A stretch of DNA of 64,000 bases from Usitatibacter rugosus. Lineage in GTDB: Bacteria; Pseudomonadota; Gammaproteobacteria; Burkholderiales; Usitatibacteraceae. The notes under the pieces are model-generated. The model was given only the letters and a program-made list of their open reading frames with translations. It made no database searches and had not been told where the DNA came from. This document shows positions 1 to 64,000 of the stretch, piece by piece. The position numbers and the translations under genes were made by a program. Location: NCBI RefSeq assembly GCF_013003965.1, contig NZ_CP053069.1:2387419-2451418 (forward strand), given 5' to 3'. Each line of letters starts with the position of its first letter. The first letter of the stretch is position 1.

Positions 1-137
1 CGCTCTCGCTCAGCGCGAAGACGGTGGAGACCCACCGCGCGACCCTCATGGAACGCCTCGACATCCACGACATCGCGGGCCTCGTGCTCTTCGCCGTGCG
101 CCACCACCTCGTGAGCGCCGACCGCCCCGACCTTTAG
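1..137 (+). CDS. LuxR-type response regulator, C-terminal end (partial)
   Basis: Only the last 44 residues and the stop codon are in the window, read in frame 3. They contain the recognition part of a LuxR/GerE helix-turn-helix (LSAKTVETHRATLMERLDIH), which binds DNA in NarL/FixJ-type response regulators. The receiver domain expected upstream is outside the window. The gene lies directly before a hybrid sensor kinase and may belong to the same signalling block. The assignment of the HTH is firm; the signal it responds to is unknown. Confidence 0.85.
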   Translation, partial: LSLSAKTVETHRATLMERLDIHDIAGLVLFAVRHHLVSADRPDL

Positions 138-232
138 CTGTTCCCGCCGGCGATACGATCGCATGTGCGCTACCGCACCGACGTTGGCACTTCCCGGAGC
201 TAAGGTCCATCCGATAACAACAAGGAAAAGCT

Positions 233-3115
233 ATGGGCGCGGTTGAGCAGCTTTCCGTGAAATCGCCCCTGAAGACGGGAGCGCTGCAGGACGCCATCTT
301 CAACAGCGCGCACTTCTCCAGCATCGCCACCGACGAGAAGGGCGTGATCCAGATCTTCAACGTCGGCGCCCAGCGGATGCTGGGCTACGCCGCGGCCGAT
401 GTCGTGAACCTCATCACGCCGGCCGACATCTCGGATCCGCAGGAGCTCATCGCGCGCGCCGCGGCGCTCAGCGCCGAGCTGGACACGAAGATCACCCCGG
501 GCTTCGAGGCGCTGGTGTTCAAGGCTTCGCGCGGCATCGAGGACATCTACGAGCTCACCTACATCCGCAAGGACGGCAGCCGCTTCCCGGCGATCGTCTC
601 GGTGACGGCGCTGCGCGATGCGAAGGAAGCGATCCTCGGCTACCTGCTGATCGGCACCGACAACACCGCGCGCAAGGGCGCCGAGGAAGCGCTGCTGAAG
701 GCGGGTGCGCTGCAGAGCGCGATCTTCAACAGCGCGAACTTCTCCAGCATCGCCACCGACGAGAAGGGCGTGATCCAGATCTTCAACGTCGGCGCCGAGC
801 GCATGCTGGGCTACGCCGCGGCGGACGTGATGAACAAGATCACGCCGGCCGACATCTCCGATCCGCAGGAGCTGATCGCCCGGGCCAACGTGCTCAGCCT
901 CGAGCTGGACACGACGATCACCCCGGGCTTCGAGGCGCTGGTGTTCAAGGCCTCGCGCGGCATCGAGGACATCTACGAGCTCACCTACATCCGCAAGGAC
1001 GGCAGCCGCTTCCCGGCGATCGTCTCGGTGACGGCGCTGCGCGACGCGAAGGAGGCCATCCTCGGCTACCTGCTGATCGGCACCGACAACACCGCGAGGA
1101 AGCAGGTCGAGGCCAACCAGGCGCTGCTCGACCAGAGGCTTCGCGACCAGCAGTTCTATACGCGCTCGCTGATCGAGTCGAACATCGACGCGCTGATGAC
1201 CACGGATCCGCAGGGCATCATCTCGGACGTGAACCAGCAGATGATCGCCCTCACCGGCCGCACGCGCGACGAGCTGATCGGAGCGCCCTGCAAGACCTTC
1301 TTCACCGACCCGGTCCGCGCCGACGCCGCGATCAAGCGCGTGCTGGCCGAGAACCGCGTCAGCAACTACGAGCTCACGGTGCGGGCGCTGAACGGCGAGG
1401 AGACGGTCGTCTCGTACAACGCGGCCACGTTCCATGATCGCGACCGGAAGCTCCAGGGCGTCTTCGCCGCGGCCCGCGACGTGACGGAAAGGAAGCGCTT
1501 CGACCGCACGCTGCAGGAGAAGAACATCGAGCTGGAGCACGCGAGCCGCATGAAGTCGGAGTTCCTCGCCACGATGTCGCACGAGCTGCGCACGCCGCTG
1601 AACGCCATCATCGGCTTCTCCGAGGCCATGAGCGACGGCCTGGTGGGCCCGATGAGCGAGACGCAGCGCGAATACATCGGCGACATCTTCTCCGCCGGCC
1701 AGCACCTGCTTTCCCTCATCAACGACATCCTCGACCTCTCGAAGGTCGAGGCCGGGATGATGGCCCTCGAGCTGGAGGCGGTGGACCTGGGCCTGCTGCT
1801 CGCCAACAGCTTCACCATCGTGCGCGAGAAGGCCGCCGCGCAGAACGTCGGCCTCGTGCTCGAGACGGGCAAGGACCTGGGCATCACCCAGCTCGACATG
1901 CGCAAGATGAAGCAGATCGTCTACAACCTGCTGTCGAACGCCGTGAAGTTCAGCTCGGAAGGCGGCTCGGTGACGCTCCGCGCCCACCGGGTTCCCCGAA
2001 GTGCCGTCGGCGTCCTGAAAGGCTCCTGGCATGTGCACGCCTTCCCGCTCGCCGACAGCACCCACCAGCACTTCCTCGAGATCTGCGTCACCGACAGCGG
2101 CATCGGCATCGCGGCCGACGACATGCCGAGGCTCTTCCAGGCCTTCAGCCAGATCGACAGCAGCCTGTCGCGCAAATTCGAGGGCACCGGGCTCGGCCTC
2201 GCGATGGTGAAGCTGATCGCCGAGCTGCATGGCGGCAGCGTGGCGGTGGCCAGCGCCGTGGACGAAGGCGCGACCTTCGCCGTGTGGCTGCCGCTCCGCA
2301 GCGCCCTGGGCCTGTCCGCCACCCAGCCCATGCCCGCGTACAAGCCCGTGGGCAGCGACCCCAAGGAGCGCGTGGCCCTCATCGTCGAGGACGACGACCG
2401 GGCGGCCGACCTGGTGCGCCTGCTGCTCGAGGCCGAGGGCTTCCGGGTGCTGCGCGCCGCGCACGCGGAGGACGCGCTGAAGATGGCGAAACAGCAACCC
2501 CTCTCGCTGATCACGCTCGACATCGAGCTGCCCGGCATCAACGGCTGGGAGTTCCTGCTGCGCATCCGCGAGGACCAGGCACTCTCCGGCGTTCCGGTGG
2601 TGGTTGTCTCGAGCCTCGTCGACAATCACATGGCGCTCTCCGATGGCGCCGCCACCGTGCTGCAGAAGCCCATCAGCCGCAGCGAGCTGAAGTCCTCGCT
2701 GGCACGCCTGGGGCTGCATCCCGACGCGGAGCACACGCACACGGTCCTGGTCGTCGATGACGATCCGAAGGCCATCGAAGTGATCGCCGCGTTCCTCCCC
2801 AGCCCGGCCTACACCGTGATCCGCGCCAACGGCGGCGAGGAAGCCATCGCGATGGCCAAGCACCTGCAGCCGGACCTGATCCTCCTCGACCTGATGATGC
2901 CCGGCGTGAGCGGCTTCGATGTCGTGCTGGAGCTGCGGCGGGATTCCGACACCGCGCGCATCCCCATCCTCGTCGTGACCGCGAAGCACATCACGCCGCA
3001 CGACCGCGCCACGCTCAACGCCAACCCCGACAACGCGATCAACATCGTCGAGAAGGCCGCCTTCAACCACGCCCACTTCATCGACGAGGTGCGGCGCGCC
3101 TTGCGGCCGCACTAG
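233..3115 (+). CDS. PAS-PAS-PAS hybrid histidine kinase with two receiver domains
   Basis: This is a 960-residue soluble hybrid sensor kinase. Two nearly identical PAS units (about residues 16-157 and 158-299) are followed by a third PAS (about 305-425). The HisKA domain has its phospho-acceptor His at residue 450 (SHELRTPLN). The HATPase domain has an N box (NLLSNAVKFS), a G1 box (DSGIGIA) and a G2 box (GTGLGLAMV). Two receiver domains follow, with phospho-acceptor Asp at about 763 and 886. No membrane segment is visible, so the signal is probably cytoplasmic. A single-domain response regulator starts 9 bp downstream and is the likely phosphotransfer partner. The start ATG follows an AAGGAAAAG ribosome-binding stretch. 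The tandem receivers suggest a branched phosphorelay; the ligand of the PAS domains cannot be read from sequence. Confidence 0.93.
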   Translation: MGAVEQLSVKSPLKTGALQDAIFNSAHFSSIATDEKGVIQIFNVGAQRMLGYAAADVVNLITPADISDPQELIARAAALSAELDTKITPGFEALVFKASRGIEDIYELTYIRKDGSRFPAIVSVTALRDAKEAILGYLLIGTDNTARKGAEEALLKAGALQSAIFNSANFSSIATDEKGVIQIFNVGAERMLGYAAADVMNKITPADISDPQELIARANVLSLELDTTITPGFEALVFKASRGIEDIYELTYIRKDGSRFPAIVSVTALRDAKEAILGYLLIGTDNTARKQVEANQALLDQRLRDQQFYTRSLIESNIDALMTTDPQGIISDVNQQMIALTGRTRDELIGAPCKTFFTDPVRADAAIKRVLAENRVSNYELTVRALNGEETVVSYNAATFHDRDRKLQGVFAAARDVTERKRFDRTLQEKNIELEHASRMKSEFLATMSHELRTPLNAIIGFSEAMSDGLVGPMSETQREYIGDIFSAGQHLLSLINDILDLSKVEAGMMALELEAVDLGLLLANSFTIVREKAAAQNVGLVLETGKDLGITQLDMRKMKQIVYNLLSNAVKFSSEGGSVTLRAHRVPRSAVGVLKGSWHVHAFPLADSTHQHFLEICVTDSGIGIAADDMPRLFQAFSQIDSSLSRKFEGTGLGLAMVKLIAELHGGSVAVASAVDEGATFAVWLPLRSALGLSATQPMPAYKPVGSDPKERVALIVEDDDRAADLVRLLLEAEGFRVLRAAHAEDALKMAKQQPLSLITLDIELPGINGWEFLLRIREDQALSGVPVVVVSSLVDNHMALSDGAATVLQKPISRSELKSSLARLGLHPDAEHTHTVLVVDDDPKAIEVIAAFLPSPAYTVIRANGGEEAIAMAKHLQPDLILLDLMMPGVSGFDVVLELRRDSDTARIPILVVTAKHITPHDRATLNANPDNAINIVEKAAFNHAHFIDEVRRALRPH
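278..1102 (+). repeat. Tandem duplication of a PAS-coding unit inside the hybrid kinase gene
   Basis: Bases 278-676 and 704-1102 are nearly identical direct copies with a 426-bp period (142 codons). Each encodes one PAS/PAC unit beginning ALQxAIFNSA and ending at GTDNTARK. The few differences are scattered single codons, for example H/N and Q/E changes. This indicates a recent in-frame domain duplication, or gene conversion between the copies. Confidence 0.9.
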
Positions 3116-3124
3116 GCCCGCCCC

Positions 3125-3496
3125 ATGGCGCGCGTGCTCGTGGTCGAGGATAACCAGGCGAACATGAAGCTCGCGGTGCTGCTGCTTCGCAATGCCGGCC
3201 ACCACGTCCTCTGCGCCGTCGACGCGGAAGCCGGGATCACCATCGCGCGCGAGCAGCTGCCCGACCTGATCCTCATGGACGTCCAGCTTCCCGGCATGGA
3301 TGGCCTCGCGGCGACGGCGCTGCTCAAGCGGGACCTCGCCACGGCGGGAATCCCGGTCATCGCGTTGACGGCGCTCGCCATGAAGGAAGACCAGGAGCGC
3401 GCCACCCTCGCGGGCTGCGACGCCTACATGGCCAAGCCGCTGCGCTACCTGGAGCTCTACGCGGCGATGGACCTGCTGCTGGTCCGCTCCCGATGA
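3125..3496 (+). CDS. Single-domain response regulator (DivK/CheY-like)
   Basis: This 123-residue protein consists only of a receiver domain. It has the acidic pocket (VVEDN), the phospho-acceptor Asp in LILMDVQLPG, the conserved Thr/Ala region (IALTALAM) and the Lys in MAKPL. There is no output domain, so it should act by protein-protein interaction or as a phosphate shuttle between the upstream hybrid kinase and the downstream REC-GGDEF-EAL protein. It starts 9 bp after the kinase stop and overlaps the next gene by ATGA (3493-3496), which indicates translational coupling in one operon. The assignment is secure at family level. Confidence 0.92.
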   Translation: MARVLVVEDNQANMKLAVLLLRNAGHHVLCAVDAEAGITIAREQLPDLILMDVQLPGMDGLAATALLKRDLATAGIPVIALTALAMKEDQERATLAGCDAYMAKPLRYLELYAAMDLLLVRSR

Positions 3497-6126
3497 GCGG
3501 CCCCGCTGCCCTCCTCCTCATCGTCGACGACGAGCCGGCCAACTGCAAGCTGCTGGTGACGCTGCTGCAGGCCGAAGGCTATGCGACGATGGTCGCTTCC
3601 AACGGAGAGGCCGCGCTGGCGCTCGTGGCGGAGCGATCCCCCGACCTGATCCTGCTCGACATCATGATGCCGGGCATGGACGGCTACCAGGTCGCCAAGA
3701 TCCTCAAGGGAAACCCCGCCAGCGCGCACATCCCGATCATCATGGTGACCGCGCAGATCGACCGCGGGGCACGCCTGGCCGGCCTCAATGCCGGGGCCGA
3801 GGAGTTCCTCACCAAGCCCGTGGACCGCTCCGAGCTGTGGCTGCGGGTGCGAAACCTCCTGCGCATGAAGGCTTCGGCCGACCTGCTGCGCGACCACGGG
3901 GCGATCCTCGAGGCGCAAGTCCGGGAGCGCACCGCCGACCTGCAGCGATTCCGCACCGCGATGGACGCAACCGTCGACGCGATCTTCCTCGTGGACTGCT
4001 CGACGATGCGCTTCATCGAGGTCAACGCGACCGCCTGCAAGATGCTCGGCTTCACGCGCGAGGAGACTCTCCGGATGGGGCCCGAGCAGGTCGCGCTGGG
4101 CAGCTTCGAGCAGCTGGACCGCGTCTACGACGCCATCATCGACGGCCGCTCCACCGGGGAGCTCGCCGAGACGCGCCTGCGCCGCAAGGACGGCACCGAG
4201 TTCCCGGTCGAGGCCAAGCGCACGGCCCACGCCTCGGGCGACGCCTGGATCATGGTCGAGGTGATGAGCGACATCACCGAGCGCAAGGAAGCCGAAGCGC
4301 GGCTGCACCGCCTCGCCCACTACGATCCCCTCACCTCGCTGCCCAACCGCACGTTGTTCAACGAGACGCTCAGGAACACCCTCGTGCACGCCACCCAGAA
4401 CGCCTGGCGGGTCGCCGTGCTCTGCATCGACCTGGACCACTTCAAGAACGTGAACGACACGCTCGGCCATGCGATGGGCGACGAGCTCCTGCGCCAGTTC
4501 GCCAGCCGCCTCGTGAAGTGCGTGCGCCTGCGCGACACCGTCGGGCGCCTGGGCGGCGACGAGTTCGCCGTGATCCTCGTGATGCAGCACGGCCAGCTCG
4601 GCGTGGCCGCCGTCGCCGCGAAGATCCAGGAGTGCCTGCGCGCACCTTTCGAGCTCGGCGGCCACGAGGTGAACTCGACCGCGAGCATCGGCGTGGCGAT
4701 CCTGCCCGACGATGCGGCCGATTCCGACACCCTGATGAAGTACTCGGACACGGCGATGTACCGCGCCAAGCAGGCCGGGCGCAACACCTTCCGCTTCTTC
4801 ACCGCGCAGATGAACGTCGAGGTGGTGGCGCGGCTCGAGCTCGAGACGGCCCTGCGCCGGGCGGTGGAGCACCGCGAGTTCGTCCTGCACTACCAGCCCA
4901 AGGTGCAGGTCGATAGCGGCCGCGTCTGCGGGCTCGAGGCGCTCGTTCGCTGGGAGCGCCCGGGCCACGGCCTCGTGCTCCCGGGGGAATTCATCCAGGC
5001 GCTCGAGGATACGGGGCTCATCGTGCGCGTCGGGCGGTGGATCGTCGCGACCGCCTGCAAGCAGATCCGGGCCTGGATGGACTCGCCCGTCGGGCCCCGC
5101 CAGGTCTCGATCAACGTCTCCTCGCGCCAGTTCGGCGAGGGCGACCTCGAGGGCGACGTGATCCGCGCGCTCGAGCTGAACGGCGTGCCGCCCGACCTTC
5201 TCGAGCTGGAGCTCACCGAGACTTCGCTGCTTGCGAACACCGAGCTCACCATCGCGTGCCTGCGGCGCCTGAAGAAGCTGGGCGTGCGCGTGTCCATCGA
5301 CGACTTCGGCACCGGCTACTCGAGCCTCGCCTACCTGCGCCGCTTCCCGATCGACAAGCTGAAGATCGACAAGGGATTCATCGACGACGTCACCAGCAAC
5401 CCGGACGACGCGTCGATCGTGCTCGCCATCGTGCGCATGGCGCGCAGCCTCAAGCTCGAGACGGTGGCCGAGGGCGTCGAGACGACAGCGCAACTCGCGT
5501 TCCTGCGCCGCCACGGCTGCGACCAGATGCAGGGCTACCTCTTCAGCAAGCCCCTGGCGGTCCCGGAGGTCGAGGCGCTGATGCTCGAGGGCAGGACCTT
5601 GCCTTCGCCCCGGGGGGATGGCAAGGAGCGGGTGCGCACGCTCCTGCTCCTGGACGACGAGCCGCGCATCCTTGCCGCGTTGCAGGCGATGCTGCGGGCG
5701 GATGGCTACCAGATCCTCACCGCGATCTCCGCGGCCGAAGGCTTCGAGCTGCTCGCCCTGCACAAGGTGGACGTCCTGATGTGCGACGAACGCATGCCGG
5801 CCATGAGCGGCACCGATTTCCTCGACCGCGTGAAGGACCTGTATCCCGATACGTTCCGCATCGTGCTCTCCGGCCAGGCCGACCCGAGCGGGATCATGGA
5901 CGCGATCAACCGCGGAGCGATCCACCGCTACTACACCAAGCCGTGGGACAACCGGACGATGCGCGAGAACATCAGCGAGGCATTCCGCTTCGGCGAGCTG
6001 CTGGGCAACCCCGACCGGGAAGGCCCCGCCGATGAGCCGCCGGCCCGCTGGGATCCCACCGCCGTCATCGAGCAGTGGAAGGCGCGCAACGAGCCTCCCG
6101 CGCGGAGCCCCGCCGACCTCCCCTGA
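3493..6126 (+). CDS. REC-PAS-GGDEF-EAL-REC cyclic-di-GMP signalling protein
   Basis: The 877-residue protein has an N-terminal receiver (about 6-122, LILLDIMMPG), a short coiled linker (RDHGAILEAQVRERTADLQ), a PAS domain (about 145-270) and a GGDEF domain with intact GGDEF at residues 354-358. It also has an EAL domain with GLEALVRW and DDFGTGYSSL. A second receiver of RpfG type sits at the C terminus (about 710-830, MCDERMPAMSG). Both c-di-GMP synthesis and hydrolysis motifs look complete, so the net activity cannot be predicted. Receivers at both ends are unusual and suggest dual phospho-input. The start ATG overlaps the preceding response regulator stop, so the two are probably co-translated. 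Confidence 0.92.
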   Translation: MSGPAALLLIVDDEPANCKLLVTLLQAEGYATMVASNGEAALALVAERSPDLILLDIMMPGMDGYQVAKILKGNPASAHIPIIMVTAQIDRGARLAGLNAGAEEFLTKPVDRSELWLRVRNLLRMKASADLLRDHGAILEAQVRERTADLQRFRTAMDATVDAIFLVDCSTMRFIEVNATACKMLGFTREETLRMGPEQVALGSFEQLDRVYDAIIDGRSTGELAETRLRRKDGTEFPVEAKRTAHASGDAWIMVEVMSDITERKEAEARLHRLAHYDPLTSLPNRTLFNETLRNTLVHATQNAWRVAVLCIDLDHFKNVNDTLGHAMGDELLRQFASRLVKCVRLRDTVGRLGGDEFAVILVMQHGQLGVAAVAAKIQECLRAPFELGGHEVNSTASIGVAILPDDAADSDTLMKYSDTAMYRAKQAGRNTFRFFTAQMNVEVVARLELETALRRAVEHREFVLHYQPKVQVDSGRVCGLEALVRWERPGHGLVLPGEFIQALEDTGLIVRVGRWIVATACKQIRAWMDSPVGPRQVSINVSSRQFGEGDLEGDVIRALELNGVPPDLLELELTETSLLANTELTIACLRRLKKLGVRVSIDDFGTGYSSLAYLRRFPIDKLKIDKGFIDDVTSNPDDASIVLAIVRMARSLKLETVAEGVETTAQLAFLRRHGCDQMQGYLFSKPLAVPEVEALMLEGRTLPSPRGDGKERVRTLLLLDDEPRILAALQAMLRADGYQILTAISAAEGFELLALHKVDVLMCDERMPAMSGTDFLDRVKDLYPDTFRIVLSGQADPSGIMDAINRGAIHRYYTKPWDNRTMRENISEAFRFGELLGNPDREGPADEPPARWDPTAVIEQWKARNEPPARSPADLP

Positions 6127-6186
6127 CGATGTCCCTATGTTCGCCACCGAACAGTCAAAGTCCGGCGAACGCATTAGCCTTGGCCC

Positions 6187-6834
6187 ATGCTGCATGAATT
6201 CGTCGCCACCCATCGAAACGAGCTGATCCTGCGCTGCCGCGGCCGGGTCGCGAAGCGGCTGGGACTCGCGCAGGCGCCTCCCGAGGCCGACCAGGGTGTC
6301 CCGTTGTTCCTGGTGCAGCTGGTGGACACGCTTCGCAGGGCGGAGGCCACGCGCGATGGCTCGGCGGACCTCGCCCCCCCGCTCGCCGCCCGTGTGCTCG
6401 GCGCCGCGGCGGCGCACGGCCAGCAGATGCTCGGCCTCGGCCATGGCATCGAGCACGTCGTGCGCGACTACGGCGACGTCTGCCAGACCGTGACCGAGAT
6501 GGCCGACGAGCTCGGCGCGCGGATCTCGGCAGAGGAATTCCGGGCGCTGAACCTGGCCCTCGACGACGCGATCGCCGAATCCGTCATGGCATTCGGAAAC
6601 GCGCGGGAGCGAGCGCATTGTTCCGACGCGAGCGACGCGACCGAGCACCTCCAGGCCATCGCGATCGAGCTGCGGCGCCTGGTGGGCGTCGCCCAGCACT
6701 CCTGCGCGGCGATGCGCACCGGCAGGGTCGGCATCAACGGGGCGACCGGCGAGTTGCTGGCCCATTCCCTCGCCGAACTGAAGGCCCTCACGACGCGATT
6801 GCTCGACGGACCGGGCAGCAAGCCCGGCGGATAA
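6187..6834 (+). CDS. Stand-alone RsbRD-type sensor domain protein
   Basis: This 215-residue helical protein begins HEFVATHRNELILRCRGRV and contains VVRDYGDVCQTVTEMADE. The pattern matches the N-terminal sensor domains found on RsbRD-like proteins and on some histidine kinases, where they form four-helix globin-like folds. Here the domain stands alone: no kinase, STAS or HTH domain follows. It lies just upstream of kaiC on the same strand, with a 76-bp gap. It may be a sensory or scaffold partner for the kinases nearby or for the Kai module. The family call is by pattern recognition; the function is inferred. Confidence 0.6.
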   Translation: MLHEFVATHRNELILRCRGRVAKRLGLAQAPPEADQGVPLFLVQLVDTLRRAEATRDGSADLAPPLAARVLGAAAAHGQQMLGLGHGIEHVVRDYGDVCQTVTEMADELGARISAEEFRALNLALDDAIAESVMAFGNARERAHCSDASDATEHLQAIAIELRRLVGVAQHSCAAMRTGRVGINGATGELLAHSLAELKALTTRLLDGPGSKPGG

Positions 6835-6910
6835 CGACGAAGCGTGCCTTACCGTACAGACCCGCTCTCCCGGCAGGCGGACAGTTCCCCGTGAAGGAGT
6901 CCCCCGGAAC

Positions 6911-8653
6911 ATGATGGACGCCAATCGCATCAATCCCCGCAAGTCCGTCAAGGCTCCGGTCAAGGCCCCGACCGGCATCCTCGGCTTCGACGAGATCACG
7001 GGCGGCGGCTTGCCTCGTGCACGCACCACCCTGCTGGTGGGCGGCCCCGGCTCCGGCAAGACGATCTTCTCGCTGCAGTTCCTCGTGCACGGAGCCCGCC
7101 ACGGCAAGGAGCCCGGAATCTTCGTCGCCTTCGAAGAGGCCTCGGAGCGCATCGAGTCCAATGCCGAGAGCTTCGGCTGGAACATGCGCCAGCTTCGCCG
7201 CGACGGGAAGCTGTACTTCCTCGACGCGCAACCCATGGCCGACCTGGTGCAGTCCGGCACCTTCGACCTGAGCGGCATGCTCGCGGCGCTGGGAGCCCAG
7301 GTCGCGCAGATGAAGGCGAAGCGCATCGTGTTCGATGCGCTCGACGTCGTGCTGGCCCTGCTTCCCGACGAAGCCTCGAAGCGCCGCGAGGTCTACCGCC
7401 TGCACGAGTGGCTGCTGGCCCACGGGTTGACCGGCCTCATCACCGCGAAGAGCGGCGGCGACGAGGCGAGCTCGGTCGGCGAGCAGACTTTCGGCTTCAT
7501 GCAGTTCATGGTGGACTGCGCCGTGATGCTTTGCCACGGCGTCGTGCTGGGCGTCTCGCAGCGCAACCTGCGCGTGCAGAAATACCGCGGCACGGCGTTC
7601 GACGAAAACGAATCGCCGTTCCTGATCGGCCCGACCGGCCTCGAGGTCGCGACCGCGCCGACCCTGGGAATCGAGCACGCCAAGGTGAGCAACGAGCGGA
7701 TCTCGAGCGGCGTCGCCCGCCTCGACACCATGCTGGGCGGCGGCTTCTACCGCGGCTCGGCCATCCTGGTCACGGGCTTTCCCGGCACGGCGAAGACGAC
7801 GCTCTCCGGAGCGTTCGCGGAAGCGGCCTGCCTCCGCGGGGAGCAGACGCTCTTCGTGAGCTTCGATTCGGACGTGAACGAGGTCGTCCGCGACCTGGGC
7901 TCGGTGGGCATCCATCTCGGGCCGCACGTGAAGAGCGGCGTGCTGCGAATGGCCTCGGCACGCACGATCACGGGAAGTGCCGAGACGTACCTGGTGCGCA
8001 TCAAGTCGCTCGCGAAGACCCACAAGGCCCGCTGCCTGGTGATCGACCCCGTCTCCACGTGGTCGAAATCCGGCAGCGACCAGGCCGCGCATAGCGTGGC
8101 CGAGCGCCTGATCGGCTGGACGAAGGCCAACGGCATCACGATGCTGTGCACGAGCCTGCTCGACGAGATCGCCAGCCAGACCGAGGGCGGCTCGTCGCTG
8201 CAGATCTCGACGCTCGCCGACGCCTGGATCCACCTGAGCTACGTCGTGCAGGCCGGCGAGCGCAACCGCGGGCTCTCCATCATCAAGTCGCGCGGCACGG
8301 CCCACTCGAACCAGGTGCGCGAGCTGATCCTGAGCGACACGGGCGTGACCCTCACCGACACCTATACGGCGGGCGGCGAGGTGCTGATGGGAACGCTGCG
8401 CTGGGAGAAGGAGAGCGCCGAGCGCGTCGCCCACGAGGTGACCGAGGTCGCGACCAAGCTGAAGCGCGTTCGCCTCGACGCCGAGGAGGCCGAGCTCGAG
8501 GTGCGCGTGAAGTCGCTCATGGTGGAGCTGGAGGCCAAGCAAGTGGAAAAGGCGCTCCTCGCCCGCACCACCGAGATCCAGAAGCGCGAGCTTTCCAAGG
8601 GCCGCACGCGGATGGGAGAGCTGCGCGGCGCGGACGTCGTCCCTCCAAAGTGA
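6911..8653 (+). CDS. kaiC: KaiC-like two-domain RecA-type ATPase
   Basis: A 580-residue KaiC homologue with two RecA-like domains. CI (about 20-245) has Walker A GGPGSGKT at 44-51 and the catalytic Glu pair in FVAFEE. CII (about 255-490) has the variant Walker A GFPGTAKT. Compared with cyanobacterial KaiC, the CII catalytic Glu pair is replaced by FDSD. The Ser-Thr phosphosite pair is kept as QIST, S433-T434. A charged coiled coil makes up the last 70 residues and is not part of cyanobacterial KaiC. The start follows a GGAGTC ribosome-binding stretch. kaiB begins 7 bp downstream and no kaiA is present. The protein is probably a non-circadian or hourglass-type KaiC controlling output through partners. 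Whether it autophosphorylates is open. Confidence 0.93.
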   Translation: MMDANRINPRKSVKAPVKAPTGILGFDEITGGGLPRARTTLLVGGPGSGKTIFSLQFLVHGARHGKEPGIFVAFEEASERIESNAESFGWNMRQLRRDGKLYFLDAQPMADLVQSGTFDLSGMLAALGAQVAQMKAKRIVFDALDVVLALLPDEASKRREVYRLHEWLLAHGLTGLITAKSGGDEASSVGEQTFGFMQFMVDCAVMLCHGVVLGVSQRNLRVQKYRGTAFDENESPFLIGPTGLEVATAPTLGIEHAKVSNERISSGVARLDTMLGGGFYRGSAILVTGFPGTAKTTLSGAFAEAACLRGEQTLFVSFDSDVNEVVRDLGSVGIHLGPHVKSGVLRMASARTITGSAETYLVRIKSLAKTHKARCLVIDPVSTWSKSGSDQAAHSVAERLIGWTKANGITMLCTSLLDEIASQTEGGSSLQISTLADAWIHLSYVVQAGERNRGLSIIKSRGTAHSNQVRELILSDTGVTLTDTYTAGGEVLMGTLRWEKESAERVAHEVTEVATKLKRVRLDAEEAELEVRVKSLMVELEAKQVEKALLARTTEIQKRELSKGRTRMGELRGADVVPPK

Positions 8654-8660
8654 GCCGCGC

Positions 8661-8948
8661 ATGAAGCGCTCCGCCTACCGGTTCCGCCTCTACGTCGCAG
8701 GCGACGCCCAGAACTCCACCCGCGCGCTCGCGAACCTCGGCGCCTTCTGCCGCACGCACATCCCCGGCCGCTGCGAGATCGAGGTCGTGGACGTGTTCCG
8801 CGAGCCCAAGCGCGCACTGGCCGACCGCGTCTTCATGACCCCCACGCTGATCAAGCTCTACCCCCGGCCGGTGCGCAGGATCGTGGGTACCCTGAGCCAG
8901 CCGGAAAACCTGATGGAGGCCATCGGGCTGGAAGTCGTGCTCGCATGA
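8661..8948 (+). CDS. kaiB: KaiB-like thioredoxin-fold protein
   Basis: The 95-residue protein carries the KaiB pattern: YRFRLYVAGDAQNSTRALANL at the N terminus, EIEVVDVFREPKRAL in the middle, then MTPTLIKLYPRPVRRIVG. In cyanobacteria KaiB is a fold-switching protein that binds phosphorylated KaiC. It lies 7 bp after kaiC and overlaps the following PAS-GGDEF-EAL gene by ATGA (8945-8948). The coupling suggests that the downstream enzyme is made together with the Kai pair. Confidence 0.93.
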   Translation: MKRSAYRFRLYVAGDAQNSTRALANLGAFCRTHIPGRCEIEVVDVFREPKRALADRVFMTPTLIKLYPRPVRRIVGTLSQPENLMEAIGLEVVLA

Positions 8949-11900
8949 GCCCGGTGAGGTCCGCCCCCGGCAGCGACGTGAACGCGGAAGTGAGCGCGCT
9001 GATCGATACGCTGCACCGCGCCGGGCAACGCCTGGAGGAGCTCACCGCCGGAGAGATCGACGCGGTGGCCGACCAGCATGGCATGGCCTACCTGCTGCCG
9101 CGCGCGCAGGAGCTGGTACGGCAGGGCGAGGCCGCCAAGAAGGCCGCAATCCTCAACGCGCTGCCCGCGCACATCGCCCTCATCGACATGCGGGGCGTCA
9201 TCGTGTCGGTGAACGATGCGTGGCACCGCTTCGCGGCCGCGAACGCCGTGCAGGGCGCGGGCCATGGCATCGGTGCCAACTACCTCGAGATCTGCGATCG
9301 TGCCGCCGGCCCCGGATCCGCGGGTGCCGTCGAAGCCGCGGTGGGAATCCGGTCCGTCCTCACGAGCGAGGCGCCGCGCTTCTCGATGGAATACGCCTGC
9401 GATTCCCCGGAGTTGCATCGCTGGTTCCTGATGACCGTGACACCGCTCGGCCATCCCCCGAGCGGCGCGGTCGTCATGCACCTCGACATCACCGAGAAGG
9501 AAGCAGCGGCCCAGGGACAACGCGACCTGCGCCAGCTGCTGGACAACATCGTGGAGAACATCCCGACCGCGGTGCAGGTGAAGTCCGTCCGCGACGACTT
9601 CCGCATCCGCATGTGGAACAAGGCGGCCGAGGCGATGTATGGCGTGCCCCGCGAGGAGGCGATCGGGCGCCACGTCCAGGACCTCTGGCCGAAGGCCGAC
9701 GCCGATCCGATGCACGCCTCGGACCTCGAGCTCGCCGCCACCGGGCGCATGCAGGAATACGTCGACCGGCGCGCCACGACCCGGGACCGGGGCGACATCC
9801 ATGTGCACATGCGCAAGGTGGCGCTGCGAAACGACGCCGGACAGGCGACGCACCTGCTCGTGATCACCGACGACATCACGATGCAGCTCGCCGACCGGGC
9901 ACGCCTGCGCGAAAGCGAGCGGCGCCTGACGGACATGCTCGAGCACGTGCGGCTGGTCGCGGTCATGCTCGACCGCGACGCGCGCGTCACGTACTGCAAC
10001 GAATTCTTCCTGAGCCTCACGGGCTGGAAGCGCGACGAGGTCATCGGGCAGGACTGGTTCGAGCGCTTCATGCCTCCCGAGCTGGGAGACATGAAGCCCA
10101 CGTTCCTCGACCTCCTCGACAACCTGCCCTCCGCCTGGCACGTCGAGAACGAGATCTACACGCGCATGGGCGAGCGCCGGCTGGTCCGCTGGAACAACTC
10201 GGTGCTTCGCTCGCCGGCGGGAGACGTGATCGGGGTGGCCAGCATCGGCGAGGACATCACCGAGCAGAAGGAGAACCAGGACTCGCGGCAACAGAGCGAC
10301 GAGCGCACGCGTTCGATCGTCGAGCTGGCCCTCGATGCCGTCGTCGTCATGGACTCGACGGGCTCGATCGTCGACTGGAACACGCAAGCCGAGAAGACCT
10401 TCGGCTGGACCCGGGACGAGGTCGCCGGCACTCCGCTCGCCGCCGTCATCATCCCGCCGCAGCATCGCGAGAGGCACGTGCTGGGCCTGGCGAGGTTCCT
10501 CGAGACCGGAACCGGCGCGATCATCAACCGGCGCGTCGAGCTGACCGCGATGCACCGCGACGGCCACGAGTTCCCGGTGGAGCTTGCGATCTCGCCGCTC
10601 AGGCTCGCCGGGAAATGGATCTTCAGCGCCTTCATTCGCGACCTCACCGACCGGAAGGATGCCGAGCGCAAGATCACGCGCCTGAACCGCGTCTACGCGG
10701 TGCTGAGCGGAATCAACACGCTCATCGTTCGCGTGCGCGACCATGAAGACCTTTTCCAGGACGCTTGCCGCATCGCGGTCGAGGACGGCAGCTTCGTCGG
10801 CGCGTGGATCGGGATGGTCGACCGCCCCGGGATGCGGATCGTGCGCGTGGCCTCGAGCGGCCTCGACGAGGCGTTCTTCGACATCATCGAGGACCGGCTC
10901 TCGCTCCTCGACGACTCGCCCGCGGGCCATGGTGCCCCCGCCGTCGCCGTCCGGGAGAAGCGCTCCGTCGTCGTGAACGACGTGGAGACCGTGCCGTACG
11001 TGCTGCACAAGAAGGCGCACGCCCAGCGAGGGATCCGCGCCGTGGTGAGCCTGCCGCTGATGATCGACGGAGATCCCGTCGGCGTGCTCAACCTCTACGC
11101 CGCCGACGCGAACGTCTTCGACGAGGCGGAGCTGCGGCTGCTCTCCGAGCTCACCGGCGACATCGCCTACGCGATCAACTACCTCGACAAGCGCGACCGC
11201 CTCGACTACCTCGCCTACTACGACGTGCTCACGGGGCTGGCCAACCGCACGCTGTTCCTCGAGCGCGTCAGCCAGTACATCCGGAGCGCGGCGACCGGCA
11301 AGCATGGGCTCGCCGTATTCCTGTTCGACCTCGAGCGCTTCAAGAGCATCAACGACAGCCTGGGGCAGCCGGCCGGCGACGAGCTCCTCCGCCAGGTGGC
11401 GCAGTGGATCACGCAGGATGCGCGCGACGCGAACCTGGCCGCGCGCCTCGGAGCCGACCATTTCGCGCTCGTGCTGCCCGAGATCAAGCCGGGCGGCAGC
11501 ATCGAGCGGCTGCTCGAGAAGGCGATCAAGGGGTTCGCCGAGCATCCCTTCAACCTGAATGGCGCCGTCTACCGGATTGCCGCGAAGGTGGGCGTGGCGC
11601 TCTATCCGGGCGACGGTGCCAACGCCGACGAGCTGCTGAAGCAGGCCGAAGCGGCGCTCAAGACGGCGAAGGCCTCCGGCGACCGCTACGCCTTCTACGC
11701 ACCCCGCATGACGGAGAGCTCGGCGGGCACGCTGACCCTCGAGAACCAGCTGCGCCAGGCCCTGGAGAAGGAGCAGTTCGTCCTGCACTTCCAGCCGAAG
11801 ATGAACCTCGCGAGCGGCGGGCTCACCGGCGCCGAAGCGCTGATCCGCTGGAACGATCCGGCCACCGGCCTCGTGCCCCCGGGCCGGTTCATCCCGATCC

Positions 11901-12493
11901 TGGAAGAGACGGGCCTCATCCACGAGGTGGGGCGCTGGGCGCTGCACAAGGCGATCGCGGAGTACCTGCACTGGCGCGCCGCGCGCCGCGCCGCGGTGCG
12001 GGTCTCGGTCAACGTCTCGCCGCGGCAGCTGCGCGACCGCGGCTTCGTCCGCGACATCCGCAACGCGATCGACGTCGATCCCCACGCGGCCGCCGGCCTC
12101 GAGCTGGAGATCACCGAGAGCCTGATCATGGAGGACGTGAAGAACAGCATCGCGAGCCTCCAGGCGATCCGCGAGATGGGGGTCACCATCGCCATCGACG
12201 ACTTCGGCACCGGCTTCTCGTCGTTGAGCTACCTCTCGAAGCTCCCGGTGGACACGCTCAAGATCGACCGCTCCTTCGTGGTCGACATGACGACCGGGCC
12301 GCAGGGGCTCTCGCTCGTGTCGACCATCATCACGCTCGCGCACTCGCTCAAGCTCTGCGTCGTCGCCGAAGGCGTGGAGACCGCGATGCAGTCGCGGCTG
12401 CTGCACGACCTGCGCTGCGACGAGATCCAGGGTTACCTGTACGGCAAGCCCGTGCCGAGCGCGGAGTTCGAAGCCCGCTACCTGCTGCCATGA
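8945..12493 (+). CDS. Multi-PAS/GAF protein with degenerate GGDEF and intact EAL domain
   Basis: This is a 1182-residue soluble protein. Four PAS domains occupy roughly residues 60-580 (recurring ITEKE, ITEQKE and LTDRKDAE linker ends). A GAF domain (about 590-745), a GGDEF domain (about 755-915) and an EAL domain (about 925-1175) follow. The GGDEF signature reads GADHF at 836-840, so cyclase activity is probably lost. The EAL motif (GAEALIRW) and DDFGTGFSSL are intact, so a c-di-GMP phosphodiesterase regulated by its N-terminal domains is most likely. The start overlaps the kaiB stop and the stop overlaps the next GGDEF-EAL gene (ATGA, 12490-12493). Linkage to kaiBC suggests it is their output enzyme; that is inference. 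Confidence 0.9.
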   Translation: MSPVRSAPGSDVNAEVSALIDTLHRAGQRLEELTAGEIDAVADQHGMAYLLPRAQELVRQGEAAKKAAILNALPAHIALIDMRGVIVSVNDAWHRFAAANAVQGAGHGIGANYLEICDRAAGPGSAGAVEAAVGIRSVLTSEAPRFSMEYACDSPELHRWFLMTVTPLGHPPSGAVVMHLDITEKEAAAQGQRDLRQLLDNIVENIPTAVQVKSVRDDFRIRMWNKAAEAMYGVPREEAIGRHVQDLWPKADADPMHASDLELAATGRMQEYVDRRATTRDRGDIHVHMRKVALRNDAGQATHLLVITDDITMQLADRARLRESERRLTDMLEHVRLVAVMLDRDARVTYCNEFFLSLTGWKRDEVIGQDWFERFMPPELGDMKPTFLDLLDNLPSAWHVENEIYTRMGERRLVRWNNSVLRSPAGDVIGVASIGEDITEQKENQDSRQQSDERTRSIVELALDAVVVMDSTGSIVDWNTQAEKTFGWTRDEVAGTPLAAVIIPPQHRERHVLGLARFLETGTGAIINRRVELTAMHRDGHEFPVELAISPLRLAGKWIFSAFIRDLTDRKDAERKITRLNRVYAVLSGINTLIVRVRDHEDLFQDACRIAVEDGSFVGAWIGMVDRPGMRIVRVASSGLDEAFFDIIEDRLSLLDDSPAGHGAPAVAVREKRSVVVNDVETVPYVLHKKAHAQRGIRAVVSLPLMIDGDPVGVLNLYAADANVFDEAELRLLSELTGDIAYAINYLDKRDRLDYLAYYDVLTGLANRTLFLERVSQYIRSAATGKHGLAVFLFDLERFKSINDSLGQPAGDELLRQVAQWITQDARDANLAARLGADHFALVLPEIKPGGSIERLLEKAIKGFAEHPFNLNGAVYRIAAKVGVALYPGDGANADELLKQAEAALKTAKASGDRYAFYAPRMTESSAGTLTLENQLRQALEKEQFVLHFQPKMNLASGGLTGAEALIRWNDPATGLVPPGRFIPILEETGLIHEVGRWALHKAIAEYLHWRAARRAAVRVSVNVSPRQLRDRGFVRDIRNAIDVDPHAAAGLELEITESLIMEDVKNSIASLQAIREMGVTIAIDDFGTGFSSLSYLSKLPVDTLKIDRSFVVDMTTGPQGLSLVSTIITLAHSLKLCVVAEGVETAMQSRLLHDLRCDEIQGYLYGKPVPSAEFEARYLLP

Positions 12494-14841
12494 TCCCCCT
12501 CCCCCCACCGCCCGTCGCCCACAAGCCGTGGATGAGTCGCGCCGCGACACCCCTGTTCATCTTCCCGGTGATCGCGGTGATTGCCCTGGCGATGATCTGG
12601 GGCGCGACCTACAAGCTGATCGGGATCGAGCGCGCCGCGGCCGAGCACGCGGTGGCGGTCTCGGGACGCGAGCTGGCCGAGACCTACGAAGCGCAGGTCG
12701 TGCGCGCGCTGCGCGAGATCGACCAGACGCTGAAGCTCGTGAAGTACGCGTACGAACGGGGAAGGCGCTTCGAGGTGCTGCAGGAGCTGAAGGCGAGTGC
12801 GCTGCTGCCGCCGGAACTGCTCTTCGGCATCAGCATCGCCGATCGCGACGGCAACATCGTGGCCGGCACGCGCCCTCCGGCGCAGCACAACGTGGCGAGC
12901 GAGGACTACTTCCGGGTGCCTCGGGGCGTCGATACGGTCTTCATCGGCCAGCCGCCGCGGCTGGTCGATGACGCAAAGGGCAAGCTGCAGTTCAGCCGCA
13001 GGCTGAGCGCGCCCGACGGGTCCTTCGCGGGCGTCGTGATCATCTCGGTGGATATCGCCTACTTCGTGAGCGGCTACGACGCGGCGAAGCTCGGCGCCCA
13101 CGGGATGCTCGGCATCGTCGGGACGGACGGCGTGTTCCGCGCGCGGCGCAGCGGCGACAAGGTCAACGCCGGCGACACGGTGGGCAAGGCGACGATCGTA
13201 TCCGACGCGGACGACGAACCGGCGGAAGCCCGGCTCGTCACCAACCCCTGGGACGGCGTGCAGCGCTATACCAGCGCGCGCCAGCTCTTCGAGTTCCCGC
13301 TCGCGGTCATCGTCGGCCTCTCCGCCGACGAGCAGCTCGCGCCGGCGCGCGCCGCGGTGCGGCTCCACGCGCTGCAGGCCGGGACCGCGAGCGTGGTCCT
13401 GCTGGTGGTCATCTTCGCGCTGTGGCGCATGAGCCGGCAGCTCGCCCGCGCCCGCAAGCGCGCCGCGGAGGAACAGGTAGCGCACGCCGCACGCGTGGAA
13501 TACCTCGCCTACCACGATGGCCTCACGGCGCTGCCCAACCGCACCCTGTTCAGCAAGCTCCTCGGCCAGAGCATCAGCCAGGCGCGCCGCTACCGCCGGC
13601 AGCTCGCCGTGATATTCCTCGACCTGGACGGCTTCAAGGCCGTCAACGACACGCTCGGCCACGAGGGCGGCGACGCGCTGCTGAAGCAGGTCGCGGTGCG
13701 GCTGCGCGAATGCCTGCGCGACAGCGACACGGTGGCCCGTCTCGGCGGCGACGAGTTCGTGGCGCTCCTGCCGGAGCTCACCCAGGACAAGTACGCCGCG
13801 ATCGTCGCGCAGAAGATCCTCGCCGCCATCGCCCGGCCTTTCATGCTGGACGGGCAGGAGGTGCGGGTGAGCGCCAGTATCGGCATCAGCGTGTACCCGG
13901 AAGACGGCACCGACGAGCAGGCGCTCGGCAAGAATGCCGACACCGCGATGTACAAGGCGAAGCAGGAAGGCAAGAACAACTTCCAGTTCTACTCCGAGAC
14001 GCTGAACGCGAGCTCGGCGGAGCGCCTGTCGCTCGAGAAGGCCCTGCGGCACGGGCTGGAGCGCGGCGAGTTCGAGCTGCACTACCAGGCGAAGCGCGAC
14101 GTGCAGAGCGGCACGATCACCGGCGTGGAGGCGCTGCTGCGCTGGCGCCCGGACGGAGGCGACATCGTCGAGCCGGGGCGCTTCCTCCCGTTCGCCGAGG
14201 AAACCGGCCTCATCGTGCCCATCGGTCGCTGGGTGTTGATGACCGCATGCCGCCAGAACGCCGCATGGCACGCGCTGGGCCTGCCGCGGCTCACGCTGTC
14301 GGTGAACCTCTCGGCGCGCCAGTTCAACGATCCGGAGCTGCTGGGCCACATCGGCGCGGCCCTCGCGGAGTCCGGCATGGAGGCGGGCCTCCTCGAGCTG
14401 GAGATCACCGAAGCCCTGCTGATCGGCAACGTCGAGCGTGCGCTGAAGATCTTGGACGGGTTGAAGGACATCGGAGTGCGCATCGCGATCGACGACTTCG
14501 GCGCCGGCTACGCGTCGCTTTCGTTGCTGAAGCGATTCCCGCTCAACACGATCAAGATCGACCGTTCCTTCATCCGCGACCTCACCAGCGGGCGGGAGGA
14601 CAAGGCGATCACGCGGGCCATCATCGCGATGGGCAGGACGTTGAGCCTCACGGTCGTGGCGCAGGGCGTGGAGACGAAGGAGCAGGCCGACTACCTGCGC
14701 GAGAACGCCTGCGACGAATTCCAGGGCTACTACCTGAACGTGCCGATGGCGCCCGCGGACATCGCGGAGCTACTTCGCGCCCAGGGGAAGCTCCCGCATC
14801 GCCACGACTTGCACGGTGGCATCGAGCTCGCTGCGATCTAG
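12490..14841 (+). CDS. Membrane-bound dCache-GGDEF-EAL protein
   Basis: A 783-residue inner-membrane protein. A first transmembrane helix (about 20-40) and a periplasmic double-Cache sensor (about 50-285, with GVDTVFIGQPP and VVIISVDIAYFV) are followed by a second helix (about 300-320). A GGDEF domain with GGDEF at 419-423 and an EAL domain (GVEALLRW, DDFGAGYASL) come next. Both catalytic motifs appear intact. The chosen ATG forms an ATGA overlap with the preceding gene; the open frame extends further upstream but only as a shadow of that gene. The 3' 72 bp overlap, on the opposite strand, the 3' end of a PstS-like gene. It probably senses a small periplasmic ligand. Confidence 0.92.
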   Translation: MIPLPPPPVAHKPWMSRAATPLFIFPVIAVIALAMIWGATYKLIGIERAAAEHAVAVSGRELAETYEAQVVRALREIDQTLKLVKYAYERGRRFEVLQELKASALLPPELLFGISIADRDGNIVAGTRPPAQHNVASEDYFRVPRGVDTVFIGQPPRLVDDAKGKLQFSRRLSAPDGSFAGVVIISVDIAYFVSGYDAAKLGAHGMLGIVGTDGVFRARRSGDKVNAGDTVGKATIVSDADDEPAEARLVTNPWDGVQRYTSARQLFEFPLAVIVGLSADEQLAPARAAVRLHALQAGTASVVLLVVIFALWRMSRQLARARKRAAEEQVAHAARVEYLAYHDGLTALPNRTLFSKLLGQSISQARRYRRQLAVIFLDLDGFKAVNDTLGHEGGDALLKQVAVRLRECLRDSDTVARLGGDEFVALLPELTQDKYAAIVAQKILAAIARPFMLDGQEVRVSASIGISVYPEDGTDEQALGKNADTAMYKAKQEGKNNFQFYSETLNASSAERLSLEKALRHGLERGEFELHYQAKRDVQSGTITGVEALLRWRPDGGDIVEPGRFLPFAEETGLIVPIGRWVLMTACRQNAAWHALGLPRLTLSVNLSARQFNDPELLGHIGAALAESGMEAGLLELEITEALLIGNVERALKILDGLKDIGVRIAIDDFGAGYASLSLLKRFPLNTIKIDRSFIRDLTSGREDKAITRAIIAMGRTLSLTVVAQGVETKEQADYLRENACDEFQGYYLNVPMAPADIAELLRAQGKLPHRHDLHGGIELAAI

Positions 14842-15246
14842 GTAGCCGATGGCCCCCGGCGTCGCGGCGAGGCGGCGCTTCAACTCCGCGCCGGTCGCGA
14901 CCTCGCGCGGCGGCTGCCCACGGCCGGTGAAGATCATCCGCGACCAATGCGCGGTGACCTGCGCCGGGGACTTGCCGGCGAGGTGCGAGTAGAACTCGTC
15001 GCGGGCGGTCGAGCCTTCCGCGAGGTCGATCGGCACGGCCAGGGTCCCGTCGGGATAGCGGCTGGCCTTGCCGAGGAAGATGTCCACGACCTGGTTCCTG
15101 CTCAACGGCGCCAGCGGGGCCTTTGCGGAAACCACGGCAACGACCTCGGCGGACGCGCTTCCGCAAAGGCACAGGGCGAGGGCCGCGATCGCGGATCCGA
15201 GGCGGTGCATGAAGTGCGAGCGGCGCATGAGACCGGCGCCGCGCAT
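14770..15246 (-). CDS. Small PstS-like periplasmic substrate-binding protein
   Basis: The 158-residue product has a signal peptide (HRLGSAIAALALCLCGSASA) and a short domain resembling the N-terminal half of phosphate-binding PstS proteins. That domain includes LSRNQVVDIFLGK, the anion-binding-like EGSTARDEFY, and GAIGYLDRSE. It is much shorter than classical PstS. The start at 15246 overlaps the stop of the upstream outer-membrane gene (TGATG); a downstream ATG at 15228 is also possible. Such small proteins are often paired with a porin and a Cache-GGDEF protein, and here the c-di-GMP gene converges with it. Its ligand is unproven. Confidence 0.75.
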   Translation of the reverse strand: MRGAGLMRRSHFMHRLGSAIAALALCLCGSASAEVVAVVSAKAPLAPLSRNQVVDIFLGKASRYPDGTLAVPIDLAEGSTARDEFYSHLAGKSPAQVTAHWSRMIFTGRGQPPREVATGAELKRRLAATPGAIGYLDRSELDATVQVVAMRELPLGAK

Positions 15247-16502
15247 CAGAAGACGAAGTCCAGGGATGCGCTGAACAGGTCGATCTTCCCGCCCAGCCGG
15301 TAGCCGGGCTGGATGTTGCTCACGAGTCCGGTCGACCCCGAAGCGATCGACGTGCGGTCGAACTGGAGCTTCAGCGCCATGTTTCTCCGGAAATCCCAGC
15401 GCACGCCTACCGAGGCGGTGTCCTGCGCGATCCGGCCGGCCAGCGTGGCGTTGAGCGCTGCATTGAGACCGGCCGCGGCGCCGGCGATCTCGGGCGGCAA
15501 CCCTTCGAGCGGGAGCCCGGGGTCGGAGAGATTGTTCGCAGTCGTCCGGGCGTACGTGGCAAAAGGCGTGAAGTTGCCGATGCGGTAACCGCCGCTCAGG
15601 TACCAACCCGACTTCCCGCCGAGGAATCGATTGGCGCTGTTCAGGCGCGACCATTCGCCCGTCACGAACCACTTGCCCGGATCGTAGGTCGCACCCACGC
15701 CGGCGAACGTCACGAGCGTGTCGTCGATGGTGTACTTGCTCGCGATCGCCTCGCCCTCGGGGCCGAACTGCCGGAACGCGTCGAAGAGCGGGTTCAATGC
15801 GTCGATCGTGATGCGCGCCCGGCCCACATTCACGCGCGCGGAGAAGAATCCGAGCTCGAAGGCATCGATCAGCGTCACGTTCCCGCGTGCCTTCGACTTC
15901 GTCGAGCCTCCGCCGTCGCCCGGATAGAGCGAATCCGTTCGCCCGACCGTCGCCTGGAGCCGGTGGGAGGCGGTGCCGGCGGGAATGTAGAAGGTCGCGT
16001 CGGCGCCGTCGAAAGACGAGAGGGGAACGAGGCTGTAGACCTCGACGGGCGGACGCACCCAGGGGTTCGCGTACCCGACCTTGCGCGTTTCCGTGAGCAT
16101 CAGGGACGGGAGCACCATGCGCCCGACACGCACCGTGATGTCCGGAGTCACCTTGTAGATCACGTTCGCCCATTCGACGTGGGGCCGGTAGCTCCCGTCG
16201 TAGTTCTGCTCCGAAATCACCTGCAGGATGGCGGACAGCCGAGGCGTGGGGTTCGCGCTCACCTGGCCCGCGATCAGGCTGTCGACACCCGGGTGCCAGG
16301 AGCGGGAGAAGCCTGCACCGTCCGGCTTGGACTGCGTCCCGGTGAAATCCGCCTGGTCCTCGCTCGAATGCACGACGCCCAGCGTGCCGAAGCCGCTGAA
16401 GGAGAACATCGGCACCTCGGGGTCGGCCGCGTGCGCATGGCACGCGTGCAGCGCAAGCACGAGCAGCGCGAGGGATCGACGTCGGGACGACGTGGGCATC
16501 AT
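15246..16502 (-). CDS. Porin-like outer-membrane beta-barrel protein
   Basis: A 418-residue protein with a signal peptide (RRRSLALLVLALHACHAHA) followed by alternating beta strands and a C-terminal Phe (SASLDFVF) typical of barrel insertion. Two adjacent ATGs at 16502 and 16499 are possible starts; the longer reading in the same frame has no supporting signal. The pattern (FSGFGTLGVVHSS, VGVRWDFRRNMALKLQFDR) matches large uncharacterised proteobacterial porin-like proteins. It is translationally coupled to the downstream PstS-like protein, so the two may work together in uptake or sensing. Substrate unknown. Confidence 0.75.
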   Translation of the reverse strand: MMPTSSRRRSLALLVLALHACHAHAADPEVPMFSFSGFGTLGVVHSSEDQADFTGTQSKPDGAGFSRSWHPGVDSLIAGQVSANPTPRLSAILQVISEQNYDGSYRPHVEWANVIYKVTPDITVRVGRMVLPSLMLTETRKVGYANPWVRPPVEVYSLVPLSSFDGADATFYIPAGTASHRLQATVGRTDSLYPGDGGGSTKSKARGNVTLIDAFELGFFSARVNVGRARITIDALNPLFDAFRQFGPEGEAIASKYTIDDTLVTFAGVGATYDPGKWFVTGEWSRLNSANRFLGGKSGWYLSGGYRIGNFTPFATYARTTANNLSDPGLPLEGLPPEIAGAAAGLNAALNATLAGRIAQDTASVGVRWDFRRNMALKLQFDRTSIASGSTGLVSNIQPGYRLGGKIDLFSASLDFVF

Positions 16503-16561
16503 GGCCAGTGCAGTATCCCGGCCTGGCGGCCGGGCATCTGTACGACACCGCACACAGGAAG

Positions 16562-17269
16562 CTATCTCGTGGCGCGGAGCGTGACGACCAGCACGTCGCG
16601 AAACGCAGCGCGCGCCGGATCCTCCGGATGCACCGCGGTGACACCATGCATCACGCGGTTGTCGTCCACGAGCGCGGAGTCGAACGGCGCGGCGAGCGTG
16701 AAGCTGCCGAGCGTCGTGCCGTCCGGCAGGTGGACCGTCGTGGTGCCGCTCGCGATATTCGCGCGGCCCACGAGCATCACCAGCACGTAGTCCACGCCGT
16801 CGCGATGGATGCCTTCGGGCGTCGGAAGCCCCTCGGCATCCGCCCTCGCCTCGATGCGGAACTGGTGGCACTCGATGTGCCACGCCGTATCCGGCCGCAG
16901 CGCGCCGAAGAAATCGAGGCAGAACGACAACACGCCCCGGAAAGTCGGACCTTCGAGGATGTGTTGGTGGATCGGCTCGAACCAGCGCTCGATCCCGCCG
17001 ACCAGCTTGTTGTACTCGAGTCCCTGGTAATGCGGCTGGTGCGGCTCGCGCCGCGCGGCCGTGTCCCCTGCCCGTGCCGAGAGCGTCGCATGACGCCGCC
17101 GGCGATACCGGTGGCCGTCCGGAAGGTGCGTATCGAGATCGAGGTCAGCCCAACTCGCGGCGAACGCCTCCCAGTCCGAAGGGGCGAGCGGCAGGAGCGC
17201 GCGCAAATCGGTACCGGGAACGAACGCGAATCCGTCATCGCGCACCTGTTCGCGGAGGTCTCGCGCCAC
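16562..17269 (-). CDS. 2OG-Fe(II) dioxygenase family protein
   Basis: This 235-residue protein matches the 2OG-Fe dioxygenase group that includes amino-acid hydroxylases such as isoleucine 4-hydroxylase. The iron ligands fit the HRD motif in GIHRDGVDYV and a distal His in DDNRVMHGVTAV, with an Arg nearby in FRDVLVVTLR. No signal peptide is present, so it is cytoplasmic. The carbonic anhydrase gene ends 7 bp upstream of its start, so they may be co-transcribed. The substrate cannot be told from sequence; a free amino acid is a reasonable guess. Confidence 0.72.
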   Translation of the reverse strand: MARDLREQVRDDGFAFVPGTDLRALLPLAPSDWEAFAASWADLDLDTHLPDGHRYRRRRHATLSARAGDTAARREPHQPHYQGLEYNKLVGGIERWFEPIHQHILEGPTFRGVLSFCLDFFGALRPDTAWHIECHQFRIEARADAEGLPTPEGIHRDGVDYVLVMLVGRANIASGTTTVHLPDGTTLGSFTLAAPFDSALVDDNRVMHGVTAVHPEDPARAAFRDVLVVTLRATR

Positions 17270-17276
17270 GGTGTCC

Positions 17277-17927
17277 CTAGTAGAGCGCGATGAGCGCTTC
17301 CTGGTAGGCCTGCGTCATTTCCTCGGGCGACGAGATGGTGGTCCCCATGTCGCGCACGAGGCCGTCTTTAAGTCCGTAGACCCATCCGTGCACTGAAAGC
17401 GGCTGTTGCCGTTCCCACGCATCGCGCACGATCGTCGTCTGGCAGACGTTGGCCACCTGCTCGATCACGTTCAGCTCGCAGAGCAGGTCGATGCGTTGGG
17501 CGAGAGGCTGGTCGCGCACTCGTGCGAGCCGTGCCTCGTGCTTGGCGATCACGTCCTGCAGGTGGCGAAGCCAGTTGTCGGCCAGGCCCACGCGCAGGTT
17601 CTGGATCGCCGCCGCGACACCGCTGCAGCCATAGTGGCCGACGACGATGATGTGCTCGATCTTCAGGATATCGACAGCGAACTGCATCACCGACAGGCAG
17701 TTGAGGTCGCTGTGGACGACGACGTTGGCGATGTTGCGATGGACGAAGAGCTCGCCGGGGGCGAGGTCCACGATCTCATTGGCGGGAACGCGGCTGTCGG
17801 CGCACCCGATCCAGAGGTAGCGCGGGCGTTGCTGCTCGGACAGGCGACGGAAGAAGCCGGGGTCCTCGCGATGGATCCGCTCCGACCAGGCGCGGTTGTT
17901 GTCGAACAGCCTCGTGAGCTTCGGCAT
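17277..17927 (-). CDS. can: Beta-class carbonic anhydrase
   Basis: The 216-residue enzyme interconverts CO2 and bicarbonate in the cytoplasm. Zinc ligands are seen in CADSRVPAN (Cys, with the Asp-Arg dyad) and in GHYGCSGV (His and Cys). The length and the C-terminal KDGLVRDMG match the Can/CynT2 type of proteobacteria. The ATG at 17927 is chosen; a TTG nine bases further upstream is possible. It lies upstream of the dioxygenase gene on the same strand. The role is housekeeping bicarbonate supply. Confidence 0.94.
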   Translation of the reverse strand: MPKLTRLFDNNRAWSERIHREDPGFFRRLSEQQRPRYLWIGCADSRVPANEIVDLAPGELFVHRNIANVVVHSDLNCLSVMQFAVDILKIEHIIVVGHYGCSGVAAAIQNLRVGLADNWLRHLQDVIAKHEARLARVRDQPLAQRIDLLCELNVIEQVANVCQTTIVRDAWERQQPLSVHGWVYGLKDGLVRDMGTTISSPEEMTQAYQEALIALY

Positions 17928-18028
17928 AGAGGCCAATTCTACCCGGTCCCGCCGGGGGACCGCCCCGCCTCACATGCTGGCCGTGCGCCAGTGAGGCAGG
18001 GGGCTTGCCGTAATGACTTGCCGCGATG

Positions 18029-18610
18029 CTAGAAGCGGAAGTCCACGCCGACCATGTAGCTGTCGATCTCGATCTTGTCGTTCTTCACCCACTCGCCGAA
18101 CACGCCGAAGGACTTGGCGAACATCCAGCGCGCGCCGACGCCATACGTGAGCTCGTTCTGCTTGTCCTCGCGGCTCGCGGTGAAGTTGTCGGTGTTCGCG
18201 TTCGGCTTGAGCTCCGAGCGCGCATAGCCCACGCGGCCGTAGATGTCGAACTGGTCCGACAGCGGCGCCAGGGCGACGAACGAGAGCCCGTACGACTTCG
18301 CCTTGAACGAGCCGGAGACGTCGGTGTTGCCCGGTCCGGTGGTGTTGCCGCTGAACGTGTACTTGCCGAAGTCGTAGTAGCCCGCCTCGACGGCGAAGTT
18401 CGGATGGAATCGATAGCCCAGGCGGACGGTATACGTCTTGTCGCTGTCGTCGATGTTGGCGTTGCTGAGGTTGGTGAGATCGGACCCCGATGCGTTGAGG
18501 TTGCCGATGCCCGCGCCGACGCCGGCATACCAGTGCGGCGCGACTTGCGCGAACGCAGGACTGGCAGCCAACGCAGCGGCGAGGATGCCGATGCGATGCA
18601 GGTTCTTCAT
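18029..18610 (-). CDS. Small outer-membrane beta-barrel protein (OmpA-like barrel)
   Basis: A 193-residue protein with a signal peptide (LAAALAASPAFA) and an eight-strand-type barrel. Visible features are WYAGVGAGIGNL, VRLGYRFHPNFAVEAGYYDFG and a C-terminal VGVDFRF ending in Phe. It has no C-terminal peptidoglycan-binding domain. The ATG follows a strong AAAGGAGAA ribosome-binding site. It lies downstream of the crystallin/glycine-zipper gene with a small stem-loop between them. It is probably a structural or adhesion-type surface protein; no specific function is visible. Confidence 0.8.
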   Translation of the reverse strand: MKNLHRIGILAAALAASPAFAQVAPHWYAGVGAGIGNLNASGSDLTNLSNANIDDSDKTYTVRLGYRFHPNFAVEAGYYDFGKYTFSGNTTGPGNTDVSGSFKAKSYGLSFVALAPLSDQFDIYGRVGYARSELKPNANTDNFTASREDKQNELTYGVGARWMFAKSFGVFGEWVKNDKIEIDSYMVGVDFRF

Positions 18611-18650
18611 GGTTCTCCTTTCGAGAGACTGACGCCCGGGGAAGGTCCCC

Positions 18651-18669
18651 GCCCCCTTCGACAGGGGGC
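18651..18669 (-). terminator. Stem-loop between two envelope genes
   Basis: A 7-bp GC stem (GCCCCCT / AGGGGGC) with a 5-base loop lies between the glycine-zipper gene and the small OMP gene. There is no T run on the - strand side, so it could be a weak terminator, an mRNA stabiliser or incidental. Confidence 0.3.
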
Positions 18670-18696
18670 AGGGGGGCGAAGGTTCCCGAAGGAGGC

Positions 18697-19479
18697 TTAG
18701 CCGCGCGGCTCGCCGCGCTCGTTCACCGTCACCGTCCGGCCCGGGGGCGTGCTCATCTGGGCACGGTGCTCCTGGTTGCGGAAGTTGTAGGTGACATCCC
18801 AATAGTCGGGATTGGTGTTCGACACGTTCTCGCAACGCTGGACGTCGCGATCGGTGGTGCCGCGGCCAGCCTGCGAGCCGACGGCGCCGCCGGCGACCGC
18901 GCCGCCGACCGTTGCCGCCGTGTTGCCGCGGCCGCTGCCGATCTGGTGGCCCAGCACGCCGCCGAGGATCGCGCCGACGACGGCGCCACCCACGTTCGGG
19001 CTTTCGCGGACCTGCTCGCGCTCGACCCAGCAACGCTGGTTGGCCTGGCCGACCACGGCGCGCACGTTCGTCACGGGCGCTTCATAGAGGCGCTCGTTCG
19101 GGCGGCGGCGATATTCGTAGTTCGGAGCGGCCAGCGGCTCCGGATTGTAGTCGTAGCGCACCTTGCCGTTGCTGGGACGAACCGAGGAGATGCGGTCGTT
19201 CAGGCCCATGCGCTCGAGCGAGTCGTAGCTGCCCGGGCGAAGCGTCGTGCACTTGCCCTGGTAGCCCGCGTCGACGCAGACATCCCAGTTGCCGCGGTCC
19301 ACGACGACCGACGAGGCGCGGTCGTTGCCGCCCGAGCGCTCGAAGTTGGCCATCGGGCCGTTCGCCGTGAACATGCGTCCGCGGAAGCCCTCGTTCTCGT
19401 AGAAAGTCACCTGCGCCGCCGCGTGCAGCGACGCGGCGATCCCGGCTGCGCCCAGCATCCATGCGATCTGCTTGTTCAT
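18697..19479 (-). CDS. Beta/gamma-crystallin and glycine-zipper envelope protein
   Basis: The 260-residue exported protein has a signal peptide (WMLGAAGIAASLHAAA). A beta/gamma-crystallin-like Greek-key region follows (about 24-105; VTFYENEGFRGRMF, VVVDRGNWDVCVD, SYDSLERMGLNDRISSVR), then a basic linker. A glycine-zipper membrane segment at about 165-205 (GGAVVGAILGGVLGHQIG, GGAVAGGAVGSQAG) is of the 17-kDa antigen/SlyB type. Crystallin folds often bind calcium, and glycine zippers insert into or oligomerise in membranes. The combination suggests an envelope stress or structural protein. The start ATG was set by the signal peptide. Confidence 0.8.
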   Translation of the reverse strand: MNKQIAWMLGAAGIAASLHAAAQVTFYENEGFRGRMFTANGPMANFERSGGNDRASSVVVDRGNWDVCVDAGYQGKCTTLRPGSYDSLERMGLNDRISSVRPSNGKVRYDYNPEPLAAPNYEYRRRPNERLYEAPVTNVRAVVGQANQRCWVEREQVRESPNVGGAVVGAILGGVLGHQIGSGRGNTAATVGGAVAGGAVGSQAGRGTTDRDVQRCENVSNTNPDYWDVTYNFRNQEHRAQMSTPPGRTVTVNERGEPRG

Positions 19480-19611
19480 GTGTTTGTCTCCGACGTGTGT
19501 ATTCCGCCCCTTGGCGGGTGGTGACACGATAGGCCGGAGGGGGTCGAAAGCCTGTAGGCCGGGGCCGCATGGCGGCGTCGGCGCGGGCCGTACCTTGCGG
19601 AATTGCAGAAG

Positions 19612-20595
19612 CTACCAGCGCGGGTGGACGAGGGGCTTGGCGTGGCGCTCGTAGACTTCGGCGACGGCCTTCATCGCCGCGTCGGACAGCGGCGGGAGGT
19701 CGGCGGCGGCGAGGTTCTCGTCGACCTGGGCCACGCGCTTGCAGCCCGGAATGCTGCAGGTGACGGCCGGGTTCATGGAGATCCAGGCGATGGCCATCTG
19801 CGCGAGGCTCATGCCCGCGGGAACGAGGGGCTTGAGCGCTTCCACCGCCTCCAGTCCCGCCGCGTAGTCGATCCCCGAGAAGGTCTCGCCGCGGTCGAAG
19901 CCCGCCCCCTCGCGGTTGAAGTGGCGGTGATCGTCCTGGGCGAAGGTGCTCTGCGCCGTGAGCTTGCCCGTGAGCAGGCCCGAAGAGAGCGGCAGGCGCG
20001 CGAGGATGCCGACGCCGCGGCGTTGCGCCTCGGGCAGCAGGCGCTCGGCGGGACGTTGTCGCAGCATGTTGTAGATGACCTGCACCGACTGCACGCCGGG
20101 ATACTCGATCGCCTTCAGGCCCTCCTCCACCTTCTCGACGCTGACGCCGTAGTGGCGGACTTTGCCGGCGCGGACGAGATCGTCCAGCACGCCGAAGACT
20201 TCCGGCATGTAGTAGACCTGCGTCGGCGGGCAATGAAGCTGCACGAGATCGAGCGCCTCGAAGCCCAGGTTCACGAGGCTGCGCTCGGCAAAGGCGGTGA
20301 GGCTCTCGCGCGTGAACCCCTCGGCGGCATGCGGCGACAGGCGCCGGCCCATCTTGGTCGCGACGTAGAAAGGTTCGCTGCGCTCGCGGCGAAGGCGGCC
20401 GATCAGGCGCTCGCTGTGGCCGTCGCCGTACACATCCGCCGTATCGAAGAAGTTGACGCCGAGATCGAGCGCACGGTGCAGCGCCGCCATCGACTCCGCA
20501 TCGTCCACCGGGCCCCACGTGCCGCCGATCGCCCATGCGCCGAAGCTCACGGTAGAAACATTCCATGCGGTGCGGCCGAGAGGGCGGTATTGCAA
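19612..20595 (-). CDS. Aldo/keto reductase, TTG start
   Basis: A 327-residue NAD(P)H-dependent aldo/keto reductase with the TIM-barrel catalytic tetrad: Asp and Tyr in [11 protein letters not shown], Lys in VATKMGRR and His in LVQLHCPP. The chosen start is the TTG at 20595, because an AGGAG site lies 6 bases upstream and the family's usual start ([18 protein letters not shown]) follows at once. The open frame continues upstream only through a repetitive inverted-repeat element (20638-20880). It sits next to the xylose transporter genes and may reduce a sugar or sugar aldehyde, but the substrate is not evident. Confidence 0.88.
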
Positions 20596-20637
20596 GGGTT
20601 TTCTCCTGACTGGGACTGTGCGAGTTATAGGGACGTT

Positions 20638-20880
20638 GTTGGAACCGCCGATCCCCGCCGATAGCCCCCCGCCGATTCCCGCCGATAGAAACGAAAAATC
20701 ATGGGACACAGATGAACACAGATGGACACAGATAGTGTCTTGGCGACCCGCGCGCGGAGATTCTCAAGCCCGATTGGCTTTTATCCGTGTGAATCTGTGT
20801 TCATCGGTGTCCCCACTGCCTTCTGCTTTTCATCGGCGAGAATCGGCGCGGGGTTATCGGCGGGGATCGGCGGTTCCAAC
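20638..20880. repeat. Large inverted-repeat (MITE/REP-like) element, copy 1
   Basis: The outer 25 bases of the two ends are perfect inverted copies (GTTGGAACCGCCGATCCCCG inward from each end). The symmetry continues with a few mismatches through a CCGATTCCCGCCGAT block and a nested GGGACACxGATGAACACAGA block on each side. The whole element can thus fold into one long hairpin. It has no open frame of its own. It lies between the aldo/keto reductase and the sugar ABC ATPase and supplies the stop codon of the latter. A shorter relative lies at 29123-29290. Confidence 0.85.
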
Positions 20881-21645
20881 AGACTCCCGACCTTCGACAC
20901 TCCCATGTCCACGTTTCTCCCCGAGGATGATCATCGCGAGCACGTCCTGCTCCGTGACGTCGGCCACGCGAGTGGTGTCGACCACCGCCCCGTTCTTCAT
21001 CACCGTCACGCGGTCGCAGACGGCGAAGACGTCGGCCATGTCATGGCAGATGAGGAAGATGCCGATGCCCTCGGCCTTCAACCGGCGGATCGTATCCAGC
21101 ACCATCTGCGTCTCGGCAGGCCCGAGCGCGGCGCACGGCTCGTCCATGATCAGGATGCGCGCATTGAAGTAGAGCGCGCGTGCGATCGCCACCGTCTGGC
21201 GCTGGCCGCCGGACATCGCGCGCACCGGCTTCTTCATGTCGCGGAAGTTCGGGTTCAGGCGCGAGATGACCTTCAGCGCCTCGTGCTCCATGCGGTCCGT
21301 GTCGAGCGTGTGCCAGGGCGTGAGCAGCTCGCGGCCGAGGAAGACGTTCGCCGGCGCGTCGAGGTTCTCGGCGAGGGCGAGCGTCTGGTGGATGGTCTCG
21401 ATGCCCGCGAGGCGCGCTTCCAGCGGCGTCTCGAAGCGCTGCTCGGTTCCCCGCACCACGATGCGCCCTTCGTCGGCGGGATACACGCCCGCGAGGATCT
21501 TGATCAGCGTGCTCTTGCCCGCGCCGTTGTGGCCCAGCAGGCCCACGACCTCGCCTTCCTGCAGCGAGCAGTCGACACGGTCGACGGCCGTGAGGCCGCC
21601 GAAATGCTTGGTGAGCCCCTGGACCTCGACCAGCGCGGTGCTCAT
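20854..21645 (-). CDS. xylG: Sugar ABC transporter ATP-binding protein (XylG/FrcA type)
   Basis: A 263-residue single-domain ABC ATPase of the pentose/ribose importer family. It has Walker [10 protein letters not shown], signature MSGGQRQ, Walker [16 protein letters not shown] and the H-loop LICHDMAD. Classical XylG has two fused ABC domains of about 500 residues; this is the half-size FrcA-like form, which would work as a homodimer. It overlaps the permease stop/start by four bases. The last residues (VGTADPRR) and the stop are encoded by the inverted-repeat element that follows, so the original C terminus has probably been replaced. Its neighbours point to xylose. Confidence 0.88.
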
Positions 21646-22823
21646 CGCGCCTGCCTTCGCTGGTAGATGCCATCCACCCACACGGCGCCGATCAAGACGA
21701 GGCCAATCGCGATCTGGCGCTTGGCGCTCGAGACATCCATCAGCACCATGCCGTTGTCGAGGCTCTGGATCAGCAGCGCGCCGACGATGGCGCCGGGGAT
21801 CGTCCCCACCCCGCCCGCGAACGACGTGCCGCCGATCACGGCCGCGGCGATCACATAGAGCTCGGCCATCTGCCCGATGGAGTGCGTCCCCGAGTTGAGG
21901 CGCGACGTGGTGATCACGGCGCTGATCGCCGCGAGCGCGCCCATCAGGATGAAGAGATAGAGCAGCACGCGCTTGGTCGGGAGCCCCGAAAGAAGTGCGG
22001 CTTCCGGGTTGCCGCCATAGGCAAACACGTAACGCCCGAAGCGCGTGCGCGTGGAGACGAGCGTGAGGACCACTGCCACGCCGACGAGGATCAACACCGG
22101 CACGCCGATGCCCTTCCCGGTCGTCGCCTCGCCGTCGCCGCTGCCCGGATCGGGATAGGCGTTCATCACCAGCACGAAGGCGATCACCGCGGCGCACGAG
22201 ATGAAGGCCTTCAGCGCATCGGCCCACAGAGGTGCCATCGATGCGTTGTAGCGCGAGCGCGAGCGCCGCGCATAGACCACCTGCGCCACGACCCATGCGC
22301 AGGCGACAAGCCCCAGCAACCAGCTCCACCACGGCCCGATGGATCCGTGGACCCCGCCTCCGAGCCTTTGGTACGTCATAGAAAGAGGCGCAAGCGTCTG
22401 TCCATCGGCCACAAGAAACGCCGCGCCGCGAAACATGAGGTAGCCCGCCAGCGTCACGACGAACGCCGGCACGCCCCTGAAAGCCGTCCAATATCCCTGG
22501 AACGCACCCAGGGCCATCCCGCCCAGCACGCCAACGCCGATCGACAGCAGCCATGCGAACGGTGTCTCCGCGCCCAGCCACTCCACCTGCACGAAAGCGA
22601 TCAGCATCCCGGTGAACGCCATCTGCGAGCCCACCGAGAGATCGATCTGGCGTGCGACGATGATGTAGACCATCCCGCACGCCATGATCGCCGTGACGCA
22701 CGTCTGGATCGACAGGTTGTAGAGGTTGCGCGGCGTGAGGAAGATGCCGTCGGTCGCGATCGCGAGCGCGATCCAGATCACCGACAGCGCCATCACCAGC
22801 GCCGTGAAGCGTGTTACTTGCAT
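21642..22823 (-). CDS. xylH: Xylose-type ABC transporter permease
   Basis: A 393-residue inner-membrane permease with about ten hydrophobic segments. The BPD_transp_2 family signature is present ([50 protein letters not shown]). The [21 protein letters not shown] segment near the C terminus is the conserved coupling region. It overlaps the upstream binding-protein gene by 10 bp and the downstream ATPase gene by 4 bp. The long cytoplasmic insertion (about residues 180-235) is typical of XylH-like permeases. Confidence 0.9.
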
Positions 22824-23860
22824 GCAGGAGGCGCCTTCGCCGCTTCGACGCCCGCGCACACCTGCGCCTTGGTCACCCAGCCGGCCTCGATGACGACGTT
22901 CAGGTTATCGCGCGTGATCGCGACCGGCTTCAGGAACACCGCCGGCACCGAGGCCTTGCGGTTGCCCGGGCTCCAGAGGCGCACGTCCTTGATGTCCGAG
23001 CGCTTGCCGCCCGCGGCGATCTGCGCCGCGTAGGCTCCGGCCACCCGGCCGAGCTCGCGCGCGTCCTTCCACACCGTCACGGTCTGCTCCCCGCGCGCCA
23101 CGCGATTCAGCGCGGCCACGTCGGCGTCCTGCCCGGAGACCGGCACGCCCACGAGGTTCTGCGCCCGCAGCGCCGCGATCGCGGCTCCGGCCGTGCCGTC
23201 ATTGGAAGCGACGACCGCATCCACCTTGTTGGCGTTCTTCGTGAGGATCTGCTCCATGTTCTTCTGCGCCACCTCCGGCGCCCAGCCTTCGGTGTACTGC
23301 TCGCCGACGATCTTCACGTCCTTCTTGTAGATCGCATCGGCCAGCACCTCGCGCTGCCCGGCGTTGAGCATGTCGGCGTTGGGATCGGTGGGCGAGCCCT
23401 TGATGAACACGTAGTTGCCGCGCGGCTTTACCGCGAGCACGGCACGCGCCTGCATGCGACCGACTTCCGTGTTGTCGAACGTGAGATAGAGCACGCTCGG
23501 GTCCTGGATCAGGCGGTCATAGGCGACGACGGGGACTTTCGCCTCCTTCGCTTTCGCCACCGCGGGCAGGATCGCGCTCGCGTCCTGGGCGAGGATGATC
23601 AACGCCTTCGCACCCTTGGCGATCAGCGCCTCCACGTCGGCCAGCTGCTTCTCGTTCGAGCCCTGCGCGTCGGCGGCGATGTATCGCGCCCCCGCGGCCT
23701 CGAGCGCGGCCTTGATGGCGGTCTCGTCCTTCTTCCAGCGTTCCTCCTGGAAATTCGACCAGGAGACGCCGACCAATTCGCCCTTCGCATGCACGGCGGG
23801 GGCCGCACCCAGGAAACAGGCAGCCAGCGCGAGCGCGGCCCCGAGGTTGCTTCGCACCAT
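22814..23860 (-). CDS. xylF: D-xylose-binding periplasmic protein
   Basis: A 348-residue periplasmic binding protein of the ribose/xylose type. The signal peptide ([18 protein letters not shown]) is followed by [49 protein letters not shown] and [12 protein letters not shown], the latter close to XylF signatures. The ATG follows GGAGAAGC. It lies downstream of two xylose isomerase genes and upstream of the permease, so it is part of one pentose uptake and catabolism run. Confidence 0.92.
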
Positions 23861-23909
23861 CTTTGCTTCTCCTCCGGGCGGGCCCCCTCTGCCGGGGAGC
23901 CCTGACCGT

Positions 23910-25202
23910 TCAAATGTAGCGGTTGACGAGTCCTTCGAGTCTTTCCTGTCCACCCGAGCGGGGCTGCGGCTCGAGGTCGGTCTTCTCCACGTGGGCCGCG
24001 AGCTTCGCGAGCGACATCTTGCCCGCGAGGATGTCACGTCCCATCTTGCCCTTCCACCCGGCGTAGCGCGCGTCCACGGCCTGGCCGAGCTTGCCGTCGT
24101 CGATCATCTTCTCGGCGATCAGCAACGCGCGGGCGCAGAGGTCCATCGCCTCGGCGTGCGCGATCACGAGATCGTCCGGATCGATCGATTGGCGGCGCAC
24201 CTTCGCGTCGAAGTTGAGCCCGCCGCTGGTGAAGCCGCCACCCTTGATGATGTGGTACATGGCGAGCGCCATCTGCGGCAGATTGTTCGGGAACTGGTCC
24301 GTATCCCAGCCGCTCTGCTCGTCGCCGCGGTTCATGTCGATCGAGCCGAAGATGCCCAGCGCATACGCGAGCGCGATCTCGTGCTCGAAGGTGTGGCCGG
24401 CCAGCAGCGCGTGGTTCTGCTCGATGTTGACCTTGACCTCCTTCTCCAGCCCATAACGGCGCAGGAACCCGTAGACCGTGGCCACGTCGTAGTCGTACTG
24501 GTGCTTGGTGGGCTCGGCGGGCTTCGGCTCGATGAGGATGAGGCCCTTGAAGCCGATCTTGTGCTTGTGCTCGACCACGAGGTTCAGGAACTTGCCGAGC
24601 TGGTCCAGCTCCCGGCCGACGTCGGTGTTGAGCAGCGTCTCGTAGCCCTCGCGCCCGCCCCACAGCACGTAGTTCTCGCCCTTCAGCTCGTGCGTCATCT
24701 CGAGCACGTTCTTCACCTGCGCGGCGGCGTAGGCGAAGACTTCCGGATCCGGATTGGTCGCCGCGCCCGACATGTAGCGGCGGTGGCTGAAGAGGTTGGC
24801 CGTGCCCCACAGGAGCTTCATGCCGGACTTGCGCATCTTCTTCTCGAAGACCTCGCCGATCTTGCGCACGTTGCGGTTCGATTCGCGCAGCGTCGCCCCC
24901 TCGGGCGCGATGTCGCGGTCGTGGAAGGTGAAGTACGGCGCCTGCGTCAGGCGGAAGAGCTCGAAGGCGATGTCGGCCTTGTGCTCGGCCTGCTTCATGC
25001 CGTCGCCGCCCGCGGCGTGCCACGGGCGCTGGAAGGTGTCGCCGCCGAAGGGATCGAGCCCAGGCCAGACGAAGCTGTGCCAGTAGCAGACGGCGAACCG
25101 GAGGTGATCCGCCATCTTCTTCCCGAGGACCTTGCGGTCCGGCTTGTAGTAGCGGAAGGAGGCGGGCTTGTCCTGCGTGAAGAAGCTCTGCGATTTTTTC
25201 AT
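23910..25202 (-). CDS. xylA: Xylose isomerase, copy 1
   Basis: A 430-residue class II xylose isomerase converting D-xylose to D-xylulose. Catalytic His and Asp are seen in [12 protein letters not shown], and metal-binding residues in [32 protein letters not shown] and [11 protein letters not shown] second xylA lies 25 bp upstream in the same direction. This copy differs mainly in surface positions (start [12 protein letters not shown]). The length is normal and no active-site change is visible, so both should be functional. Confidence 0.95.
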
Positions 25203-25227
25203 GTGCGTCTTTCGTTCCGGGGGTCCA

Positions 25228-26520
25228 TCAGATGTAGCGGTTGACCAGGGCTTCGTAGCGCTCCTGGTGGCCCGAGCGGGGCTGCGGCTCGAGATCGTTC
25301 TTTTCGATGTGCGTGGCGAGCTTGGCGAGCGACTGGCGGCCGCCGAGGATGCCGCGGCCGAGCGCGCCGTCCCATCCGGCATAGCGGTCGGCCACGCGCT
25401 TCGGGAGCTCGCCCTCCTCGATCATCTTCGCGGCGATCAGCAGGGCGCGGGCGCACAGGTCCACCGCGTCCGCGTGGGCGACCACGAGGTCGTCCGGGTC
25501 GATCGACTGGCGCCGGACCTTGGCGTCGAAGTTGAGGCCGCCGGTGGTGAAGCCGCCGCCCTTCATGATCTGGTACATCGCGATCACGGCGTGCGGCAGG
25601 TTCGTGGGGAAATGCACCGTGTCCCAGCCCAGCAGCTCGTCGCCGCGGTTCATGTCGATCGAACCGAAGACGCCGAGCGCCTGGGCGAGCGCGATCTCGT
25701 GCTCGAAGGTGTGGCCGGCCAGCAGCGCGTGGTTCTGCTCGACGTTGATCTTCACCTCGCGCTCGAGGCCGTAGCGCTGCAGGAAGCCGTAGATCGTCGC
25801 GACGTCGTAGTCGTACTGGTGCTTGGTCGGCTCCGCGGGCTTGGGCTCCACGAGGATCGCGCCCTGGAAGCCGAGCTTGTGCTTGTGCTCGACCACGAGG
25901 TTGAGGAACCTGCCGAGCTGGTCCAGCTCCCGCCCCATGTCGGTGTTGAGCAGCGTCTCGTAGCCCTCGCGCCCGCCCCAGAGCGCGAAGTTCTCGCCGC
26001 CCAGGTCGTGCGTGAGCTCGAGCGCGCCCTTCACCTGCCCCGCGGCGTATGCGAAGACGTCGGGATCGGGATTGGTCGCCGCGCCGGAAAAGTAGCGGCG
26101 ATTCGAGGTGAGGTTCGCCATGCCCCAGAGCACCTTCACGCCCGAGGCGCGCATCTTCTTCTCGATCACCTCGCCCATGCGCCGGACGTTGAGGTTCGTC
26201 TCGCGCAGCGTGGCGCCCTCGGGCGCGATGTCGAGGTCGTGGAAGGTGAAGTACGGCGCGTTCAAGAGCCGCAGCAGCTCGAAGGCGACGTCGGCCTTGT
26301 GCCGCGCCTGCTGCATCGGATCGCCGCCGGGGGCGTGCCACGGACGCTCGAAGGTTCCGACGCCGAACGGATCGGCGCCGATCGAGGCGAAGCTGTGCCA
26401 ATAGCAGACGGCGAAGCGCATGTGCTCGTCCATGCGCTTGCCGAGCACCTTGCGATCGGGCTTGTACCACCGGTACTTCACCGGTTGGGCCTGCTGGAAG
26501 AAGGGCGCGGGGCGTTTCAT
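25228..26520 (-). CDS. xylA: Xylose isomerase, copy 2
   Basis: A second 430-residue xylose isomerase, the same length as copy 1, with the same active-site signatures ([45 protein letters not shown]). Roughly three quarters of the residues match copy 1 by eye, so the duplication is old enough to have diverged in most surface positions. It follows xylulokinase by 2 bp, which puts xylB-xylA-xylA-xylFHG in one run. Retention of two isomerases may raise flux or give different kinetic or expression properties. Confidence 0.95.
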
Positions 26521-26522
26521 CG

Positions 26523-27983
26523 TCAGCCCGCCGCCTGTGACCATGTGGAGAGCGCCGGATAGAGGCCCTGCCAGTGGCGATGGCGCACGGCATGCAGCGC
26601 CGAGCGTTCCGCGCGCGGCTCGAACGTGCGAACGCGCTTCGGACGTTGCAGGCTTTCCAGCGGTGCGCTGTTGGCGAGACGTGCGAGGCGCGCAGCACCG
26701 AGAGCACACCCGATCTCGCTCTCGGCCACCTGGTGGAGCGGGACGCCGAGCACGTCGGCCATTAGCTGCGACCAGAGCGGCGAGCGGGCCCCGCCTCCGA
26801 TCACGTCGGCTTCCGTGAGCGTCGTGCCGGCGCTCGCCAGGGCCTGCTGCGCATCGCGCATCGCGTAGGCCACGCCTTCGAGCACGGCCAGCGTCATGTC
26901 GGTGCGGGTGCAGCTTCCGTCCAGGCCCGCGAAACCCGCGCGTACCGCGGCGTCGTTGTGCGGCGTGCGCTCGCCGTTCAGGTACGGCGCGAACCAGCAG
27001 CGTGACGCGGCGCGATTCGGATCGAGCTCGCCCAGCAGGAACGACTCGGTGCGCCCCGTGACCTCGGCCCACCACGCGAGGCTGGCCGCGGCGGACAGCA
27101 GGACACCCATCTGGTGCCACGTATTCGGGACGGCATGGCAGAACGCGTGCACCGCACGGGCGGGCGCCGGGGCGAAGGCCGCCGTGGTTGCCCAGAGCAC
27201 GCCGGACGTGCCGAGCGAGACGAACGCATCGCCGGCGTGGACAGCTCCGAGCCCGACGGCCCCGGCGGCGTTGTCCCCCGCTCCGCCCGCGATCACCGGC
27301 GGCCTGCGGAAGCCCCAGCGCTGGGTGAGCTCGGCCGAGAGCTCGCCCGACACGGCGTTGCCTTCCACCAGCTTAGGCATCTGGGAGCGCGTCATGCCGG
27401 ATGCGGCGAGCGCTCGATCGGACCAGTCGCGCTTGCCGACATCCAGCCAGAGCGTGCCCGAGGCATCGGACATCTCCTCGACCAGCGCACCGCAAAGCCG
27501 ATAGCGCACGTAGGCCTTGGGCAGCAGCACCGTGGCGACCTTCGCGAACACTTCCGGCTCGTGCTCGCGCACCCACATCAGCTTGGGCGCCGTGAAACCG
27601 GGCATGGCGAGGTTGCCCGTCACCTTGCGAAGCCCGCGCCACTCGCGCGTGAGCTGCTCGCACTGCGCGGCGCTCCGCCCGTCGTTCCAGAGGATGCAGG
27701 GCCGCAGCACCTCGCCCTTCTCATCGAGCAGCGTGGCGCCGTGCATCTGGCCCGAGAGGCCGATCGCCTCCGCTTGCGCGAGCTCGGAGCCGTGCGCGGC
27801 CTTCAATTCGTCCAGGCACTCCAGCACGGCGTTCCACCAGAGCTGCGGATCCTGCTCGCTGAAGCCGGGCTGCGGCCGGCTCACTTCGAGCGAGCGGCTT
27901 GCGGTGGCGATCACGCGGTCGTCGTCGCCCACCAGCGCCACCTTGGCGCTCGAGGTGCCGATGTCGATGCCGATCGTGATCAC
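26523..27983 (-). CDS. xylB: Xylulokinase, GTG start
   Basis: A 486-residue FGGY-family kinase phosphorylating D-xylulose at O5. The N-terminal phosphate loop ([11 protein letters not shown]), the substrate Asp region ([11 protein letters not shown]), [13 protein letters not shown] and [11 protein letters not shown] are all present. The start is GTG at 27983, whose last two bases are part of the TGA of the upstream ABC ATPase gene (GTGA overlap). The overlap couples sugar import and phosphorylation. Xylulose is the expected substrate from the adjacent isomerases. Confidence 0.93.
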
Positions 27984-29080
27984 GAGGCGGTTCCCCCGGC
28001 GACGATGCGCAGCTCGTCCGCGCCGAAGAGGTGCCAGCGTCCCGGCGCCGGGCGGACATGCACCACGTCCCCGGCGGCCAGCGTGCTCTGGCCCGGCAGG
28101 TGCAGCAGCACGCCGCCACTCAGCTGCGGGCTGCAGTGCACGTAGGTGTTCGAGCCGTGCTGCTCGATCACGTCCACGGCGAGCGTCCACGCGTTGTCGG
28201 CGCCCTGCACCACCACCATGTCCTCGGGTCGCAGGCCGAAGACGAGGTCCTGCCCCGCAGTGAGCGCGAGGCCCGACCGGGGCAGCCGGAGCTTTCCCAG
28301 GCCGGGGCACTCGAGCTCGAACTCCGCGTCGTTCACCGACAGCACGCGGGCGTTCACGAAGTTCATGCGCGGAGAGCCGATGAAGCCGGCCACGAACTTG
28401 TTGCGCGGGCGGTTGTAGAGATCGAGCGGAGCACCGACCTGCTCGATGTGCCCCGCGCGCAGCACCACGATGCGGTCGGCCATGGTCATGGCCTCCACCT
28501 GGTCGTGGGTGACGTAGATCATCGTGTTCTTGATGCGGTCGTGGAGCTTCGAGATCTCCAGGCGCATCATCACGCGCAGCTCCGCGTCGAGATTCGACAG
28601 CGGCTCGTCGAAGAGGAAGATCTTCGGGTCGCGCGTGATGGCCCTGCCGATCGCCACCCGCTGGCGCTGGCCGCCGGAAAGCTGGCGGGGCTTGCGCTCC
28701 AGCAGCGCGTCGATCTGCAGCAGCTTCGCCGCGTGGTCCACGCGCCTGGCGATCTCGTCCTTCTTCATGCGCATGTTCTCGAGTCCGAACGAGAGGTTCT
28801 CGCGCACCGTCATGTGCGGATAGAGCGCATAGGACTGGAACACCATCGCGACGCCGCGATCGGCTGCGGCCGTACGCACCACGCTTTGCCCGTCGATGCG
28901 GATGTCGCCGCCGCTCGTCTCTTCGAGACCCGCGATCAAACGCAGCAGCGTGGACTTGCCGCAGCCCGACGGCCCCACGAAGACCACGAACTCGCCGTCC
29001 GCGATCTCGAGGTTCGCCCCGGCGATGACTTCCGCCGTGCCGAAAGCCTTGGTGACGTTCTCGAGGGTCAGGCTCGCCAC
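27980..29080 (-). CDS. MsmX/UgpC-type ABC ATPase for oligosaccharide import
   Basis: A 366-residue ATPase of carbohydrate CUT1 importers. It has Walker A GPSGCGKST, Q-loop FQSYALYPHM, signature LSGGQRQR, Walker B IFLFDEPLSNLD and H-loop YVTHDQVEAM. A C-terminal MalK-like regulatory OB domain begins at about residue 240 (FVAGFIGSPRMNF, FGLRPEDM). It likely energises the two permeases encoded upstream on the same strand, although an inverted-repeat element separates it from them. The probable substrate is xylo-oligosaccharide, inferred from neighbours only. Confidence 0.92.
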   Translation of the reverse strand: MASLTLENVTKAFGTAEVIAGANLEIADGEFVVFVGPSGCGKSTLLRLIAGLEETSGGDIRIDGQSVVRTAAADRGVAMVFQSYALYPHMTVRENLSFGLENMRMKKDEIARRVDHAAKLLQIDALLERKPRQLSGGQRQRVAIGRAITRDPKIFLFDEPLSNLDAELRVMMRLEISKLHDRIKNTMIYVTHDQVEAMTMADRIVVLRAGHIEQVGAPLDLYNRPRNKFVAGFIGSPRMNFVNARVLSVNDAEFELECPGLGKLRLPRSGLALTAGQDLVFGLRPEDMVVVQGADNAWTLAVDVIEQHGSNTYVHCSPQLSGGVLLHLPGQSTLAAGDVVHVRPAPGRWHLFGADELRIVAGGTAS

Positions 29081-29122
29081 GAGATCTCCCCAGTGGGACG
29101 AGCGGCTTCGAGACGAGCGCCC

Positions 29123-29290
29123 TTGGAACCGCCGATCCCGGCTTGGCGACCCTTGCGAAGACCTTCTCGAGTTCGGTTTGCCTTTATCTGTGTGAATCCG
29201 TGTTCATCTGTGTCCCTAACGCATTTCGCCCGTCCTTTGCTTTGATCGGCGGCAATCGGCGGGAAATCGGCGGGGATCGGCGGTTCCAAC
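29123..29290. repeat. Inverted-repeat element, copy 2 (shortened)
   Basis: The right arm matches copy 1 at 20638-20880 closely: TTTATCTGTGTGAATCCGTG, then GTTCATCTGTGTCC, ending ATCGGCGGTTCCAAC. The left arm keeps only the terminal TTGGAACCGCCGATCC and then jumps to the shared TTGGCGACCC segment, so most of the left half is deleted. It fills the 247-bp gap between the ABC ATPase and the MalG-type permease. No gene is visible in that gap. Confidence 0.82.
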
Positions 29291-29327
29291 AACGCCCGCC
29301 ACGTCGCCATCCGCGAAATCGTCGCTC

Positions 29328-30380
29328 TCATTTGATCCCCGTCGAGGCGATGCCGGTGGTGATGTAGCGCTGAAGGAAGATGAACGCGAGCGCCAGCGGC
29401 AGCGCGGTCAACGTCGTCATCGCGAGCAGCATGCCGTAGTGGATGCCGTTCTCGTCCGTGTAGCCGGCGAGCGCGATCTGCAGCGTCTGGGCGTGCGGCT
29501 CGGTGAGGATGATGAGCGGCAGCAGGAACTCGTTCCAGCGCGACATGATCGAGAAGATCGCCACCACGGCGAGCGCCGGCGTGGACAGCGGCACCACGAG
29601 CTTCCAATAGATGCGCCACTCGCTCGCGTGGTCCATGCGCGCGGCCTCGATCAGCTCCGTGGGCAGCGTCAGCATGTACTGGCGCAGCAGGAAGACCCCG
29701 GTGGGCGTGGAGATCACCGGCAGGATCACGCCCCACGGATTGTTGGTGAGGCCGAGCTCGGAGACGATGAGGTAGATCGGCACCAGGACCACCGTCGCCG
29801 GGATCATGAGCGTCGCAAGAATGATCAGCAGCGCCACGTTGCTGCCCGGGAAGCGGTAGATCGACAGCGCGAAGGCCGCCATGGAGTTCATCACCAGCGT
29901 GATGACCGTGGCCATCACGGTGATGAAGAACGTGTTGTAGATGGACGACCCGATGCGGCTTCCCGCGGAATCGAGGAGCTGCGTGTAATTCTCGGTGGCG
30001 AGGTGGTACTGGCGGATCGGCTCGGCGCGGTCCGCGGGCACCGTGATGCGTCCGGTTTCGGGATGAGCCGGGTCGACCATCACCGCCTCGATGCCGACGC
30101 GCCGGACCTGCGCCAGCGTCACCACGCTGCCGTCTTCGCGCGTCACGCGGAAGAGGGTCAGCGGCCGGGGATAGCCGGGGACCTTCACCGACTCGAACGA
30201 TTTCGGCAGCAGCGTGGGCGGGAATTCCGTGAGGTTGCCCTCGCCCTTGAACGACGAGATCACCACCCACAGCACCGGGGCCAGCATGACGATCGCGCCC
30301 AGGCCCAGGTAGCCGTACGTGAGCCAGTCGGTCCAATCCGCACGGATGCCGCCGCGCTTGCGCGTGAAGAAGCTAAGCAT
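29328..30380 (-). CDS. MalG-type sugar ABC permease
   Basis: A 350-residue inner-membrane permease of the CUT1 family. The coupling (EAA) motif reads LIEAARMDHASEWRIYWKLV. Six hydrophobic segments are present and the C terminus has the family form (LQRYITTGIASTGIK). A long periplasmic insertion between the first two helices (about residues 50-120, VKVPGYPRPLTLFRVTR) is larger than in E. coli MalG. Its start overlaps the stop of the MalF-type gene. It forms the importer with the adjacent permease and binding protein. Confidence 0.9.
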   Translation of the reverse strand: MLSFFTRKRGGIRADWTDWLTYGYLGLGAIVMLAPVLWVVISSFKGEGNLTEFPPTLLPKSFESVKVPGYPRPLTLFRVTREDGSVVTLAQVRRVGIEAVMVDPAHPETGRITVPADRAEPIRQYHLATENYTQLLDSAGSRIGSSIYNTFFITVMATVITLVMNSMAAFALSIYRFPGSNVALLIILATLMIPATVVLVPIYLIVSELGLTNNPWGVILPVISTPTGVFLLRQYMLTLPTELIEAARMDHASEWRIYWKLVVPLSTPALAVVAIFSIMSRWNEFLLPLIILTEPHAQTLQIALAGYTDENGIHYGMLLAMTTLTALPLALAFIFLQRYITTGIASTGIK

Positions 30381-31377
30381 CTCGCCCTCCCCGCGACAGG
30401 CGCATCTGCAGCGCGGTGAACCCGAAGAGGACCAATCCCAGCAGCAGCGACGCGGCCGCCGCCAGCCCGTAGTTGCGCGGCATCACCGCGAAGCCCGTCT
30501 CGTAGATGTAGTGGACGATCATCTTCGTGGCCGAGCCCGGCCCGCCGCCGGTGAGCACGTAGATCTCGTCGAAGGTCTGCACGGCACGGATCACCGCGAG
30601 GATGAACACCACCAGCAGCACGGGCTTCAGCAGCGGCAGCGTGATCCGCGTGAACACCCGCCACGGCGAGGCGCGGTCCATCTTCGCGGCCTCGTAGAGA
30701 TCGGCCGGGATGCTTTGCAGCCCCGCCAGCAGGATCACCATATAGAAGCCCATGTGAGCCCACACGGTGACGAAGATCGACCACTTAAAAGCACGCGACG
30801 GCTCGGTGAGCCAGCTCACCGCAGGCATTCCCGCCCCCGCGAGCAGCCCGTTCAGCGCGCCGTCGCGCTGCAGCAGCCACACCCACGTCATCGCCACCAC
30901 GACCGGCGAGAGCATCACCGGGAAGAAGAAGATGCCGCGGAAGAAGCCGCGCGCGCGGATGCGGCGATTCAACGCGATCGCGGTGGCGAGCGCCACGCCG
31001 ATCATGATCGTCACCTGCAGCGGCACGAACCACATCGAGTTCCTCACCGCCCGCCAGAAGAGGTCGCGCGTGCAGGTGGACGGATCGAGGTAGTTGTCGC
31101 AGGCGAGCAGCGTCTCGTAGTTGAAGAGGCCCACGAAGTGGCGCTGCGTCGGGTAGAGGCTCTCCCCGCCCGTCATCGAGTAGACGACGTTCACCAGCAC
31201 CGGCAACAGCGAGAACACGGCGATGATGATGAGGTTGGGTGCGAGGAACACCCACGGCAGGCGCTTCATCCCGAGCACGCGCTGCAGGAAGACCATCGCG
31301 GGCTCGAGCGCGCGCGCCGGGACCGCCGCCACCGCGCCCAGGACTGCCTTTGCCCGATCCTCGAGTCCCGGGGCCAT
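30373..31377 (-). CDS. MalF-type sugar ABC permease
   Basis: A 334-residue permease with six transmembrane segments and the EAA motif in YEAAKMDRASPWRVFTRITLP. The loop LTGGGPGSATKMIVHYIYETGF is characteristic of CUT1 permeases. The ATG at 31377 is the first in-frame start after the upstream binding-protein stop at 31383. It overlaps the downstream permease by 8 bp, so the two form a translationally coupled pair. Confidence 0.9.
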   Translation of the reverse strand: MAPGLEDRAKAVLGAVAAVPARALEPAMVFLQRVLGMKRLPWVFLAPNLIIIAVFSLLPVLVNVVYSMTGGESLYPTQRHFVGLFNYETLLACDNYLDPSTCTRDLFWRAVRNSMWFVPLQVTIMIGVALATAIALNRRIRARGFFRGIFFFPVMLSPVVVAMTWVWLLQRDGALNGLLAGAGMPAVSWLTEPSRAFKWSIFVTVWAHMGFYMVILLAGLQSIPADLYEAAKMDRASPWRVFTRITLPLLKPVLLVVFILAVIRAVQTFDEIYVLTGGGPGSATKMIVHYIYETGFAVMPRNYGLAAAASLLLGLVLFGFTALQMRLSRGGRDA

Positions 31378-31382
31378 GGCCG

Positions 31383-32642
31383 TCACATCCTCGTGACCTG
31401 GACGGCGAGATCGACGTCCTTCTTGATGAAGGCGGCCGCGGTGTCGATGTCGAGCTCGTTGTTCAGGACCTGGCTGATGCGCGTGGTCATGGCGTTCATC
31501 GCCGCGCGCTGGAAGCGCCAGCCCTGGAAGGCGTAGGCGGCCGGCGGGATGTTGGTCGAGACCTGGCGCGTGTAGCTCGCGAGCGCCTCGCGCACGCGCT
31601 CCGAGGCGTTGGGATAGGCCACGCCCGTCCTCACCAGCGTTGCGGCGATGGGAATGTTCGCGCCGCGGGCCAGCTGCTCGCGCATGACGTCCTCGCGCGC
31701 GGCGAAGGCGAGGAAGCGCCCGACCAGCTTCGGCGCCTTCGAATGCTTGAAGCCGACCACGGCTCCCCCGCCCGGCATGAGCGCGCAGGACGACGTGCCG
31801 CAGGGCGCGTCGATCACGGCCCAGTCGAAGAGATCGCCGACCTCCTTGTTCATGCGTTCGAGCTGCCACGAGCCGCCGAAGTAGAGGACGACCTTGGCGT
31901 TCATGAAGTCCTGGAAATTGTCGCGGTGCGTGGCGCCGCCGACCGCGCCCCAGAGATCCATCGGCAATGTGCCGTCGCGGTGCCAGCCGACGAACTTGCG
32001 CATGGCGGTCTTGAGCCCCTCGTCCACGACGAAGTTGCCGCGTGCATCGACCAACCGGGCCCCGTAGCTGATGGCGATGCTGGCGAAGCGGTGCGCGGAT
32101 CGATCGACCTCCATCGCCATCGGGGTGTTCGTCGCCTTCGCGACCTTCCGGCACGCCGCGGCCCAGTCGTCCCACGTAGCACCCGGGGGCGGCAGCTCGA
32201 CGCGCGCCTGCCGGAAGAGCGTGAGGTTCACGTACGCGCCGTTCATCGTGATCGCCGAGGACATGCCGTTGATCGCGTCGGGGCGCGAATCGGTGCCGCG
32301 AAGCATCGGCAGCATCACGCCGAATTCGCGCTCGAAGTACGCCGCGTCCACGTAGGGGCGCACGTCGAGGTAGTACTTCGAGAGGCCGTTCCAGTCTCCC
32401 ACGATGGAAATGTCGGGCCCGCGTCCGGAAGCGAGCTGCACCGGCAGGCTCTCGAGGATGGACTGGTAGGAGACGAGGCGGAAGTGGACCTTGTCGCCCG
32501 GGTTCTCCCGGTTGAACCGATCGACGGTGAAGCCGACGTAGGTGTTGATCGCCTGGACGACGATCTCCTCCGCACGGGCAGCGCCCACCATCGAGACAGC
32601 GATCGCCAGGGCGATGGCGGATCCGCGGAAGCGAAAGGTCAC
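31383..32642 (-). CDS. Extracellular solute-binding protein of a sugar ABC importer
   Basis: A 419-residue periplasmic binding protein (family 1) with a signal peptide (FRGSAIALAIAVSMVGAARA). Visible features are FTVDRFNRENPGDKVHF near the N terminus, the ligand-region WDDWAAACRKVAKATNTP and a MPGGGAVVGFKHSKAPKL segment. Two cysteine-containing features, CGTSSC and CRK, are present. The GTG start at 32642 overlaps the TGA stop of the LacI regulator gene (GTGA), so binding protein and regulator are coupled. Substrate by context: xylo-oligosaccharides. Confidence 0.88.
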   Translation of the reverse strand: MTFRFRGSAIALAIAVSMVGAARAEEIVVQAINTYVGFTVDRFNRENPGDKVHFRLVSYQSILESLPVQLASGRGPDISIVGDWNGLSKYYLDVRPYVDAAYFEREFGVMLPMLRGTDSRPDAINGMSSAITMNGAYVNLTLFRQARVELPPPGATWDDWAAACRKVAKATNTPMAMEVDRSAHRFASIAISYGARLVDARGNFVVDEGLKTAMRKFVGWHRDGTLPMDLWGAVGGATHRDNFQDFMNAKVVLYFGGSWQLERMNKEVGDLFDWAVIDAPCGTSSCALMPGGGAVVGFKHSKAPKLVGRFLAFAAREDVMREQLARGANIPIAATLVRTGVAYPNASERVREALASYTRQVSTNIPPAAYAFQGWRFQRAAMNAMTTRISQVLNNELDIDTAAAFIKKDVDLAVQVTRM

Positions 32643-33724
32643 GACTGGCTCACGATCCTCACGGGCGGGCGCAGGCGTGGCGCCGCGTCCGACTGGCGGC
32701 GGATCAGCGCGAAGTCCATGACGAATTGCTCGGGCTTGATGATCTCCTTGGCCCGGCGTGCGCGGATCTGGCGCACGAGGATATCCACCGCCGTGGCCGC
32801 CATGTCCGTGATCGGCTGGCGAACCGTGGTGAGCTCGGGCCAGATCGTGGTGGCGAGCGCGGCATCGTCGAAGCCGGCTACGGTGAGGTCGCCCGGCACG
32901 TCGAGGTGCAGGCGGTGGGCGATGGCCACGGTGGCCGCCGCCATGTCGTCGTTCGAGGCGAAGATCGCCGAGGGGCGCGGGTCGACGTTCAGCAGCACTT
33001 CGGCCGCGTCGAGGCCCGAGCGGTAGTTGAACATGCCCTTGGCCACGAGTTCCTCGGGAACGCCCAGGCCTGCTTCGGCCATGGCCGCGCGGAAGCCCGC
33101 CATGCGGCGCTCGCTCGCGGTCTGGTTCGGAGCGCCGGTGATGAATCCGATGCGCAGGTGGCCCAGCGAGACCAGGTGGCGCGTCATGTCGTACGCGGCG
33201 CGGTAGTCGTCGATGCTGACCGCGTTGATGCGCTTGTCCGGAGCGCCGCTCGCCACCGCGACCGAGGGCGTGGCGGTGTCGGACACGAGGCTCAGCAGTG
33301 GAGCGGAATCGCACAGCGGCGGCGGCAGGATCAGCCCGTCGATGCCGTTGGTGATGAGGTCGCGGGCGGCGGCTTCCTCGTGGTCGCCCGCCTCGCACTT
33401 CTCCACGACGAGCTGGATGTGCATCAGGCTCGCCTTGTTCAGCAGGCCCACCAGGAATTCCGAGAGGTAGCCCGCGGACGGGTTGCTGTAGAGCACGCCG
33501 ATGCGGATGAGCTCGGAGCCGGCCAGGCGGCGTGCCGCCGGGTTGGGGACGTAGTTCAGCGACGCGATCGCCTCGCGGACGCGCTCGCGGGTGCTCTCGC
33601 GCACGTTCTGCTCGCCGTTCACGACGCGAGAGACGGTCATCGGCGAGACGCCCGCTTGCGCGGCGACATCGGCGATGGTGGCGACGTTCTTGCCCCGTCC
33701 GGCCCTGGTCCTTGCTGCTCTCAC
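32639..33724 (-). CDS. LacI-family transcriptional regulator of the xylan/xylose genes
   Basis: A 361-residue LacI/GalR repressor. The HTH and hinge are at about 14-70 (TIADVAAQAGVSPMTVSRVV, NYVPNPAARRLAG). A periplasmic-binding-like ligand domain follows (IGVLYSNPSAGYLSEF, GLILPPPL, FASNDDMAAA, VAGFDD). The start is a GTG. It heads the - strand run of importer, xylB and xylA genes. A palindrome resembling its expected operator lies 31 bp upstream (33755-33767), and two similar palindromes occur at 36996 and 39281, so it probably controls the whole locus. The inducer is probably xylose or a xylo-oligomer. Confidence 0.9.
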   Translation of the reverse strand: MRAARTRAGRGKNVATIADVAAQAGVSPMTVSRVVNGEQNVRESTRERVREAIASLNYVPNPAARRLAGSELIRIGVLYSNPSAGYLSEFLVGLLNKASLMHIQLVVEKCEAGDHEEAAARDLITNGIDGLILPPPLCDSAPLLSLVSDTATPSVAVASGAPDKRINAVSIDDYRAAYDMTRHLVSLGHLRIGFITGAPNQTASERRMAGFRAAMAEAGLGVPEELVAKGMFNYRSGLDAAEVLLNVDPRPSAIFASNDDMAAATVAIAHRLHLDVPGDLTVAGFDDAALATTIWPELTTVRQPITDMAATAVDILVRQIRARRAKEIIKPEQFVMDFALIRRQSDAAPRLRPPVRIVSQS

Positions 33725-33754
33725 CGCGTTCTACCCTTTTTCATGTGATCAATA

Positions 33755-33767
33755 TGTACCGCTAACA
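33755..33767. promoter_or_regulatory. Candidate LacI-type operator upstream of the regulator gene
   Basis: TGTACCGCTAACA, reverse complement TGTTAGCGGTACA. One half-site (TGTTAGCG) fits the pattern of xylose-responsive LacI-type operators and of the other two palindromes here; the second half is weaker. Its position suggests autoregulation and control of the downstream importer/xyl genes. Confidence 0.5.
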
Positions 33768-33768
33768 A

Positions 33769-33809
33769 GCGACAAGGGCAACCGATTGCGGCTCGGTTGC
33801 CCTCGTCGC
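33769..33809 (-). terminator. Strong stem-loop downstream of the TonB-dependent receptor
   Basis: A 17-bp stem with one mismatch (33769-33785 GCGACAAGGGCAACCGA pairs with 33793-33809) and a 7-base loop. It lies 40 bp beyond the receptor's stop codon, between that gene and the LacI gene. A short T-rich TTGTTAG follows on the - strand. It probably ends the receptor transcript before the regulator operon begins. Confidence 0.6.
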
Positions 33810-33848
33810 GCCAGCACACTCTTTACCGGGCGTTACCGGGCGGGGGCC

Positions 33849-36800
33849 CTAGAACTTGAAGCGCGCCCCGACGATGTACGTCCGGCCCGGGTCATACAGC
33901 GTGAACGTCGCGTTCGGGAACTGGAAGTACGTGCGCTGCGACTGGCGCGTCACGTTCTGGACGTCGAACGTGATCTGCGGCCAGAAGTTGCTCGTCTTGC
34001 CCAGCACATCTCCCAGGTCCACGGCCGACGACAGGTCCACCTGCTTGTAGTCGTCCACGAACAGCGCCGCATTCGTGATGCCGTTCTGGTTGGCGGTGGC
34101 GACCTGGCTGCCTTCCTGGAACGTCTGCGAGATGCGGAACATGAAGCCGTGGTTCTCGTAGTACGCGGTGAGGTTGTACGTCTTCTCCGGCACGCCGAGG
34201 GCCACCGCGCCGGAAACCCCGCCGCTCGTGGTCTGCTTGATCCGCGTGTAGTTCGCGCTGAAGCCGAACCCCTCGATCGGCAGGATCCGGTCGAGCGGCT
34301 GCACCCACGAGAGCTCGACGCCCTTCACCTTCAGGTAGCCCTCCGCGTTCACCGACTGCGTGATCACCACGGTGGCGGCATCCGGCCCGCCGCGCGCCGT
34401 GATCGCCGCTTGCTGCGTCGGCGAGAGCGAGTCGTAGTTGATGCCGAAGGCCGCGAGCGCGTTGAACGGCAGCGTGGTGTTGGCGTTGGTCGTGAAGCCC
34501 TTGATGCGCTTGTAGAACGGCGTGGCGCTCACGTAGCCCGAACCGCCCGTGTACCACTCGAGCCCGAGGTCGAGGTTGTCCGAGAGGTACGGCTTGAGAG
34601 CCGGGTTGCCCAGCGTGCCGACGTCGGCCGACGGCGAGCTGAAGTTGATCGAGGGACGGATCGCGTTCGGGTCGGCGCGGGTCATCGTGCGCGAGGCGCT
34701 GGTACGGAGCACGACGTCCTTCGTGAGGTTCAAGGCCGCGGAGGCCGACGGCAACGTGTTGTTGTACGTCGTCTCCAGGTACACGAAGTTGTCGATGTTC
34801 GGGTACTTGCCGCCGTTCTGCAGCAGCGGGACGACGGCGTTGCGCGGATCGGCGATGGAGATGAAGCCGCCCACCGTCTGCTCCGTGCGGACGTAGCGCA
34901 GGCCCGCGTTGTACTTGAGCGCCATGCCCCACGGATCGGCCATGCCGTTGATCTCGGTGTAGAACGCCGTGGCCTTCTCGTTGATGAACCCGGCGCTGGC
35001 GCCGGTGTTCGACGAGCCGACTTCCGGAGCCGAGTTCACGAAATCGCCGTAGCGCGAGTCGGTGGCGAAGCGGTTCCAGTCCACCGTGATGAAGCCGGCC
35101 GGGCCGGGCGACAGGTAGCTCGCCAGGTTGGCCAGCGGGATCAGCGAGCCGCGGTACGTGAGCGAGGCCGGAGAGCCCTGCCCCGCCGTGTAGCCCGTGC
35201 CGAAGCCCGGATACAGCGCGGCGGCGGTGGCACCCGGCGTGTTGGCGCCGTTGCAAGCCGGGCCGCCGTTCGGGCCGAGGACGAAGGTGCTGGGATTGTT
35301 GCCGCACGTCGCCGCCTGCCAGGCGCCGGAGTTGTCCTTCGCCCGGATGCTGCGCTCGATCTCGTCGTAGGCGAGGCCGCCGTGCACGTTGAAGCGCTTG
35401 TCGCCCCACGTGAGGTTGATGCGGCCGCCCTTGGTCTCGGTCTCGCGGAACTCCTCCTGCTGGTTCACGCGCCCGCCGTCCCAGACGAAGTTCGCCGGAT
35501 TGTTCAGGTCCACGTTGCTGGAGATGGTGGGCCGCTCGCCGTTGGTGAAGTTCACCGTGACGCCGGAGCTGCCGCGCGTGATCGGAAGGACCGTCGGCGA
35601 CTCGCGGTGGAACTCGCTCTTGGTGTAGTTCAGCATCCCGTCGAGCTTGAGATCCTTCCCGATCTTCCACTCCATGCCGGGGTTGATGCCGTAGAGCTTC
35701 ACGTCCTCGATGTACGGGCGGTATTCGAGGAAGAACTGCGCGTTGGCGAAGGTGCCCGACTGGACCACGCAGCCATTCGTGCAGTCCGTCTGGTCGACCG
35801 TCATGTTGAGCGGGATGACGGCCCCGTTGCGCCCGACCCAGTTCATGTCGATGCGCTTCATGTCGTTCTTCTTCTTCGCGTCCAGCGCGTCCACGTAGAA
35901 GTACAGGTCCGCGTTGGGACGCCACTCGAGGCTCACCACGCCGCTGTAGCGGTTCTTGGTGCCGGACTCGTCCATGTCACGGCCGAGGCGCGGAATGATC
36001 GCGTTGTCGATCTGCGTGATGTTCAGGCCCGGGTTGTGCGCGAGCAGGAAGGCCTGGTCGATCGCGGCGCCCGGCGTGAGGCCGTTGCCCGCGTTGGCCG
36101 GGACGACGTTCGGGATCGAGAAGTTGCCGCCGCCGGTGTTGTTGCGCGTGGCGAGCGTGTTCTGCGCGGCCGTGAGGTTCGGGTTGGTCCAGCCGATGGT
36201 CTCGAAGCCGGTGGTGCGGATCTTGTTCTGGCCCCAGGCGAAGCCGCCCAAGATGCCGAACGTATCGCCCCAGGTCTGGCTGGCGACGATCGCGCCCTTG
36301 TTGCCCCACTTGTCGGCCACGCTGTTCTCGACACCCGACACCGAAACGGTGACGTGCCGGCCGGGGTTGTCGAACGCGCGTGCGGTGCGCATGTCGACCA
36401 CGCCCGCGGCTCCGCCTTCGGTCATCGCCGAAGTCGGGCTCTTGTACACGCTCAAGCGCGAGAAGAGCTCCGTCGGGAGCATGTCCAGGTCGACTTCGCG
36501 GTTGGTGTTCTGGTTGTCGGTGCGGCCCGAGGAAGCCACTGCGATGGGCGCGCCGTTCAACAGGATCTTCGTGAAGCTCGTGCCGAGGCCGCGGATCTGG
36601 ATGTTCAGGCCCTCGCCGGTGATCTCCCGGCTGATCAGCACGCCGGGGATGCGGTTCAGCGATTCGGCGATGTTGGCGTCCGGGAACTTGCCGATGTCCT
36701 CGGCGAAGACCGAGTCCTGGAAGCCCGTGGCATCGCGCTTGTCACGCGTGGAGGATTCCACGCTCGCACGAAAACCGGTGACGGTGATGGTTTCGATCTT

Positions 36801-36926
36801 GGTGGGATCTGCCGGAGGCGTTTGTGCATACGCCTGCGAAATCATGCCCGCGAGGGCGGTCATAGCAAACAATGCACGGCCGCCGTGGAGCGCGCGGACG
36901 TGCGACTTCCTGGGATTCTTCTGCAT
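33849..36926 (-). CDS. TonB-dependent receptor for xylan oligosaccharides
   Basis: A 1025-residue outer-membrane receptor. It has a signal peptide (ALFAMTALAGMISQAYAQ), a TonB box-like IETITVTGFRASVE, a plug domain (about 45-165; AEDIGKFPDANIAESLNRIPGV, IQIRGLGTSFTKILLNG) and a 22-strand-type barrel ending in VGARFKF. This subtype is common for plant-polysaccharide uptake. The start is set by the strong AGGAGGAAT ribosome-binding site just upstream. A LacI-type palindrome lies 70 bp upstream (36996). It would import large xylo-oligosaccharides released outside the cell; substrate by context. Confidence 0.92.
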   Translation of the reverse strand: MQKNPRKSHVRALHGGRALFAMTALAGMISQAYAQTPPADPTKIETITVTGFRASVESSTRDKRDATGFQDSVFAEDIGKFPDANIAESLNRIPGVLISREITGEGLNIQIRGLGTSFTKILLNGAPIAVASSGRTDNQNTNREVDLDMLPTELFSRLSVYKSPTSAMTEGGAAGVVDMRTARAFDNPGRHVTVSVSGVENSVADKWGNKGAIVASQTWGDTFGILGGFAWGQNKIRTTGFETIGWTNPNLTAAQNTLATRNNTGGGNFSIPNVVPANAGNGLTPGAAIDQAFLLAHNPGLNITQIDNAIIPRLGRDMDESGTKNRYSGVVSLEWRPNADLYFYVDALDAKKKNDMKRIDMNWVGRNGAVIPLNMTVDQTDCTNGCVVQSGTFANAQFFLEYRPYIEDVKLYGINPGMEWKIGKDLKLDGMLNYTKSEFHRESPTVLPITRGSSGVTVNFTNGERPTISSNVDLNNPANFVWDGGRVNQQEEFRETETKGGRINLTWGDKRFNVHGGLAYDEIERSIRAKDNSGAWQAATCGNNPSTFVLGPNGGPACNGANTPGATAAALYPGFGTGYTAGQGSPASLTYRGSLIPLANLASYLSPGPAGFITVDWNRFATDSRYGDFVNSAPEVGSSNTGASAGFINEKATAFYTEINGMADPWGMALKYNAGLRYVRTEQTVGGFISIADPRNAVVPLLQNGGKYPNIDNFVYLETTYNNTLPSASAALNLTKDVVLRTSASRTMTRADPNAIRPSINFSSPSADVGTLGNPALKPYLSDNLDLGLEWYTGGSGYVSATPFYKRIKGFTTNANTTLPFNALAAFGINYDSLSPTQQAAITARGGPDAATVVITQSVNAEGYLKVKGVELSWVQPLDRILPIEGFGFSANYTRIKQTTSGGVSGAVALGVPEKTYNLTAYYENHGFMFRISQTFQEGSQVATANQNGITNAALFVDDYKQVDLSSAVDLGDVLGKTSNFWPQITFDVQNVTRQSQRTYFQFPNATFTLYDPGRTYIVGARFKF

Positions 36927-36995
36927 TGTGATTCCTCCTGGGCGGGCTTCCGGCGCCACTCTTTGGTGGCATTCGCTTCAACTTATCACCTGAAT

Positions 36996-37009
36996 TGGTA
37001 GCGTGACCA
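36996..37009. promoter_or_regulatory. LacI-type operator upstream of the TonB-dependent receptor
   Basis: TGGTAGCGTGACCA differs at two positions from a perfect TGGTAGCGCTACCA palindrome. It lies 70 bp before the receptor start and shares its half-site with the palindromes at 33755 and 39281. Probably bound by the LacI protein at 32639-33724. Confidence 0.65.
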
Positions 37010-37063
37010 TTTCAGTGTAGGCAGGTCCTAAATCCCGTGTCAACGGGGGGTCTCGGGTTTTCC

Positions 37064-39250
37064 CTAATACGGCTGGGCCCGGCCGGGCGCCCACGGAGTG
37101 CGGCGGGACTTGTATTGCTCGAGGGTGAGCGGCGGTGCGGCGTGACCTTTCGGCAGGGGCAATCCCGAGACCGAACGGAAGTAGGCGACCGAGGCATCGC
37201 GCCACCATTTCGCTTCCTGTTCCTGGATCAGCAGGAATTCGCGCACCTCGCGATGGCGGCGCGGGTCGATCACGTTCTTGAGTCGATCCCAGCGCTTGCG
37301 AAGGTCCCCTGCCCCGGCCACGCCGCGGTCGTAGCGCGCGATCAGCTCATCCCACAAGGAGCGCCCCGACGGCATCCTGAAATCCCACGGCAAGTGGTGG
37401 AACCACAACAGGAATTGATCCGACGTCGTCTTCGGATCGGCCCACTGCCGGGCGACATCCGGCGCGTATTGCTCGAGCGCATTGCTGCCCTTGGGCGTGC
37501 GGTCGAAGCCGATGCCCTTCCGGTCGGCCTGGTGGTAGTAGGTCGGGTTCCATTCGGGACGGCGCAGCTCCGACACCCAGGGCCCCGGTCCGTAGTGATG
37601 CCCCGTGTCCATGAGGTGATGCAGGCCCAGCGGGTTCATGTAGTCGACCACGGCCTCGCGCGACCGCATCATCATCTCGACGATCGCCTCGGTGGACTTG
37701 CGGTCGGTGGAGAACGTGAGCGCCGCCCAGTCGCGCGCGATGTCGCGCGACGACGCATGCGGATCCCAGGCGAGCCGGCCGAACATGTACCAGTTGGCGG
37801 CGTCGAAATGCGAGCCACTCCACGTGCGGGAGCTGCCGATGTTGGCGACCCCGGCCATCGCGGTGAGCTTGTTGCCATCGAGGCTCCCGTCGATCACCTT
37901 CGCGACCGTCGAGCCTTTGCGCGGGCGTCCCGTGTCGGCCTGCAGGACCTCCTCGTACATCGGGCCGAGGTACGCGAGGTGGGTCGCGAAGCCGAGGTAC
38001 TCCTTGGTGATCTGGAACTCCATCGCGAGCGGCGTCTTCGGCATCGCGCCGAAGAGCGGATGGAAAGGCTCGCGCGGCTGGAAGTCGATGGGACCGTTCT
38101 TCACCTGCACGATCACGTTCTTCGCGAACGTCCCGTCGAGGGGGACGAACTCCGTGTATGCCTGCTTGGCGCGGTCCTCCTCGTCGAACTGCGAGTAGAC
38201 GAAGGCTCTCCAGAAGACGAGGCCGCCATGCGGCGCCACCGCCTCGGCGAGGAGGTTCGCTCCCTCCGCGTGGCTGCGCTTGTAGTCCTGCGGCCCGGGC
38301 TGGCCCTCGGAGTTCGCCTTGACGAGGAAGCCGCCGAAATCGGGGATTACCTTGTAGATCTCGGCCGCTTTGTCCTTCCACCATTTGCGCACGGCCGGGT
38401 CGAGCGGATCCGCAGTGGCCGTCTGCTTCAGCTCCATCGGAGCCGACCAACGCACCGAGAGATAGACGCGAATGCCGTAGGGCCGGAACACGTCGGCCAG
38501 CGCTGCCGCCTTCGCGATCCAGGGCGCGGTCATCATCTCGGCCTTCGAGTTGACGTTGTTCAGCACCGTGCCGTTGATGCCGATCGAGGCGTTGGCCCGG
38601 GCGTAGTCGACGTAGCGCGCGTCCTTCACGTCCGGCAGGTGGTGCCACTCCCAGATCGACTCACCCGCGTAGCCGCGCTCGATGGTGCGGTCGAGGTTGT
38701 CCCAATGGTTGAGCATTCGCAGCGCGACCTTCGGTGCCGAGCGCACGTCGATCTTCGCGAGATCCACGCCAGTCCGCATGGCCGCCAGCAGCGCGAACGT
38801 GCCATAGAGGAGCCCCACATCCGAGTTGGCCGCGACCAGCGTCACGGCATGGCCGCGCACCTTGGTCGCGCGCAACAAATACCCTTCCTGCCCGAGGGAT
38901 GCGAGGTCGAGATCGAGCTTCGCGATGGCCGGCAGCGAAGCGGGCGTGGCGAGCACGATGGCGCCTTTGCGGATCTCGCGCGCCAGCTCGGGGGGCCGGC
39001 CGACGAGGCCGGAGAGGCCGCGATGCAGCTCGGCGACCGCGGCAAGCGCCGTCAACGAAGGCCCCGCGGGTGCCACGATGACCTTCGCGTGGGCCAGGAC
39101 GCGCGTGCGCTGTGCGCCTTCCAACGCCCGGTAGCGAAGCCACAATTCGTATCCATCTTCCTCGAATCCCCAGGCGGGATTCAGGGGCAACGCAACCATC
39201 AAGGGCGCGAGCGCCCGCAATATCGTTTGCGGCTTATTCATTCGATTCAT
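37064..39250 (-). CDS. aguA: GH67 alpha-glucuronidase
   Basis: A 728-residue enzyme removing 4-O-methyl-glucuronic acid from the non-reducing end of xylo-oligosaccharides. Signal-like N terminus: TILRALAPLMVALPLNPAWG. Family GH67 signatures include HWDNLDRTIERGYAG, GINGTVLNNVN and GGFLVKANSEGQPGP (acid Glu). The base residues are in GPIDFQPREPFHPLFG and LAMEFQITKEYLG. The start at 39250 is preceded by GGAGG ten bases upstream; a second ATG lies three codons later. It diverges from the GH3 genes across an operator at 39281. Confidence 0.94.
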   Translation of the reverse strand: MNRMNKPQTILRALAPLMVALPLNPAWGFEEDGYELWLRYRALEGAQRTRVLAHAKVIVAPAGPSLTALAAVAELHRGLSGLVGRPPELAREIRKGAIVLATPASLPAIAKLDLDLASLGQEGYLLRATKVRGHAVTLVAANSDVGLLYGTFALLAAMRTGVDLAKIDVRSAPKVALRMLNHWDNLDRTIERGYAGESIWEWHHLPDVKDARYVDYARANASIGINGTVLNNVNSKAEMMTAPWIAKAAALADVFRPYGIRVYLSVRWSAPMELKQTATADPLDPAVRKWWKDKAAEIYKVIPDFGGFLVKANSEGQPGPQDYKRSHAEGANLLAEAVAPHGGLVFWRAFVYSQFDEEDRAKQAYTEFVPLDGTFAKNVIVQVKNGPIDFQPREPFHPLFGAMPKTPLAMEFQITKEYLGFATHLAYLGPMYEEVLQADTGRPRKGSTVAKVIDGSLDGNKLTAMAGVANIGSSRTWSGSHFDAANWYMFGRLAWDPHASSRDIARDWAALTFSTDRKSTEAIVEMMMRSREAVVDYMNPLGLHHLMDTGHHYGPGPWVSELRRPEWNPTYYHQADRKGIGFDRTPKGSNALEQYAPDVARQWADPKTTSDQFLLWFHHLPWDFRMPSGRSLWDELIARYDRGVAGAGDLRKRWDRLKNVIDPRRHREVREFLLIQEQEAKWWRDASVAYFRSVSGLPLPKGHAAPPLTLEQYKSRRTPWAPGRAQPY

Positions 39251-39280
39251 CTTGCCCGAGCCTCCTACCCGGTGCCAGAA

Positions 39281-39294
39281 TGGTAACGCTACCT
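39281..39294. promoter_or_regulatory. LacI-type operator between GH67 and the GH3-GH10 operon
   Basis: TGGTAACGCTACCT is the best palindrome of the set. It lies in the 60-bp gap between the divergent GH67 gene (start 39250) and the GH3-like gene (start 39311), so one bound repressor could control both directions. Confidence 0.65.
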
Positions 39295-39310
39295 CTCTCG
39301 GGAAAGCCAG

Positions 39311-40891
39311 ATGTCCGCCACGAACAATGCGTCCAAGAACGCAGCGTGGCTCGCCGCCGCGGTGCTTTTCGCGTGTGTCACGAGCCCGTTTGCCGCAACA
39401 CCGGGCCCTGCATGCGACGGCATCGATGCCGCCCTGCCCCAGCCTCTCGCGCTCGCTTCGTCCTGGGATCCCGCGCTGGTTCGCGAGGTCCATTCGCTCG
39501 CGGCACAGCAGGCTCGTTCCCGGGGTTGTGCCCTCGTGCTCGCTCCCACGCTCGATGTCGTGCGCGATGCACGGCGCGGCGTCGCGGAGCGCACGTTCGG
39601 TGAAGATCCTTATCTCGTCGGTGAGATGGGTGTGGCTGCGATCGAAGGTTTGCAAGGACGAGGTGCCACGCCCGGCGCCGGCAAGGTGACATCGGCCGCG
39701 ATGCATCTCGCGGGTCCGCCTCTTCCGGGCGACGGAAGCGAGGTCGGACCGGTGCCGGTCGCGGAGCGCGAGCTGCGCGAGATCTACTTCCCGCCCTTCG
39801 AAGCCGCCATTGCCCGCGCCAACCTGCGTGCGATCGTGGTTTCCCGCAACGAGCTGGACAGCCTCCCGTCGCTCGCGAATCCGTGGCTGCTGAAGGATGT
39901 CGTGCGCGGTGAGTGGAAGTACACGGGCGCCCTGCTCGCAGGCTCCGACGCCATCACGGACTTGCATGCGATCCACGGCGTGGCCGCGAATGCGGACGCC
40001 GCGTCCCGGATCGCGAGCGATGCCGGAATCGAGACGCTCGATCGCCCCTCCTCCACGGAGGCCGCTCCGCTCAATGCATCCGCCCGCGCGCTTGCACTCA
40101 AGGCCGCGCAACGCTCGATCGTGCTACTGAAGAACGACGGCACGCTTCCGGCCGCTGCTGCCGCGAACGTCCTCGTGCTCCGCATCGGTGACGGTGACGC
40201 AGCCGCGCAGCAATCGCGCGTCGATGCCGCGAAGACCACCGGCCGCCCCGTCGTCGTGGTGCTCACCTCGCCGCGCTCCCCGCTCACCGTGAAGATGTCG
40301 GAGCAGGCCAACGCCATCCTCGCCGCGTGGAACCTGGGCGAGCGCTCCGACGATGCGATCGCCGACGTGGTGTCGGGCCGCGTGAACCCCGGCGGCAAGC
40401 TTCCGCTGACGCTATCGCGCAATGCCGGCCAGATGCCGGCCTTCTATAACGTGAAGCCCTCGGCCCGGCGCGGCTACCTCTTCGACACGACCGATCCTCT
40501 CTATACGTTCGGCTCCGGCCTCGGCTATTCCACCTTCACGCTGGGTGCGCCTCGCCTATCCGCAGCGACGATGGACGCGAAGGGCTCCATCGTCGTGTCG
40601 GTGGACGTGCGCAATACCGGCAAGTTGGCGGGCGACGAGACGGTGCAGCTTTATATCCGCGACAAGGTGAGCTCCGTGACGCGGCCCGTGCTGGAACTGA
40701 AAGGCTTCCAGAGGATCGCGCTCAAGCCCGCGGAAGCGCGCACCGTCACCTTCAAGGTCGATGCGCGCAGCCTCGAGATGTGGAACGAGAAGATGCAGCG
40801 CGTCGTCGAGCCCGGAGACTTCGAGATCATGACCGGCAACAGCTCCAGTCAATTGCAGTCCGCGACGCTCACCGTGAGGGCCGCGCCATGA
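39311..40891 (+). CDS. Degenerate GH3-family protein (probable pseudo-enzyme)
   Basis: A 526-residue exported protein (signal ASKNAAWLAAAVLFACVTSPFAA) clearly related to the intact GH3 encoded next to it. It is about 260 residues shorter: the N-terminal part of the TIM barrel is missing or compressed. Aligned with its neighbour, the catalytic-nucleophile segment VVVSDYNAVEQL reads ALLAGSDAITDL, so the Asp falls on Gly. The substrate-binding KH of LKHMTGHG reads MH. The C-terminal sandwich and fibronectin-like domain are well kept (SIVLLKNDGTLP, TFGSGLGYSTFTL, VDVRNTGKLAGDETVQLYI). The frame is uninterrupted, so it is not an obvious pseudogene. It may bind sugars or partner the active enzyme. 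Its stop overlaps the next start (ATGA). Confidence 0.8.
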   Translation: MSATNNASKNAAWLAAAVLFACVTSPFAATPGPACDGIDAALPQPLALASSWDPALVREVHSLAAQQARSRGCALVLAPTLDVVRDARRGVAERTFGEDPYLVGEMGVAAIEGLQGRGATPGAGKVTSAAMHLAGPPLPGDGSEVGPVPVAERELREIYFPPFEAAIARANLRAIVVSRNELDSLPSLANPWLLKDVVRGEWKYTGALLAGSDAITDLHAIHGVAANADAASRIASDAGIETLDRPSSTEAAPLNASARALALKAAQRSIVLLKNDGTLPAAAAANVLVLRIGDGDAAAQQSRVDAAKTTGRPVVVVLTSPRSPLTVKMSEQANAILAAWNLGERSDDAIADVVSGRVNPGGKLPLTLSRNAGQMPAFYNVKPSARRGYLFDTTDPLYTFGSGLGYSTFTLGAPRLSAATMDAKGSIVVSVDVRNTGKLAGDETVQLYIRDKVSSVTRPVLELKGFQRIALKPAEARTVTFKVDARSLEMWNEKMQRVVEPGDFEIMTGNSSSQLQSATLTVRAAP

Positions 40892-43251
40892 AGAACGGTC
40901 GCCGCGATGCGCTCAAGTCTCTCGCCGGATTGACCGCGTATGCCGGAGCCTCGGCCTCGCTGCCAGCGGTTGCGGCCGCGGGCGATCCTCCTCCGTACAA
41001 GAACCCGGCACTCTCCGTGGAGCAGCGCGTGCGCGACCTGCTGCCGCGCATGACGCTCGAGGAGAAAGTGGCGCAGATGATCGCGCTCTGGTTCACCAAG
41101 ACGGATGTCACCGACGAGAAAGGCGACTTCTCGCCCGCGAAGGCGAGCAAGGCGTACCCCGCGAGCTTCGGCCAGGTCACGCGTCCTTCGGATCGCCGTG
41201 GAGCGCCCACGGTGCCGGGCAAGCGCTGGCGCGATCCCGCATCGACGGTGAAGCTGGTCAATGACACGCAGCGCTGGGCGCTCGAGCAGACGCGCCTGGG
41301 CATCCCGGTGATCTTCCACGAGGAATCCCTGCACGGGTACATGGCGCCGGAGGCGACCAACTTCCCGGTGCCGATCGCGCTCGCCGGCAGCTTCGACGCC
41401 GCGCTCGTCCGCGAGGTGCAGTCGGTCATTGGCCGCGAGATGCGCGCGCACGGCTCGCACCTGGCGCTCTCGCCCGTGGTCGACATCGCGCGCGATCCGC
41501 GCTGGGGCCGCATCGAGGAGACCTTCGGCGAAGATCCGTATCTGTGCAGCGAGATGGGTGTCGCCTCGGTGCTGGGCCTTCAAGGCGAGGGCCGCACGCT
41601 GGGGCCGGGCAAGGTCTTTGCGACGCTGAAGCACATGACCGGCCACGGGCAGCCGCAGGCGGGCGCGAACGTGGGGCCGGCGCCGATCGCGATGCGCGAG
41701 CTTCGCGAGAGCTTCTTCCCGCCGTTCCGCGAGGTGGTCGAGCGCACCGGCATCAGCTCGCTCATGCCGTCGTACAACGAGATCGACGGCGTCGCCTCGC
41801 ACGCCAACAAATGGCTGCTGGGCGACCTGCTGCGCGGCGAATGGAAGTTCGACGGCGTCGTGGTCAGCGACTACAACGCGGTCGAGCAGCTGGACACGCT
41901 GCACCACGTGGTGCCCGACCTGCCTTCGGCCGGCATCCGCACGCTCGAGGCCGGCGTGGACAGCGAGCTTCCCGACGGCGCTGCGTTCCGGGGCCTCGCG
42001 GCGCTGGTTCGCTCCGGGCGCGTGCCCGAGAGCGCCATCGACGCGGCCTGCGCGCGGATGCTTTCACTCAAGTTCCGCGCGGGGCTCTTCGAGAACCCGT
42101 ATGCGAAGGCGGAGGAAGCGATCGCGCTCAACTCCAATGCCGAGGCTCGCGCGTTGGCACTCCGCGCCGCGCACCGCTCCATTTGCCTGTTGAAGAACGA
42201 CGGCACGTTGCCCCTCGCCCCCGGTGCCCACAAGCGCGTGGCGGTGATCGGCCCCAACGCCGGCATCGCGCGCCTCGGTGGCTATTCGGGCGAACCGCTG
42301 CACAACATTTCGCTGCTGGACGGCGTGAAGGCGAAGCTCGCGGGCAAGGCCGAGGCCGTGTTCGCGCAGGGCGTCTTCATCACGAAGAGCGAGGACCGCA
42401 GCTCCGACGAGGTGCTGCTGGCCGATCCCGCGCGCAACCGCCAGTTGATCGCCGAGGCGGTGGCGGTCGCGAAGACTTGCGACGTGATCCTGCTCTCCAT
42501 CGGCGACACGGAGCAGACGAGCCGCGAAGGCTTCGCCAAGAACCATCTTGGAGACCGCACGAGCCTGGACCTGGTCGGCGAGCAGAACGAACTCGTGGAC
42601 GCGCTCGCGAAGCTCGGCAAGCCGCTGGTGATCGTCGCGCAGAACGGGCGGCCGCCGAGCTTCCCCAATGCCATCGCCAAGTGCAACGCGCTGCTGGAGT
42701 GCTGGTACGTCGGCCAGGAAGGCGGCACGGCGATGGCCGATGCGATCTTCGGAGATATCAATCCGGGCGCCAAGCTCGCGGTCACGGTGGCGCGCGACGT
42801 GGGCCAGGTGCCGATCTACTACAACGCCCGGCCCTCGGCCCGCGTGGGTGGCCGCGATCCCGTTCCGCTCTACCCGTTCGGCTACGGTCTCAGCTACACC
42901 ACGTTCGAGGTCGGCAAGCCGCGCCTGTCCGCGAGCTCGATCGCCCGCGGTGCCAACGTCACGGTCGAAGTCGACGTCCGCAACACGGGCTCACGCGCCG
43001 GGGACGAAGTGGTGCAGGTCTACGTGCACGATCGCGTGGCCACGGTCGCGCGCGCCGCGAAGCAACTCCGGGGCTTCGAGCGAGTGACGCTGGCACCTGG
43101 AGAACGCAAGACCGTGCGCATCCCGCTCGGCCCGAAAGCCTTCCGGCTCTGGAACGCCCAGATGAAGGAAGTGATCGAGCCCGGCACGTTCGACATCCTC
43201 GTGGGATCCAATTCCCGCGACCTCCAATCCGTCGCCCTCGAGATCACCTGA
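40888..43251 (+). CDS. GH3 beta-xylosidase/beta-glucosidase
   Basis: A 787-residue glycoside hydrolase family 3 enzyme that hydrolyses terminal beta-linked sugars; xylosidase activity fits the context. An RR-containing N terminus (NGRRDALKSLAGLTAYAG) suggests Tat export. The barrel has HEESLHGYMAP, LKHMTGHGQP and the nucleophile Asp328 in VVVSDYNAV. The second domain (SICLLKNDGTLPLAPG) and the fibronectin type III-like domain at the C terminus (VDVRNTGSRAGDEVVQVYV) are complete. The ATG at 40888 overlaps the stop of the degenerate GH3; the frame extends upstream but without a start signal. Confidence 0.93.
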   Translation: MKNGRRDALKSLAGLTAYAGASASLPAVAAAGDPPPYKNPALSVEQRVRDLLPRMTLEEKVAQMIALWFTKTDVTDEKGDFSPAKASKAYPASFGQVTRPSDRRGAPTVPGKRWRDPASTVKLVNDTQRWALEQTRLGIPVIFHEESLHGYMAPEATNFPVPIALAGSFDAALVREVQSVIGREMRAHGSHLALSPVVDIARDPRWGRIEETFGEDPYLCSEMGVASVLGLQGEGRTLGPGKVFATLKHMTGHGQPQAGANVGPAPIAMRELRESFFPPFREVVERTGISSLMPSYNEIDGVASHANKWLLGDLLRGEWKFDGVVVSDYNAVEQLDTLHHVVPDLPSAGIRTLEAGVDSELPDGAAFRGLAALVRSGRVPESAIDAACARMLSLKFRAGLFENPYAKAEEAIALNSNAEARALALRAAHRSICLLKNDGTLPLAPGAHKRVAVIGPNAGIARLGGYSGEPLHNISLLDGVKAKLAGKAEAVFAQGVFITKSEDRSSDEVLLADPARNRQLIAEAVAVAKTCDVILLSIGDTEQTSREGFAKNHLGDRTSLDLVGEQNELVDALAKLGKPLVIVAQNGRPPSFPNAIAKCNALLECWYVGQEGGTAMADAIFGDINPGAKLAVTVARDVGQVPIYYNARPSARVGGRDPVPLYPFGYGLSYTTFEVGKPRLSASSIARGANVTVEVDVRNTGSRAGDEVVQVYVHDRVATVARAAKQLRGFERVTLAPGERKTVRIPLGPKAFRLWNAQMKEVIEPGTFDILVGSNSRDLQSVALEIT

Positions 43252-43253
43252 CC

Positions 43254-44414
43254 ATGTCCGAACCCCGCTCCCCTTCCCGCCGCGACTTCTCCAAGGCTTT
43301 GCTCGGCGCCAGTCTCGGCACGCTCGCCCCCCTGGGCTCCGCGCTCGCCACCCCCGCTCCCGGTTCGCTCGACGCGATCGCCCGCGCCAAGGGCCTGCGC
43401 GTCGGCAACGCGATGGGCCGCGGCACGACGGGACCGCGTGCCAACGTCCGCTTCGAGGATCCCGCTTATCGCGCGCTGATGGCCCGCGAATGCAGCCTGT
43501 TCGTCGCGGAGAACGAGACCAAGTGGCAGCACCTCCAGCCACGCCCGGATACGTTCCGTCCGGAAGCCTCCGACGAGATGTTCGCGTGGGCGAAGAAGGA
43601 AGGCATGGCGATCCGCGGCCACTGCCTCGTGTGGCAAACGCCGCGGTGGCTGCCCGACTGGGTCAACAAGCATGACTATGGCGCCAACCCGAAGGCCGAG
43701 GCCGAGCGGATCCTGCGCACGCACATCTCGCAGACCTGCAAGCACTTCAGCCGTGACGTCTACAGCTGGGACGTCGTGAACGAGGCCATCGACCCCGTCA
43801 CGGGCGATCACCGCGTGAACGTACTGAACAGCAAGCTTGGCAATGTGGAGCAGATCGATCTCTGCTTCCGCCTCGCCAAGGAGCACGCGCCGAACGCGAA
43901 GCTGGTCTACAACGACTACATGCGCTGGGACGAGCGCAGCGCCAAGCATCGCTCCGGAGTCCTGCAGCTTCTGCGCGACCTTCGCAAGCGCGGCACGCCG
44001 ATCGACGCGCTGGGCCTGCAGGGCCACATCGGCTACTGGCCCGACAACGAAGCCACCGGTTTGGGCGGCCCCGCCCAATGGCGCAAGTTCCTGGACGAAG
44101 CGACCGCGATGGACCTGGACCTGCTGATCACGGAGTTCGACGTCTCCGACAAGGGCCTGCCGACCGAGGTGCCCGCGCGCGACGCGCAAGTAGCGGCGAT
44201 CGCGAAGGAGTTCCTCGACGTCACGCTGTCGTACACGCGGCTGCGGGAGTTCCTCTTCTGGGGGATGGCGAATCGCCAGAGCTGGCTGCAGGAGTGGATC
44301 CCGCGCGCGGACAAGACGATGGTGCGGGGATGTCCGTTCGACGAGAAGCTCCAGCCCACACCGCTGTACACAGCCCTCGCCGACGCCTTCCGGGCGATGC
44401 CCCAGCGCACCTAG
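43254..44414 (+). CDS. GH10 endo-1,4-beta-xylanase
   Basis: A 386-residue GH10 xylanase cutting the xylan backbone. A twin-arginine signal is visible (SRRDFSKALLGASLGTL). The barrel carries ENETKWQHLQP and GHCLVWQTPRWLPDW, the acid/base Glu177 in SWDVVNEA and the nucleophile Glu294 in LLITEFDVSD. The C terminus FWGMANRQSWL is typical of the family. It starts 2 bp after the GH3 stop, completing a GH3-like/GH3/GH10 operon. No carbohydrate-binding module is present. Its last bases overlap the convergent hypothetical gene. Confidence 0.95.
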   Translation: MSEPRSPSRRDFSKALLGASLGTLAPLGSALATPAPGSLDAIARAKGLRVGNAMGRGTTGPRANVRFEDPAYRALMARECSLFVAENETKWQHLQPRPDTFRPEASDEMFAWAKKEGMAIRGHCLVWQTPRWLPDWVNKHDYGANPKAEAERILRTHISQTCKHFSRDVYSWDVVNEAIDPVTGDHRVNVLNSKLGNVEQIDLCFRLAKEHAPNAKLVYNDYMRWDERSAKHRSGVLQLLRDLRKRGTPIDALGLQGHIGYWPDNEATGLGGPAQWRKFLDEATAMDLDLLITEFDVSDKGLPTEVPARDAQVAAIAKEFLDVTLSYTRLREFLFWGMANRQSWLQEWIPRADKTMVRGCPFDEKLQPTPLYTALADAFRAMPQRT

Positions 44415-45187
44415 GGAAGGAAGACGCCCATCGAGCGGGTGCCCGCCGCGGCGGCCATGGCGTCGAGGTTCTGCTCGAGCTCCATGAATCCGGCGATCCG
44501 CTGGGCTCGCGCCGCACCGAAGCTGCGCTCGATCGCAGTCACCGACTTGTCCGCCGCCTTCGCATCCCCGAACTGGCGGAGCAACTGCGCTCTCAGGATC
44601 ACGGCCTTCGCGGCCTGGAGCATCAATGCGTCGGTGTCGTGCGGGCACTCCGCGAGAACCTCCACCGACCGATCGAGGCACTTGAACAGCGCCCGCTTCT
44701 CGCCCCAGGAGAAAGACTGCACGAATCCGCGTTGGGCCACGAAGCGCGCGTATCCCTCCCCCAGGAGCGCGCGGGACTCGATCTCCACCAGCACGGGATC
44801 GTCGGACATCTCCCGCACCGGCAGGACGAGCCTGTAGCACTCGAGGGCTTCCGCGACCGCCTCGTCCGTGCCCAGGCTCTGCACGATGCAGGCCTTGGCC
44901 AGCAGGGAATCGGCGAGCAGCCGCCGCGACTCGAGGTCTGCCGGCGGCGAGTTGCGCTCGATGACCTCGTCGTGGAGCGAGATCGCCTCGTCCTTCCTTC
45001 CCAGCTCGTCCAGCACGGCCGCCTTGCTGCACAAGGCGCGGTCCACGGCGGCCTTCTCCCCGGCATCGCGAGAGTTCCGGTAGTGCAGGATGACCTTGTC
45101 GCAAAGCGCGAGGGACTCATCGGCGGCCCCCTCGAGGTGGAGCCTCACCGCCTCTTCCGCCAGGGCTGGCGCAGCCGTCGCGGTCAC
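44411..45187 (-). CDS. Helical repeat (TPR-like) hypothetical protein
   Basis: A 258-residue protein made of paired helices resembling tetratricopeptide repeats (EEAVRLHLEGAADESLALCDKV, RALCSKAAVLDELGRKDEAISLHDEV, DALMLQAAKAVILRAQLL). No signal peptide or enzymatic motif is visible. TPR-like folds usually mediate protein contacts. The start is the GTG at 45187, overlapping the stop of the upstream small membrane protein gene (GTGA). The gene converges with the xylanase by 4 bp. Function unknown. Confidence 0.7.
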   Translation of the reverse strand: MTATAAPALAEEAVRLHLEGAADESLALCDKVILHYRNSRDAGEKAAVDRALCSKAAVLDELGRKDEAISLHDEVIERNSPPADLESRRLLADSLLAKACIVQSLGTDEAVAEALECYRLVLPVREMSDDPVLVEIESRALLGEGYARFVAQRGFVQSFSWGEKRALFKCLDRSVEVLAECPHDTDALMLQAAKAVILRAQLLRQFGDAKAADKSVTAIERSFGAARAQRIAGFMELEQNLDAMAAAAGTRSMGVFLP

Positions 45188-45435
45188 GCGCGAAACTGGA
45201 TCCAGAACAGGAAGCCCATCGCGGTGAGCATCACGAGCATCGCCAGCGCCACGAAGCTCACGCGCGCGGGACCATTGCTCGCCTCTCCATCCTTCATCAT
45301 GCGGCGAGCCATCTCCGCCACGGCGAAGAAGACGACGGCCCCGATCAGCCAGCCCCACTTTTTCTCGCCCACCGCGATGGCCACGCACGCCACGCCCATG
45401 ATGTAGAGCCAGGCTGTAAAGGTCGCTTTACCCAT
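45184..45435 (-). CDS. Small three-helix membrane protein
   Basis: An 83-residue protein with three hydrophobic segments (about 7-22, 28-43 and 60-79) separated by a charged loop ARRMMKDGEASNG. It is translationally coupled to the downstream TPR-like gene by a GTGA overlap, so the two may act together at the membrane. Not recognised. Confidence 0.65.
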   Translation of the reverse strand: MGKATFTAWLYIMGVACVAIAVGEKKWGWLIGAVVFFAVAEMARRMMKDGEASNGPARVSFVALAMLVMLTAMGFLFWIQFRA

Positions 45436-45453
45436 GCAATGTCACCCTCCCGG

Positions 45454-46722
45454 TCATTGGACACCCCGATCCTGTTGCCGCAATTTTGACGCGATGAGGA
45501 AGGGATCGCGTGGTTTCGCGGTACCCGCGACGAGCTCAGCAATGTGGCTACCGACCGCCGGTCCATGCTTGAATCCGTGCCCCGAACCGCATCCGACCAC
45601 CCAGACGTTGTCGAGGCCCGGGTGCCGATCGATGACGAGGTCGCCGTTCGAGCTGTTCTCGTACTGACACACCCGCATTTCGCTCAATGGAGCCTTGGCC
45701 AGCGACGGGAATCGTCGGGCCAGGAAAGCGCGCGCCTCCTCTTCCCCGGCCGCGCTTGCACGGCGATCCACGGTATCGGGATTCGCCGGCGCTCCATGCG
45801 TATCGTTGGCCACCTTGAAGCCGCGGCCTTCCAGGCTTGGAAAGCCATAGAAAGGGAGGTCAGCCCAGATCGGAAGTGCACCGGTGGCGCCGGCATCCAC
45901 CGAAAAGAAGAAGACCTCCTGCCGGGTGACGAACAGACGGTTCGCCATCGCATCGGGGCAGATTCGATCCAGCCAGGGGCCGCAAGCGAAAACGAACTGA
46001 TCTGCATCGATCCGCTCGCCGCTCTTCGTCGTCACTGCGGCTAAGGCACCGTTCTCACCTTGTTCCCGCCTGATCGGCGATACCTCGCCGGACAGAAACG
46101 TGACGCCGTTGGCTTTCAGCTCCGAAGCCAGCGACTGCACTGCCCGCCGAGCCATCAGCGCACCGCCCGCCGGCTCGAGGAACCCGGCCTCGTCATTTGC
46201 CACGCGCATGACCGGGAACCGGCGCCTCAGCTCATCGGCCTGCAGCAACGTGAATGGAATGTTCTTCCGGGACAGCACGCGTGCGCTGGCTTGAACCAGT
46301 TCGCTCGGCTGCGTATGCACCCACAACACACCCGTCGGATGGAAGATGGGCAGTCCAGAGCGTGCGGAAAGAGCTTGCCATTCGCTGAGGGAGCGCCAGG
46401 CCCACTCCGAATAGATTTCCTTCCCGCCGTAACCGCAGCGAGTCACGCGGCTTTCTCCCCCGGACGAAGCACCGCTGTGCGCGGGGCCTACGGCCTCGAC
46501 CACGGCCACTCGCCGACCCGCCATGTGGAGCTTGTAGGCCGTCCAGATTCCGAAGACTCCGGCTCCGACAACGACGACGTCGTAACTCTTGCGTGGGGCA
46601 GCTGCAAATGTCGTGCAACCGCTTGCGGCGGTGGCGACGGCCAACGCGCCGAGAGATTGCAGCACCTCTCGCCGGCCGCTGTTCCATTCAACGCTGTGCT
46701 GAGGGGATCGTTTGTTCTTCAT
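45454..46722 (-). CDS. Exported FAD-dependent oxidoreductase (DAO/sarcosine oxidase type)
   Basis: A 422-residue flavoprotein. A twin-arginine-like N terminus (NSGRREVLQSLGALAVATAASGC) with a lipobox-like SGC is followed by the Rossmann FAD motif VVVVGAGVFGIWTAY. The DAO fold extends to VWVVGCGSGHGFKHGPAVG, where monomeric sarcosine oxidase and N-methyltryptophan oxidase carry their covalent-flavin Cys in a similar GCSGHGFK motif. It probably oxidises an N-methyl or secondary amine, releasing H2O2. It begins 1 bp after the stop of the Arr gene and is the last gene of the run beginning at the cupin. Confidence 0.85.
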   Translation of the reverse strand: MKNKRSPQHSVEWNSGRREVLQSLGALAVATAASGCTTFAAAPRKSYDVVVVGAGVFGIWTAYKLHMAGRRVAVVEAVGPAHSGASSGGESRVTRCGYGGKEIYSEWAWRSLSEWQALSARSGLPIFHPTGVLWVHTQPSELVQASARVLSRKNIPFTLLQADELRRRFPVMRVANDEAGFLEPAGGALMARRAVQSLASELKANGVTFLSGEVSPIRREQGENGALAAVTTKSGERIDADQFVFACGPWLDRICPDAMANRLFVTRQEVFFFSVDAGATGALPIWADLPFYGFPSLEGRGFKVANDTHGAPANPDTVDRRASAAGEEEARAFLARRFPSLAKAPLSEMRVCQYENSSNGDLVIDRHPGLDNVWVVGCGSGHGFKHGPAVGSHIAELVAGTAKPRDPFLIASKLRQQDRGVQ

Positions 46723-46723
46723 C

Positions 46724-47122
46724 TCAGTCGTTGATGATCTCACCCATGCCGGTTTCGATGCGACGCCTGAGCTGGCGGATGAATTCCGGGTCGTAAGGCT
46801 CCCAGCTCTCCAGCTCTCCGATGACTTTCAGAGGCAACCTGCTTCGGTACGACCGTGTCGGATTACCCGGAAATTTCTTGTCCGTCACGTTCGGGTCGTT
46901 TTCGAATTGTCCAGTGGGTTCGACGATGTAGACCCTTGGCTTCCCGTCGCCCTTTGCTATTTCCGCGGCAAGTCCGGCGCCCTTTGCCAAGGCTGTGAAA
47001 TAGATGTGGTTCATCACGACCGTGTCGCGATAGTTTGACCTGAAACCCGCCGTCAGGAACTCACCCACCTGCAGCTTCGCTTTTGTGCCGTGGAAAAATG
47101 GTCCGGAGTCCAACACCGCCAT
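46724..47122 (-). CDS. arr: Rifampin ADP-ribosyltransferase (Arr family)
   Basis: A 132-residue protein with the Arr fold. The NAD-binding His is in FFHGTKAKL, the Tyr in HIYFTAL, and the acidic signature in GQFENDPNVTDKKFPGNPT, followed by SYRS. Length and motifs match Arr-2/Arr-3 and Mycobacterium Arr, which inactivate rifampin by ADP-ribosylation at the C23 hydroxyl. Arr genes are common integron cassettes. This copy lies 2.6 kb from the array end, in the cassette direction, but has no attC of its own. It starts 1 bp after the CMD-family stop. Chromosomal Arr homologues may have other natural substrates. Confidence 0.9.
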   Translation of the reverse strand: MAVLDSGPFFHGTKAKLQVGEFLTAGFRSNYRDTVVMNHIYFTALAKGAGLAAEIAKGDGKPRVYIVEPTGQFENDPNVTDKKFPGNPTRSYRSRLPLKVIGELESWEPYDPEFIRQLRRRIETGMGEIIND

Positions 47123-47123
47123 G

Positions 47124-47519
47124 TCAGGTGCCGACCGCAACACCGCGCTCTTGGAACACTTCGCGGGCAACGTTGAGCCCGTTTATGGCTGCCGGGAATC
47201 CGGCGTATACCGCCATTTGCAGGATGACCTCGATGATCTCCGGCGGCTGGCAACCGACATTGAGGGCGCCATGGATATGCACTTTCAGCTGCGGCGTCGC
47301 TGTACCCATGGCAGTCAAGGCCGCAATGGTGGCGAATTGGCGCGATCGCAAGTCCAAGCCTGGGCGTGACATCACATCCCCGTATGAGAAGGAAATGATC
47401 CACTCCGCCAAATCGGGGGCAATGTCCTTGAGGCTCTCTACAACGGCAGTACCTGTGCCGCCAGTAATAGCAGCCAAGGTGGACTCGCCAATTGCATGTC
47501 GTCTGTTCTCAGTGGTCAA
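47124..47519 (-). CDS. Carboxymuconolactone decarboxylase-family protein
   Basis: A 131-residue alpha-helical protein of the CMD family: [47 protein letters not shown] is split here by its HIHGA turn. It lacks the AhpD CxxC pair, so it is a gamma-carboxymuconolactone decarboxylase-like member, not an alkylhydroperoxidase. No signal peptide. It is packed between the RibD-like reductase and the Arr gene. Substrate unknown. Confidence 0.82.
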
Positions 47520-47534
47520 TCGTAGATCTCCGAA

Positions 47535-48092
47535 TCAGCGCGCGCGCCGGTAGTGCATTGCGACCGAGCCGCCGCGGAGCGGCTTCGCCGAGAGCAACTC
47601 TAGCCGTCGCGTGCTGGGCAGCCCTCCCTCGTACAGGGTCGGGCCGTGGCCGGCGATCCTGGGGTGGACGAGCAACTTGTACTCGTCGATCAGATCCAGC
47701 CGGTCCAGCTCGGCCGCAAGCTTGCCGCTACCGAGGAGCACGCCGTTCGGGGTCGCATCCTTGAGCTTCTGGACGCCCGTGCGCAGGTTGCCGGCGATGG
47801 GGTGGCTGTTGGTCCAGGGGAAGTCCTTACGCGTCGAGGACACCACGTACTTCGGCTTGGCCTCCAGCTTGACCGCCCATTCGCGCAACGCCGGCGGTGC
47901 CTCCGCGTCGCCACGGGCGACGGCTGGCCAGTAGCCCTCCATCATCTCGTAGGTGACACGGCCCCACAGCATTGCCCCGCTCTCGTCCATGAGGCGGGTG
48001 AAGAAGGCGTGTGTCTCGTCGTCGGCGATTCCTTCCTGGTGGTCGACACAGCCGTCCAGGGTGACGTTGATACTGAAGGTCAACAATCCCAT
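47535..48092 (-). CDS. RibD C-terminal/dihydrofolate reductase-fold protein
   Basis: A 185-residue NADPH-dependent reductase-fold protein. Visible features are FSINVTLDGCVDHQEG at the N terminus, MLWGRVTYEMMEGYWP, KYVVSSTRKDFPW and GVLLGSGKLAAELDRLDLIDEYKLLVHP, all typical of stand-alone RibD_C proteins. These are not true folate reductases and rarely have a known substrate. The start forms a TAATG junction with the lipocalin-like gene upstream, showing coupled translation. Confidence 0.85.
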   Translation of the reverse strand: MGLLTFSINVTLDGCVDHQEGIADDETHAFFTRLMDESGAMLWGRVTYEMMEGYWPAVARGDAEAPPALREWAVKLEAKPKYVVSSTRKDFPWTNSHPIAGNLRTGVQKLKDATPNGVLLGSGKLAAELDRLDLIDEYKLLVHPRIAGHGPTLYEGGLPSTRRLELLSAKPLRGGSVAMHYRRAR

Positions 48093-48589
48093 TACTTCAC
48101 GCGCTCCCAGGTCAAGCCGCCCTTGGTCTCGAGCGGCCTGAGGACGATCTTGTCCTCGGACAGAAATTCGTAACGCCTTACGAAGTCGCCAAGCCCGCTC
48201 GGGTCGATGTTACCCGCGCGGTTGTGGGTGACCGTTTGCAGCTTCTCGTCAACGGTGTAGGTCCCAAAGTAGGCTGTGTACCCCAGGATCGCGTCCCTTG
48301 CCTCATCGGGCGTCGGTGACGTGCCTGCAAATTTCGCGCGCGGGCGATCGGGCATGATCTGCACGGCCATGTTGCCCTTGTCGTCGTAGTAGATGAGGCC
48401 GGTAGGCTTTTCTCCGCGAGACTCTTGACGCCGGCTTTCGGTGATCGAGACAAGCCGCCACGTTCCAACCAAGCGCTTCGCGGCGCTCGCCGGCTGAGTG
48501 GCCTGTGCAAGGGCCGTGGCTGCGATCAATTGAAGGGCGATTCCAGACACGAACGCTAGTGCGATTCTCCACGGCCCGTTCCAACGCAT
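48092..48589 (-). CDS. Exported lipocalin-like domain protein
   Basis: A 165-residue protein with a signal peptide (IALAFVSGIALQLIAATALAQ). The lipocalin-like beta-barrel follows: LVGTWRLVSITESR, GLIYYDDKGNMAVQIMPD, GYTAYFGTYTVDEK, NIDPSGLGDFVRRYEF. Such domains bind small hydrophobic ligands. It starts 2 bp after the RidA gene and is coupled to the reductase gene. Ligand unknown. Confidence 0.8.
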   Translation of the reverse strand: MRWNGPWRIALAFVSGIALQLIAATALAQATQPASAAKRLVGTWRLVSITESRRQESRGEKPTGLIYYDDKGNMAVQIMPDRPRAKFAGTSPTPDEARDAILGYTAYFGTYTVDEKLQTVTHNRAGNIDPSGLGDFVRRYEFLSEDKIVLRPLETKGGLTWERVK

Positions 48590-48591
48590 CG

Positions 48592-48972
48592 CTAGGCCTC
48601 GGCGATCGCCGCAATGGAGACTTTCAAACCGGGGATGCGCACGGGCAGCTTGGCCCCTTGGCGAGCTGGCGGATTGGAAGGGAACCATTTGAGCCACTCC
48701 TCGTTCATTCCGGCGAAGTCATCTTCGTCAGCCAGCACCACCGTCGCGCTGACAATCTTGTCGAGGGAGCTGCCTGCTTCCTCGAGGATCGCCTGTATGT
48801 TGGCCAGGCATTGTCGGGTCTGATCTTGAATAGTGGAACCACTCAAGGCACCCGTGATGGGATCAGTGGGGGCCGTGCCTGAGACGAACACCAGGCCAGC
48901 GGCCTTGACTGCCTGGCTGTACGTCGCCGGCGGTTTGGCTGCCTTCGGCGTGAATACGATTTGACGGGCCAC
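48592..48972 (-). CDS. RidA-family imine deaminase, GTG start
   Basis: A 126-residue YjgF/YER057c/UK114 protein. Family features are AGLVFVSGTAPTDPITG, DQTRQCLANIQAILEEAGSSLDKIV, and a C-terminal LPVRIPGLKVSIAAIA where the catalytic Arg is expected. RidA removes reactive enamine/imine intermediates. The GTG at 48972 is chosen because a GGAGG site lies 6 bases upstream. It is the second gene of the run beginning at the cupin. Confidence 0.87.
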   Translation of the reverse strand: MARQIVFTPKAAKPPATYSQAVKAAGLVFVSGTAPTDPITGALSGSTIQDQTRQCLANIQAILEEAGSSLDKIVSATVVLADEDDFAGMNEEWLKWFPSNPPARQGAKLPVRIPGLKVSIAAIAEA

Positions 48973-49027
48973 AGTGTTTCCTCCGAACGCCTGGTGATGG
49001 TGCTCAAACACGGTTGTGCGATGCGGG

Positions 49028-49663
49028 TCACTTCGCCGTGCCGCAAGGAGGTCCTCCGTGTCGGCTTTCCCACGCGGCCACCAAAGGATTGGGGCCGACT
49101 CTTGTGGTGCTGGGATGCTTCGTAGCGAACACCGCGACCAGGTTGAACGGCTCGGTCCCAACGTTGATGAACGTGTGTGGCACGCCGGCCGGCACCTTGG
49201 CTACGTAAGGTGCCTGGACGGTGAATGTCCGGTCGCCGATCCGGTACTGGGCAGTGCCGGCGAGCAAGACGTGCGCCTCTTCTGTGTCGTGCACATGAAG
49301 TCCGGGCCCGCCGCCAGGGTGCGTTTCAGAAATGATGAACGAGAGCGTTTCGAACCCGTACTTGTCGCCATCGAGGCGATGCGTGAACTCGCCGGGTACC
49401 CGATACCAGTGGTCAAGCTGGTCGAAGGTGAAGGCAAGCGCGTTGGGGTCATGCGCTTTCGCCGGCGGGCGCGTAAAGGCCTCGCAGGGTAGACGTGACT
49501 TCGTTGCGGCTGGAGTTTCGCGACTCGCGTCCTGGAGTGGAGCGGGCGTCGGTTGCGCCTTCGACGTGATGGCCGCATCCGAGGCCTGATGTGCAAAGGC
49601 GCTCATGCACGTGAGCGAAAGGACAGTCGCAATCGAAAGTACTCTGAATTGATCGTATTTCAC
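49028..49663 (-). CDS. Exported cupin-domain protein, GTG start
   Basis: A 211-residue protein with a signal peptide (FRVLSIATVLSLTCMSAFA) and a single cupin barrel. Metal-ligand motifs are GLHVHDTEEAHVLLAGTAQY and the second motif VPAGVPHTFINVGTEP. It heads the compact seven-gene run. The GTG start and the bases before it (49661-49687) resemble one arm of the attC sites nearby, with several mismatches, so the gene may once have bordered a cassette. Substrate unknown. Confidence 0.8.
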   Translation of the reverse strand: MKYDQFRVLSIATVLSLTCMSAFAHQASDAAITSKAQPTPAPLQDASRETPAATKSRLPCEAFTRPPAKAHDPNALAFTFDQLDHWYRVPGEFTHRLDGDKYGFETLSFIISETHPGGGPGLHVHDTEEAHVLLAGTAQYRIGDRTFTVQAPYVAKVPAGVPHTFINVGTEPFNLVAVFATKHPSTTRVGPNPLVAAWESRHGGPPCGTAK

Positions 49664-49692
49664 GGTTTCGCTCGAGGCGTTGTGAGGCGTCT

Positions 49693-49771
49693 GCTCAACT
49701 ACTTGAGCTCCACGTTAAGGTACACGGCATCAACACGATTGTTCTTGTCGAGGTAGAACGCGTTGTTAAGC
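49693..49771 (-). repeat. Decayed attC site at the left end of the array
   Basis: Outer cores GCTCAAC and GTTAAGC both fit the RYYYAAC/GTTRRRY consensus, and CGCGTTGTTAAG matches the conserved arm of the other sites. The inner arm and the centre have diverged. A short open frame (GTG at 49800, stop at 49699) runs through the site and reads like a gene tail (FYLDKNNRVDAVYLNVELK). Confidence 0.6.
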
Positions 49772-49780
49772 CTTGGCCCG

Positions 49781-50176
49781 CTATTGCTGCAAGATTGCAC
49801 GAAGCGCTCGTAGTGCGAAAACCAGCAAGATCGCAGAACCAATGGCCAGGAACGCTGCGCCGCATGCAACCTTTGCTCCGGTTATAGGACCGAGGCGAGA
49901 ACCGTTGCTCGTCAATACGCGCGGCCCAAGATAGAACGCGCCAACGGCCGCGTGGACGGCAACGGCGAGAAGTGCACCAAACCAAACCCCGCCCGACCCC
50001 ATCTGAGCCGTGATGAGGCGCAACGGCAGCAGGAGCAACACCGCAATCGCCGCGTACTTGAGGCAATGCCCCCACTCGATCTTCGTTCTGGCGAGTACGT
50101 GGCCTGATACGCGAACAAGGGCCGCGACAAGACCAAACAAGAACAGGAGCGGCAAAAGCTGGAGTGCGAATTCCAT
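49781..50176 (-). CDS. Cassette gene: four-helix membrane protein
   Basis: A 131-residue protein with four hydrophobic segments (about 5-25, 40-60, 65-85 and 105-128) and short charged loops (ARTKIEWGH, PRVLTSNGSRLG). It is not recognised. It is the left-most complete cassette gene; the decayed attC at 49693-49771 lies 10 bp after its stop and another degenerate site lies upstream. Confidence 0.65.
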   Translation of the reverse strand: MEFALQLLPLLFLFGLVAALVRVSGHVLARTKIEWGHCLKYAAIAVLLLLPLRLITAQMGSGGVWFGALLAVAVHAAVGAFYLGPRVLTSNGSRLGPITGAKVACGAAFLAIGSAILLVFALRALRAILQQ

Positions 50177-50178
50177 TG

Positions 50179-50265
50179 GCCTAACGTCCCGGTTCAGTGG
50201 CGTTACGCTGACGTTCGTGTCTTGGCACTCTACCTCTCATCGTCCGCTGCTACCGGTTGTCAGGC
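50179..50265 (-). repeat. Decayed attC site
   Basis: Left core GCCTAAC is canonical; the right core reads GTCAGGC where the others have GTTAGGC. The arms (CGTCCCGGTTCAGTGGCG and CGTCCGCTGCTACCGG) still pair partly. Length is 87 bp. The stop of the DUF998-like gene overlaps the right core, as in intact sites. Confidence 0.7.
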
Positions 50266-50856
50266 GCCCGCCCGATACACCCAAAAGCCCATCCCGGCCA
50301 CGCCAGCGAAGATTGTCGTCTCGGCGACGCGCTGAATCAGGCCGCGGAATCCGTGAGGAAAGCTCAAACCCAACAAACAAACGAGCACGAGTGGAACGGC
50401 GTACCCCATGACATCGGAAAGCGGCGCCCAGTATGAGCTGAACCTGAGCGTCGAGAAGGCGGCTGCCGCCCCGAGGTATCCAAGGGCACCAAAGACATTG
50501 TGGAGAGTATTGCGCCATGTGCCGAAAGCTGGGGCGCCAGAATCGCACCGGAATATCGCGCCGCCAAAGTAGCCCACGCCAACCAGCGAAAGCATCCAAA
50601 ACACTTCGCTTGATCCTCCTGGGGCCGATTGCGCCGCGACAACCAGAAAGAGCCAAAGCAGGAGTGCGATCGACACAAACCCGACATAGGACACCTGCGC
50701 CCCAACTGGCGAGCCTACTTCACCGAGCTCACTTATCGTATGTCGAAGATGGCTATAGCCAGGCTTTCGATTACCGAAGTAGACGGGAACCGCTAAAGCC
50801 GTTGCGGCCGTCAGGGCAGCAAGCACTAACGCGACGAGCGGCTGCAGGTCCATCAT
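50260..50856 (-). CDS. Cassette gene: DUF998-like integral membrane protein
   Basis: A 198-residue protein with six hydrophobic segments. The pattern SHLRHTISELGEVGSPVGAQVSYVG and FRCDSGAPAFGTWRNTLHN resembles DUF998/YwaF-type membrane proteins. Its first ATG overlaps the stop of the SdpI-like gene upstream, and both lie in one cassette with a single attC, which is unusual. Function unknown. Confidence 0.72.
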   Translation of the reverse strand: MMDLQPLVALVLAALTAATALAVPVYFGNRKPGYSHLRHTISELGEVGSPVGAQVSYVGFVSIALLLWLFLVVAAQSAPGGSSEVFWMLSLVGVGYFGGAIFRCDSGAPAFGTWRNTLHNVFGALGYLGAAAAFSTLRFSSYWAPLSDVMGYAVPLVLVCLLGLSFPHGFRGLIQRVAETTIFAGVAGMGFWVYRAGA

Positions 50857-51185
50857 CTCGGCCCGCCACTGCGCAAGCGTTGAAGATAGACGAAGCAAGC
50901 CGCGATGGCTGTGACGAGCGGCAGCAGTAGTACGAGCAGGCCAGCTAGAGATCTCCCCGATGCATATTCGGGCTGAACCAGGAAGACGATCGAGCTCGCC
51001 CCTGCAGCCACGAAGAGTGCGAACCCCGCAAAACGATTTGCTCGGAACCAAAGGTCGCGATTGCCAAGGGTTTCCCGCGTCCGGAAACCGTAGAGCCGAT
51101 TGGGAGGGACGAGTCCGAGCATGAGGGGGATGCTCGCGACGAGGATGATCCCGCACGGAACCAGTAAGGAGATGGGTGCGTTCAC
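50853..51185 (-). CDS. Cassette gene: SdpI-family membrane protein
   Basis: About 110 residues with three hydrophobic segments and the SdpI signature NRLYGFRTRETLGNRDLWFRAN shown here in two parts: NRLYGFRTRETL and NRDLWFRANRFAG. In Bacillus, SdpI gives immunity to the SdpC toxin; distant homologues are widespread. The first in-frame start downstream of the attC is the GTG at 51185, but no clear ribosome-binding site precedes it. It is coupled to the DUF998-like gene. Confidence 0.75.
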   Translation of the reverse strand: MNAPISLLVPCGIILVASIPLMLGLVPPNRLYGFRTRETLGNRDLWFRANRFAGFALFVAAGASSIVFLVQPEYASGRSLAGLLVLLLPLVTAIAACFVYLQRLRSGGPR

Positions 51186-51200
51186 GAGGTATTCGATGAC

Positions 51201-51296
51201 GCCCAACGACCGAGTTGAGCGGCTGGACACGACGCCCATTCGCAACGACGCAGCGCGCCACGAAGGTTCACGGTCCGCTCCAGCGCGTTGTTAGGC
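51201..51296 (-). repeat. attC site, 96 bp
   Basis: Outer cores GCCCAAC and GTTAGGC. Arms GAGTTGAGCGG and CCGCTCCAGCG pair with one unpaired base. Confidence 0.92.
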
Positions 51297-51297
51297 G

Positions 51298-51789
51298 TCA
51301 CGGGGACTTCTTCTCACATCGCGCAACAAAGGCGGTGAGCCCGGAAAATATCAAGTCGTAAGTCGGTGGACTCAAAGACTGCGAAATGAGCTGCTCTCCT
51401 CTTCGCGCAACACGAAGCACACTGAGGCCCCTTTCGGTGTAGGAGAGCGAATCGAGACTGTCTTTTGTGTACTCTCGGCTTTGCAACACCGAGGCGAACG
51501 ACGCGGCTTCGGGGATACGCTTAAGCCACTCGGAGTGCTCTTCGACAAGAGCTGGTTCACCTATTAAGGGGTGTATGCGAGCGAGCTCCGCGCGAGCAAA
51601 CGCCTCCTGGATGGCCAAGTGATGACACCGCCCGTCGTTCTCGGCCATCGCGAGCACAAGCGCATTTCGCTCTCCCTCGAAGAGATCTCCACGCGTTTGA
51701 ACCTTGGCACGGTGCGCAAGGATGGCGCTAATCACAGCAACTACCGCCGCAAGTGCCGCGATTCCCGCTTTCAACGTTTCGCTGTCCAC
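51298..51789 (-). CDS. Cassette gene: membrane-anchored hypothetical protein
   Basis: A 163-residue protein with one N-terminal hydrophobic helix (KAGIAALAAVVAVISAILAH) and a mostly helical soluble part (AIQEAFARAELARIHPLIGE, YTERGLSVLRVARRGEQL). The start is the GTG at 51789, four bases after a GGAGG site; the longer frame reads through attC sequence. Not recognised. Confidence 0.72.
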   Translation of the reverse strand: MDSETLKAGIAALAAVVAVISAILAHRAKVQTRGDLFEGERNALVLAMAENDGRCHHLAIQEAFARAELARIHPLIGEPALVEEHSEWLKRIPEAASFASVLQSREYTKDSLDSLSYTERGLSVLRVARRGEQLISQSLSPPTYDLIFSGLTAFVARCEKKSP

Positions 51790-51803
51790 GCTGCCTCCGT
51801 GAC

Positions 51804-51899
51804 GCCTAACGATCAAGTTGAGCGGCCGGGCACGATACCCGTTCGCAAAGAAACTGCGCGCCACGCTGGTTCACGGTCCGCTCCAACGCGTTGTTAGGC
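51804..51899 (-). repeat. attC site, 96 bp (duplicated cassette, copy 1)
   Basis: Outer cores GCCTAAC and GTTAGGC. Identical to 53498-53593 apart from the first two bases, which belong to the neighbouring cassette. Confidence 0.94.
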
Positions 51900-52163
51900 T
51901 GCATCGACCGGTACATCGCGGACCCAACCGCGCACCCAGCTGACCAACGCAGGTACGTCTACAAGATGATCTTGCTTTTGGCCCACGGCATGAAGGATCT
52001 GGGCCCGCGCCAATTGAACTTGCTTAAGTTGAGGGTATGGCACGCCCTCCAATGCCTCCGCGTGGCCAAGGAGCTCGCTAGCAAATGCGGCCAACGTCGT
52101 TCGCCCCTTCTCAAGGTCGTCAGTGAGCGTCGCGATGCGGGCGACGATGGTCATGTTCGACAC
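51894..52163 (-). CDS. Cassette gene: 89-residue helical protein, copy 1
   Basis: Predicted mostly helical (TIVARIATLTDDLEKGRTTL, AAFASELLGHAEALEGV, YPQLKQVQLARAQILHAVGQ). No signal peptide and no recognised domain. The stop TAA is part of the attC core. An identical gene with identical attC lies at 53588-53857. Conservation of two perfect copies hints at recent cassette movement. Confidence 0.75.
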   Translation of the reverse strand: MSNMTIVARIATLTDDLEKGRTTLAAFASELLGHAEALEGVPYPQLKQVQLARAQILHAVGQKQDHLVDVPALVSWVRGWVRDVPVDAA

Positions 52164-52176
52164 TGTATCTCCTGCA

Positions 52177-52272
52177 GCCTAACGACCAAGTTGAGCGGCC
52201 GGGCACGACACCCGTTCGCAAAGACACAGCGCGCCCCGATGGCTCACGGTCCGCTCCAACGCGTTGTTAGGC
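52177..52272 (-). repeat. attC site, 96 bp
   Basis: Outer cores GCCTAAC and GTTAGGC; standard arms. Confidence 0.94.
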
Positions 52273-52273
52273 A

Positions 52274-52579
52274 TCACCATGTCGCACGTTCCCGTTCCCC
52301 TTCGTCGACATTCGCGGAAAAGTCTGCTGGCTTCGAAACTCGAAGCGCGCCACTCCTCTCGAATCGCCGCAGCGCGAGCTGCGCTGGCCAGGTTTTCATG
52401 GGGTTCCATATGACCAGCTCAACGTGACCCCGGCGATCCATGGTGACGGAGAAGCCAGGGCTTCCATTAAATTGTGGCGAGGCTCCCTCAATCTGCGCGG
52501 ATAGATCTGCAAGGATGCGGAACCGCTCCGACTGCGATGTCGTTTCCAAGAACTCAAAGGATGCGCCCCATCCGTACAC
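52274..52579 (-). CDS. Cassette gene: 101-residue hypothetical protein
   Basis: A soluble protein with a GTG start at 52579 just after the attC. The pattern FRILADLSAQIEGASP, FSVTMDRRGHVELVIWNPMKTWPAQ suggests an alpha/beta fold. Not recognised. Confidence 0.6.
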   Translation of the reverse strand: MYGWGASFEFLETTSQSERFRILADLSAQIEGASPQFNGSPGFSVTMDRRGHVELVIWNPMKTWPAQLALRRFERSGALRVSKPADFSANVDEGERERATW

Positions 52580-52586
52580 TGGTGAT

Positions 52587-52682
52587 GCCTAACGACCGAG
52601 TTGAGCGGCCGGGCACGACGCCCGTGCCGCGGCCAGACGCGGCCCGCGATGTACCCCGGTCCGCTCCAACGCGTTGTTAGGC
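52587..52682 (-). repeat. attC site, 96 bp, variant centre
   Basis: Outer cores GCCTAAC and GTTAGGC. The central part differs from most sites (CCGTGCCGCGGCCAGACGCG) and resembles that of 56832-56927. Confidence 0.94.
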
Positions 52683-52696
52683 ATCCGAGTCTCCCA

Positions 52697-52885
52697 CTAA
52701 GTTTGAGATCGAGATAGTTTGCCCTCGAGCTGCTCCAGCAGCTCGTCCAACCGCGGTGCCAAGCCACACGAGCAGACCCTTCGCTGATCGGGCCAGGAGT
52801 TCGCATCAATCCCTGGGCAGGAGGGATCATGTTCTGCGTAGGTCAGAATGAATCTTCGGAGCTCTTCGACAAATAGGTCTGCCAT
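52697..52885 (-). CDS. Cassette gene: 62-residue Cys-containing protein
   Basis: A small soluble protein (ADLFVEELRRFILTYAEHD, PSCPGIDANSW, VCSCGLAPRLDELLEQL). Three Cys residues could bind metal. The start ATG lies 14 bp from the attC. Not recognised. Confidence 0.6.
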   Translation of the reverse strand: MADLFVEELRRFILTYAEHDPSCPGIDANSWPDQRRVCSCGLAPRLDELLEQLEGKLSRSQT

Positions 52886-52898
52886 GGCCGACTCGGAT

Positions 52899-52994
52899 GC
52901 CTAACGACCAAGTTGAGCGGCCGCACACGCTGCCGCTTCGCGCCTGAGAGGCGCGCCCCGATTTTCCACGGTCCGCTCCAACGCGTTGTTAGAT
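52899..52994 (-). repeat. attC site, 96 bp, variant centre
   Basis: Outer cores GCCTAAC and GTTAGAT. The centre (CACACGCTGCCGCTTCGCGC) differs from most sites and resembles that of 60586-60681. Confidence 0.93.
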
Positions 52995-53004
52995 TGCGCC
53001 ATTG

Positions 53005-53487
53005 CTATGCCGACCTCTTCGGAAGGGCCACAACCTTGGCCAATGCCGTTTCCAATGGCACGGCGCGGAAGTGAAACGGAAACCAGTACTGCCCCTTGAA
53101 AGAGACGATGCCCGATATCTCGTAGGTGCGCGATTTCTCCATAGGCACGAAGCGCGCACTGAGTTGACTTCCGGATGAAGAGTCACTGGCAAGCAGCTCA
53201 AGAGTCGGCCCGCGCATCGACATGCGCCCGGAGAGAACACCAACGCCGGTTGCGGTAACGGTGGCGTCGGCCTGGGACTGCGACGTATGGTCTCGGCTGA
53301 GCTCGACGCGGAATGCGTAGGCAGGGCGATCAGAATGCGTCTGCCACTTTCCCTCGAGGACGAGTGCGTTCGGAAAGGACTCCGCCTCGAAGTGAGCTTC
53401 GAGCGGCAAGTGCGTGCTGGACGCGCTAAGGCCGTGCGACCCATGCGCGTGATAGGTCCCTACTTCGATGACGTTCAAATTCAGCAC
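53005..53487 (-). CDS. Cassette gene: 160-residue beta-rich protein
   Basis: A GTG-start protein without signal peptide. Beta-rich segments are LPLEAHFEAESFPNALVLEG, YAFRVELSRDHTS, DATVTATGVGVLSGRMSM and YEISGIVSFKGQYWFPFHFR. It is one of the longer cassette products. Not recognised. Confidence 0.65.
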   Translation of the reverse strand: MLNLNVIEVGTYHAHGSHGLSASSTHLPLEAHFEAESFPNALVLEGKWQTHSDRPAYAFRVELSRDHTSQSQADATVTATGVGVLSGRMSMRGPTLELLASDSSSGSQLSARFVPMEKSRTYEISGIVSFKGQYWFPFHFRAVPLETALAKVVALPKRSA

Positions 53488-53497
53488 GTCTGGCGCA

Positions 53498-53593
53498 ATC
53501 TAACGATCAAGTTGAGCGGCCGGGCACGATACCCGTTCGCAAAGAAACTGCGCGCCACGCTGGTTCACGGTCCGCTCCAACGCGTTGTTAGGC
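53498..53593 (-). repeat. attC site, 96 bp (duplicated cassette, copy 2)
   Basis: Outer cores ATCTAAC and GTTAGGC; otherwise identical to 51804-51899. Confidence 0.94.
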
Positions 53594-53857
53594 TGCATCG
53601 ACCGGTACATCGCGGACCCAACCGCGCACCCAGCTGACCAACGCAGGTACGTCTACAAGATGATCTTGCTTTTGGCCCACGGCATGAAGGATCTGGGCCC
53701 GCGCCAATTGAACTTGCTTAAGTTGAGGGTATGGCACGCCCTCCAATGCCTCCGCGTGGCCAAGGAGCTCGCTAGCAAATGCGGCCAACGTCGTTCGCCC
53801 CTTCTCAAGGTCGTCAGTGAGCGTCGCGATGCGGGCGACGATGGTCATGTTCGACAC
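53588..53857 (-). CDS. Cassette gene: 89-residue helical protein, copy 2
   Basis: Identical at every base to 51894-52163, with an identical attC. Three other cassettes lie between the copies. The duplication ends at the attC core sites on both sides, which is what integrase-mediated excision and re-insertion would give. Confidence 0.75.
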   Translation of the reverse strand: MSNMTIVARIATLTDDLEKGRTTLAAFASELLGHAEALEGVPYPQLKQVQLARAQILHAVGQKQDHLVDVPALVSWVRGWVRDVPVDAA

Positions 53858-53870
53858 TGTATCTCCTGCA

Positions 53871-53966
53871 GCCTAACGACCGAGTTGAGCGGCCGGGCAC
53901 GATGCCCATTCGCAGAGACACAGCGCGCCACGATGGTTCACGGTCCGCTCCAACGCGTTGTTAGAC
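53871..53966 (-). repeat. attC site, 96 bp
   Basis: Outer cores GCCTAAC and GTTAGAC; standard arms. Confidence 0.94.
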
Positions 53967-54269
53967 AATGACCCTCCAAGACCTGAGCAAGCCCTCAACT
54001 GCGAGGGGCAGGTACTTCACGATGAACCAAAGTGCCGCACACGTGGATAGGACGATCAGAAGGTTCCATTGGCGCTGGCGGATTCCGACCACGCACAGCC
54101 CCACCGCAATTGATGCGGCCACTGCGCCTTCGACCATTGCCACCCGCCACCAGAAACCTAGCTGCATGTGCTGGCCGTGCTCGTAGAAATACCACCGCGC
54201 TGCAATCCACGGCATCCACGCAAGTGTCGCTAGAACGACGATCCAAATCGTTCGCCGCTGCGTCGTCAT
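53961..54269 (-). CDS. Cassette gene: small membrane protein, three helices
   Basis: A 102-residue protein with hydrophobic segments at about 8-23, 43-61 and 70-88 (IWIVVLATLAWMPWIAARW, AAVASIAVGLCVVG-like, LLIVLSTCAALWFIVKYLP). The start follows the attC by two bases and the stop TAA lies within the next attC core. Not recognised. Confidence 0.65.
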   Translation of the reverse strand: MTTQRRTIWIVVLATLAWMPWIAARWYFYEHGQHMQLGFWWRVAMVEGAVAASIAVGLCVVGIRQRQWNLLIVLSTCAALWFIVKYLPLAVEGLLRSWRVIV

Positions 54270-54270
54270 T

Positions 54271-54366
54271 GTCTAACGACCGAGTTGAGCGGCCGGGCAC
54301 GATGCCGACTCGCAAGGAAACAGCGCGCCACGATGGTTCACGGTCCGCTCCAACGCGTTGTTAGAA
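54271..54366 (-). repeat. attC site, 96 bp
   Basis: Outer cores GTCTAAC and GTTAGAA; the latter departs from the GTTRRRY consensus in its last base. Confidence 0.93.
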
Positions 54367-54675
54367 GGCAGCATTATTTCGACCTCTTAGTGTCTGTACG
54401 AAGACAACGGCCAGTGCAATGGCGATTCCCCAAAACACACTGTTGGCCATGACCAACGCGAAGGCCTGAGCTCTCGGGAAGTGCAGAGCCGGTTCCCAGA
54501 GAGAGGTTAACGGCTGAAACAGGACTTGGGAAACGCGCCAGGCTAAGGTCGCAAACAGCGAGGTCCGCGTCCCATCTGCGGCGGGACTTCCGCTCGCAAT
54601 TGCGGCACCCCATGTCAATAGGAAGTGCGCAGTCGCCACGAGGACGGAGATGATCGCAAACTTCTTCGCCGTCAT
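54361..54675 (-). CDS. Cassette gene: small membrane protein
   Basis: A 104-residue protein with an N-terminal helix (FAIISVLVATAHFLLTWGAA) and a C-terminal helix (AFALVMANSVFWGIAIALAV). The ATG at 54675 is preferred over upstream frame positions lying in attC sequence. Not recognised. Confidence 0.65.
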   Translation of the reverse strand: MTAKKFAIISVLVATAHFLLTWGAAIASGSPAADGTRTSLFATLAWRVSQVLFQPLTSLWEPALHFPRAQAFALVMANSVFWGIAIALAVVFVQTLRGRNNAAF

Positions 54676-54681
54676 GCTGCC

Positions 54682-54777
54682 TTCTAACGACAGAGTTGAG
54701 CGGCCGAGCACGATGCCCGTTCGCGACGACACAGCGCGCCACGATCGTTCACGGTCCGCTCCAACGCGTTGTTAGGC
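54682..54777 (-). repeat. attC site, 96 bp
   Basis: Outer cores TTCTAAC and GTTAGGC; standard arms. Confidence 0.93.
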
Positions 54778-54793
54778 ATCAAGCCATTCATCG

Positions 54794-55090
54794 TTATATA
54801 CCGGCGCTCCGATCACGGGCCTGCTGCCGCAGACTTTGAACCATTCGCCAGATCCCCCAGCAAAACAACAACTCGACCGATACGAGGGTAAAGGCCAGAA
54901 AGAAGAGCACGTCCTTTCCCGCATGCGCCGCCAACCCCGTAAGAAGTAGGACTGGGAATGGGATCAGGAATAGCACGCCGAGCGCCTGACGGAGCGGTTT
55001 GGACTCGAACGGTGGATATCCCGCCCAGACGCAGGCCACAGTCGCGGCAATCAGGGCGATGACCGCTAGTCCAATGATCGTCCGTTTCAC
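54794..55090 (-). CDS. Cassette gene: small membrane protein
   Basis: A 98-residue protein with three hydrophobic segments (IIGLAVIALIAATVACVWAG, ALGVLFLIPFPVLLLTGLAA, VLFFLAFTLVSVELLFCWGI). The GTG at 55090 follows a GGGAA stretch and is preferred over attC-derived upstream codons. Not recognised. Confidence 0.65.
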   Translation of the reverse strand: MKRTIIGLAVIALIAATVACVWAGYPPFESKPLRQALGVLFLIPFPVLLLTGLAAHAGKDVLFFLAFTLVSVELLFCWGIWRMVQSLRQQARDRSAGI

Positions 55091-55105
55091 CGACGTTCCC
55101 TTGAT

Positions 55106-55201
55106 GCCTAACGACCGAGTTGAGCGGCCGGGCACAGCGCCCGTTCGCAAAGACACAGCGCGCCACGATGGTTCACGGTCCGCTCCAACGCGTTGTTAGA
55201 T
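55106..55201 (-). repeat. attC site, 96 bp
   Basis: Outer cores GCCTAAC and GTTAGAT; standard arms. Confidence 0.94.
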
Positions 55202-55534
55202 TGCACTCTTCTCGACACTGAACAGCCCATTGGTGAAGTGAAGAGTCCCACCATCAAGAAGGTGATCGCTCGGCGAGCCGTACGTGAATGGAAATCCGTC
55301 AATCTCCACGATTCGCAATTGTTCAGGAAGCGTTTCTGAGTCATAGCACCCCAGGCCCCAGTGTGGATCGAGCGTGCGCCATTCGCCCGTTTCAGCATTT
55401 CCCTCCTGCGCCCCGACGGCCCACCACAACGCAAAGACGGGGCGGCTCAGTCCGCTCGTGGACTTAAGCTGCTCAAGCACAGCTCGTGCGCTCGGTGCTA
55501 GCTTGAGATTTGGCGGAGATGGATCCAAGTGCAA
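55196..55534 (-). CDS. Cassette gene: 112-residue soluble hypothetical protein
   Basis: Starts probably at a TTG (55534 or 55528) directly at the attC edge. The product reads LAPSARAVLEQLKSTSGLSR, PVFALWWAVGAQEGNAETGE, IDGFPFTYGSPSDHLLDGGT. No signal peptide. The stop TAA overlaps the next attC. Not recognised. Confidence 0.6.
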   Translation of the reverse strand: MHLDPSPPNLKLAPSARAVLEQLKSTSGLSRPVFALWWAVGAQEGNAETGEWRTLDPHWGLGCYDSETLPEQLRIVEIDGFPFTYGSPSDHLLDGGTLHFTNGLFSVEKSAI

Positions 55535-55629
55535 TCTAACGACCAAGTTGAGCGGCCGGGCACGACGCCCATTCGCAAAGACACAGCGCGCCACGATGGT
55601 TCACGGTCCGCTCCAACGCGTTGTTAGAC
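55534..55629 (-). repeat. attC site, 96 bp
   Basis: Outer cores ATCTAAC and GTTAGAC; standard arms. Confidence 0.94.
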
Positions 55630-55649
55630 AGCACCATTCTGCAGCGCGA

Positions 55650-55934
55650 TCACCAAAAGCTAAATGCGCCCGAAAAGATGGCCGCAACCAGAATGGCGAA
55701 AACGGCTGCGAAAGCTAATCCGCACGCCGCACCATATCTTCCGCGAAATGACGCGGTGCCGAGAAGGACAAGTTGAATCATTGGCACCAAGAACATAAAC
55801 CCCGGTATGACAACTACGCAGACAAGGGCGAAAGCTCCCGGGCCCACGTTGCCCAGGAAGGCTAGGCCCGTCAGCACAATAGCGAATAGAGGACCGGGCA
55901 ACCACCACAATGATCGTCTCGCGGAAGCGTTCAT
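55650..55934 (-). CDS. Cassette gene: small membrane protein
   Basis: A 94-residue, three-helix protein (LWWLPGPLFAIVLTGLAFLG, ALVCVVVIPGFMFLVPMIQL, GLAFAAVFAILVAAIFSGAF). Not recognised. Confidence 0.65.
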   Translation of the reverse strand: MNASARRSLWWLPGPLFAIVLTGLAFLGNVGPGAFALVCVVVIPGFMFLVPMIQLVLLGTASFRGRYGAACGLAFAAVFAILVAAIFSGAFSFW

Positions 55935-55942
55935 TTGGTGCT

Positions 55943-56038
55943 GTCTAACGACCGAGTTGAGCGGCCGGGCACGACGCCCATTCGCAATGACACAGCGCGC
56001 CACGATGGTTCACGGTCCGCTCCAACGCGTTGTTAGAC
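55943..56038 (-). repeat. attC site, 96 bp
   Basis: Outer cores GTCTAAC and GTTAGAC; standard arms. Confidence 0.94.
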
Positions 56039-56039
56039 G

Positions 56040-56342
56040 TCAACAGTTTCCGACCTTGCCATGATTCTCAAAAATGCGTTGACCACAAACGGTCGCTATA
56101 TCGGAAAGCTCGCCGAGGAAAGCATTCCAACCACCAATCGAGTCAAAGCCAGTCACATAGCGATCGCCCCAGGCTTTGGGATGACACATGGTGATGACCT
56201 TGTCGCAGGCGCTCTGCGCCATTGCGGGTGTGGTCGCCGTACTCACGGCACGACTAACGGACTCCCAAATGTCAGATGCGTCGGCAGAACGCTCTAACGG
56301 CGCAACCTTCACCAGCAGCGGTTCCAGCTCCGGGAATCTCAT
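56040..56342 (-). CDS. Cassette gene: 100-residue soluble protein
   Basis: Helical, with four Cys residues (SACDKVITMCHPKAWGDRYV, ELSDIATVCGQRIFENHGKV, C-terminal GNC). No signal peptide. Not recognised. Confidence 0.6.
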   Translation of the reverse strand: MRFPELEPLLVKVAPLERSADASDIWESVSRAVSTATTPAMAQSACDKVITMCHPKAWGDRYVTGFDSIGGWNAFLGELSDIATVCGQRIFENHGKVGNC

Positions 56343-56348
56343 GTTGAC

Positions 56349-56444
56349 GTCTAACGATCAAGTTGAGCGGCCGGGCACGACGCCCATTCGCAAAGACACA
56401 GCGCGCCACGATGGTTCACGGTCCGCTCCAACGCGTTGTTAGAA
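56349..56444 (-). repeat. attC site, 96 bp
   Basis: Outer cores GTCTAAC and GTTAGAA; standard arms. Confidence 0.93.
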
Positions 56445-56825
56445 CGCACCTTCACGACTCGACTCATACCACCGGTCTCCTTCGCCCGTGAACAGCCAGT
56501 AAACTGCCACAGCTTCACAGGCTGTGCGCACCAAGAATGCCCCGATCGCAAGGGCAGACTCCTCAAGGTTCTCGGGGTACAGATCATCTACGATCAGGCC
56601 GCCGAGGAACCAAAGCAAGAGCAGGTATCGGGCCCAGTTCCTGCGGCGAGCTGCAATGAACACGCAGGTCGCAAAGCCAATCGTTGGGCCAACAACGAAA
56701 ATATCCAGACGACTTGGTGCTCGCGACAGATCGATGGGCAATTGGGCGAGACCGATGGCGATCGAGGCGCAGAGTAGAACTACGGCGTTTCGGACGCTTG
56801 TGGGTGCACCACGGTCGACAGTCAA
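56439..56825 (-). CDS. Cassette gene: 128-residue membrane protein
   Basis: Starts probably at the TTG at 56825. Three to four hydrophobic segments are visible (AVVLLCASIAIGLAQLPIDL, IFVVGPTIGFATCVFIAARR, YLLLLWFLGGLIVDDL, ACEAVAVYWLF). The stop TAA overlaps the next attC. Not recognised. Confidence 0.6.
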   Translation of the reverse strand: MTVDRGAPTSVRNAVVLLCASIAIGLAQLPIDLSRAPSRLDIFVVGPTIGFATCVFIAARRRNWARYLLLLWFLGGLIVDDLYPENLEESALAIGAFLVRTACEAVAVYWLFTGEGDRWYESSREGAF

Positions 56826-56831
56826 GGTGCG

Positions 56832-56927
56832 TTCTAACGACCAAGTTGAGCGGCCGGGCACGACGCCCGTGCCGCGGGCAGACGCGGCCCACGATGTACC
56901 CCGGTCCGCTCCAACGCGTTGTTAGCT
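56832..56927 (-). repeat. attC site, 96 bp, variant centre
   Basis: Outer cores TTCTAAC and GTTAGCT. The centre is close to that of 52587-52682 (CCGTGCCGCGGGCAGACGCG). Confidence 0.93.
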
Positions 56928-57269
56928 GGCAATGCCATTGCGGCACTCCTTGCCCTTGGTGGATGCAACCTCGATCACAGCACCACGGGGATTGACCGTG
57001 ACCCACGCTGCGGAAGGCTCCCCGGAGACTCTCTCGTCGAGTGGAAAGGACACTATGAACTGGAGGGGACAACCACGGGCGTCATAGACGAGCGTGCAGC
57101 GCTCGCCGCTCCAGCCACACTTGTCGGGGAACAGCTCCCCCGCGATTCGTCGCATGTCGTTGCTCGGGACCTTGGCGCGCTTGGCGTGCTCGTCGTCGCC
57201 CAAGGAAGGGCCAGATGCCAGCAGCATGGCGAGGGCGAGAAGTGAGGCGACCGTAGTTGGAGCGCTCAT
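56922..57269 (-). CDS. Cassette gene: exported 115-residue protein
   Basis: A signal peptide (TTVASLLALAMLLASGPSLG) precedes a small domain with three Cys residues (DKCGWSGERCTLVYDARGCP) and GAVIEVASTKGKEC. Probably periplasmic and disulfide-stabilised. Not recognised. Confidence 0.65.
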   Translation of the reverse strand: MSAPTTVASLLALAMLLASGPSLGDDEHAKRAKVPSNDMRRIAGELFPDKCGWSGERCTLVYDARGCPLQFIVSFPLDERVSGEPSAAWVTVNPRGAVIEVASTKGKECRNGIAS

Positions 57270-57273
57270 TGCC

Positions 57274-57369
57274 AGCTAACGACCAAGTTGAGCGGCCGGG
57301 CACGACACCCATTCGCAATGACACAGCGCGCCACGATGGTTCACGGTCCGCTCCAACGCGTTGTTAGAT
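57274..57369 (-). repeat. attC site, 96 bp
   Basis: Outer cores AGCTAAC and GTTAGAT; standard arms. Confidence 0.93.
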
Positions 57370-57699
57370 TGCACCTGCCCCTCCCTCAAGGCGCTCCGGT
57401 CGATAGTAGTACTGGCACTTTGGACAATGAAACAGGCCAGGGCCCGGGGGCTGCTTTTCGCGAGTACGGAAGATGAGAATGCCAATCGCCACCGCTGCGA
57501 TGCCGCCCAAGACTGAGGATAGGGCGTACTTCGCATCGACTGCGCATGACACTGCGCCCGCGGTGAGGGCCGCGACAATCCAGCCCGCAAACTCGCCGCC
57601 GATCCACGCAAGGGTGCCGGTTTGCTTGGGCGGTGGCAGATACCGCAAATCGGTCGAACACTTTGGACAGATCTTCGGAGCCACGGTGTTTGGGTGCAA
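57364..57699 (-). CDS. Cassette gene: zinc-ribbon membrane protein
   Basis: About 111 residues; start TTG at 57699 or GTG at 57684. CPKC near the N terminus and CPKC near the C terminus (LFHCPKCQYYYRPE) flank two hydrophobic segments (GGEFAGWIVAALTAGAVSCA, VLGGIAAVAIGILIF). The two halves could form one zinc site. Not recognised beyond the ribbon pattern. Confidence 0.62.
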   Translation of the reverse strand: MHPNTVAPKICPKCSTDLRYLPPPKQTGTLAWIGGEFAGWIVAALTAGAVSCAVDAKYALSSVLGGIAAVAIGILIFRTREKQPPGPGLFHCPKCQYYYRPERLEGGAGAI

Positions 57700-57794
57700 T
57701 CTAACGACCAAGTTGAGCGGCCGGGCATGACGCCCATTCGCAAAGACACAGCGCGCCGCGACCGTTCACGGTCCGCTCCAACGCGTTGTTAGGT
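57699..57794 (-). repeat. attC site, 96 bp
   Basis: Outer cores ATCTAAC and GTTAGGT; standard arms. Confidence 0.93.
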
Positions 57795-57812
57795 TGCAGT
57801 CGCATGGTTGCT

Positions 57813-58094
57813 CTATAGCTTGTGGCCGCACTTTGGACACTCTTTCGGTACCGGAAAGAGGATGAGCACATGACTTTTGACGGTGACTCCAAATGCCTTC
57901 TGGGCTCCAATCAGGACACATTTGCCGCACTTGGGGCATGCGACCAAGACTAGAGCTGCGACGCCAAACATGACGGTGAATATGAGCCCGGTGGCAAAGG
58001 CCCCCGAGACCTGCACGGTAAGCACCACGAACACCACTGCTGCTACCAAGGTGATGGCATAGGTAAGCAGAAGTCTTTGTGAAATTCTTCTCAT
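57813..58094 (-). CDS. Cassette gene: two-helix zinc-ribbon protein
   Basis: A 93-residue protein with two hydrophobic segments (YAITLVAAVVFVVLTVQVSG, ATGLIFTVMFGVAALVLVA) then CPKCGKC and a terminal CPKCGHKL, giving a clear zinc-ribbon-like Cys arrangement on the cytoplasmic side. Similar in plan to the neighbouring cassette at 57364. Function unknown. Confidence 0.65.
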   Translation of the reverse strand: MRRISQRLLLTYAITLVAAVVFVVLTVQVSGAFATGLIFTVMFGVAALVLVACPKCGKCVLIGAQKAFGVTVKSHVLILFPVPKECPKCGHKL

Positions 58095-58125
58095 CGATGA
58101 AATTTTCGGAGACGTTCGCGCTGCA

Positions 58126-58209
58126 ACCTAACTTACAAGTTGAGCGGCAGGTGGCCAAAGCGCGGAGCGCGTTGGCCACACTCCTGTCCGCTCGAACGCG
58201 TTGTTAGGC
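58126..58209 (-). repeat. attC site, 84 bp, divergent type
   Basis: Outer cores ACCTAAC and GTTAGGC. The end arms match the array, but the centre is a different, strongly paired hairpin (CAGGTGGCCAA with TTGGCCACACTCCTG). Probably a cassette that came from another source. Confidence 0.9.
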
Positions 58210-58397
58210 CTCGCCGCCTCTAGATCGATGCTCAAGGCATCTCTTGATCGGAGCGTCGGCCTATCAATTCGCGTCGCTGGATGAGACTGCGCGCCATCGA
58301 TGCCCCCACGTTCAAAGCCTCCCGCAGGGCGCTGCGCTTTTGCATTAATGCGGCTCACGAAGTCCCCGTTGACCGATTGGAATTTTCGACGGCTCAT
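58128..58397 (-). CDS. Cassette ORF ending inside its own attC
   Basis: An 89-residue frame whose last 25 or so residues (NNAFERTGVWPTRSALWPP) are translated attC sequence. The unique part (SRRKFQSVNGDFVSRINAKA, QRPAGGFERGGIDG) is short and basic. It may be a real small protein, or the cassette may be non-coding. Confidence 0.35.
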   Translation of the reverse strand: MSRRKFQSVNGDFVSRINAKAQRPAGGFERGGIDGAQSHPATRIDRPTLRSRDALSIDLEAARPNNAFERTGVWPTRSALWPPAAQLVS

Positions 58398-58420
58398 CGC
58401 CTAACTCTCTGCGGCGTAGC

Positions 58421-58516
58421 GCCTAACGACCGAGTTGAGCGGCCGGGCACGATGCCCATTCGCAATGACACAGTGCGCCACGATGGTTCACGGTCCGCTC
58501 CAACGCGTTGTTAGAA
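58421..58516 (-). repeat. attC site, 96 bp
   Basis: Outer cores GCCTAAC and GTTAGAA. A second GCCTAAC lies 22 bp to the left (58399-58405), probably a leftover core. Confidence 0.92.
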
Positions 58517-58519
58517 GGC

Positions 58520-58843
58520 CTACTTGCCATGAGTCACTCGCAAGACGCGACCATCTTTCTTTGAGATTTCGATCTCGGCGACTCCACCCAGCTGGTAAGC
58601 GGAGGGTAGTGAGCCGACCACTGTCCAAACGTCACCCTTCAGCACTGCGCTATAGGGCTTTTCCTGCTCGATCTTGTCACGACCGTAAATTGGACTCCAC
58701 ACAGCAACCGCAATTTGCACTGCGGTTTCGGCATCGGGGACGTAACCATTGGGCGGAACGTAATTGTGAGGCCGCGGTTGCTGAGCTGCGACCAAACTGG
58801 CTGCCAAGAGGATCGATGCGGGTGCGAGCTGAGAGAGTCGCAT
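58520..58843 (-). CDS. Cassette gene: NTF2-fold immunity protein
   Basis: A 107-residue protein with an N-terminal hydrophobic leader (LAPASILLAASLVAA). The domain YVPDAETAVQIAVAVWSPIYG, YSAVLKGDVWTVVGSLP, GGVAEIEISKKDGRVLRVTHGK matches the NTF2-fold immunity family associated with polymorphic toxin systems. No toxin gene is adjacent, so this would be an orphan immunity gene. The ATG at 58843 is preferred over attC-derived upstream codons. Confidence 0.78.
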   Translation of the reverse strand: MRLSQLAPASILLAASLVAAQQPRPHNYVPPNGYVPDAETAVQIAVAVWSPIYGRDKIEQEKPYSAVLKGDVWTVVGSLPSAYQLGGVAEIEISKKDGRVLRVTHGK

Positions 58844-58858
58844 TGCTTCGCGTAGGCC

Positions 58859-58954
58859 TTCTAACGACCGAGTTGAGCGGCCGGCCCCAATGGCCATTCG
58901 CAAAGACACAGCGCGCCACGATGGTCCACGGTCCGCTCCAACGCGTTGTTAGAC
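58859..58954 (-). repeat. attC site, 96 bp
   Basis: Outer cores TTCTAAC and GTTAGAC; standard arms. Confidence 0.93.
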
Positions 58955-59314
58955 AGCATTGAGCCACTCCTCGGTTTGCGGGTCATAGGGCTCAAGATCC
59001 CCGCCGTCAGACAGTTCGCAGGCATCCTGCAGCGCTTCAAATACGGCATCGCTTCCGCTGTCCGACGTCGGCACGGTGAATGATATTTCGGAGGAGTGAA
59101 CTGCGACAGTGATGGTGCTTCCGCCCGCGAGCTTCACGAAGCTGCGCCTGCCGGACGATGCGCCTTCAGGGGCGTAGCCAAAGCTCGATAGACGCGCGAT
59201 GAATGCGTCGACAATAGAGGTGGGTAGTCCGATCTTTTCGCCGTCGTCCAACGCATCGCCATCGGCGTGCGTCTGACGGATAGTCGGGTGATACAGGTAC
59301 ACCGTGTGACTCAT
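58949..59314 (-). CDS. Cassette gene: 121-residue soluble protein
   Basis: Begins SHTVYLYHPTIRQTHADGDA. It has a beta-rich centre (RRSFVKLAGGSTITVAVHSS, EISFTVPTSDSGSDAVFEAL) and an acidic C terminus (DLEPYDPQTEEWLNAV). The ATG is at 59314 and the stop TAA overlaps the next attC. Not recognised. Confidence 0.65.
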   Translation of the reverse strand: MSHTVYLYHPTIRQTHADGDALDDGEKIGLPTSIVDAFIARLSSFGYAPEGASSGRRSFVKLAGGSTITVAVHSSEISFTVPTSDSGSDAVFEALQDACELSDGGDLEPYDPQTEEWLNAV

Positions 59315-59317
59315 GCT

Positions 59318-59443
59318 GTCTAACGACCGAGTTGAGCGGCCGGCCACGATGCCGCTTGCCGCATGCAGAGCGAGCCAACCGCCGGTTGGCAACCAGGGTG
59401 CGGCCCACGGTAGTCCGCGGTCCGCTCCAACGCGTTGTTAGCT
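59318..59443 (-). repeat. attC site, 126 bp, long variant
   Basis: Outer cores GTCTAAC and GTTAGCT. The end arms are standard, but the centre is about 30 bp longer, with an internal palindrome (GCCAACCGCCGGTTGGCAAC). Confidence 0.92.
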
Positions 59444-59806
59444 GGCATGTAACTCACGGGCCCGTTGGACGAACCGGAGAAAGGCGAGCCGATAGCCACA
59501 ATGGCTGCAGAATTTGTCGATGCCTGGCGATGCATCAGAAACAGCCCGAGAAACGTTCATTTTCGAGAGGCCGAGCTTGCTCTTGGGCGGCAGACCGAAG
59601 AACTCGGGATTGTAGGAGGAAAAGTCGACGTCACAGAAGTTGCAGAGTGTTAGCCGAAGCCCCGAAAAGACCTCGTATTCCGTGAAGTGGTGCTTCTCGT
59701 CGCGCCAGTGCGCCAGCTCCACAGGGTCTCCGCCGCACTCGTGGCACGGAGCGACGTCTCGAACTTCGAGAGCGCCATTGCACAAGGGGCACTGCGTTTC
59801 CTTCAT
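59438..59806 (-). CDS. Cassette gene: multi-Cys zinc-binding protein
   Basis: A 122-residue protein with four Cys pairs: CPLC, CHEC, CNFC and CSHC. This suggests two zinc ribbons (ETQCPLCNGALEVRD, VAPCHECGGDP, LTLCNFCDVDF, DKFCSHCGYRL). The ATG at 59806 lies 4 bp from the attC. Probably cytoplasmic. Not recognised at family level. Confidence 0.68.
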   Translation of the reverse strand: MKETQCPLCNGALEVRDVAPCHECGGDPVELAHWRDEKHHFTEYEVFSGLRLTLCNFCDVDFSSYNPEFFGLPPKSKLGLSKMNVSRAVSDASPGIDKFCSHCGYRLAFLRFVQRARELHAS

Positions 59807-59809
59807 GCC

Positions 59810-59905
59810 AGCTAACGACCAAGTTGAGCGGCCGGGCAGGACGCCCATTCGCAAAGACACAGCGCGCCACGATGGTTCACGGTCCGCTCCAACGCGTTGT
59901 TAGAT
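59810..59905 (-). repeat. attC site, 96 bp
   Basis: Outer cores AGCTAAC and GTTAGAT; standard arms. Confidence 0.93.
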
Positions 59906-60181
59906 TGCACCGCGTTCACCCCGTTTGCACTGGAAGATGACTTCGTACGCCTTCCCGGCCACGGCGTCATCCAGGAGACACACGAATGCGTCGTGGAGCG
60001 ATTGCGGCACCCCGCTCGTCCGGAAACGCTCGAGTAACTCGCGGATGACCGCCTTGCGACGGTCGTCGGGAGCGGACAGGAGCATCTCGAGTGTTTCGTT
60101 CATTGCGGCGTCTTCGCACGCGGCCACGAGCATTGTGACGAAGCCGTCGATCTCAGCGTAGGTCTTCGGAACTAAGGTCAT
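59900..60181 (-). CDS. Cassette gene: 93-residue helical protein
   Basis: Helical and acidic (EIDGFVTMLVAACEDAAMNE, TLEMLLSAPDDRRKAVIREL, SLHDAFVCLLDDAVAGKAYE). No signal peptide. Not recognised. Confidence 0.62.
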   Translation of the reverse strand: MTLVPKTYAEIDGFVTMLVAACEDAAMNETLEMLLSAPDDRRKAVIRELLERFRTSGVPQSLHDAFVCLLDDAVAGKAYEVIFQCKRGERGAI

Positions 60182-60194
60182 GGCTCGAGGTGCA

Positions 60195-60290
60195 ATCTAA
60201 CGATCAAGTTGAGCGGCCGGGCACGACGCCCATTCGCAAATACACAGCGCGCCGCGTTGGTTCACGGTCCGCTCCAACGCGTTGTTAGGC
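60195..60290 (-). repeat. attC site, 96 bp
   Basis: Outer cores ATCTAAC and GTTAGGC; standard arms. Confidence 0.94.
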
Positions 60291-60291
60291 G

Positions 60292-60582
60292 TCATGCGAG
60301 CACTATCGTATATCTGAGAACTGCGGCGAGCGAACCCGCGATGATGAGTGCCGCCCCGGTCGCAACGGCGATTCCCTGAGGCCACGTGAGCGTGGGGGCC
60401 TGCCAAGTGCGCTGTGCCGACGTGAAGTCGTAGTGGAAGGAAGCGATCATCCATAGAACCGCGCCGGCAATGATGATGTACAGCGAGACAGAGAACATTG
60501 CTCCCGCTGCGACGACAAGGATGGATACGGCCGAGACCCAGGCGATGACCCTTTGATCGCGCATGGAAAACGGTCGATCCAT
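60292..60582 (-). CDS. Cassette gene: small membrane protein
   Basis: A 96-residue protein with three hydrophobic segments (VIAWVSAVSILVVAAGAMFS, LYIIIAGAVLWMIASF, GIAVATGAALIIAGSLAAVL). The ATG at 60582 is next to the attC. Not recognised. Confidence 0.65.
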   Translation of the reverse strand: MDRPFSMRDQRVIAWVSAVSILVVAAGAMFSVSLYIIIAGAVLWMIASFHYDFTSAQRTWQAPTLTWPQGIAVATGAALIIAGSLAAVLRYTIVLA

Positions 60583-60585
60583 GAC

Positions 60586-60681
60586 GGCTAACGACCGAGT
60601 TGAGCGGCCGCACACGCTGCCGCTTCGCCCCTGAGAGGGGCGCCACGCTGGATCACGGTCCGCTCCAACGCGAAGTTAGAA
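60586..60681 (-). repeat. attC site, 96 bp, altered outer arm
   Basis: Outer cores GGCTAAC and GTTAGAA. The arm reads CGCGAAGTTAG where all other sites have CGCGTTGTTAG, and the centre resembles that of 52899-52994. Confidence 0.88.
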
Positions 60682-60873
60682 CGCTGGCCCACTAGCTGAG
60701 TGCACATGGCTGTATTTTGCCCAAACTTGCGCCGATGGTCTTGCTCAAGAGCTCGGCGCAATGGGGATGATCGCGCTCCGCTGAGCGGCCCCGTGGCACG
60801 GCGGCGGCATGAGGTGATCTGAAAAGCGTTGTGGTCGTGAGCCACGAGTGATTGGTGTTCGACTTTGCCTGCG
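60682..60873. other. Cassette without a convincing gene
   Basis: The 192 bp between two attC sites contain only short frames that run into attC sequence, for example a - strand frame beginning at 60845. None has a ribosome-binding site or recognisable product. This may be a non-coding or decayed cassette; its core triplets also fail to match, unlike those of nearly all others. Confidence 0.5.
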
Positions 60874-60969
60874 ATCTAACGACCAAGTTGAGCGGCCGGG
60901 CACGATGCCCATTCGCAAAGACACAGCGCGCCGCGATAGTTCACGGTCCGCTCCAACGCGTTGTTAGAC
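60874..60969 (-). repeat. attC site, 96 bp
   Basis: Outer cores ATCTAAC and GTTAGAC; standard arms. Confidence 0.93.
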
Positions 60970-61329
60970 AGCACCATTCTCGATGTACCCCTCAATGCAC
61001 GTTCTGACCCACGGAGCATCGAGGTCGTAACCCGTCACGTTCTTTCCGCTCCAATTTACTCCGACCAGGTACCCATCGCGAGCGAGCTCGGGAAGCCATT
61101 TGTCACGAAACTCTTCCCAAGAAATCTTCTCTGCTTCGAACCCGGCGTAGTCGGGGGCGATTTTCTTGATTCGATCTATTCGCGACTTCGACGACCAGAA
61201 GGGCTGCGCTCGTTGTCCTGTTCGAGTCTTCGGCGCGGGATACCCGCCAGAATCGCGGATCGTCCAAACGACGCGATTCTTTGCGACTTCCCGATAGAAC
61301 GTGTGCGCCTGCGATGCGGACTGTCCCAT
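60964..61329 (-). CDS. Cassette gene: DUF2750-like protein
   Basis: A 121-residue soluble protein. Features are FYREVAKNRVVWTIRDSGGY, QPFWSSKSRIDRIKKIAPDY, SWEEFRDKWLPELARDGYLV and GVNWSGKNVTGYDL. The pattern fits DUF2750, a small family of unknown function seen in many bacteria and previously in cassette collections. The stop TAA overlaps the attC. Confidence 0.75.
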   Translation of the reverse strand: MGQSASQAHTFYREVAKNRVVWTIRDSGGYPAPKTRTGQRAQPFWSSKSRIDRIKKIAPDYAGFEAEKISWEEFRDKWLPELARDGYLVGVNWSGKNVTGYDLDAPWVRTCIEGYIENGAV

Positions 61330-61336
61330 GGGTGCT

Positions 61337-61432
61337 GTCTAACGACCGAGTTGAGCGGCCGGGCACGATACCCGTTCGCAATGACACAGCGCGCCACGGT
61401 GGTTCACGGTCCGCTCCAACGCGTTGTTAGAT
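61337..61432 (-). repeat. attC site, 96 bp
   Basis: Outer cores GTCTAAC and GTTAGAT; standard arms. Confidence 0.94.
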
Positions 61433-61439
61433 TGCATGC

Positions 61440-61811
61440 TCATTCAAGAGTGAGCTTGGCGCCGATGCCCCGAGTATCTACGTTCACAATATGACAGGGA
61501 AGGCTCGTAGCCGGCTCAAGTTGGCACCACCGCACCCACGCGCAGGAGCAAGCGGTCGAGATCCGCTTGCTTTGACCGGCGCCCAACCTCTCGCGCTGAA
61601 GAAAGGCGCGACGCCTGAGCATCTCGTCGTGTTCCGATGTTCGAGCTTCCGCTTCGGAGCAGTATCCAGAGGACTCGTACGCAATATCGTACTTCCGAAG
61701 GTTCTCAACTTCGAAGATGCACGCGTGGTCAATGATGGGCTGCGACTTGACCTGAGCCCAAGACGGCAGTGCACCGCCAACAAGCATCAATATGCACAGC
61801 GCTCGCAGCAT
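61440..61811 (-). CDS. First cassette gene: exported Cys-rich protein
   Basis: A 123-residue protein with a signal peptide (LRALCILMLVGGALPSWA) and a mature part with six Cys residues (IDHACIFEVENLRKYDI, SGYCSEAEARTSEHDEM, STACSCAWVRWCQLEP, SLPCHIVNV). By orientation it is the cassette nearest the expected attI. The ATG at 61811 lies 4 bp from the terminal core. Not recognised. Confidence 0.68.
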   Translation of the reverse strand: MLRALCILMLVGGALPSWAQVKSQPIIDHACIFEVENLRKYDIAYESSGYCSEAEARTSEHDEMLRRRAFLQRERLGAGQSKRISTACSCAWVRWCQLEPATSLPCHIVNVDTRGIGAKLTLE

Positions 61812-61814
61812 GCA

Positions 61815-61821
61815 ATCTAAC
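61815..61821 (-). other. Terminal core site at the entry end of the array
   Basis: ATCTAAC (GTTAGAT on the - strand) stands alone, with no attC arm on its right. It matches the triplet of the first cassette's own attC. This is where the attI x cassette junction should lie. Confidence 0.7.
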
Positions 61822-61950
61822 AAGATATGGATGGATGAACTGCAGGAAAAATCGCCATCTTGTCCTCTAAAACAATATTCGGAACGGCGGAAGTGCCTGT
61901 CAAGCCAGCGGAATTGCTGGAACCAATGTTAAAACGAAAAGGGAAACGCA
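61822..61950. other. Array-chromosome junction, possible attI/intI relic
   Basis: A less GC-rich 129-bp stretch between the terminal core and the epimerase stop. A + strand frame starts at 61860 (SSKTIFGTAEVPVKPAELLE) and runs into the antisense of the epimerase after about 30 codons. Position and direction fit the 5' end of an integron integrase gene, but the similarity is too short to claim. No other feature is seen. Confidence 0.25.
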
Positions 61951-62937
61951 TCACCCCTTCCCGCCCAGCGCAACACCAAGCTCCGCCTCGTGTCTCAACA
62001 GGAGCTCGACCAGCGCATCGTCCCGAGGCTCCCCCGCGCAGTCCCGAACGAGGCTGTGCTCGAGCATGTGCTGCACGGTCTCTTCCATCATGGAACGCAG
62101 CGTCGCCCGGGGCTGATATTCGAGCCGCGAGACCGCCTTCGCGTTGCTATACGGACGGTGCCAGTTGAATGCCGACGGCGACTCAACGTAGCGCTGGAAC
62201 ACCTGCGATGAAACCGCGACGATCCGCAGCTCCACGCCGAGGATCCGAGCGATCGTCTCGTAGTAGTCGCGCTGCGTCACGGTCTCGGCGCCCACGGCGT
62301 TGAAGATCTCGCCATCGGCCCCACTGCGATCCAGCGTCGCCAGGATCCAGCTCGCGACGTCCAGCGACCACACGGGGGTCATCAGGTTGCGGCCCCCGTC
62401 GATGGCGGGAATAGGCTTGCCCTTGCGGATGCGATCGACCAGGTACGGGCTGCGGCTCCAGAGGCTCGTGGTGAGGTACGTTCGTCCGAGCATGTGGCTG
62501 GGTCGAATGACAGTAGCGCGCCGTCCCAGACCCGAAAGCACGATGCGCTCGCATTCGGCCTTCGCGGTCGCGTACGGAGTCACCGGATGCGGATCGCGCT
62601 CCTCGGTAACGGGCATGCCGCCGACGTCCTCGCCATAGACGTCGACCGAGCTCACCAGCACGACGCGGCGTGCGCTCGGAAACAGGTCGACCAGGTCCTG
62701 CGCTTGTGCGGGCTGGAAGCAGATCGCGTCGACCACGGCCTCGGGTGAGAACGCGTCCAGGGCCTTCGCCTCCGAGCGCAGCGCCGTGCGATCGGCCTGC
62801 AGCACTCGAACGCCGGGCGGCGCAGCGACCGGACGGCGGCCGCGGGTCACCACCATCACCTCGTGGCCCTGCGCGAGTGCAGCCTCGACGACGCGATGCG
62901 CCATCGAGCCCGTGCCGCCAAGGACGAGGACACGCAC
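61951..62937 (-). CDS. NAD-dependent epimerase/dehydratase family protein, GTG start
   Basis: A 328-residue extended short-chain dehydrogenase. The NAD(P) motif VLVLGGTGSMAHRVVEAAL opens the protein; the catalytic region is VVLVSSVDVYGED followed by Tyr and Lys in PYATAKAECE. The GTG at 62937 begins the Rossmann motif at once, while the longer open frame reads low-complexity sequence. The GH115 gene ends 2 bp upstream, so the two are co-transcribed and the epimerase may act on a uronic acid or pentose released from xylan. Substrate unknown. Confidence 0.85.
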   Translation of the reverse strand: MRVLVLGGTGSMAHRVVEAALAQGHEVMVVTRGRRPVAAPPGVRVLQADRTALRSEAKALDAFSPEAVVDAICFQPAQAQDLVDLFPSARRVVLVSSVDVYGEDVGGMPVTEERDPHPVTPYATAKAECERIVLSGLGRRATVIRPSHMLGRTYLTTSLWSRSPYLVDRIRKGKPIPAIDGGRNLMTPVWSLDVASWILATLDRSGADGEIFNAVGAETVTQRDYYETIARILGVELRIVAVSSQVFQRYVESPSAFNWHRPYSNAKAVSRLEYQPRATLRSMMEETVQHMLEHSLVRDCAGEPRDDALVELLLRHEAELGVALGGKG

Positions 62938-62939
62938 GC

Positions 62940-64000
62940 CTAAAGCTTCGGGCTCTCGGGAGGGCCCAAGTAGCTGGGCTGCAACCCGCCCGTGTCCACG
63001 ATGAGCTTCTGCAGCACAAGGCCCGGATCGAGCATCCAGTACTTGAGCGTGTGGGCTCCGGGCTTCGCGACGACGTGCTTCGTCACATGGACAGCCACGC
63101 CATCCGCAACGGTCTTGTCCCAATAACGACGCGACTCGTCGACATGCATGTTCACGATCTGCGGCGGCTCGTCGTCGAAGGAGACGGCGAAACGCAGGCC
63201 CTCGCCCGGCTGGAACTTCTGCGTCGGCGCGAGCGTGGCATGCACCGTCACCTCACCTGCCGTGAAGAGATGCAGGTCGTAGTCGAGCCGCATGGCCGCG
63301 GACGCCGAAAGTGACGGCGCTTCCACCGGCAGCGGCATCACGCCCGAACCCGTGCGCCCATGGTCGGGCACGCGACGCCACTCGCGGCCCGGTGGTGCGA
63401 TCGCACGCGTGAAGTGATCCGCGTCGATCGAGACGACACCGCGTGTCTCGACGAACCCCGCTCCCCGTGCCGGCAGGTTCTCCGCGGGCTTGTTCACGGG
63501 GACACGCAGCGTGACCTTGCGATCGTCCGGGCCCGTCACGGTGATGGTCGCTTCCTTCGTCCCGGGCGGCACGTCCTCCCAACGCGCGCCAACCTCGATG
63601 CGCACCTCGCGATCGACCCTCCCCTCGGAGGACGACAGCGTCACCCAAGGCTCGCTCGCCGTGACGCGATACGCGAAGGACTGCTCGCCACGATTGAACA
63701 CCTCGAAGTAGCGCGTGGATCGCTCGAACGCATCGAGCGCCGGAAACGACAGGCGATTGGCGCTGCGCCCCGGCCATGCCCATTCGGTGCCCTCCACCGC
63801 CACGCCCATCGACGGCGCGGCCGGAACCTGCAGCTCGCTCACGGCCGGCATGACGTTACGCGGCGGATCGTTCCAGTAGGTGTAGCCCAGGTGCGTCTGC
63901 GACATCATGTGGTTCCACTTGCCACCCGCGATGTCCTGGTGGAAGCGACGCACGAGCTCGGCGTCGAGCGCGAAGAGAGCGCGCGCGTCGCGAGCCAGGT
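62940..64000 (-). CDS. GH115 xylan alpha-1,2-glucuronidase, C-terminal part (partial)
   Basis: The frame is open to the window edge, giving about 353 C-terminal residues. The end of the catalytic region is marked by FHQDIAGGKWNHMMSQTHLG and YTYWNDPPRNVMPAV, a hallmark of GH115. The C-terminal beta-sandwich domain follows (VVSIDADHFTRAIAPPGREW, YDLHLFTAGEVTVHATLAPT, LKYWMLDPGLVLQKLIVDTG). GH115 enzymes remove (methyl)glucuronic acid from internal xylan residues, complementing the GH67 enzyme at 37064-39250. The N terminus lies outside the window. Confidence 0.88.
   Translation of the reverse strand, partial: LARDARALFALDAELVRRFHQDIAGGKWNHMMSQTHLGYTYWNDPPRNVMPAVSELQVPAAPSMGVAVEGTEWAWPGRSANRLSFPALDAFERSTRYFEVFNRGEQSFAYRVTASEPWVTLSSSEGRVDREVRIEVGARWEDVPPGTKEATITVTGPDDRKVTLRVPVNKPAENLPARGAGFVETRGVVSIDADHFTRAIAPPGREWRRVPDHGRTGSGVMPLPVEAPSLSASAAMRLDYDLHLFTAGEVTVHATLAPTQKFQPGEGLRFAVSFDDEPPQIVNMHVDESRRYWDKTVADGVAVHVTKHVVAKPGAHTLKYWMLDPGLVLQKLIVDTGGLQPSYLGPPESPKL

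Follow-up and report, generated by a model that had tools for sequence, protein, structure and literature searches.

How KaiBC signals to the cell without KaiA and SasA is an open question. Here, we analysed a kai locus of Usitatibacter rugosus within a stretch of 64,000 nt, in the following called the window (GCF_013003965.1, NZ_CP053069.1, 2,387,419-2,451,418, forward strand). Five ORFs are found on the + strand at window positions 6187-6834, 6911-8653, 8661-8948, 8945-12493 and 12490-14841; the last is read from an ATG at 12490 that lies within a longer open frame. ORFs and Pfam domains agree with the gene order read before from the sequence (the earlier note), namely a sensor-type gene, kaiC, kaiB, a PAS/EAL gene and a dCache-GGDEF-EAL gene. 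By coordinates, the ATGA-type overlaps claimed for the last three genes are indeed 4 bases each (kaiB with the PAS/EAL gene, the PAS/EAL gene with the dCache gene), and kaiC and kaiB are 7 bases apart. The features are:

233..6126, +, hybrid histidine kinase, receiver and REC-PAS-GGDEF-EAL-REC protein (Pfam domains), possible input relay
6187..6834, +, predicted helical sensor-type protein ('RsbRD-like'; AF2 model), local neighbour
6911..8653, +, kaiC, 580 aa, two RecA-like domains and C-terminal tail (PF06745 in two stretches)
7775..7798, +, CII Walker A GFPGTAKT, Ala at the usual Gly (in 77 rows: 69 Ala, seven Ser, one Gly)
7862..7870, +, CII catalytic Glu pair replaced by F318 D319 S320 (77-row alignment)
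8207..8212, +, phosphosite pair S433 T434 (S433 in 76/77; T434 in 58/77, Ala in 12/77)
8393..8650, +, KaiC C-terminal tail past the KaiC fold, conserved tip LRGAD (length count)
8661..8948, +, kaiB, 95 aa (PF07689, 1.7e-19)
8945..12493, +, output protein, 1182 aa: box, four PAS, GAF, degenerate GGDEF, EAL (Pfam and alignments)
8978..9136, +, N-terminal 'GEVDA' box, residues 12-64 of the output protein (locus and genome counts)
11450..11464, +, degenerate GGDEF motif, GADHF (alignment)
11744..12451, +, EAL domain with eight catalytic residues (alignment)
12490..14841, +, dCache-GGDEF-EAL protein (GGDEF and EAL in Pfam), local neighbour

The GC content is 0.66-0.70 in 2-kb steps over window positions 1-30000, and base composition gave no sign of a foreign island there. 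Scans of positions 1-15500 gave no promoter (0.7 expected) and two terminators (5.3 expected). A genome-wide search at E ≤ 1 had no match to KaiA, a defining part of the circadian KaiABC clock, as expected from the KaiA-less module proposed before. The KaiB domain scores 69.7 bits (Pfam cut-off 27) and stays under the NCBIfam circadian KaiB cut-offs; its best PDB relative has an E of 4.7e-17, and kaiB itself is the only place of PF07689 in the genome.

Which of these genes belong together was judged from 80 named loci retrieved with the window KaiC. kaiB lies next to kaiC in 77 of them and the remaining three contigs stop before kaiB. The order kaiC-kaiB-EAL, for which the earlier note had suggested a search, is kept far outside the genus, and the conserved core is kaiC-kaiB-(box-PAS-GAF-GGDEF-EAL). 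The first and the last gene of the proposed module did not stand up as parts of it. A homologue of the 6187-6834 protein was present in only 2/80 loci, in one encoded on the opposite strand and in the other lying well downstream, and also in 5/5 same-genus genomes having no KaiB match, three of which are 80-87% complete. Its Pfam search had no match at E ≤ 10, and a fold search with its AF2 model (pLDDT 75.7, from 3 rows) no significant one; several globin-like sensors, including the RsbR N-domain 2bnl (E 0.6), were among the top insignificant matches, and the label 'RsbRD-like' is thus weak. A Cache-GGDEF gene was found in 3/80 loci, many of which end before that position. The dCache match of the 12490-14841 protein is under the Pfam cut-off (22.8 vs 45 bits); its GGDEF motif is intact and its EAL domain has E changed to Q in VAQGVET, so that it is probably a diguanylate cyclase. 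Three further same-strand signalling genes at 233-6126 were not mentioned before. They are a possible input relay; a same-strand signalling gene ends at most 1.5 kb upstream of kaiC in 13/60 loci, and one on the opposite strand in 1/60.

KaiC has both ATPase domains (NF006799, 473.9 bits vs a curated cut-off of 408), and its best solved relative is KaiC of R. sphaeroides (8dba, E 2.7e-103). The counts are from 77 KaiC rows, L035, L070, L072 and L092 being left out as fragments. CI has Walker A and Glu-Glu in the window KaiC, and the Glu pair is retained in 76 rows (a gap in one). In CII, where cyanobacterial KaiC1-3 are described as keeping both Glu-Glu and GxxGxGK[ST] (PMC5520375), the window KaiC has FDS and GTAKT, and so does the clade: the D319 column is Asp in 76/77 rows, followed by S (60), E (9), T (7) or A (1), and the P-loop of the clade reads GT[A/S]K in the alignment. 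The altered CII is therefore a clade trait, and D319 presumably takes the place of the catalytic Glu. A search peptide for the altered CII occurred in 0/76 locus KaiC rows, another search peptide in 76/76. The QIST phosphosite (residues 431-434) and FDSD (318-321) are present as claimed. The claimed tail is real as an extension, with 86 residues from residue 495 on and at least 83 residues in 77/77 rows; the coiled coil is suggested by homology, and a crude heptad test on the tail was not above shuffles (p 0.27). As to the KaiC2 subgroup, which combines Ser-Ser phosphosites with a C-terminal extension, the extension is present but the phosphosites are Ser-Thr.

The gene after kaiB starts with a box of ~53 residues in 75 of the 77 loci having kaiB; 34 of these 75 contributed rows to the box model and 41 did not. 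At L041, 729 bp are readable past kaiB and hold no box, and in G826 (L158) the 10 kb read at a box gene contain no kaiB. The box is predicted to be a helix-hairpin-helix (pLDDT about 90) with a first helix of 24 residues, followed by a PAS domain. It had no match in Pfam, its profile reached a best E of 0.14 against sequences of solved structures, and a fold search with a box-PAS model had PAS proteins in the best 50 of 831 matches, which is uninformative on the box itself. The literature search on Kai systems found no description of it in print.

The place of the box behind kaiB is near-exclusive. Scanning the 49 whole genomes from which 50 of the 80 loci come gave 52 box places, of which 50 are at kaiB loci, one is a tandem second gene and one a lone paralogue. 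Among 370 genomes of the class, with up to 18 candidates per genome scored, there were four places, own genome included, all directly behind KaiB, and no other place above threshold. A diverged form of the box stands beside an ordinary KaiC2 in 7/8 places in these genomes (3/7 in its model) and is Kai-adjacent in 7/9 places in 219 genomes of the phylum; box form and KaiC CII type covary. Box genes are fewer than KaiB places (11 vs 40 in the 370 genomes), most KaiB having no recognised box. Weak matches were dismissed: L159, which by its look we take to be a FecR-type protein, L166 and L168-L170, short and unconvincing, and L177 and L187, similar proteins of ~345 aa for which the 3 kb read contain no Kai gene.

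What follows the box is exchangeable. In the 75 loci it is an EAL enzyme (39), a kinase-EAL fusion (2), a histidine kinase (18) or a Crp-type regulator (7), and nine are cut off; c-di-GMP, proposed before as the output of the module, is thus one output among several at the same place. Cultivated carriers whose record has an intact kaiC include Pseudoxanthomonas gei (L052) and Massilia rubra (L054), both with EAL, and Aromatoleum diolicum (L044), with a kinase-EAL fusion. EAL and kinase change eight times on the KaiC tree, at least four changes being forced by supported branches; the tree search was a quick one, the outgroup branch is very long, and only the change counts are used. For the output enzyme of U. 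rugosus we predict c-di-GMP phosphodiesterase activity, which would be controlled by the Kai state. The residues ENEDDKEQ, which we take to be the catalytic ones of EAL phosphodiesterases, are all present in 38/38 complete rows, including the window. Its GGDEF site reads GADHF where a diguanylate cyclase has GG[DE]EF, a degeneracy that had escaped the earlier note; the site is degenerate in 31/40 rows and GGDEF in nine.

It is fairly probable, in our opinion, that the locus encodes a KaiA-independent KaiBC switch, a timer or an ATP/ADP sensor, to which the output is docked by its dedicated N-terminal box. The KaiC ring with its C-terminal tail would read the nucleotide state, KaiB would bind KaiC in one state and the box of the downstream protein would bind the KaiB-KaiC assembly; the state would then be relayed via PAS/GAF helices to the output domain. 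In U. rugosus the EAL phosphodiesterase would lower c-di-GMP, with the neighbouring diguanylate cyclase as its putative local opponent. We infer the docking, the choice of partner (KaiB or KaiC) and the sign and time scale of output control; genes can also stay together simply as neighbours in an operon, which counts against docking. Adjacency also carries no direction, and four PAS and one GAF ahead of the enzyme would suit an input protein that senses a cue and acts on KaiC/KaiB with c-di-GMP turnover as a secondary matter, partly as CikA does in cyanobacteria. However, one box is combined with varied outputs (EAL, kinase, Crp) and the EAL residues are intact, as would fit a receiver that acts on several kinds of effector. 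The Pfam scan of L080, a short protein of the Crp type, shows no PAS, and an input role appears unlikely to us. The long first helix and the PAS domain after it would also fit a mere helical cap that aids dimerisation, inherited next to kaiB within the operon and making no Kai contact. Such a cap would be expected on other PAS proteins too, but none was above threshold in the 370 class genomes (up to 18 candidates scored in each), and the box persists where the PAS behind it, or the entire output, has been swapped, which leaves this explanation quite improbable.

A separate question is whether the docking switch proposed here still phosphorylates itself. The CII changes could mean that kinase activity is lost, a point against the explanation that we prefer, and KaiC would then be an ATP-dependent scaffold or ATPase sensor and no phosphorylation timer. 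The exchange of Glu-Glu for Asp-Ser and of the P-loop Gly for Ala in nearly all rows, together with Ala at T434 in some, argues for it. On the other hand, S433 is almost invariant, the P-loop Lys and the Walker B Asp of CII are kept in 77/77 rows, and P-loops of the GTAKS type are active in MCM ATPases; loss of the autokinase is possible, but we would not bet on it.

That the gene directly downstream of kaiC-kaiB clusters outside cyanobacteria almost always encodes a histidine kinase or a GGDEF/EAL protein is known since 2011 (De Luca et al., PMC3164672). In the available passages of that paper, the shared N-terminal box, Crp-type outputs and the CII Asp class do not occur, and the RtaNt module described there is part of kaiC-HK pairs that lack kaiB, whereas the box comes with kaiB; the box is the part that is apparently new. 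The KaiBC hourglass of Rhodobacter sphaeroides (Pitsawong et al. 2023, PMC10076222) is likewise KaiA-less with a C-terminally extended KaiC, whose tail forms a coiled-coil dodecamer; the words operon and histidine kinase are absent from the available text. In our alignment its CII keeps Glu-Glu and Ser-Ser, where the window KaiC has Asp-Ser and Ser-Thr. The R. palustris kaiC-B-PAS/HK operon (Ma et al. 2016, PMC4794148) has the same order, but its third gene is a PAS kinase, catalytic EE is reported and the available text does not mention a box; here we find EAL, Asp-Ser and the box. The PAS/EAL protein resembles DosP-type phosphodiesterases in its order of PAS sensor, GGDEF and EAL, although it scores 399 bits, under the NCBIfam cut-off of 857 (NF008467), and the fold match to PDB 9cmf is to the PAS part. 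In cyanobacteria, SasA and CikA fuse a clock-binding N-terminal module to a signalling output, and the module of SasA has a KaiB-like fold. The box may be likened to these modules, but it is a predicted helix-hairpin-helix of ~53 residues and not KaiB-like, and neither Pfam nor the predicted structure revealed a KaiB-like domain of the SasA type at the N-terminus of the output protein.

On balance we lean towards regarding the GEVDA box as a Kai-dedicated adaptor domain not described so far, by which kaiC-kaiB-effector operons in Pseudomonadota and beyond act on kinases, Crp-type regulators and c-di-GMP enzymes, and which has co-diverged with the KaiC core into two lineages, a Glu-Glu/Ser-Ser KaiC2 with 'RSGEVDA' and an Asp-type KaiC with 'TAGEVD'. 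With a small and separable box as the mark of the partner protein, pull-down and mutant work becomes feasible; the box also gives a sequence handle for listing candidate Kai-controlled proteins in non-cyanobacterial genomes. The Asp-type CII site raises the question whether KaiC keeps time without catalytic glutamates. Its place almost exclusively beside kaiB suggests that the box connects the Kai timer or energy sensor with an output, in U. rugosus with the breakdown of cyclic-di-GMP, and it would thereby tie that sensor straight to c-di-GMP and the choice between the motile and the sessile state.

On the forward strand of the window, kaiC and kaiB are followed directly by the gene of an output protein, which opens with an N-terminal segment of about 53 residues (8978-9136), here called the box:

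233-3115, + strand, hybrid histidine kinase
3125-3496, + strand, receiver
3493-6126, + strand, REC-PAS-GGDEF-EAL-REC protein
6187-6834, + strand, predicted helical protein, 215 aa
6911-8653, + strand, kaiC
8661-8948, + strand, kaiB
8945-12493, + strand, box-PAS-GAF-GGDEF-EAL protein
12490-14841, + strand, Cache-GGDEF-EAL protein

The genome, a single contig of 4.56 Mb, has the KaiB domain in one place; of its 21 EAL domains, three lie within the region described. KaiA gave no match at E ≤ 1 across the genome. A second two-domain KaiC (G000:C1:1178504-1182036, L160:2505-6037), with FDE in CII and TSY in the phosphosite region, is followed by a histidine kinase, like the kaiC-HK pairs described for Ramlibacter; neither kaiB nor the box was found within the 10 kb read there.

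The earlier note had read the arrangement as a kaiBC module coupled to EAL proteins, and this gene order is indeed conserved. A contig search with the window KaiC gave 80 named loci (the best 80 of 90; identity 48-77%), labelled mainly as beta- or gammaproteobacteria, others being Rhodopila, Fodinicurvata, Terracidiphilus and MAGs labelled Verrucomicrobiales, Myxococcales and others. kaiB comes next after kaiC in 77 of the 80, at -76 to 77 bases from the kaiC stop; in the other three (L045, L051, L070) the contig stops at kaiC. The gene after kaiB encodes an EAL protein in 39 loci, a kinase fused to EAL in two, a kinase in 18 and a Crp-type regulator carrying the box in seven (HTH_Crp_2 by Pfam in L080 and L084, the five others by likeness to L080), and is truncated by the contig end in nine. 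Counting in the five kinase genes with a REC-EAL gene downstream (L013, L060, L063, L064, L075; Pfam scan for L013 and L075), an EAL domain is reached in 46 of 66 classifiable loci. The module is patchy in related genomes, since the window KaiB has matches in 4 of 61, its own included. In records L035, L071, L072 and L092 the kaiC frame is in pieces, interrupted or shortened; either the genes are defective or the assembly is at fault. The adjacency of kaiC, kaiB and output gene would by itself demonstrate only an operon and nothing further.

What is shared by the output proteins is their beginning: the first ~60 residues are conserved between kinase and EAL outputs, with the consensus EIxxLIxxLHxTxQRLEELTAGEVDxVxDxxGRTFLLRRAQExLR. 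Among the 77 loci having kaiB, a profile of 35 rows (the window and 34 loci) found the box in the gene directly behind it in 75, at -6 to 163 bases (median 27) from the kaiB stop; the weakest matches were the Crp-type members (E about 1e-4 to 1e-8). Of the two loci without a box gene, L036 was read for ~120 bp and L041, read for 729 bp, is a true exception. None of four box sequences matched Pfam at E ≤ 10. In an AlphaFold2 model of residues 1-200 (62 rows, mean pLDDT 90.9) the box consists of a helix (10-33), a hairpin (40-50) and a second helix (52-72) continuing into the PAS domain.

Outside these loci the box is rare. With at most 17-18 candidates scored per genome, it was found in 4 of 370 genomes of the class, among them the own genome and that of L078, and each time it begins ≤300 bp downstream of KaiB on the same strand; KaiB itself occurs in 30 of these genomes (40 places). 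In 397 genomes of the phylum, scanned likewise, nothing turned up beyond the genome's own copy and a weak match that was rejected, the protein looking like FecR. For 50 of the 80 loci the whole genome was scanned, 49 genomes in all, and these contain 52 box places. Each has a single one except for three genomes: in the first there are two kaiBC loci, in the second another box gene lies in tandem, and the third, G826, carries a lone paralogue. This paralogue (L158:4967-7891), a box-PAS-GAF-GGDEF-EAL protein with a diverged box, has no kaiB within the 10 kb read; its genome also has the full module.

Six weak box relatives were taken from carrier genomes. In two cases (L165, L167) a kinase-type gene that follows a second, ordinary kaiC-kaiB begins with this segment; the remaining four were unconvincing. 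The same second form (RSGEVDA instead of TAGEVD) opens the protein behind KaiB in L011, L095, L100 and L102, and a model (A2) of these six sequences matched 8 places in 7 genomes of the class set. Seven of these begin downstream of KaiB at a distance of 37-98 bp, three being sequences that had gone into the model and four being new; the eighth is weak (5e-4), in a genome without KaiB. In 219 phylum genomes, some of which also belong to the class set, nine matches were obtained, seven of them directly behind KaiB; the other two, both weak, lie behind a KaiC piece without KaiB seen and in a genome without Kai genes. The profiles of the two forms align across 34 columns (hhalign probability 92, E 6e-7). 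Both forms together account for 11 box genes in the class set, as against 40 KaiB places; the majority of KaiB places is thus without a recognised box, and in several of these loci kaiB precedes kaiC (e.g. L093). In L010, L104, L165, L167, L180 and L181, of ordinary kaiC2 type, kaiB-like frames stand twice in tandem ahead of the box protein.

The two forms go along with different KaiC types. Where CII was legible in loci not picked by KaiC sequence, the first form is found with Asp at the CII catalytic place in 5/5 genomes (L009/L161, L107/L163, L109, which is the own genome, L110 with a weak box, and L164; CII of L111/L162 was unreadable), and the second with Glu-Glu and Ser-Ser in 12/12 (L010, L011, L095, L100, L104, L176, L179, L180, L182-L185). 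Asp-type KaiC does not need the box, because it also occurs without one within the 3.2 kb read in L114, L115, L117 and L119-L121, possibly another output lineage. These loci, reached via a weak KaiB match, have FDE with GTAK, GAAK or GTSK.

In the KaiC alignment (77 rows: 76 loci and the window) the CI Glu pair is retained in 76 rows, with a gap in one. At the CII catalytic place Asp is present in 76/77, followed by Ser (60), Glu (9), Thr (7) or Ala (1); the CII P-loop GT[A/S/G]K has A in 69 rows, S in 7 and G in 1. Ser433 is present in 76/77 rows and Thr434 in 58/77. All 76 retained rows share the search peptide FMQFMVDC and none the other five, so the CII features were not selected by the search. 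According to PMC5520375, the cyanobacterial KaiC1-3 subgroups all carry the catalytic glutamates and GXXXXGKT. All 77 rows have a tail of at least 83 residues from position 495 onward, with the conserved tip LRGAD; in Rhodobacter sphaeroides, PMC10076222 states, a tail of this kind links two hexamers and the system is driven by the ATP/ADP ratio. An R..AD-like tip tends to end KaiC in box-linked systems (LRGAD, SRRGAD, SRARQAD, SRMAD; compared in the window, L011, L171, L173, L174 and L176) and is a possible docking peptide.

All catalytic residues of the EAL domain are present in 38/38 complete rows, the window among them, and the preceding GGDEF is degenerate in 31/40 rows (GADHF in the window) and canonical in 9; the window output protein is therefore predicted to be of the c-di-GMP phosphodiesterase type, degrading c-di-GMP. 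The neighbouring Cache protein (12490-14841) has an intact GGDEF and Gln in its EAL domain (VAQGVET) for the Glu of VAEGVET; on these grounds it is probably a cyclase beside the probable phosphodiesterase. Its RxxD site looks intact.

The 6187-6834 gene, counted by the earlier note as an RsbRD-like sensor of the module, is not a Kai part, because homologues occur in 5/5 genomes of the genus that were searched, and KaiB gave no match in any of the five. Its helical model (pLDDT 75.7, three rows only) gave no significant match in a fold search. Several same-genus relatives and a second copy in the own genome lie in frames of about 380-410 aa; the stand-alone 215-aa protein may be a sensor domain minus its usual C-terminal part.

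The context of kaiC-kaiB followed by HK or GGDEF/EAL was already stated by De Luca et al. 2011 (PMC3164672) and a kaiC-B-PAS/HK operon was reported by Ma et al. 2016 (PMC4794148). A search of open-licence literature, most subscription papers being outside its scope, turned up nothing on the box, on an Asp-type CII or on Crp outputs. On the KaiC tree, with 23 of 78 rows unlabelled, EAL vs kinase outputs require 8 changes, at least 4 of them forced by starred branches. The rest of the box protein is swapped among three effector kinds, and even the PAS after the box can differ (L034, L073, L086, L164, by eye), while the box is kept and almost unseen elsewhere. The simplest cause of a box kept behind kaiB while effector and PAS vary would be that the box is the part of the output protein contacting the Kai proteins.
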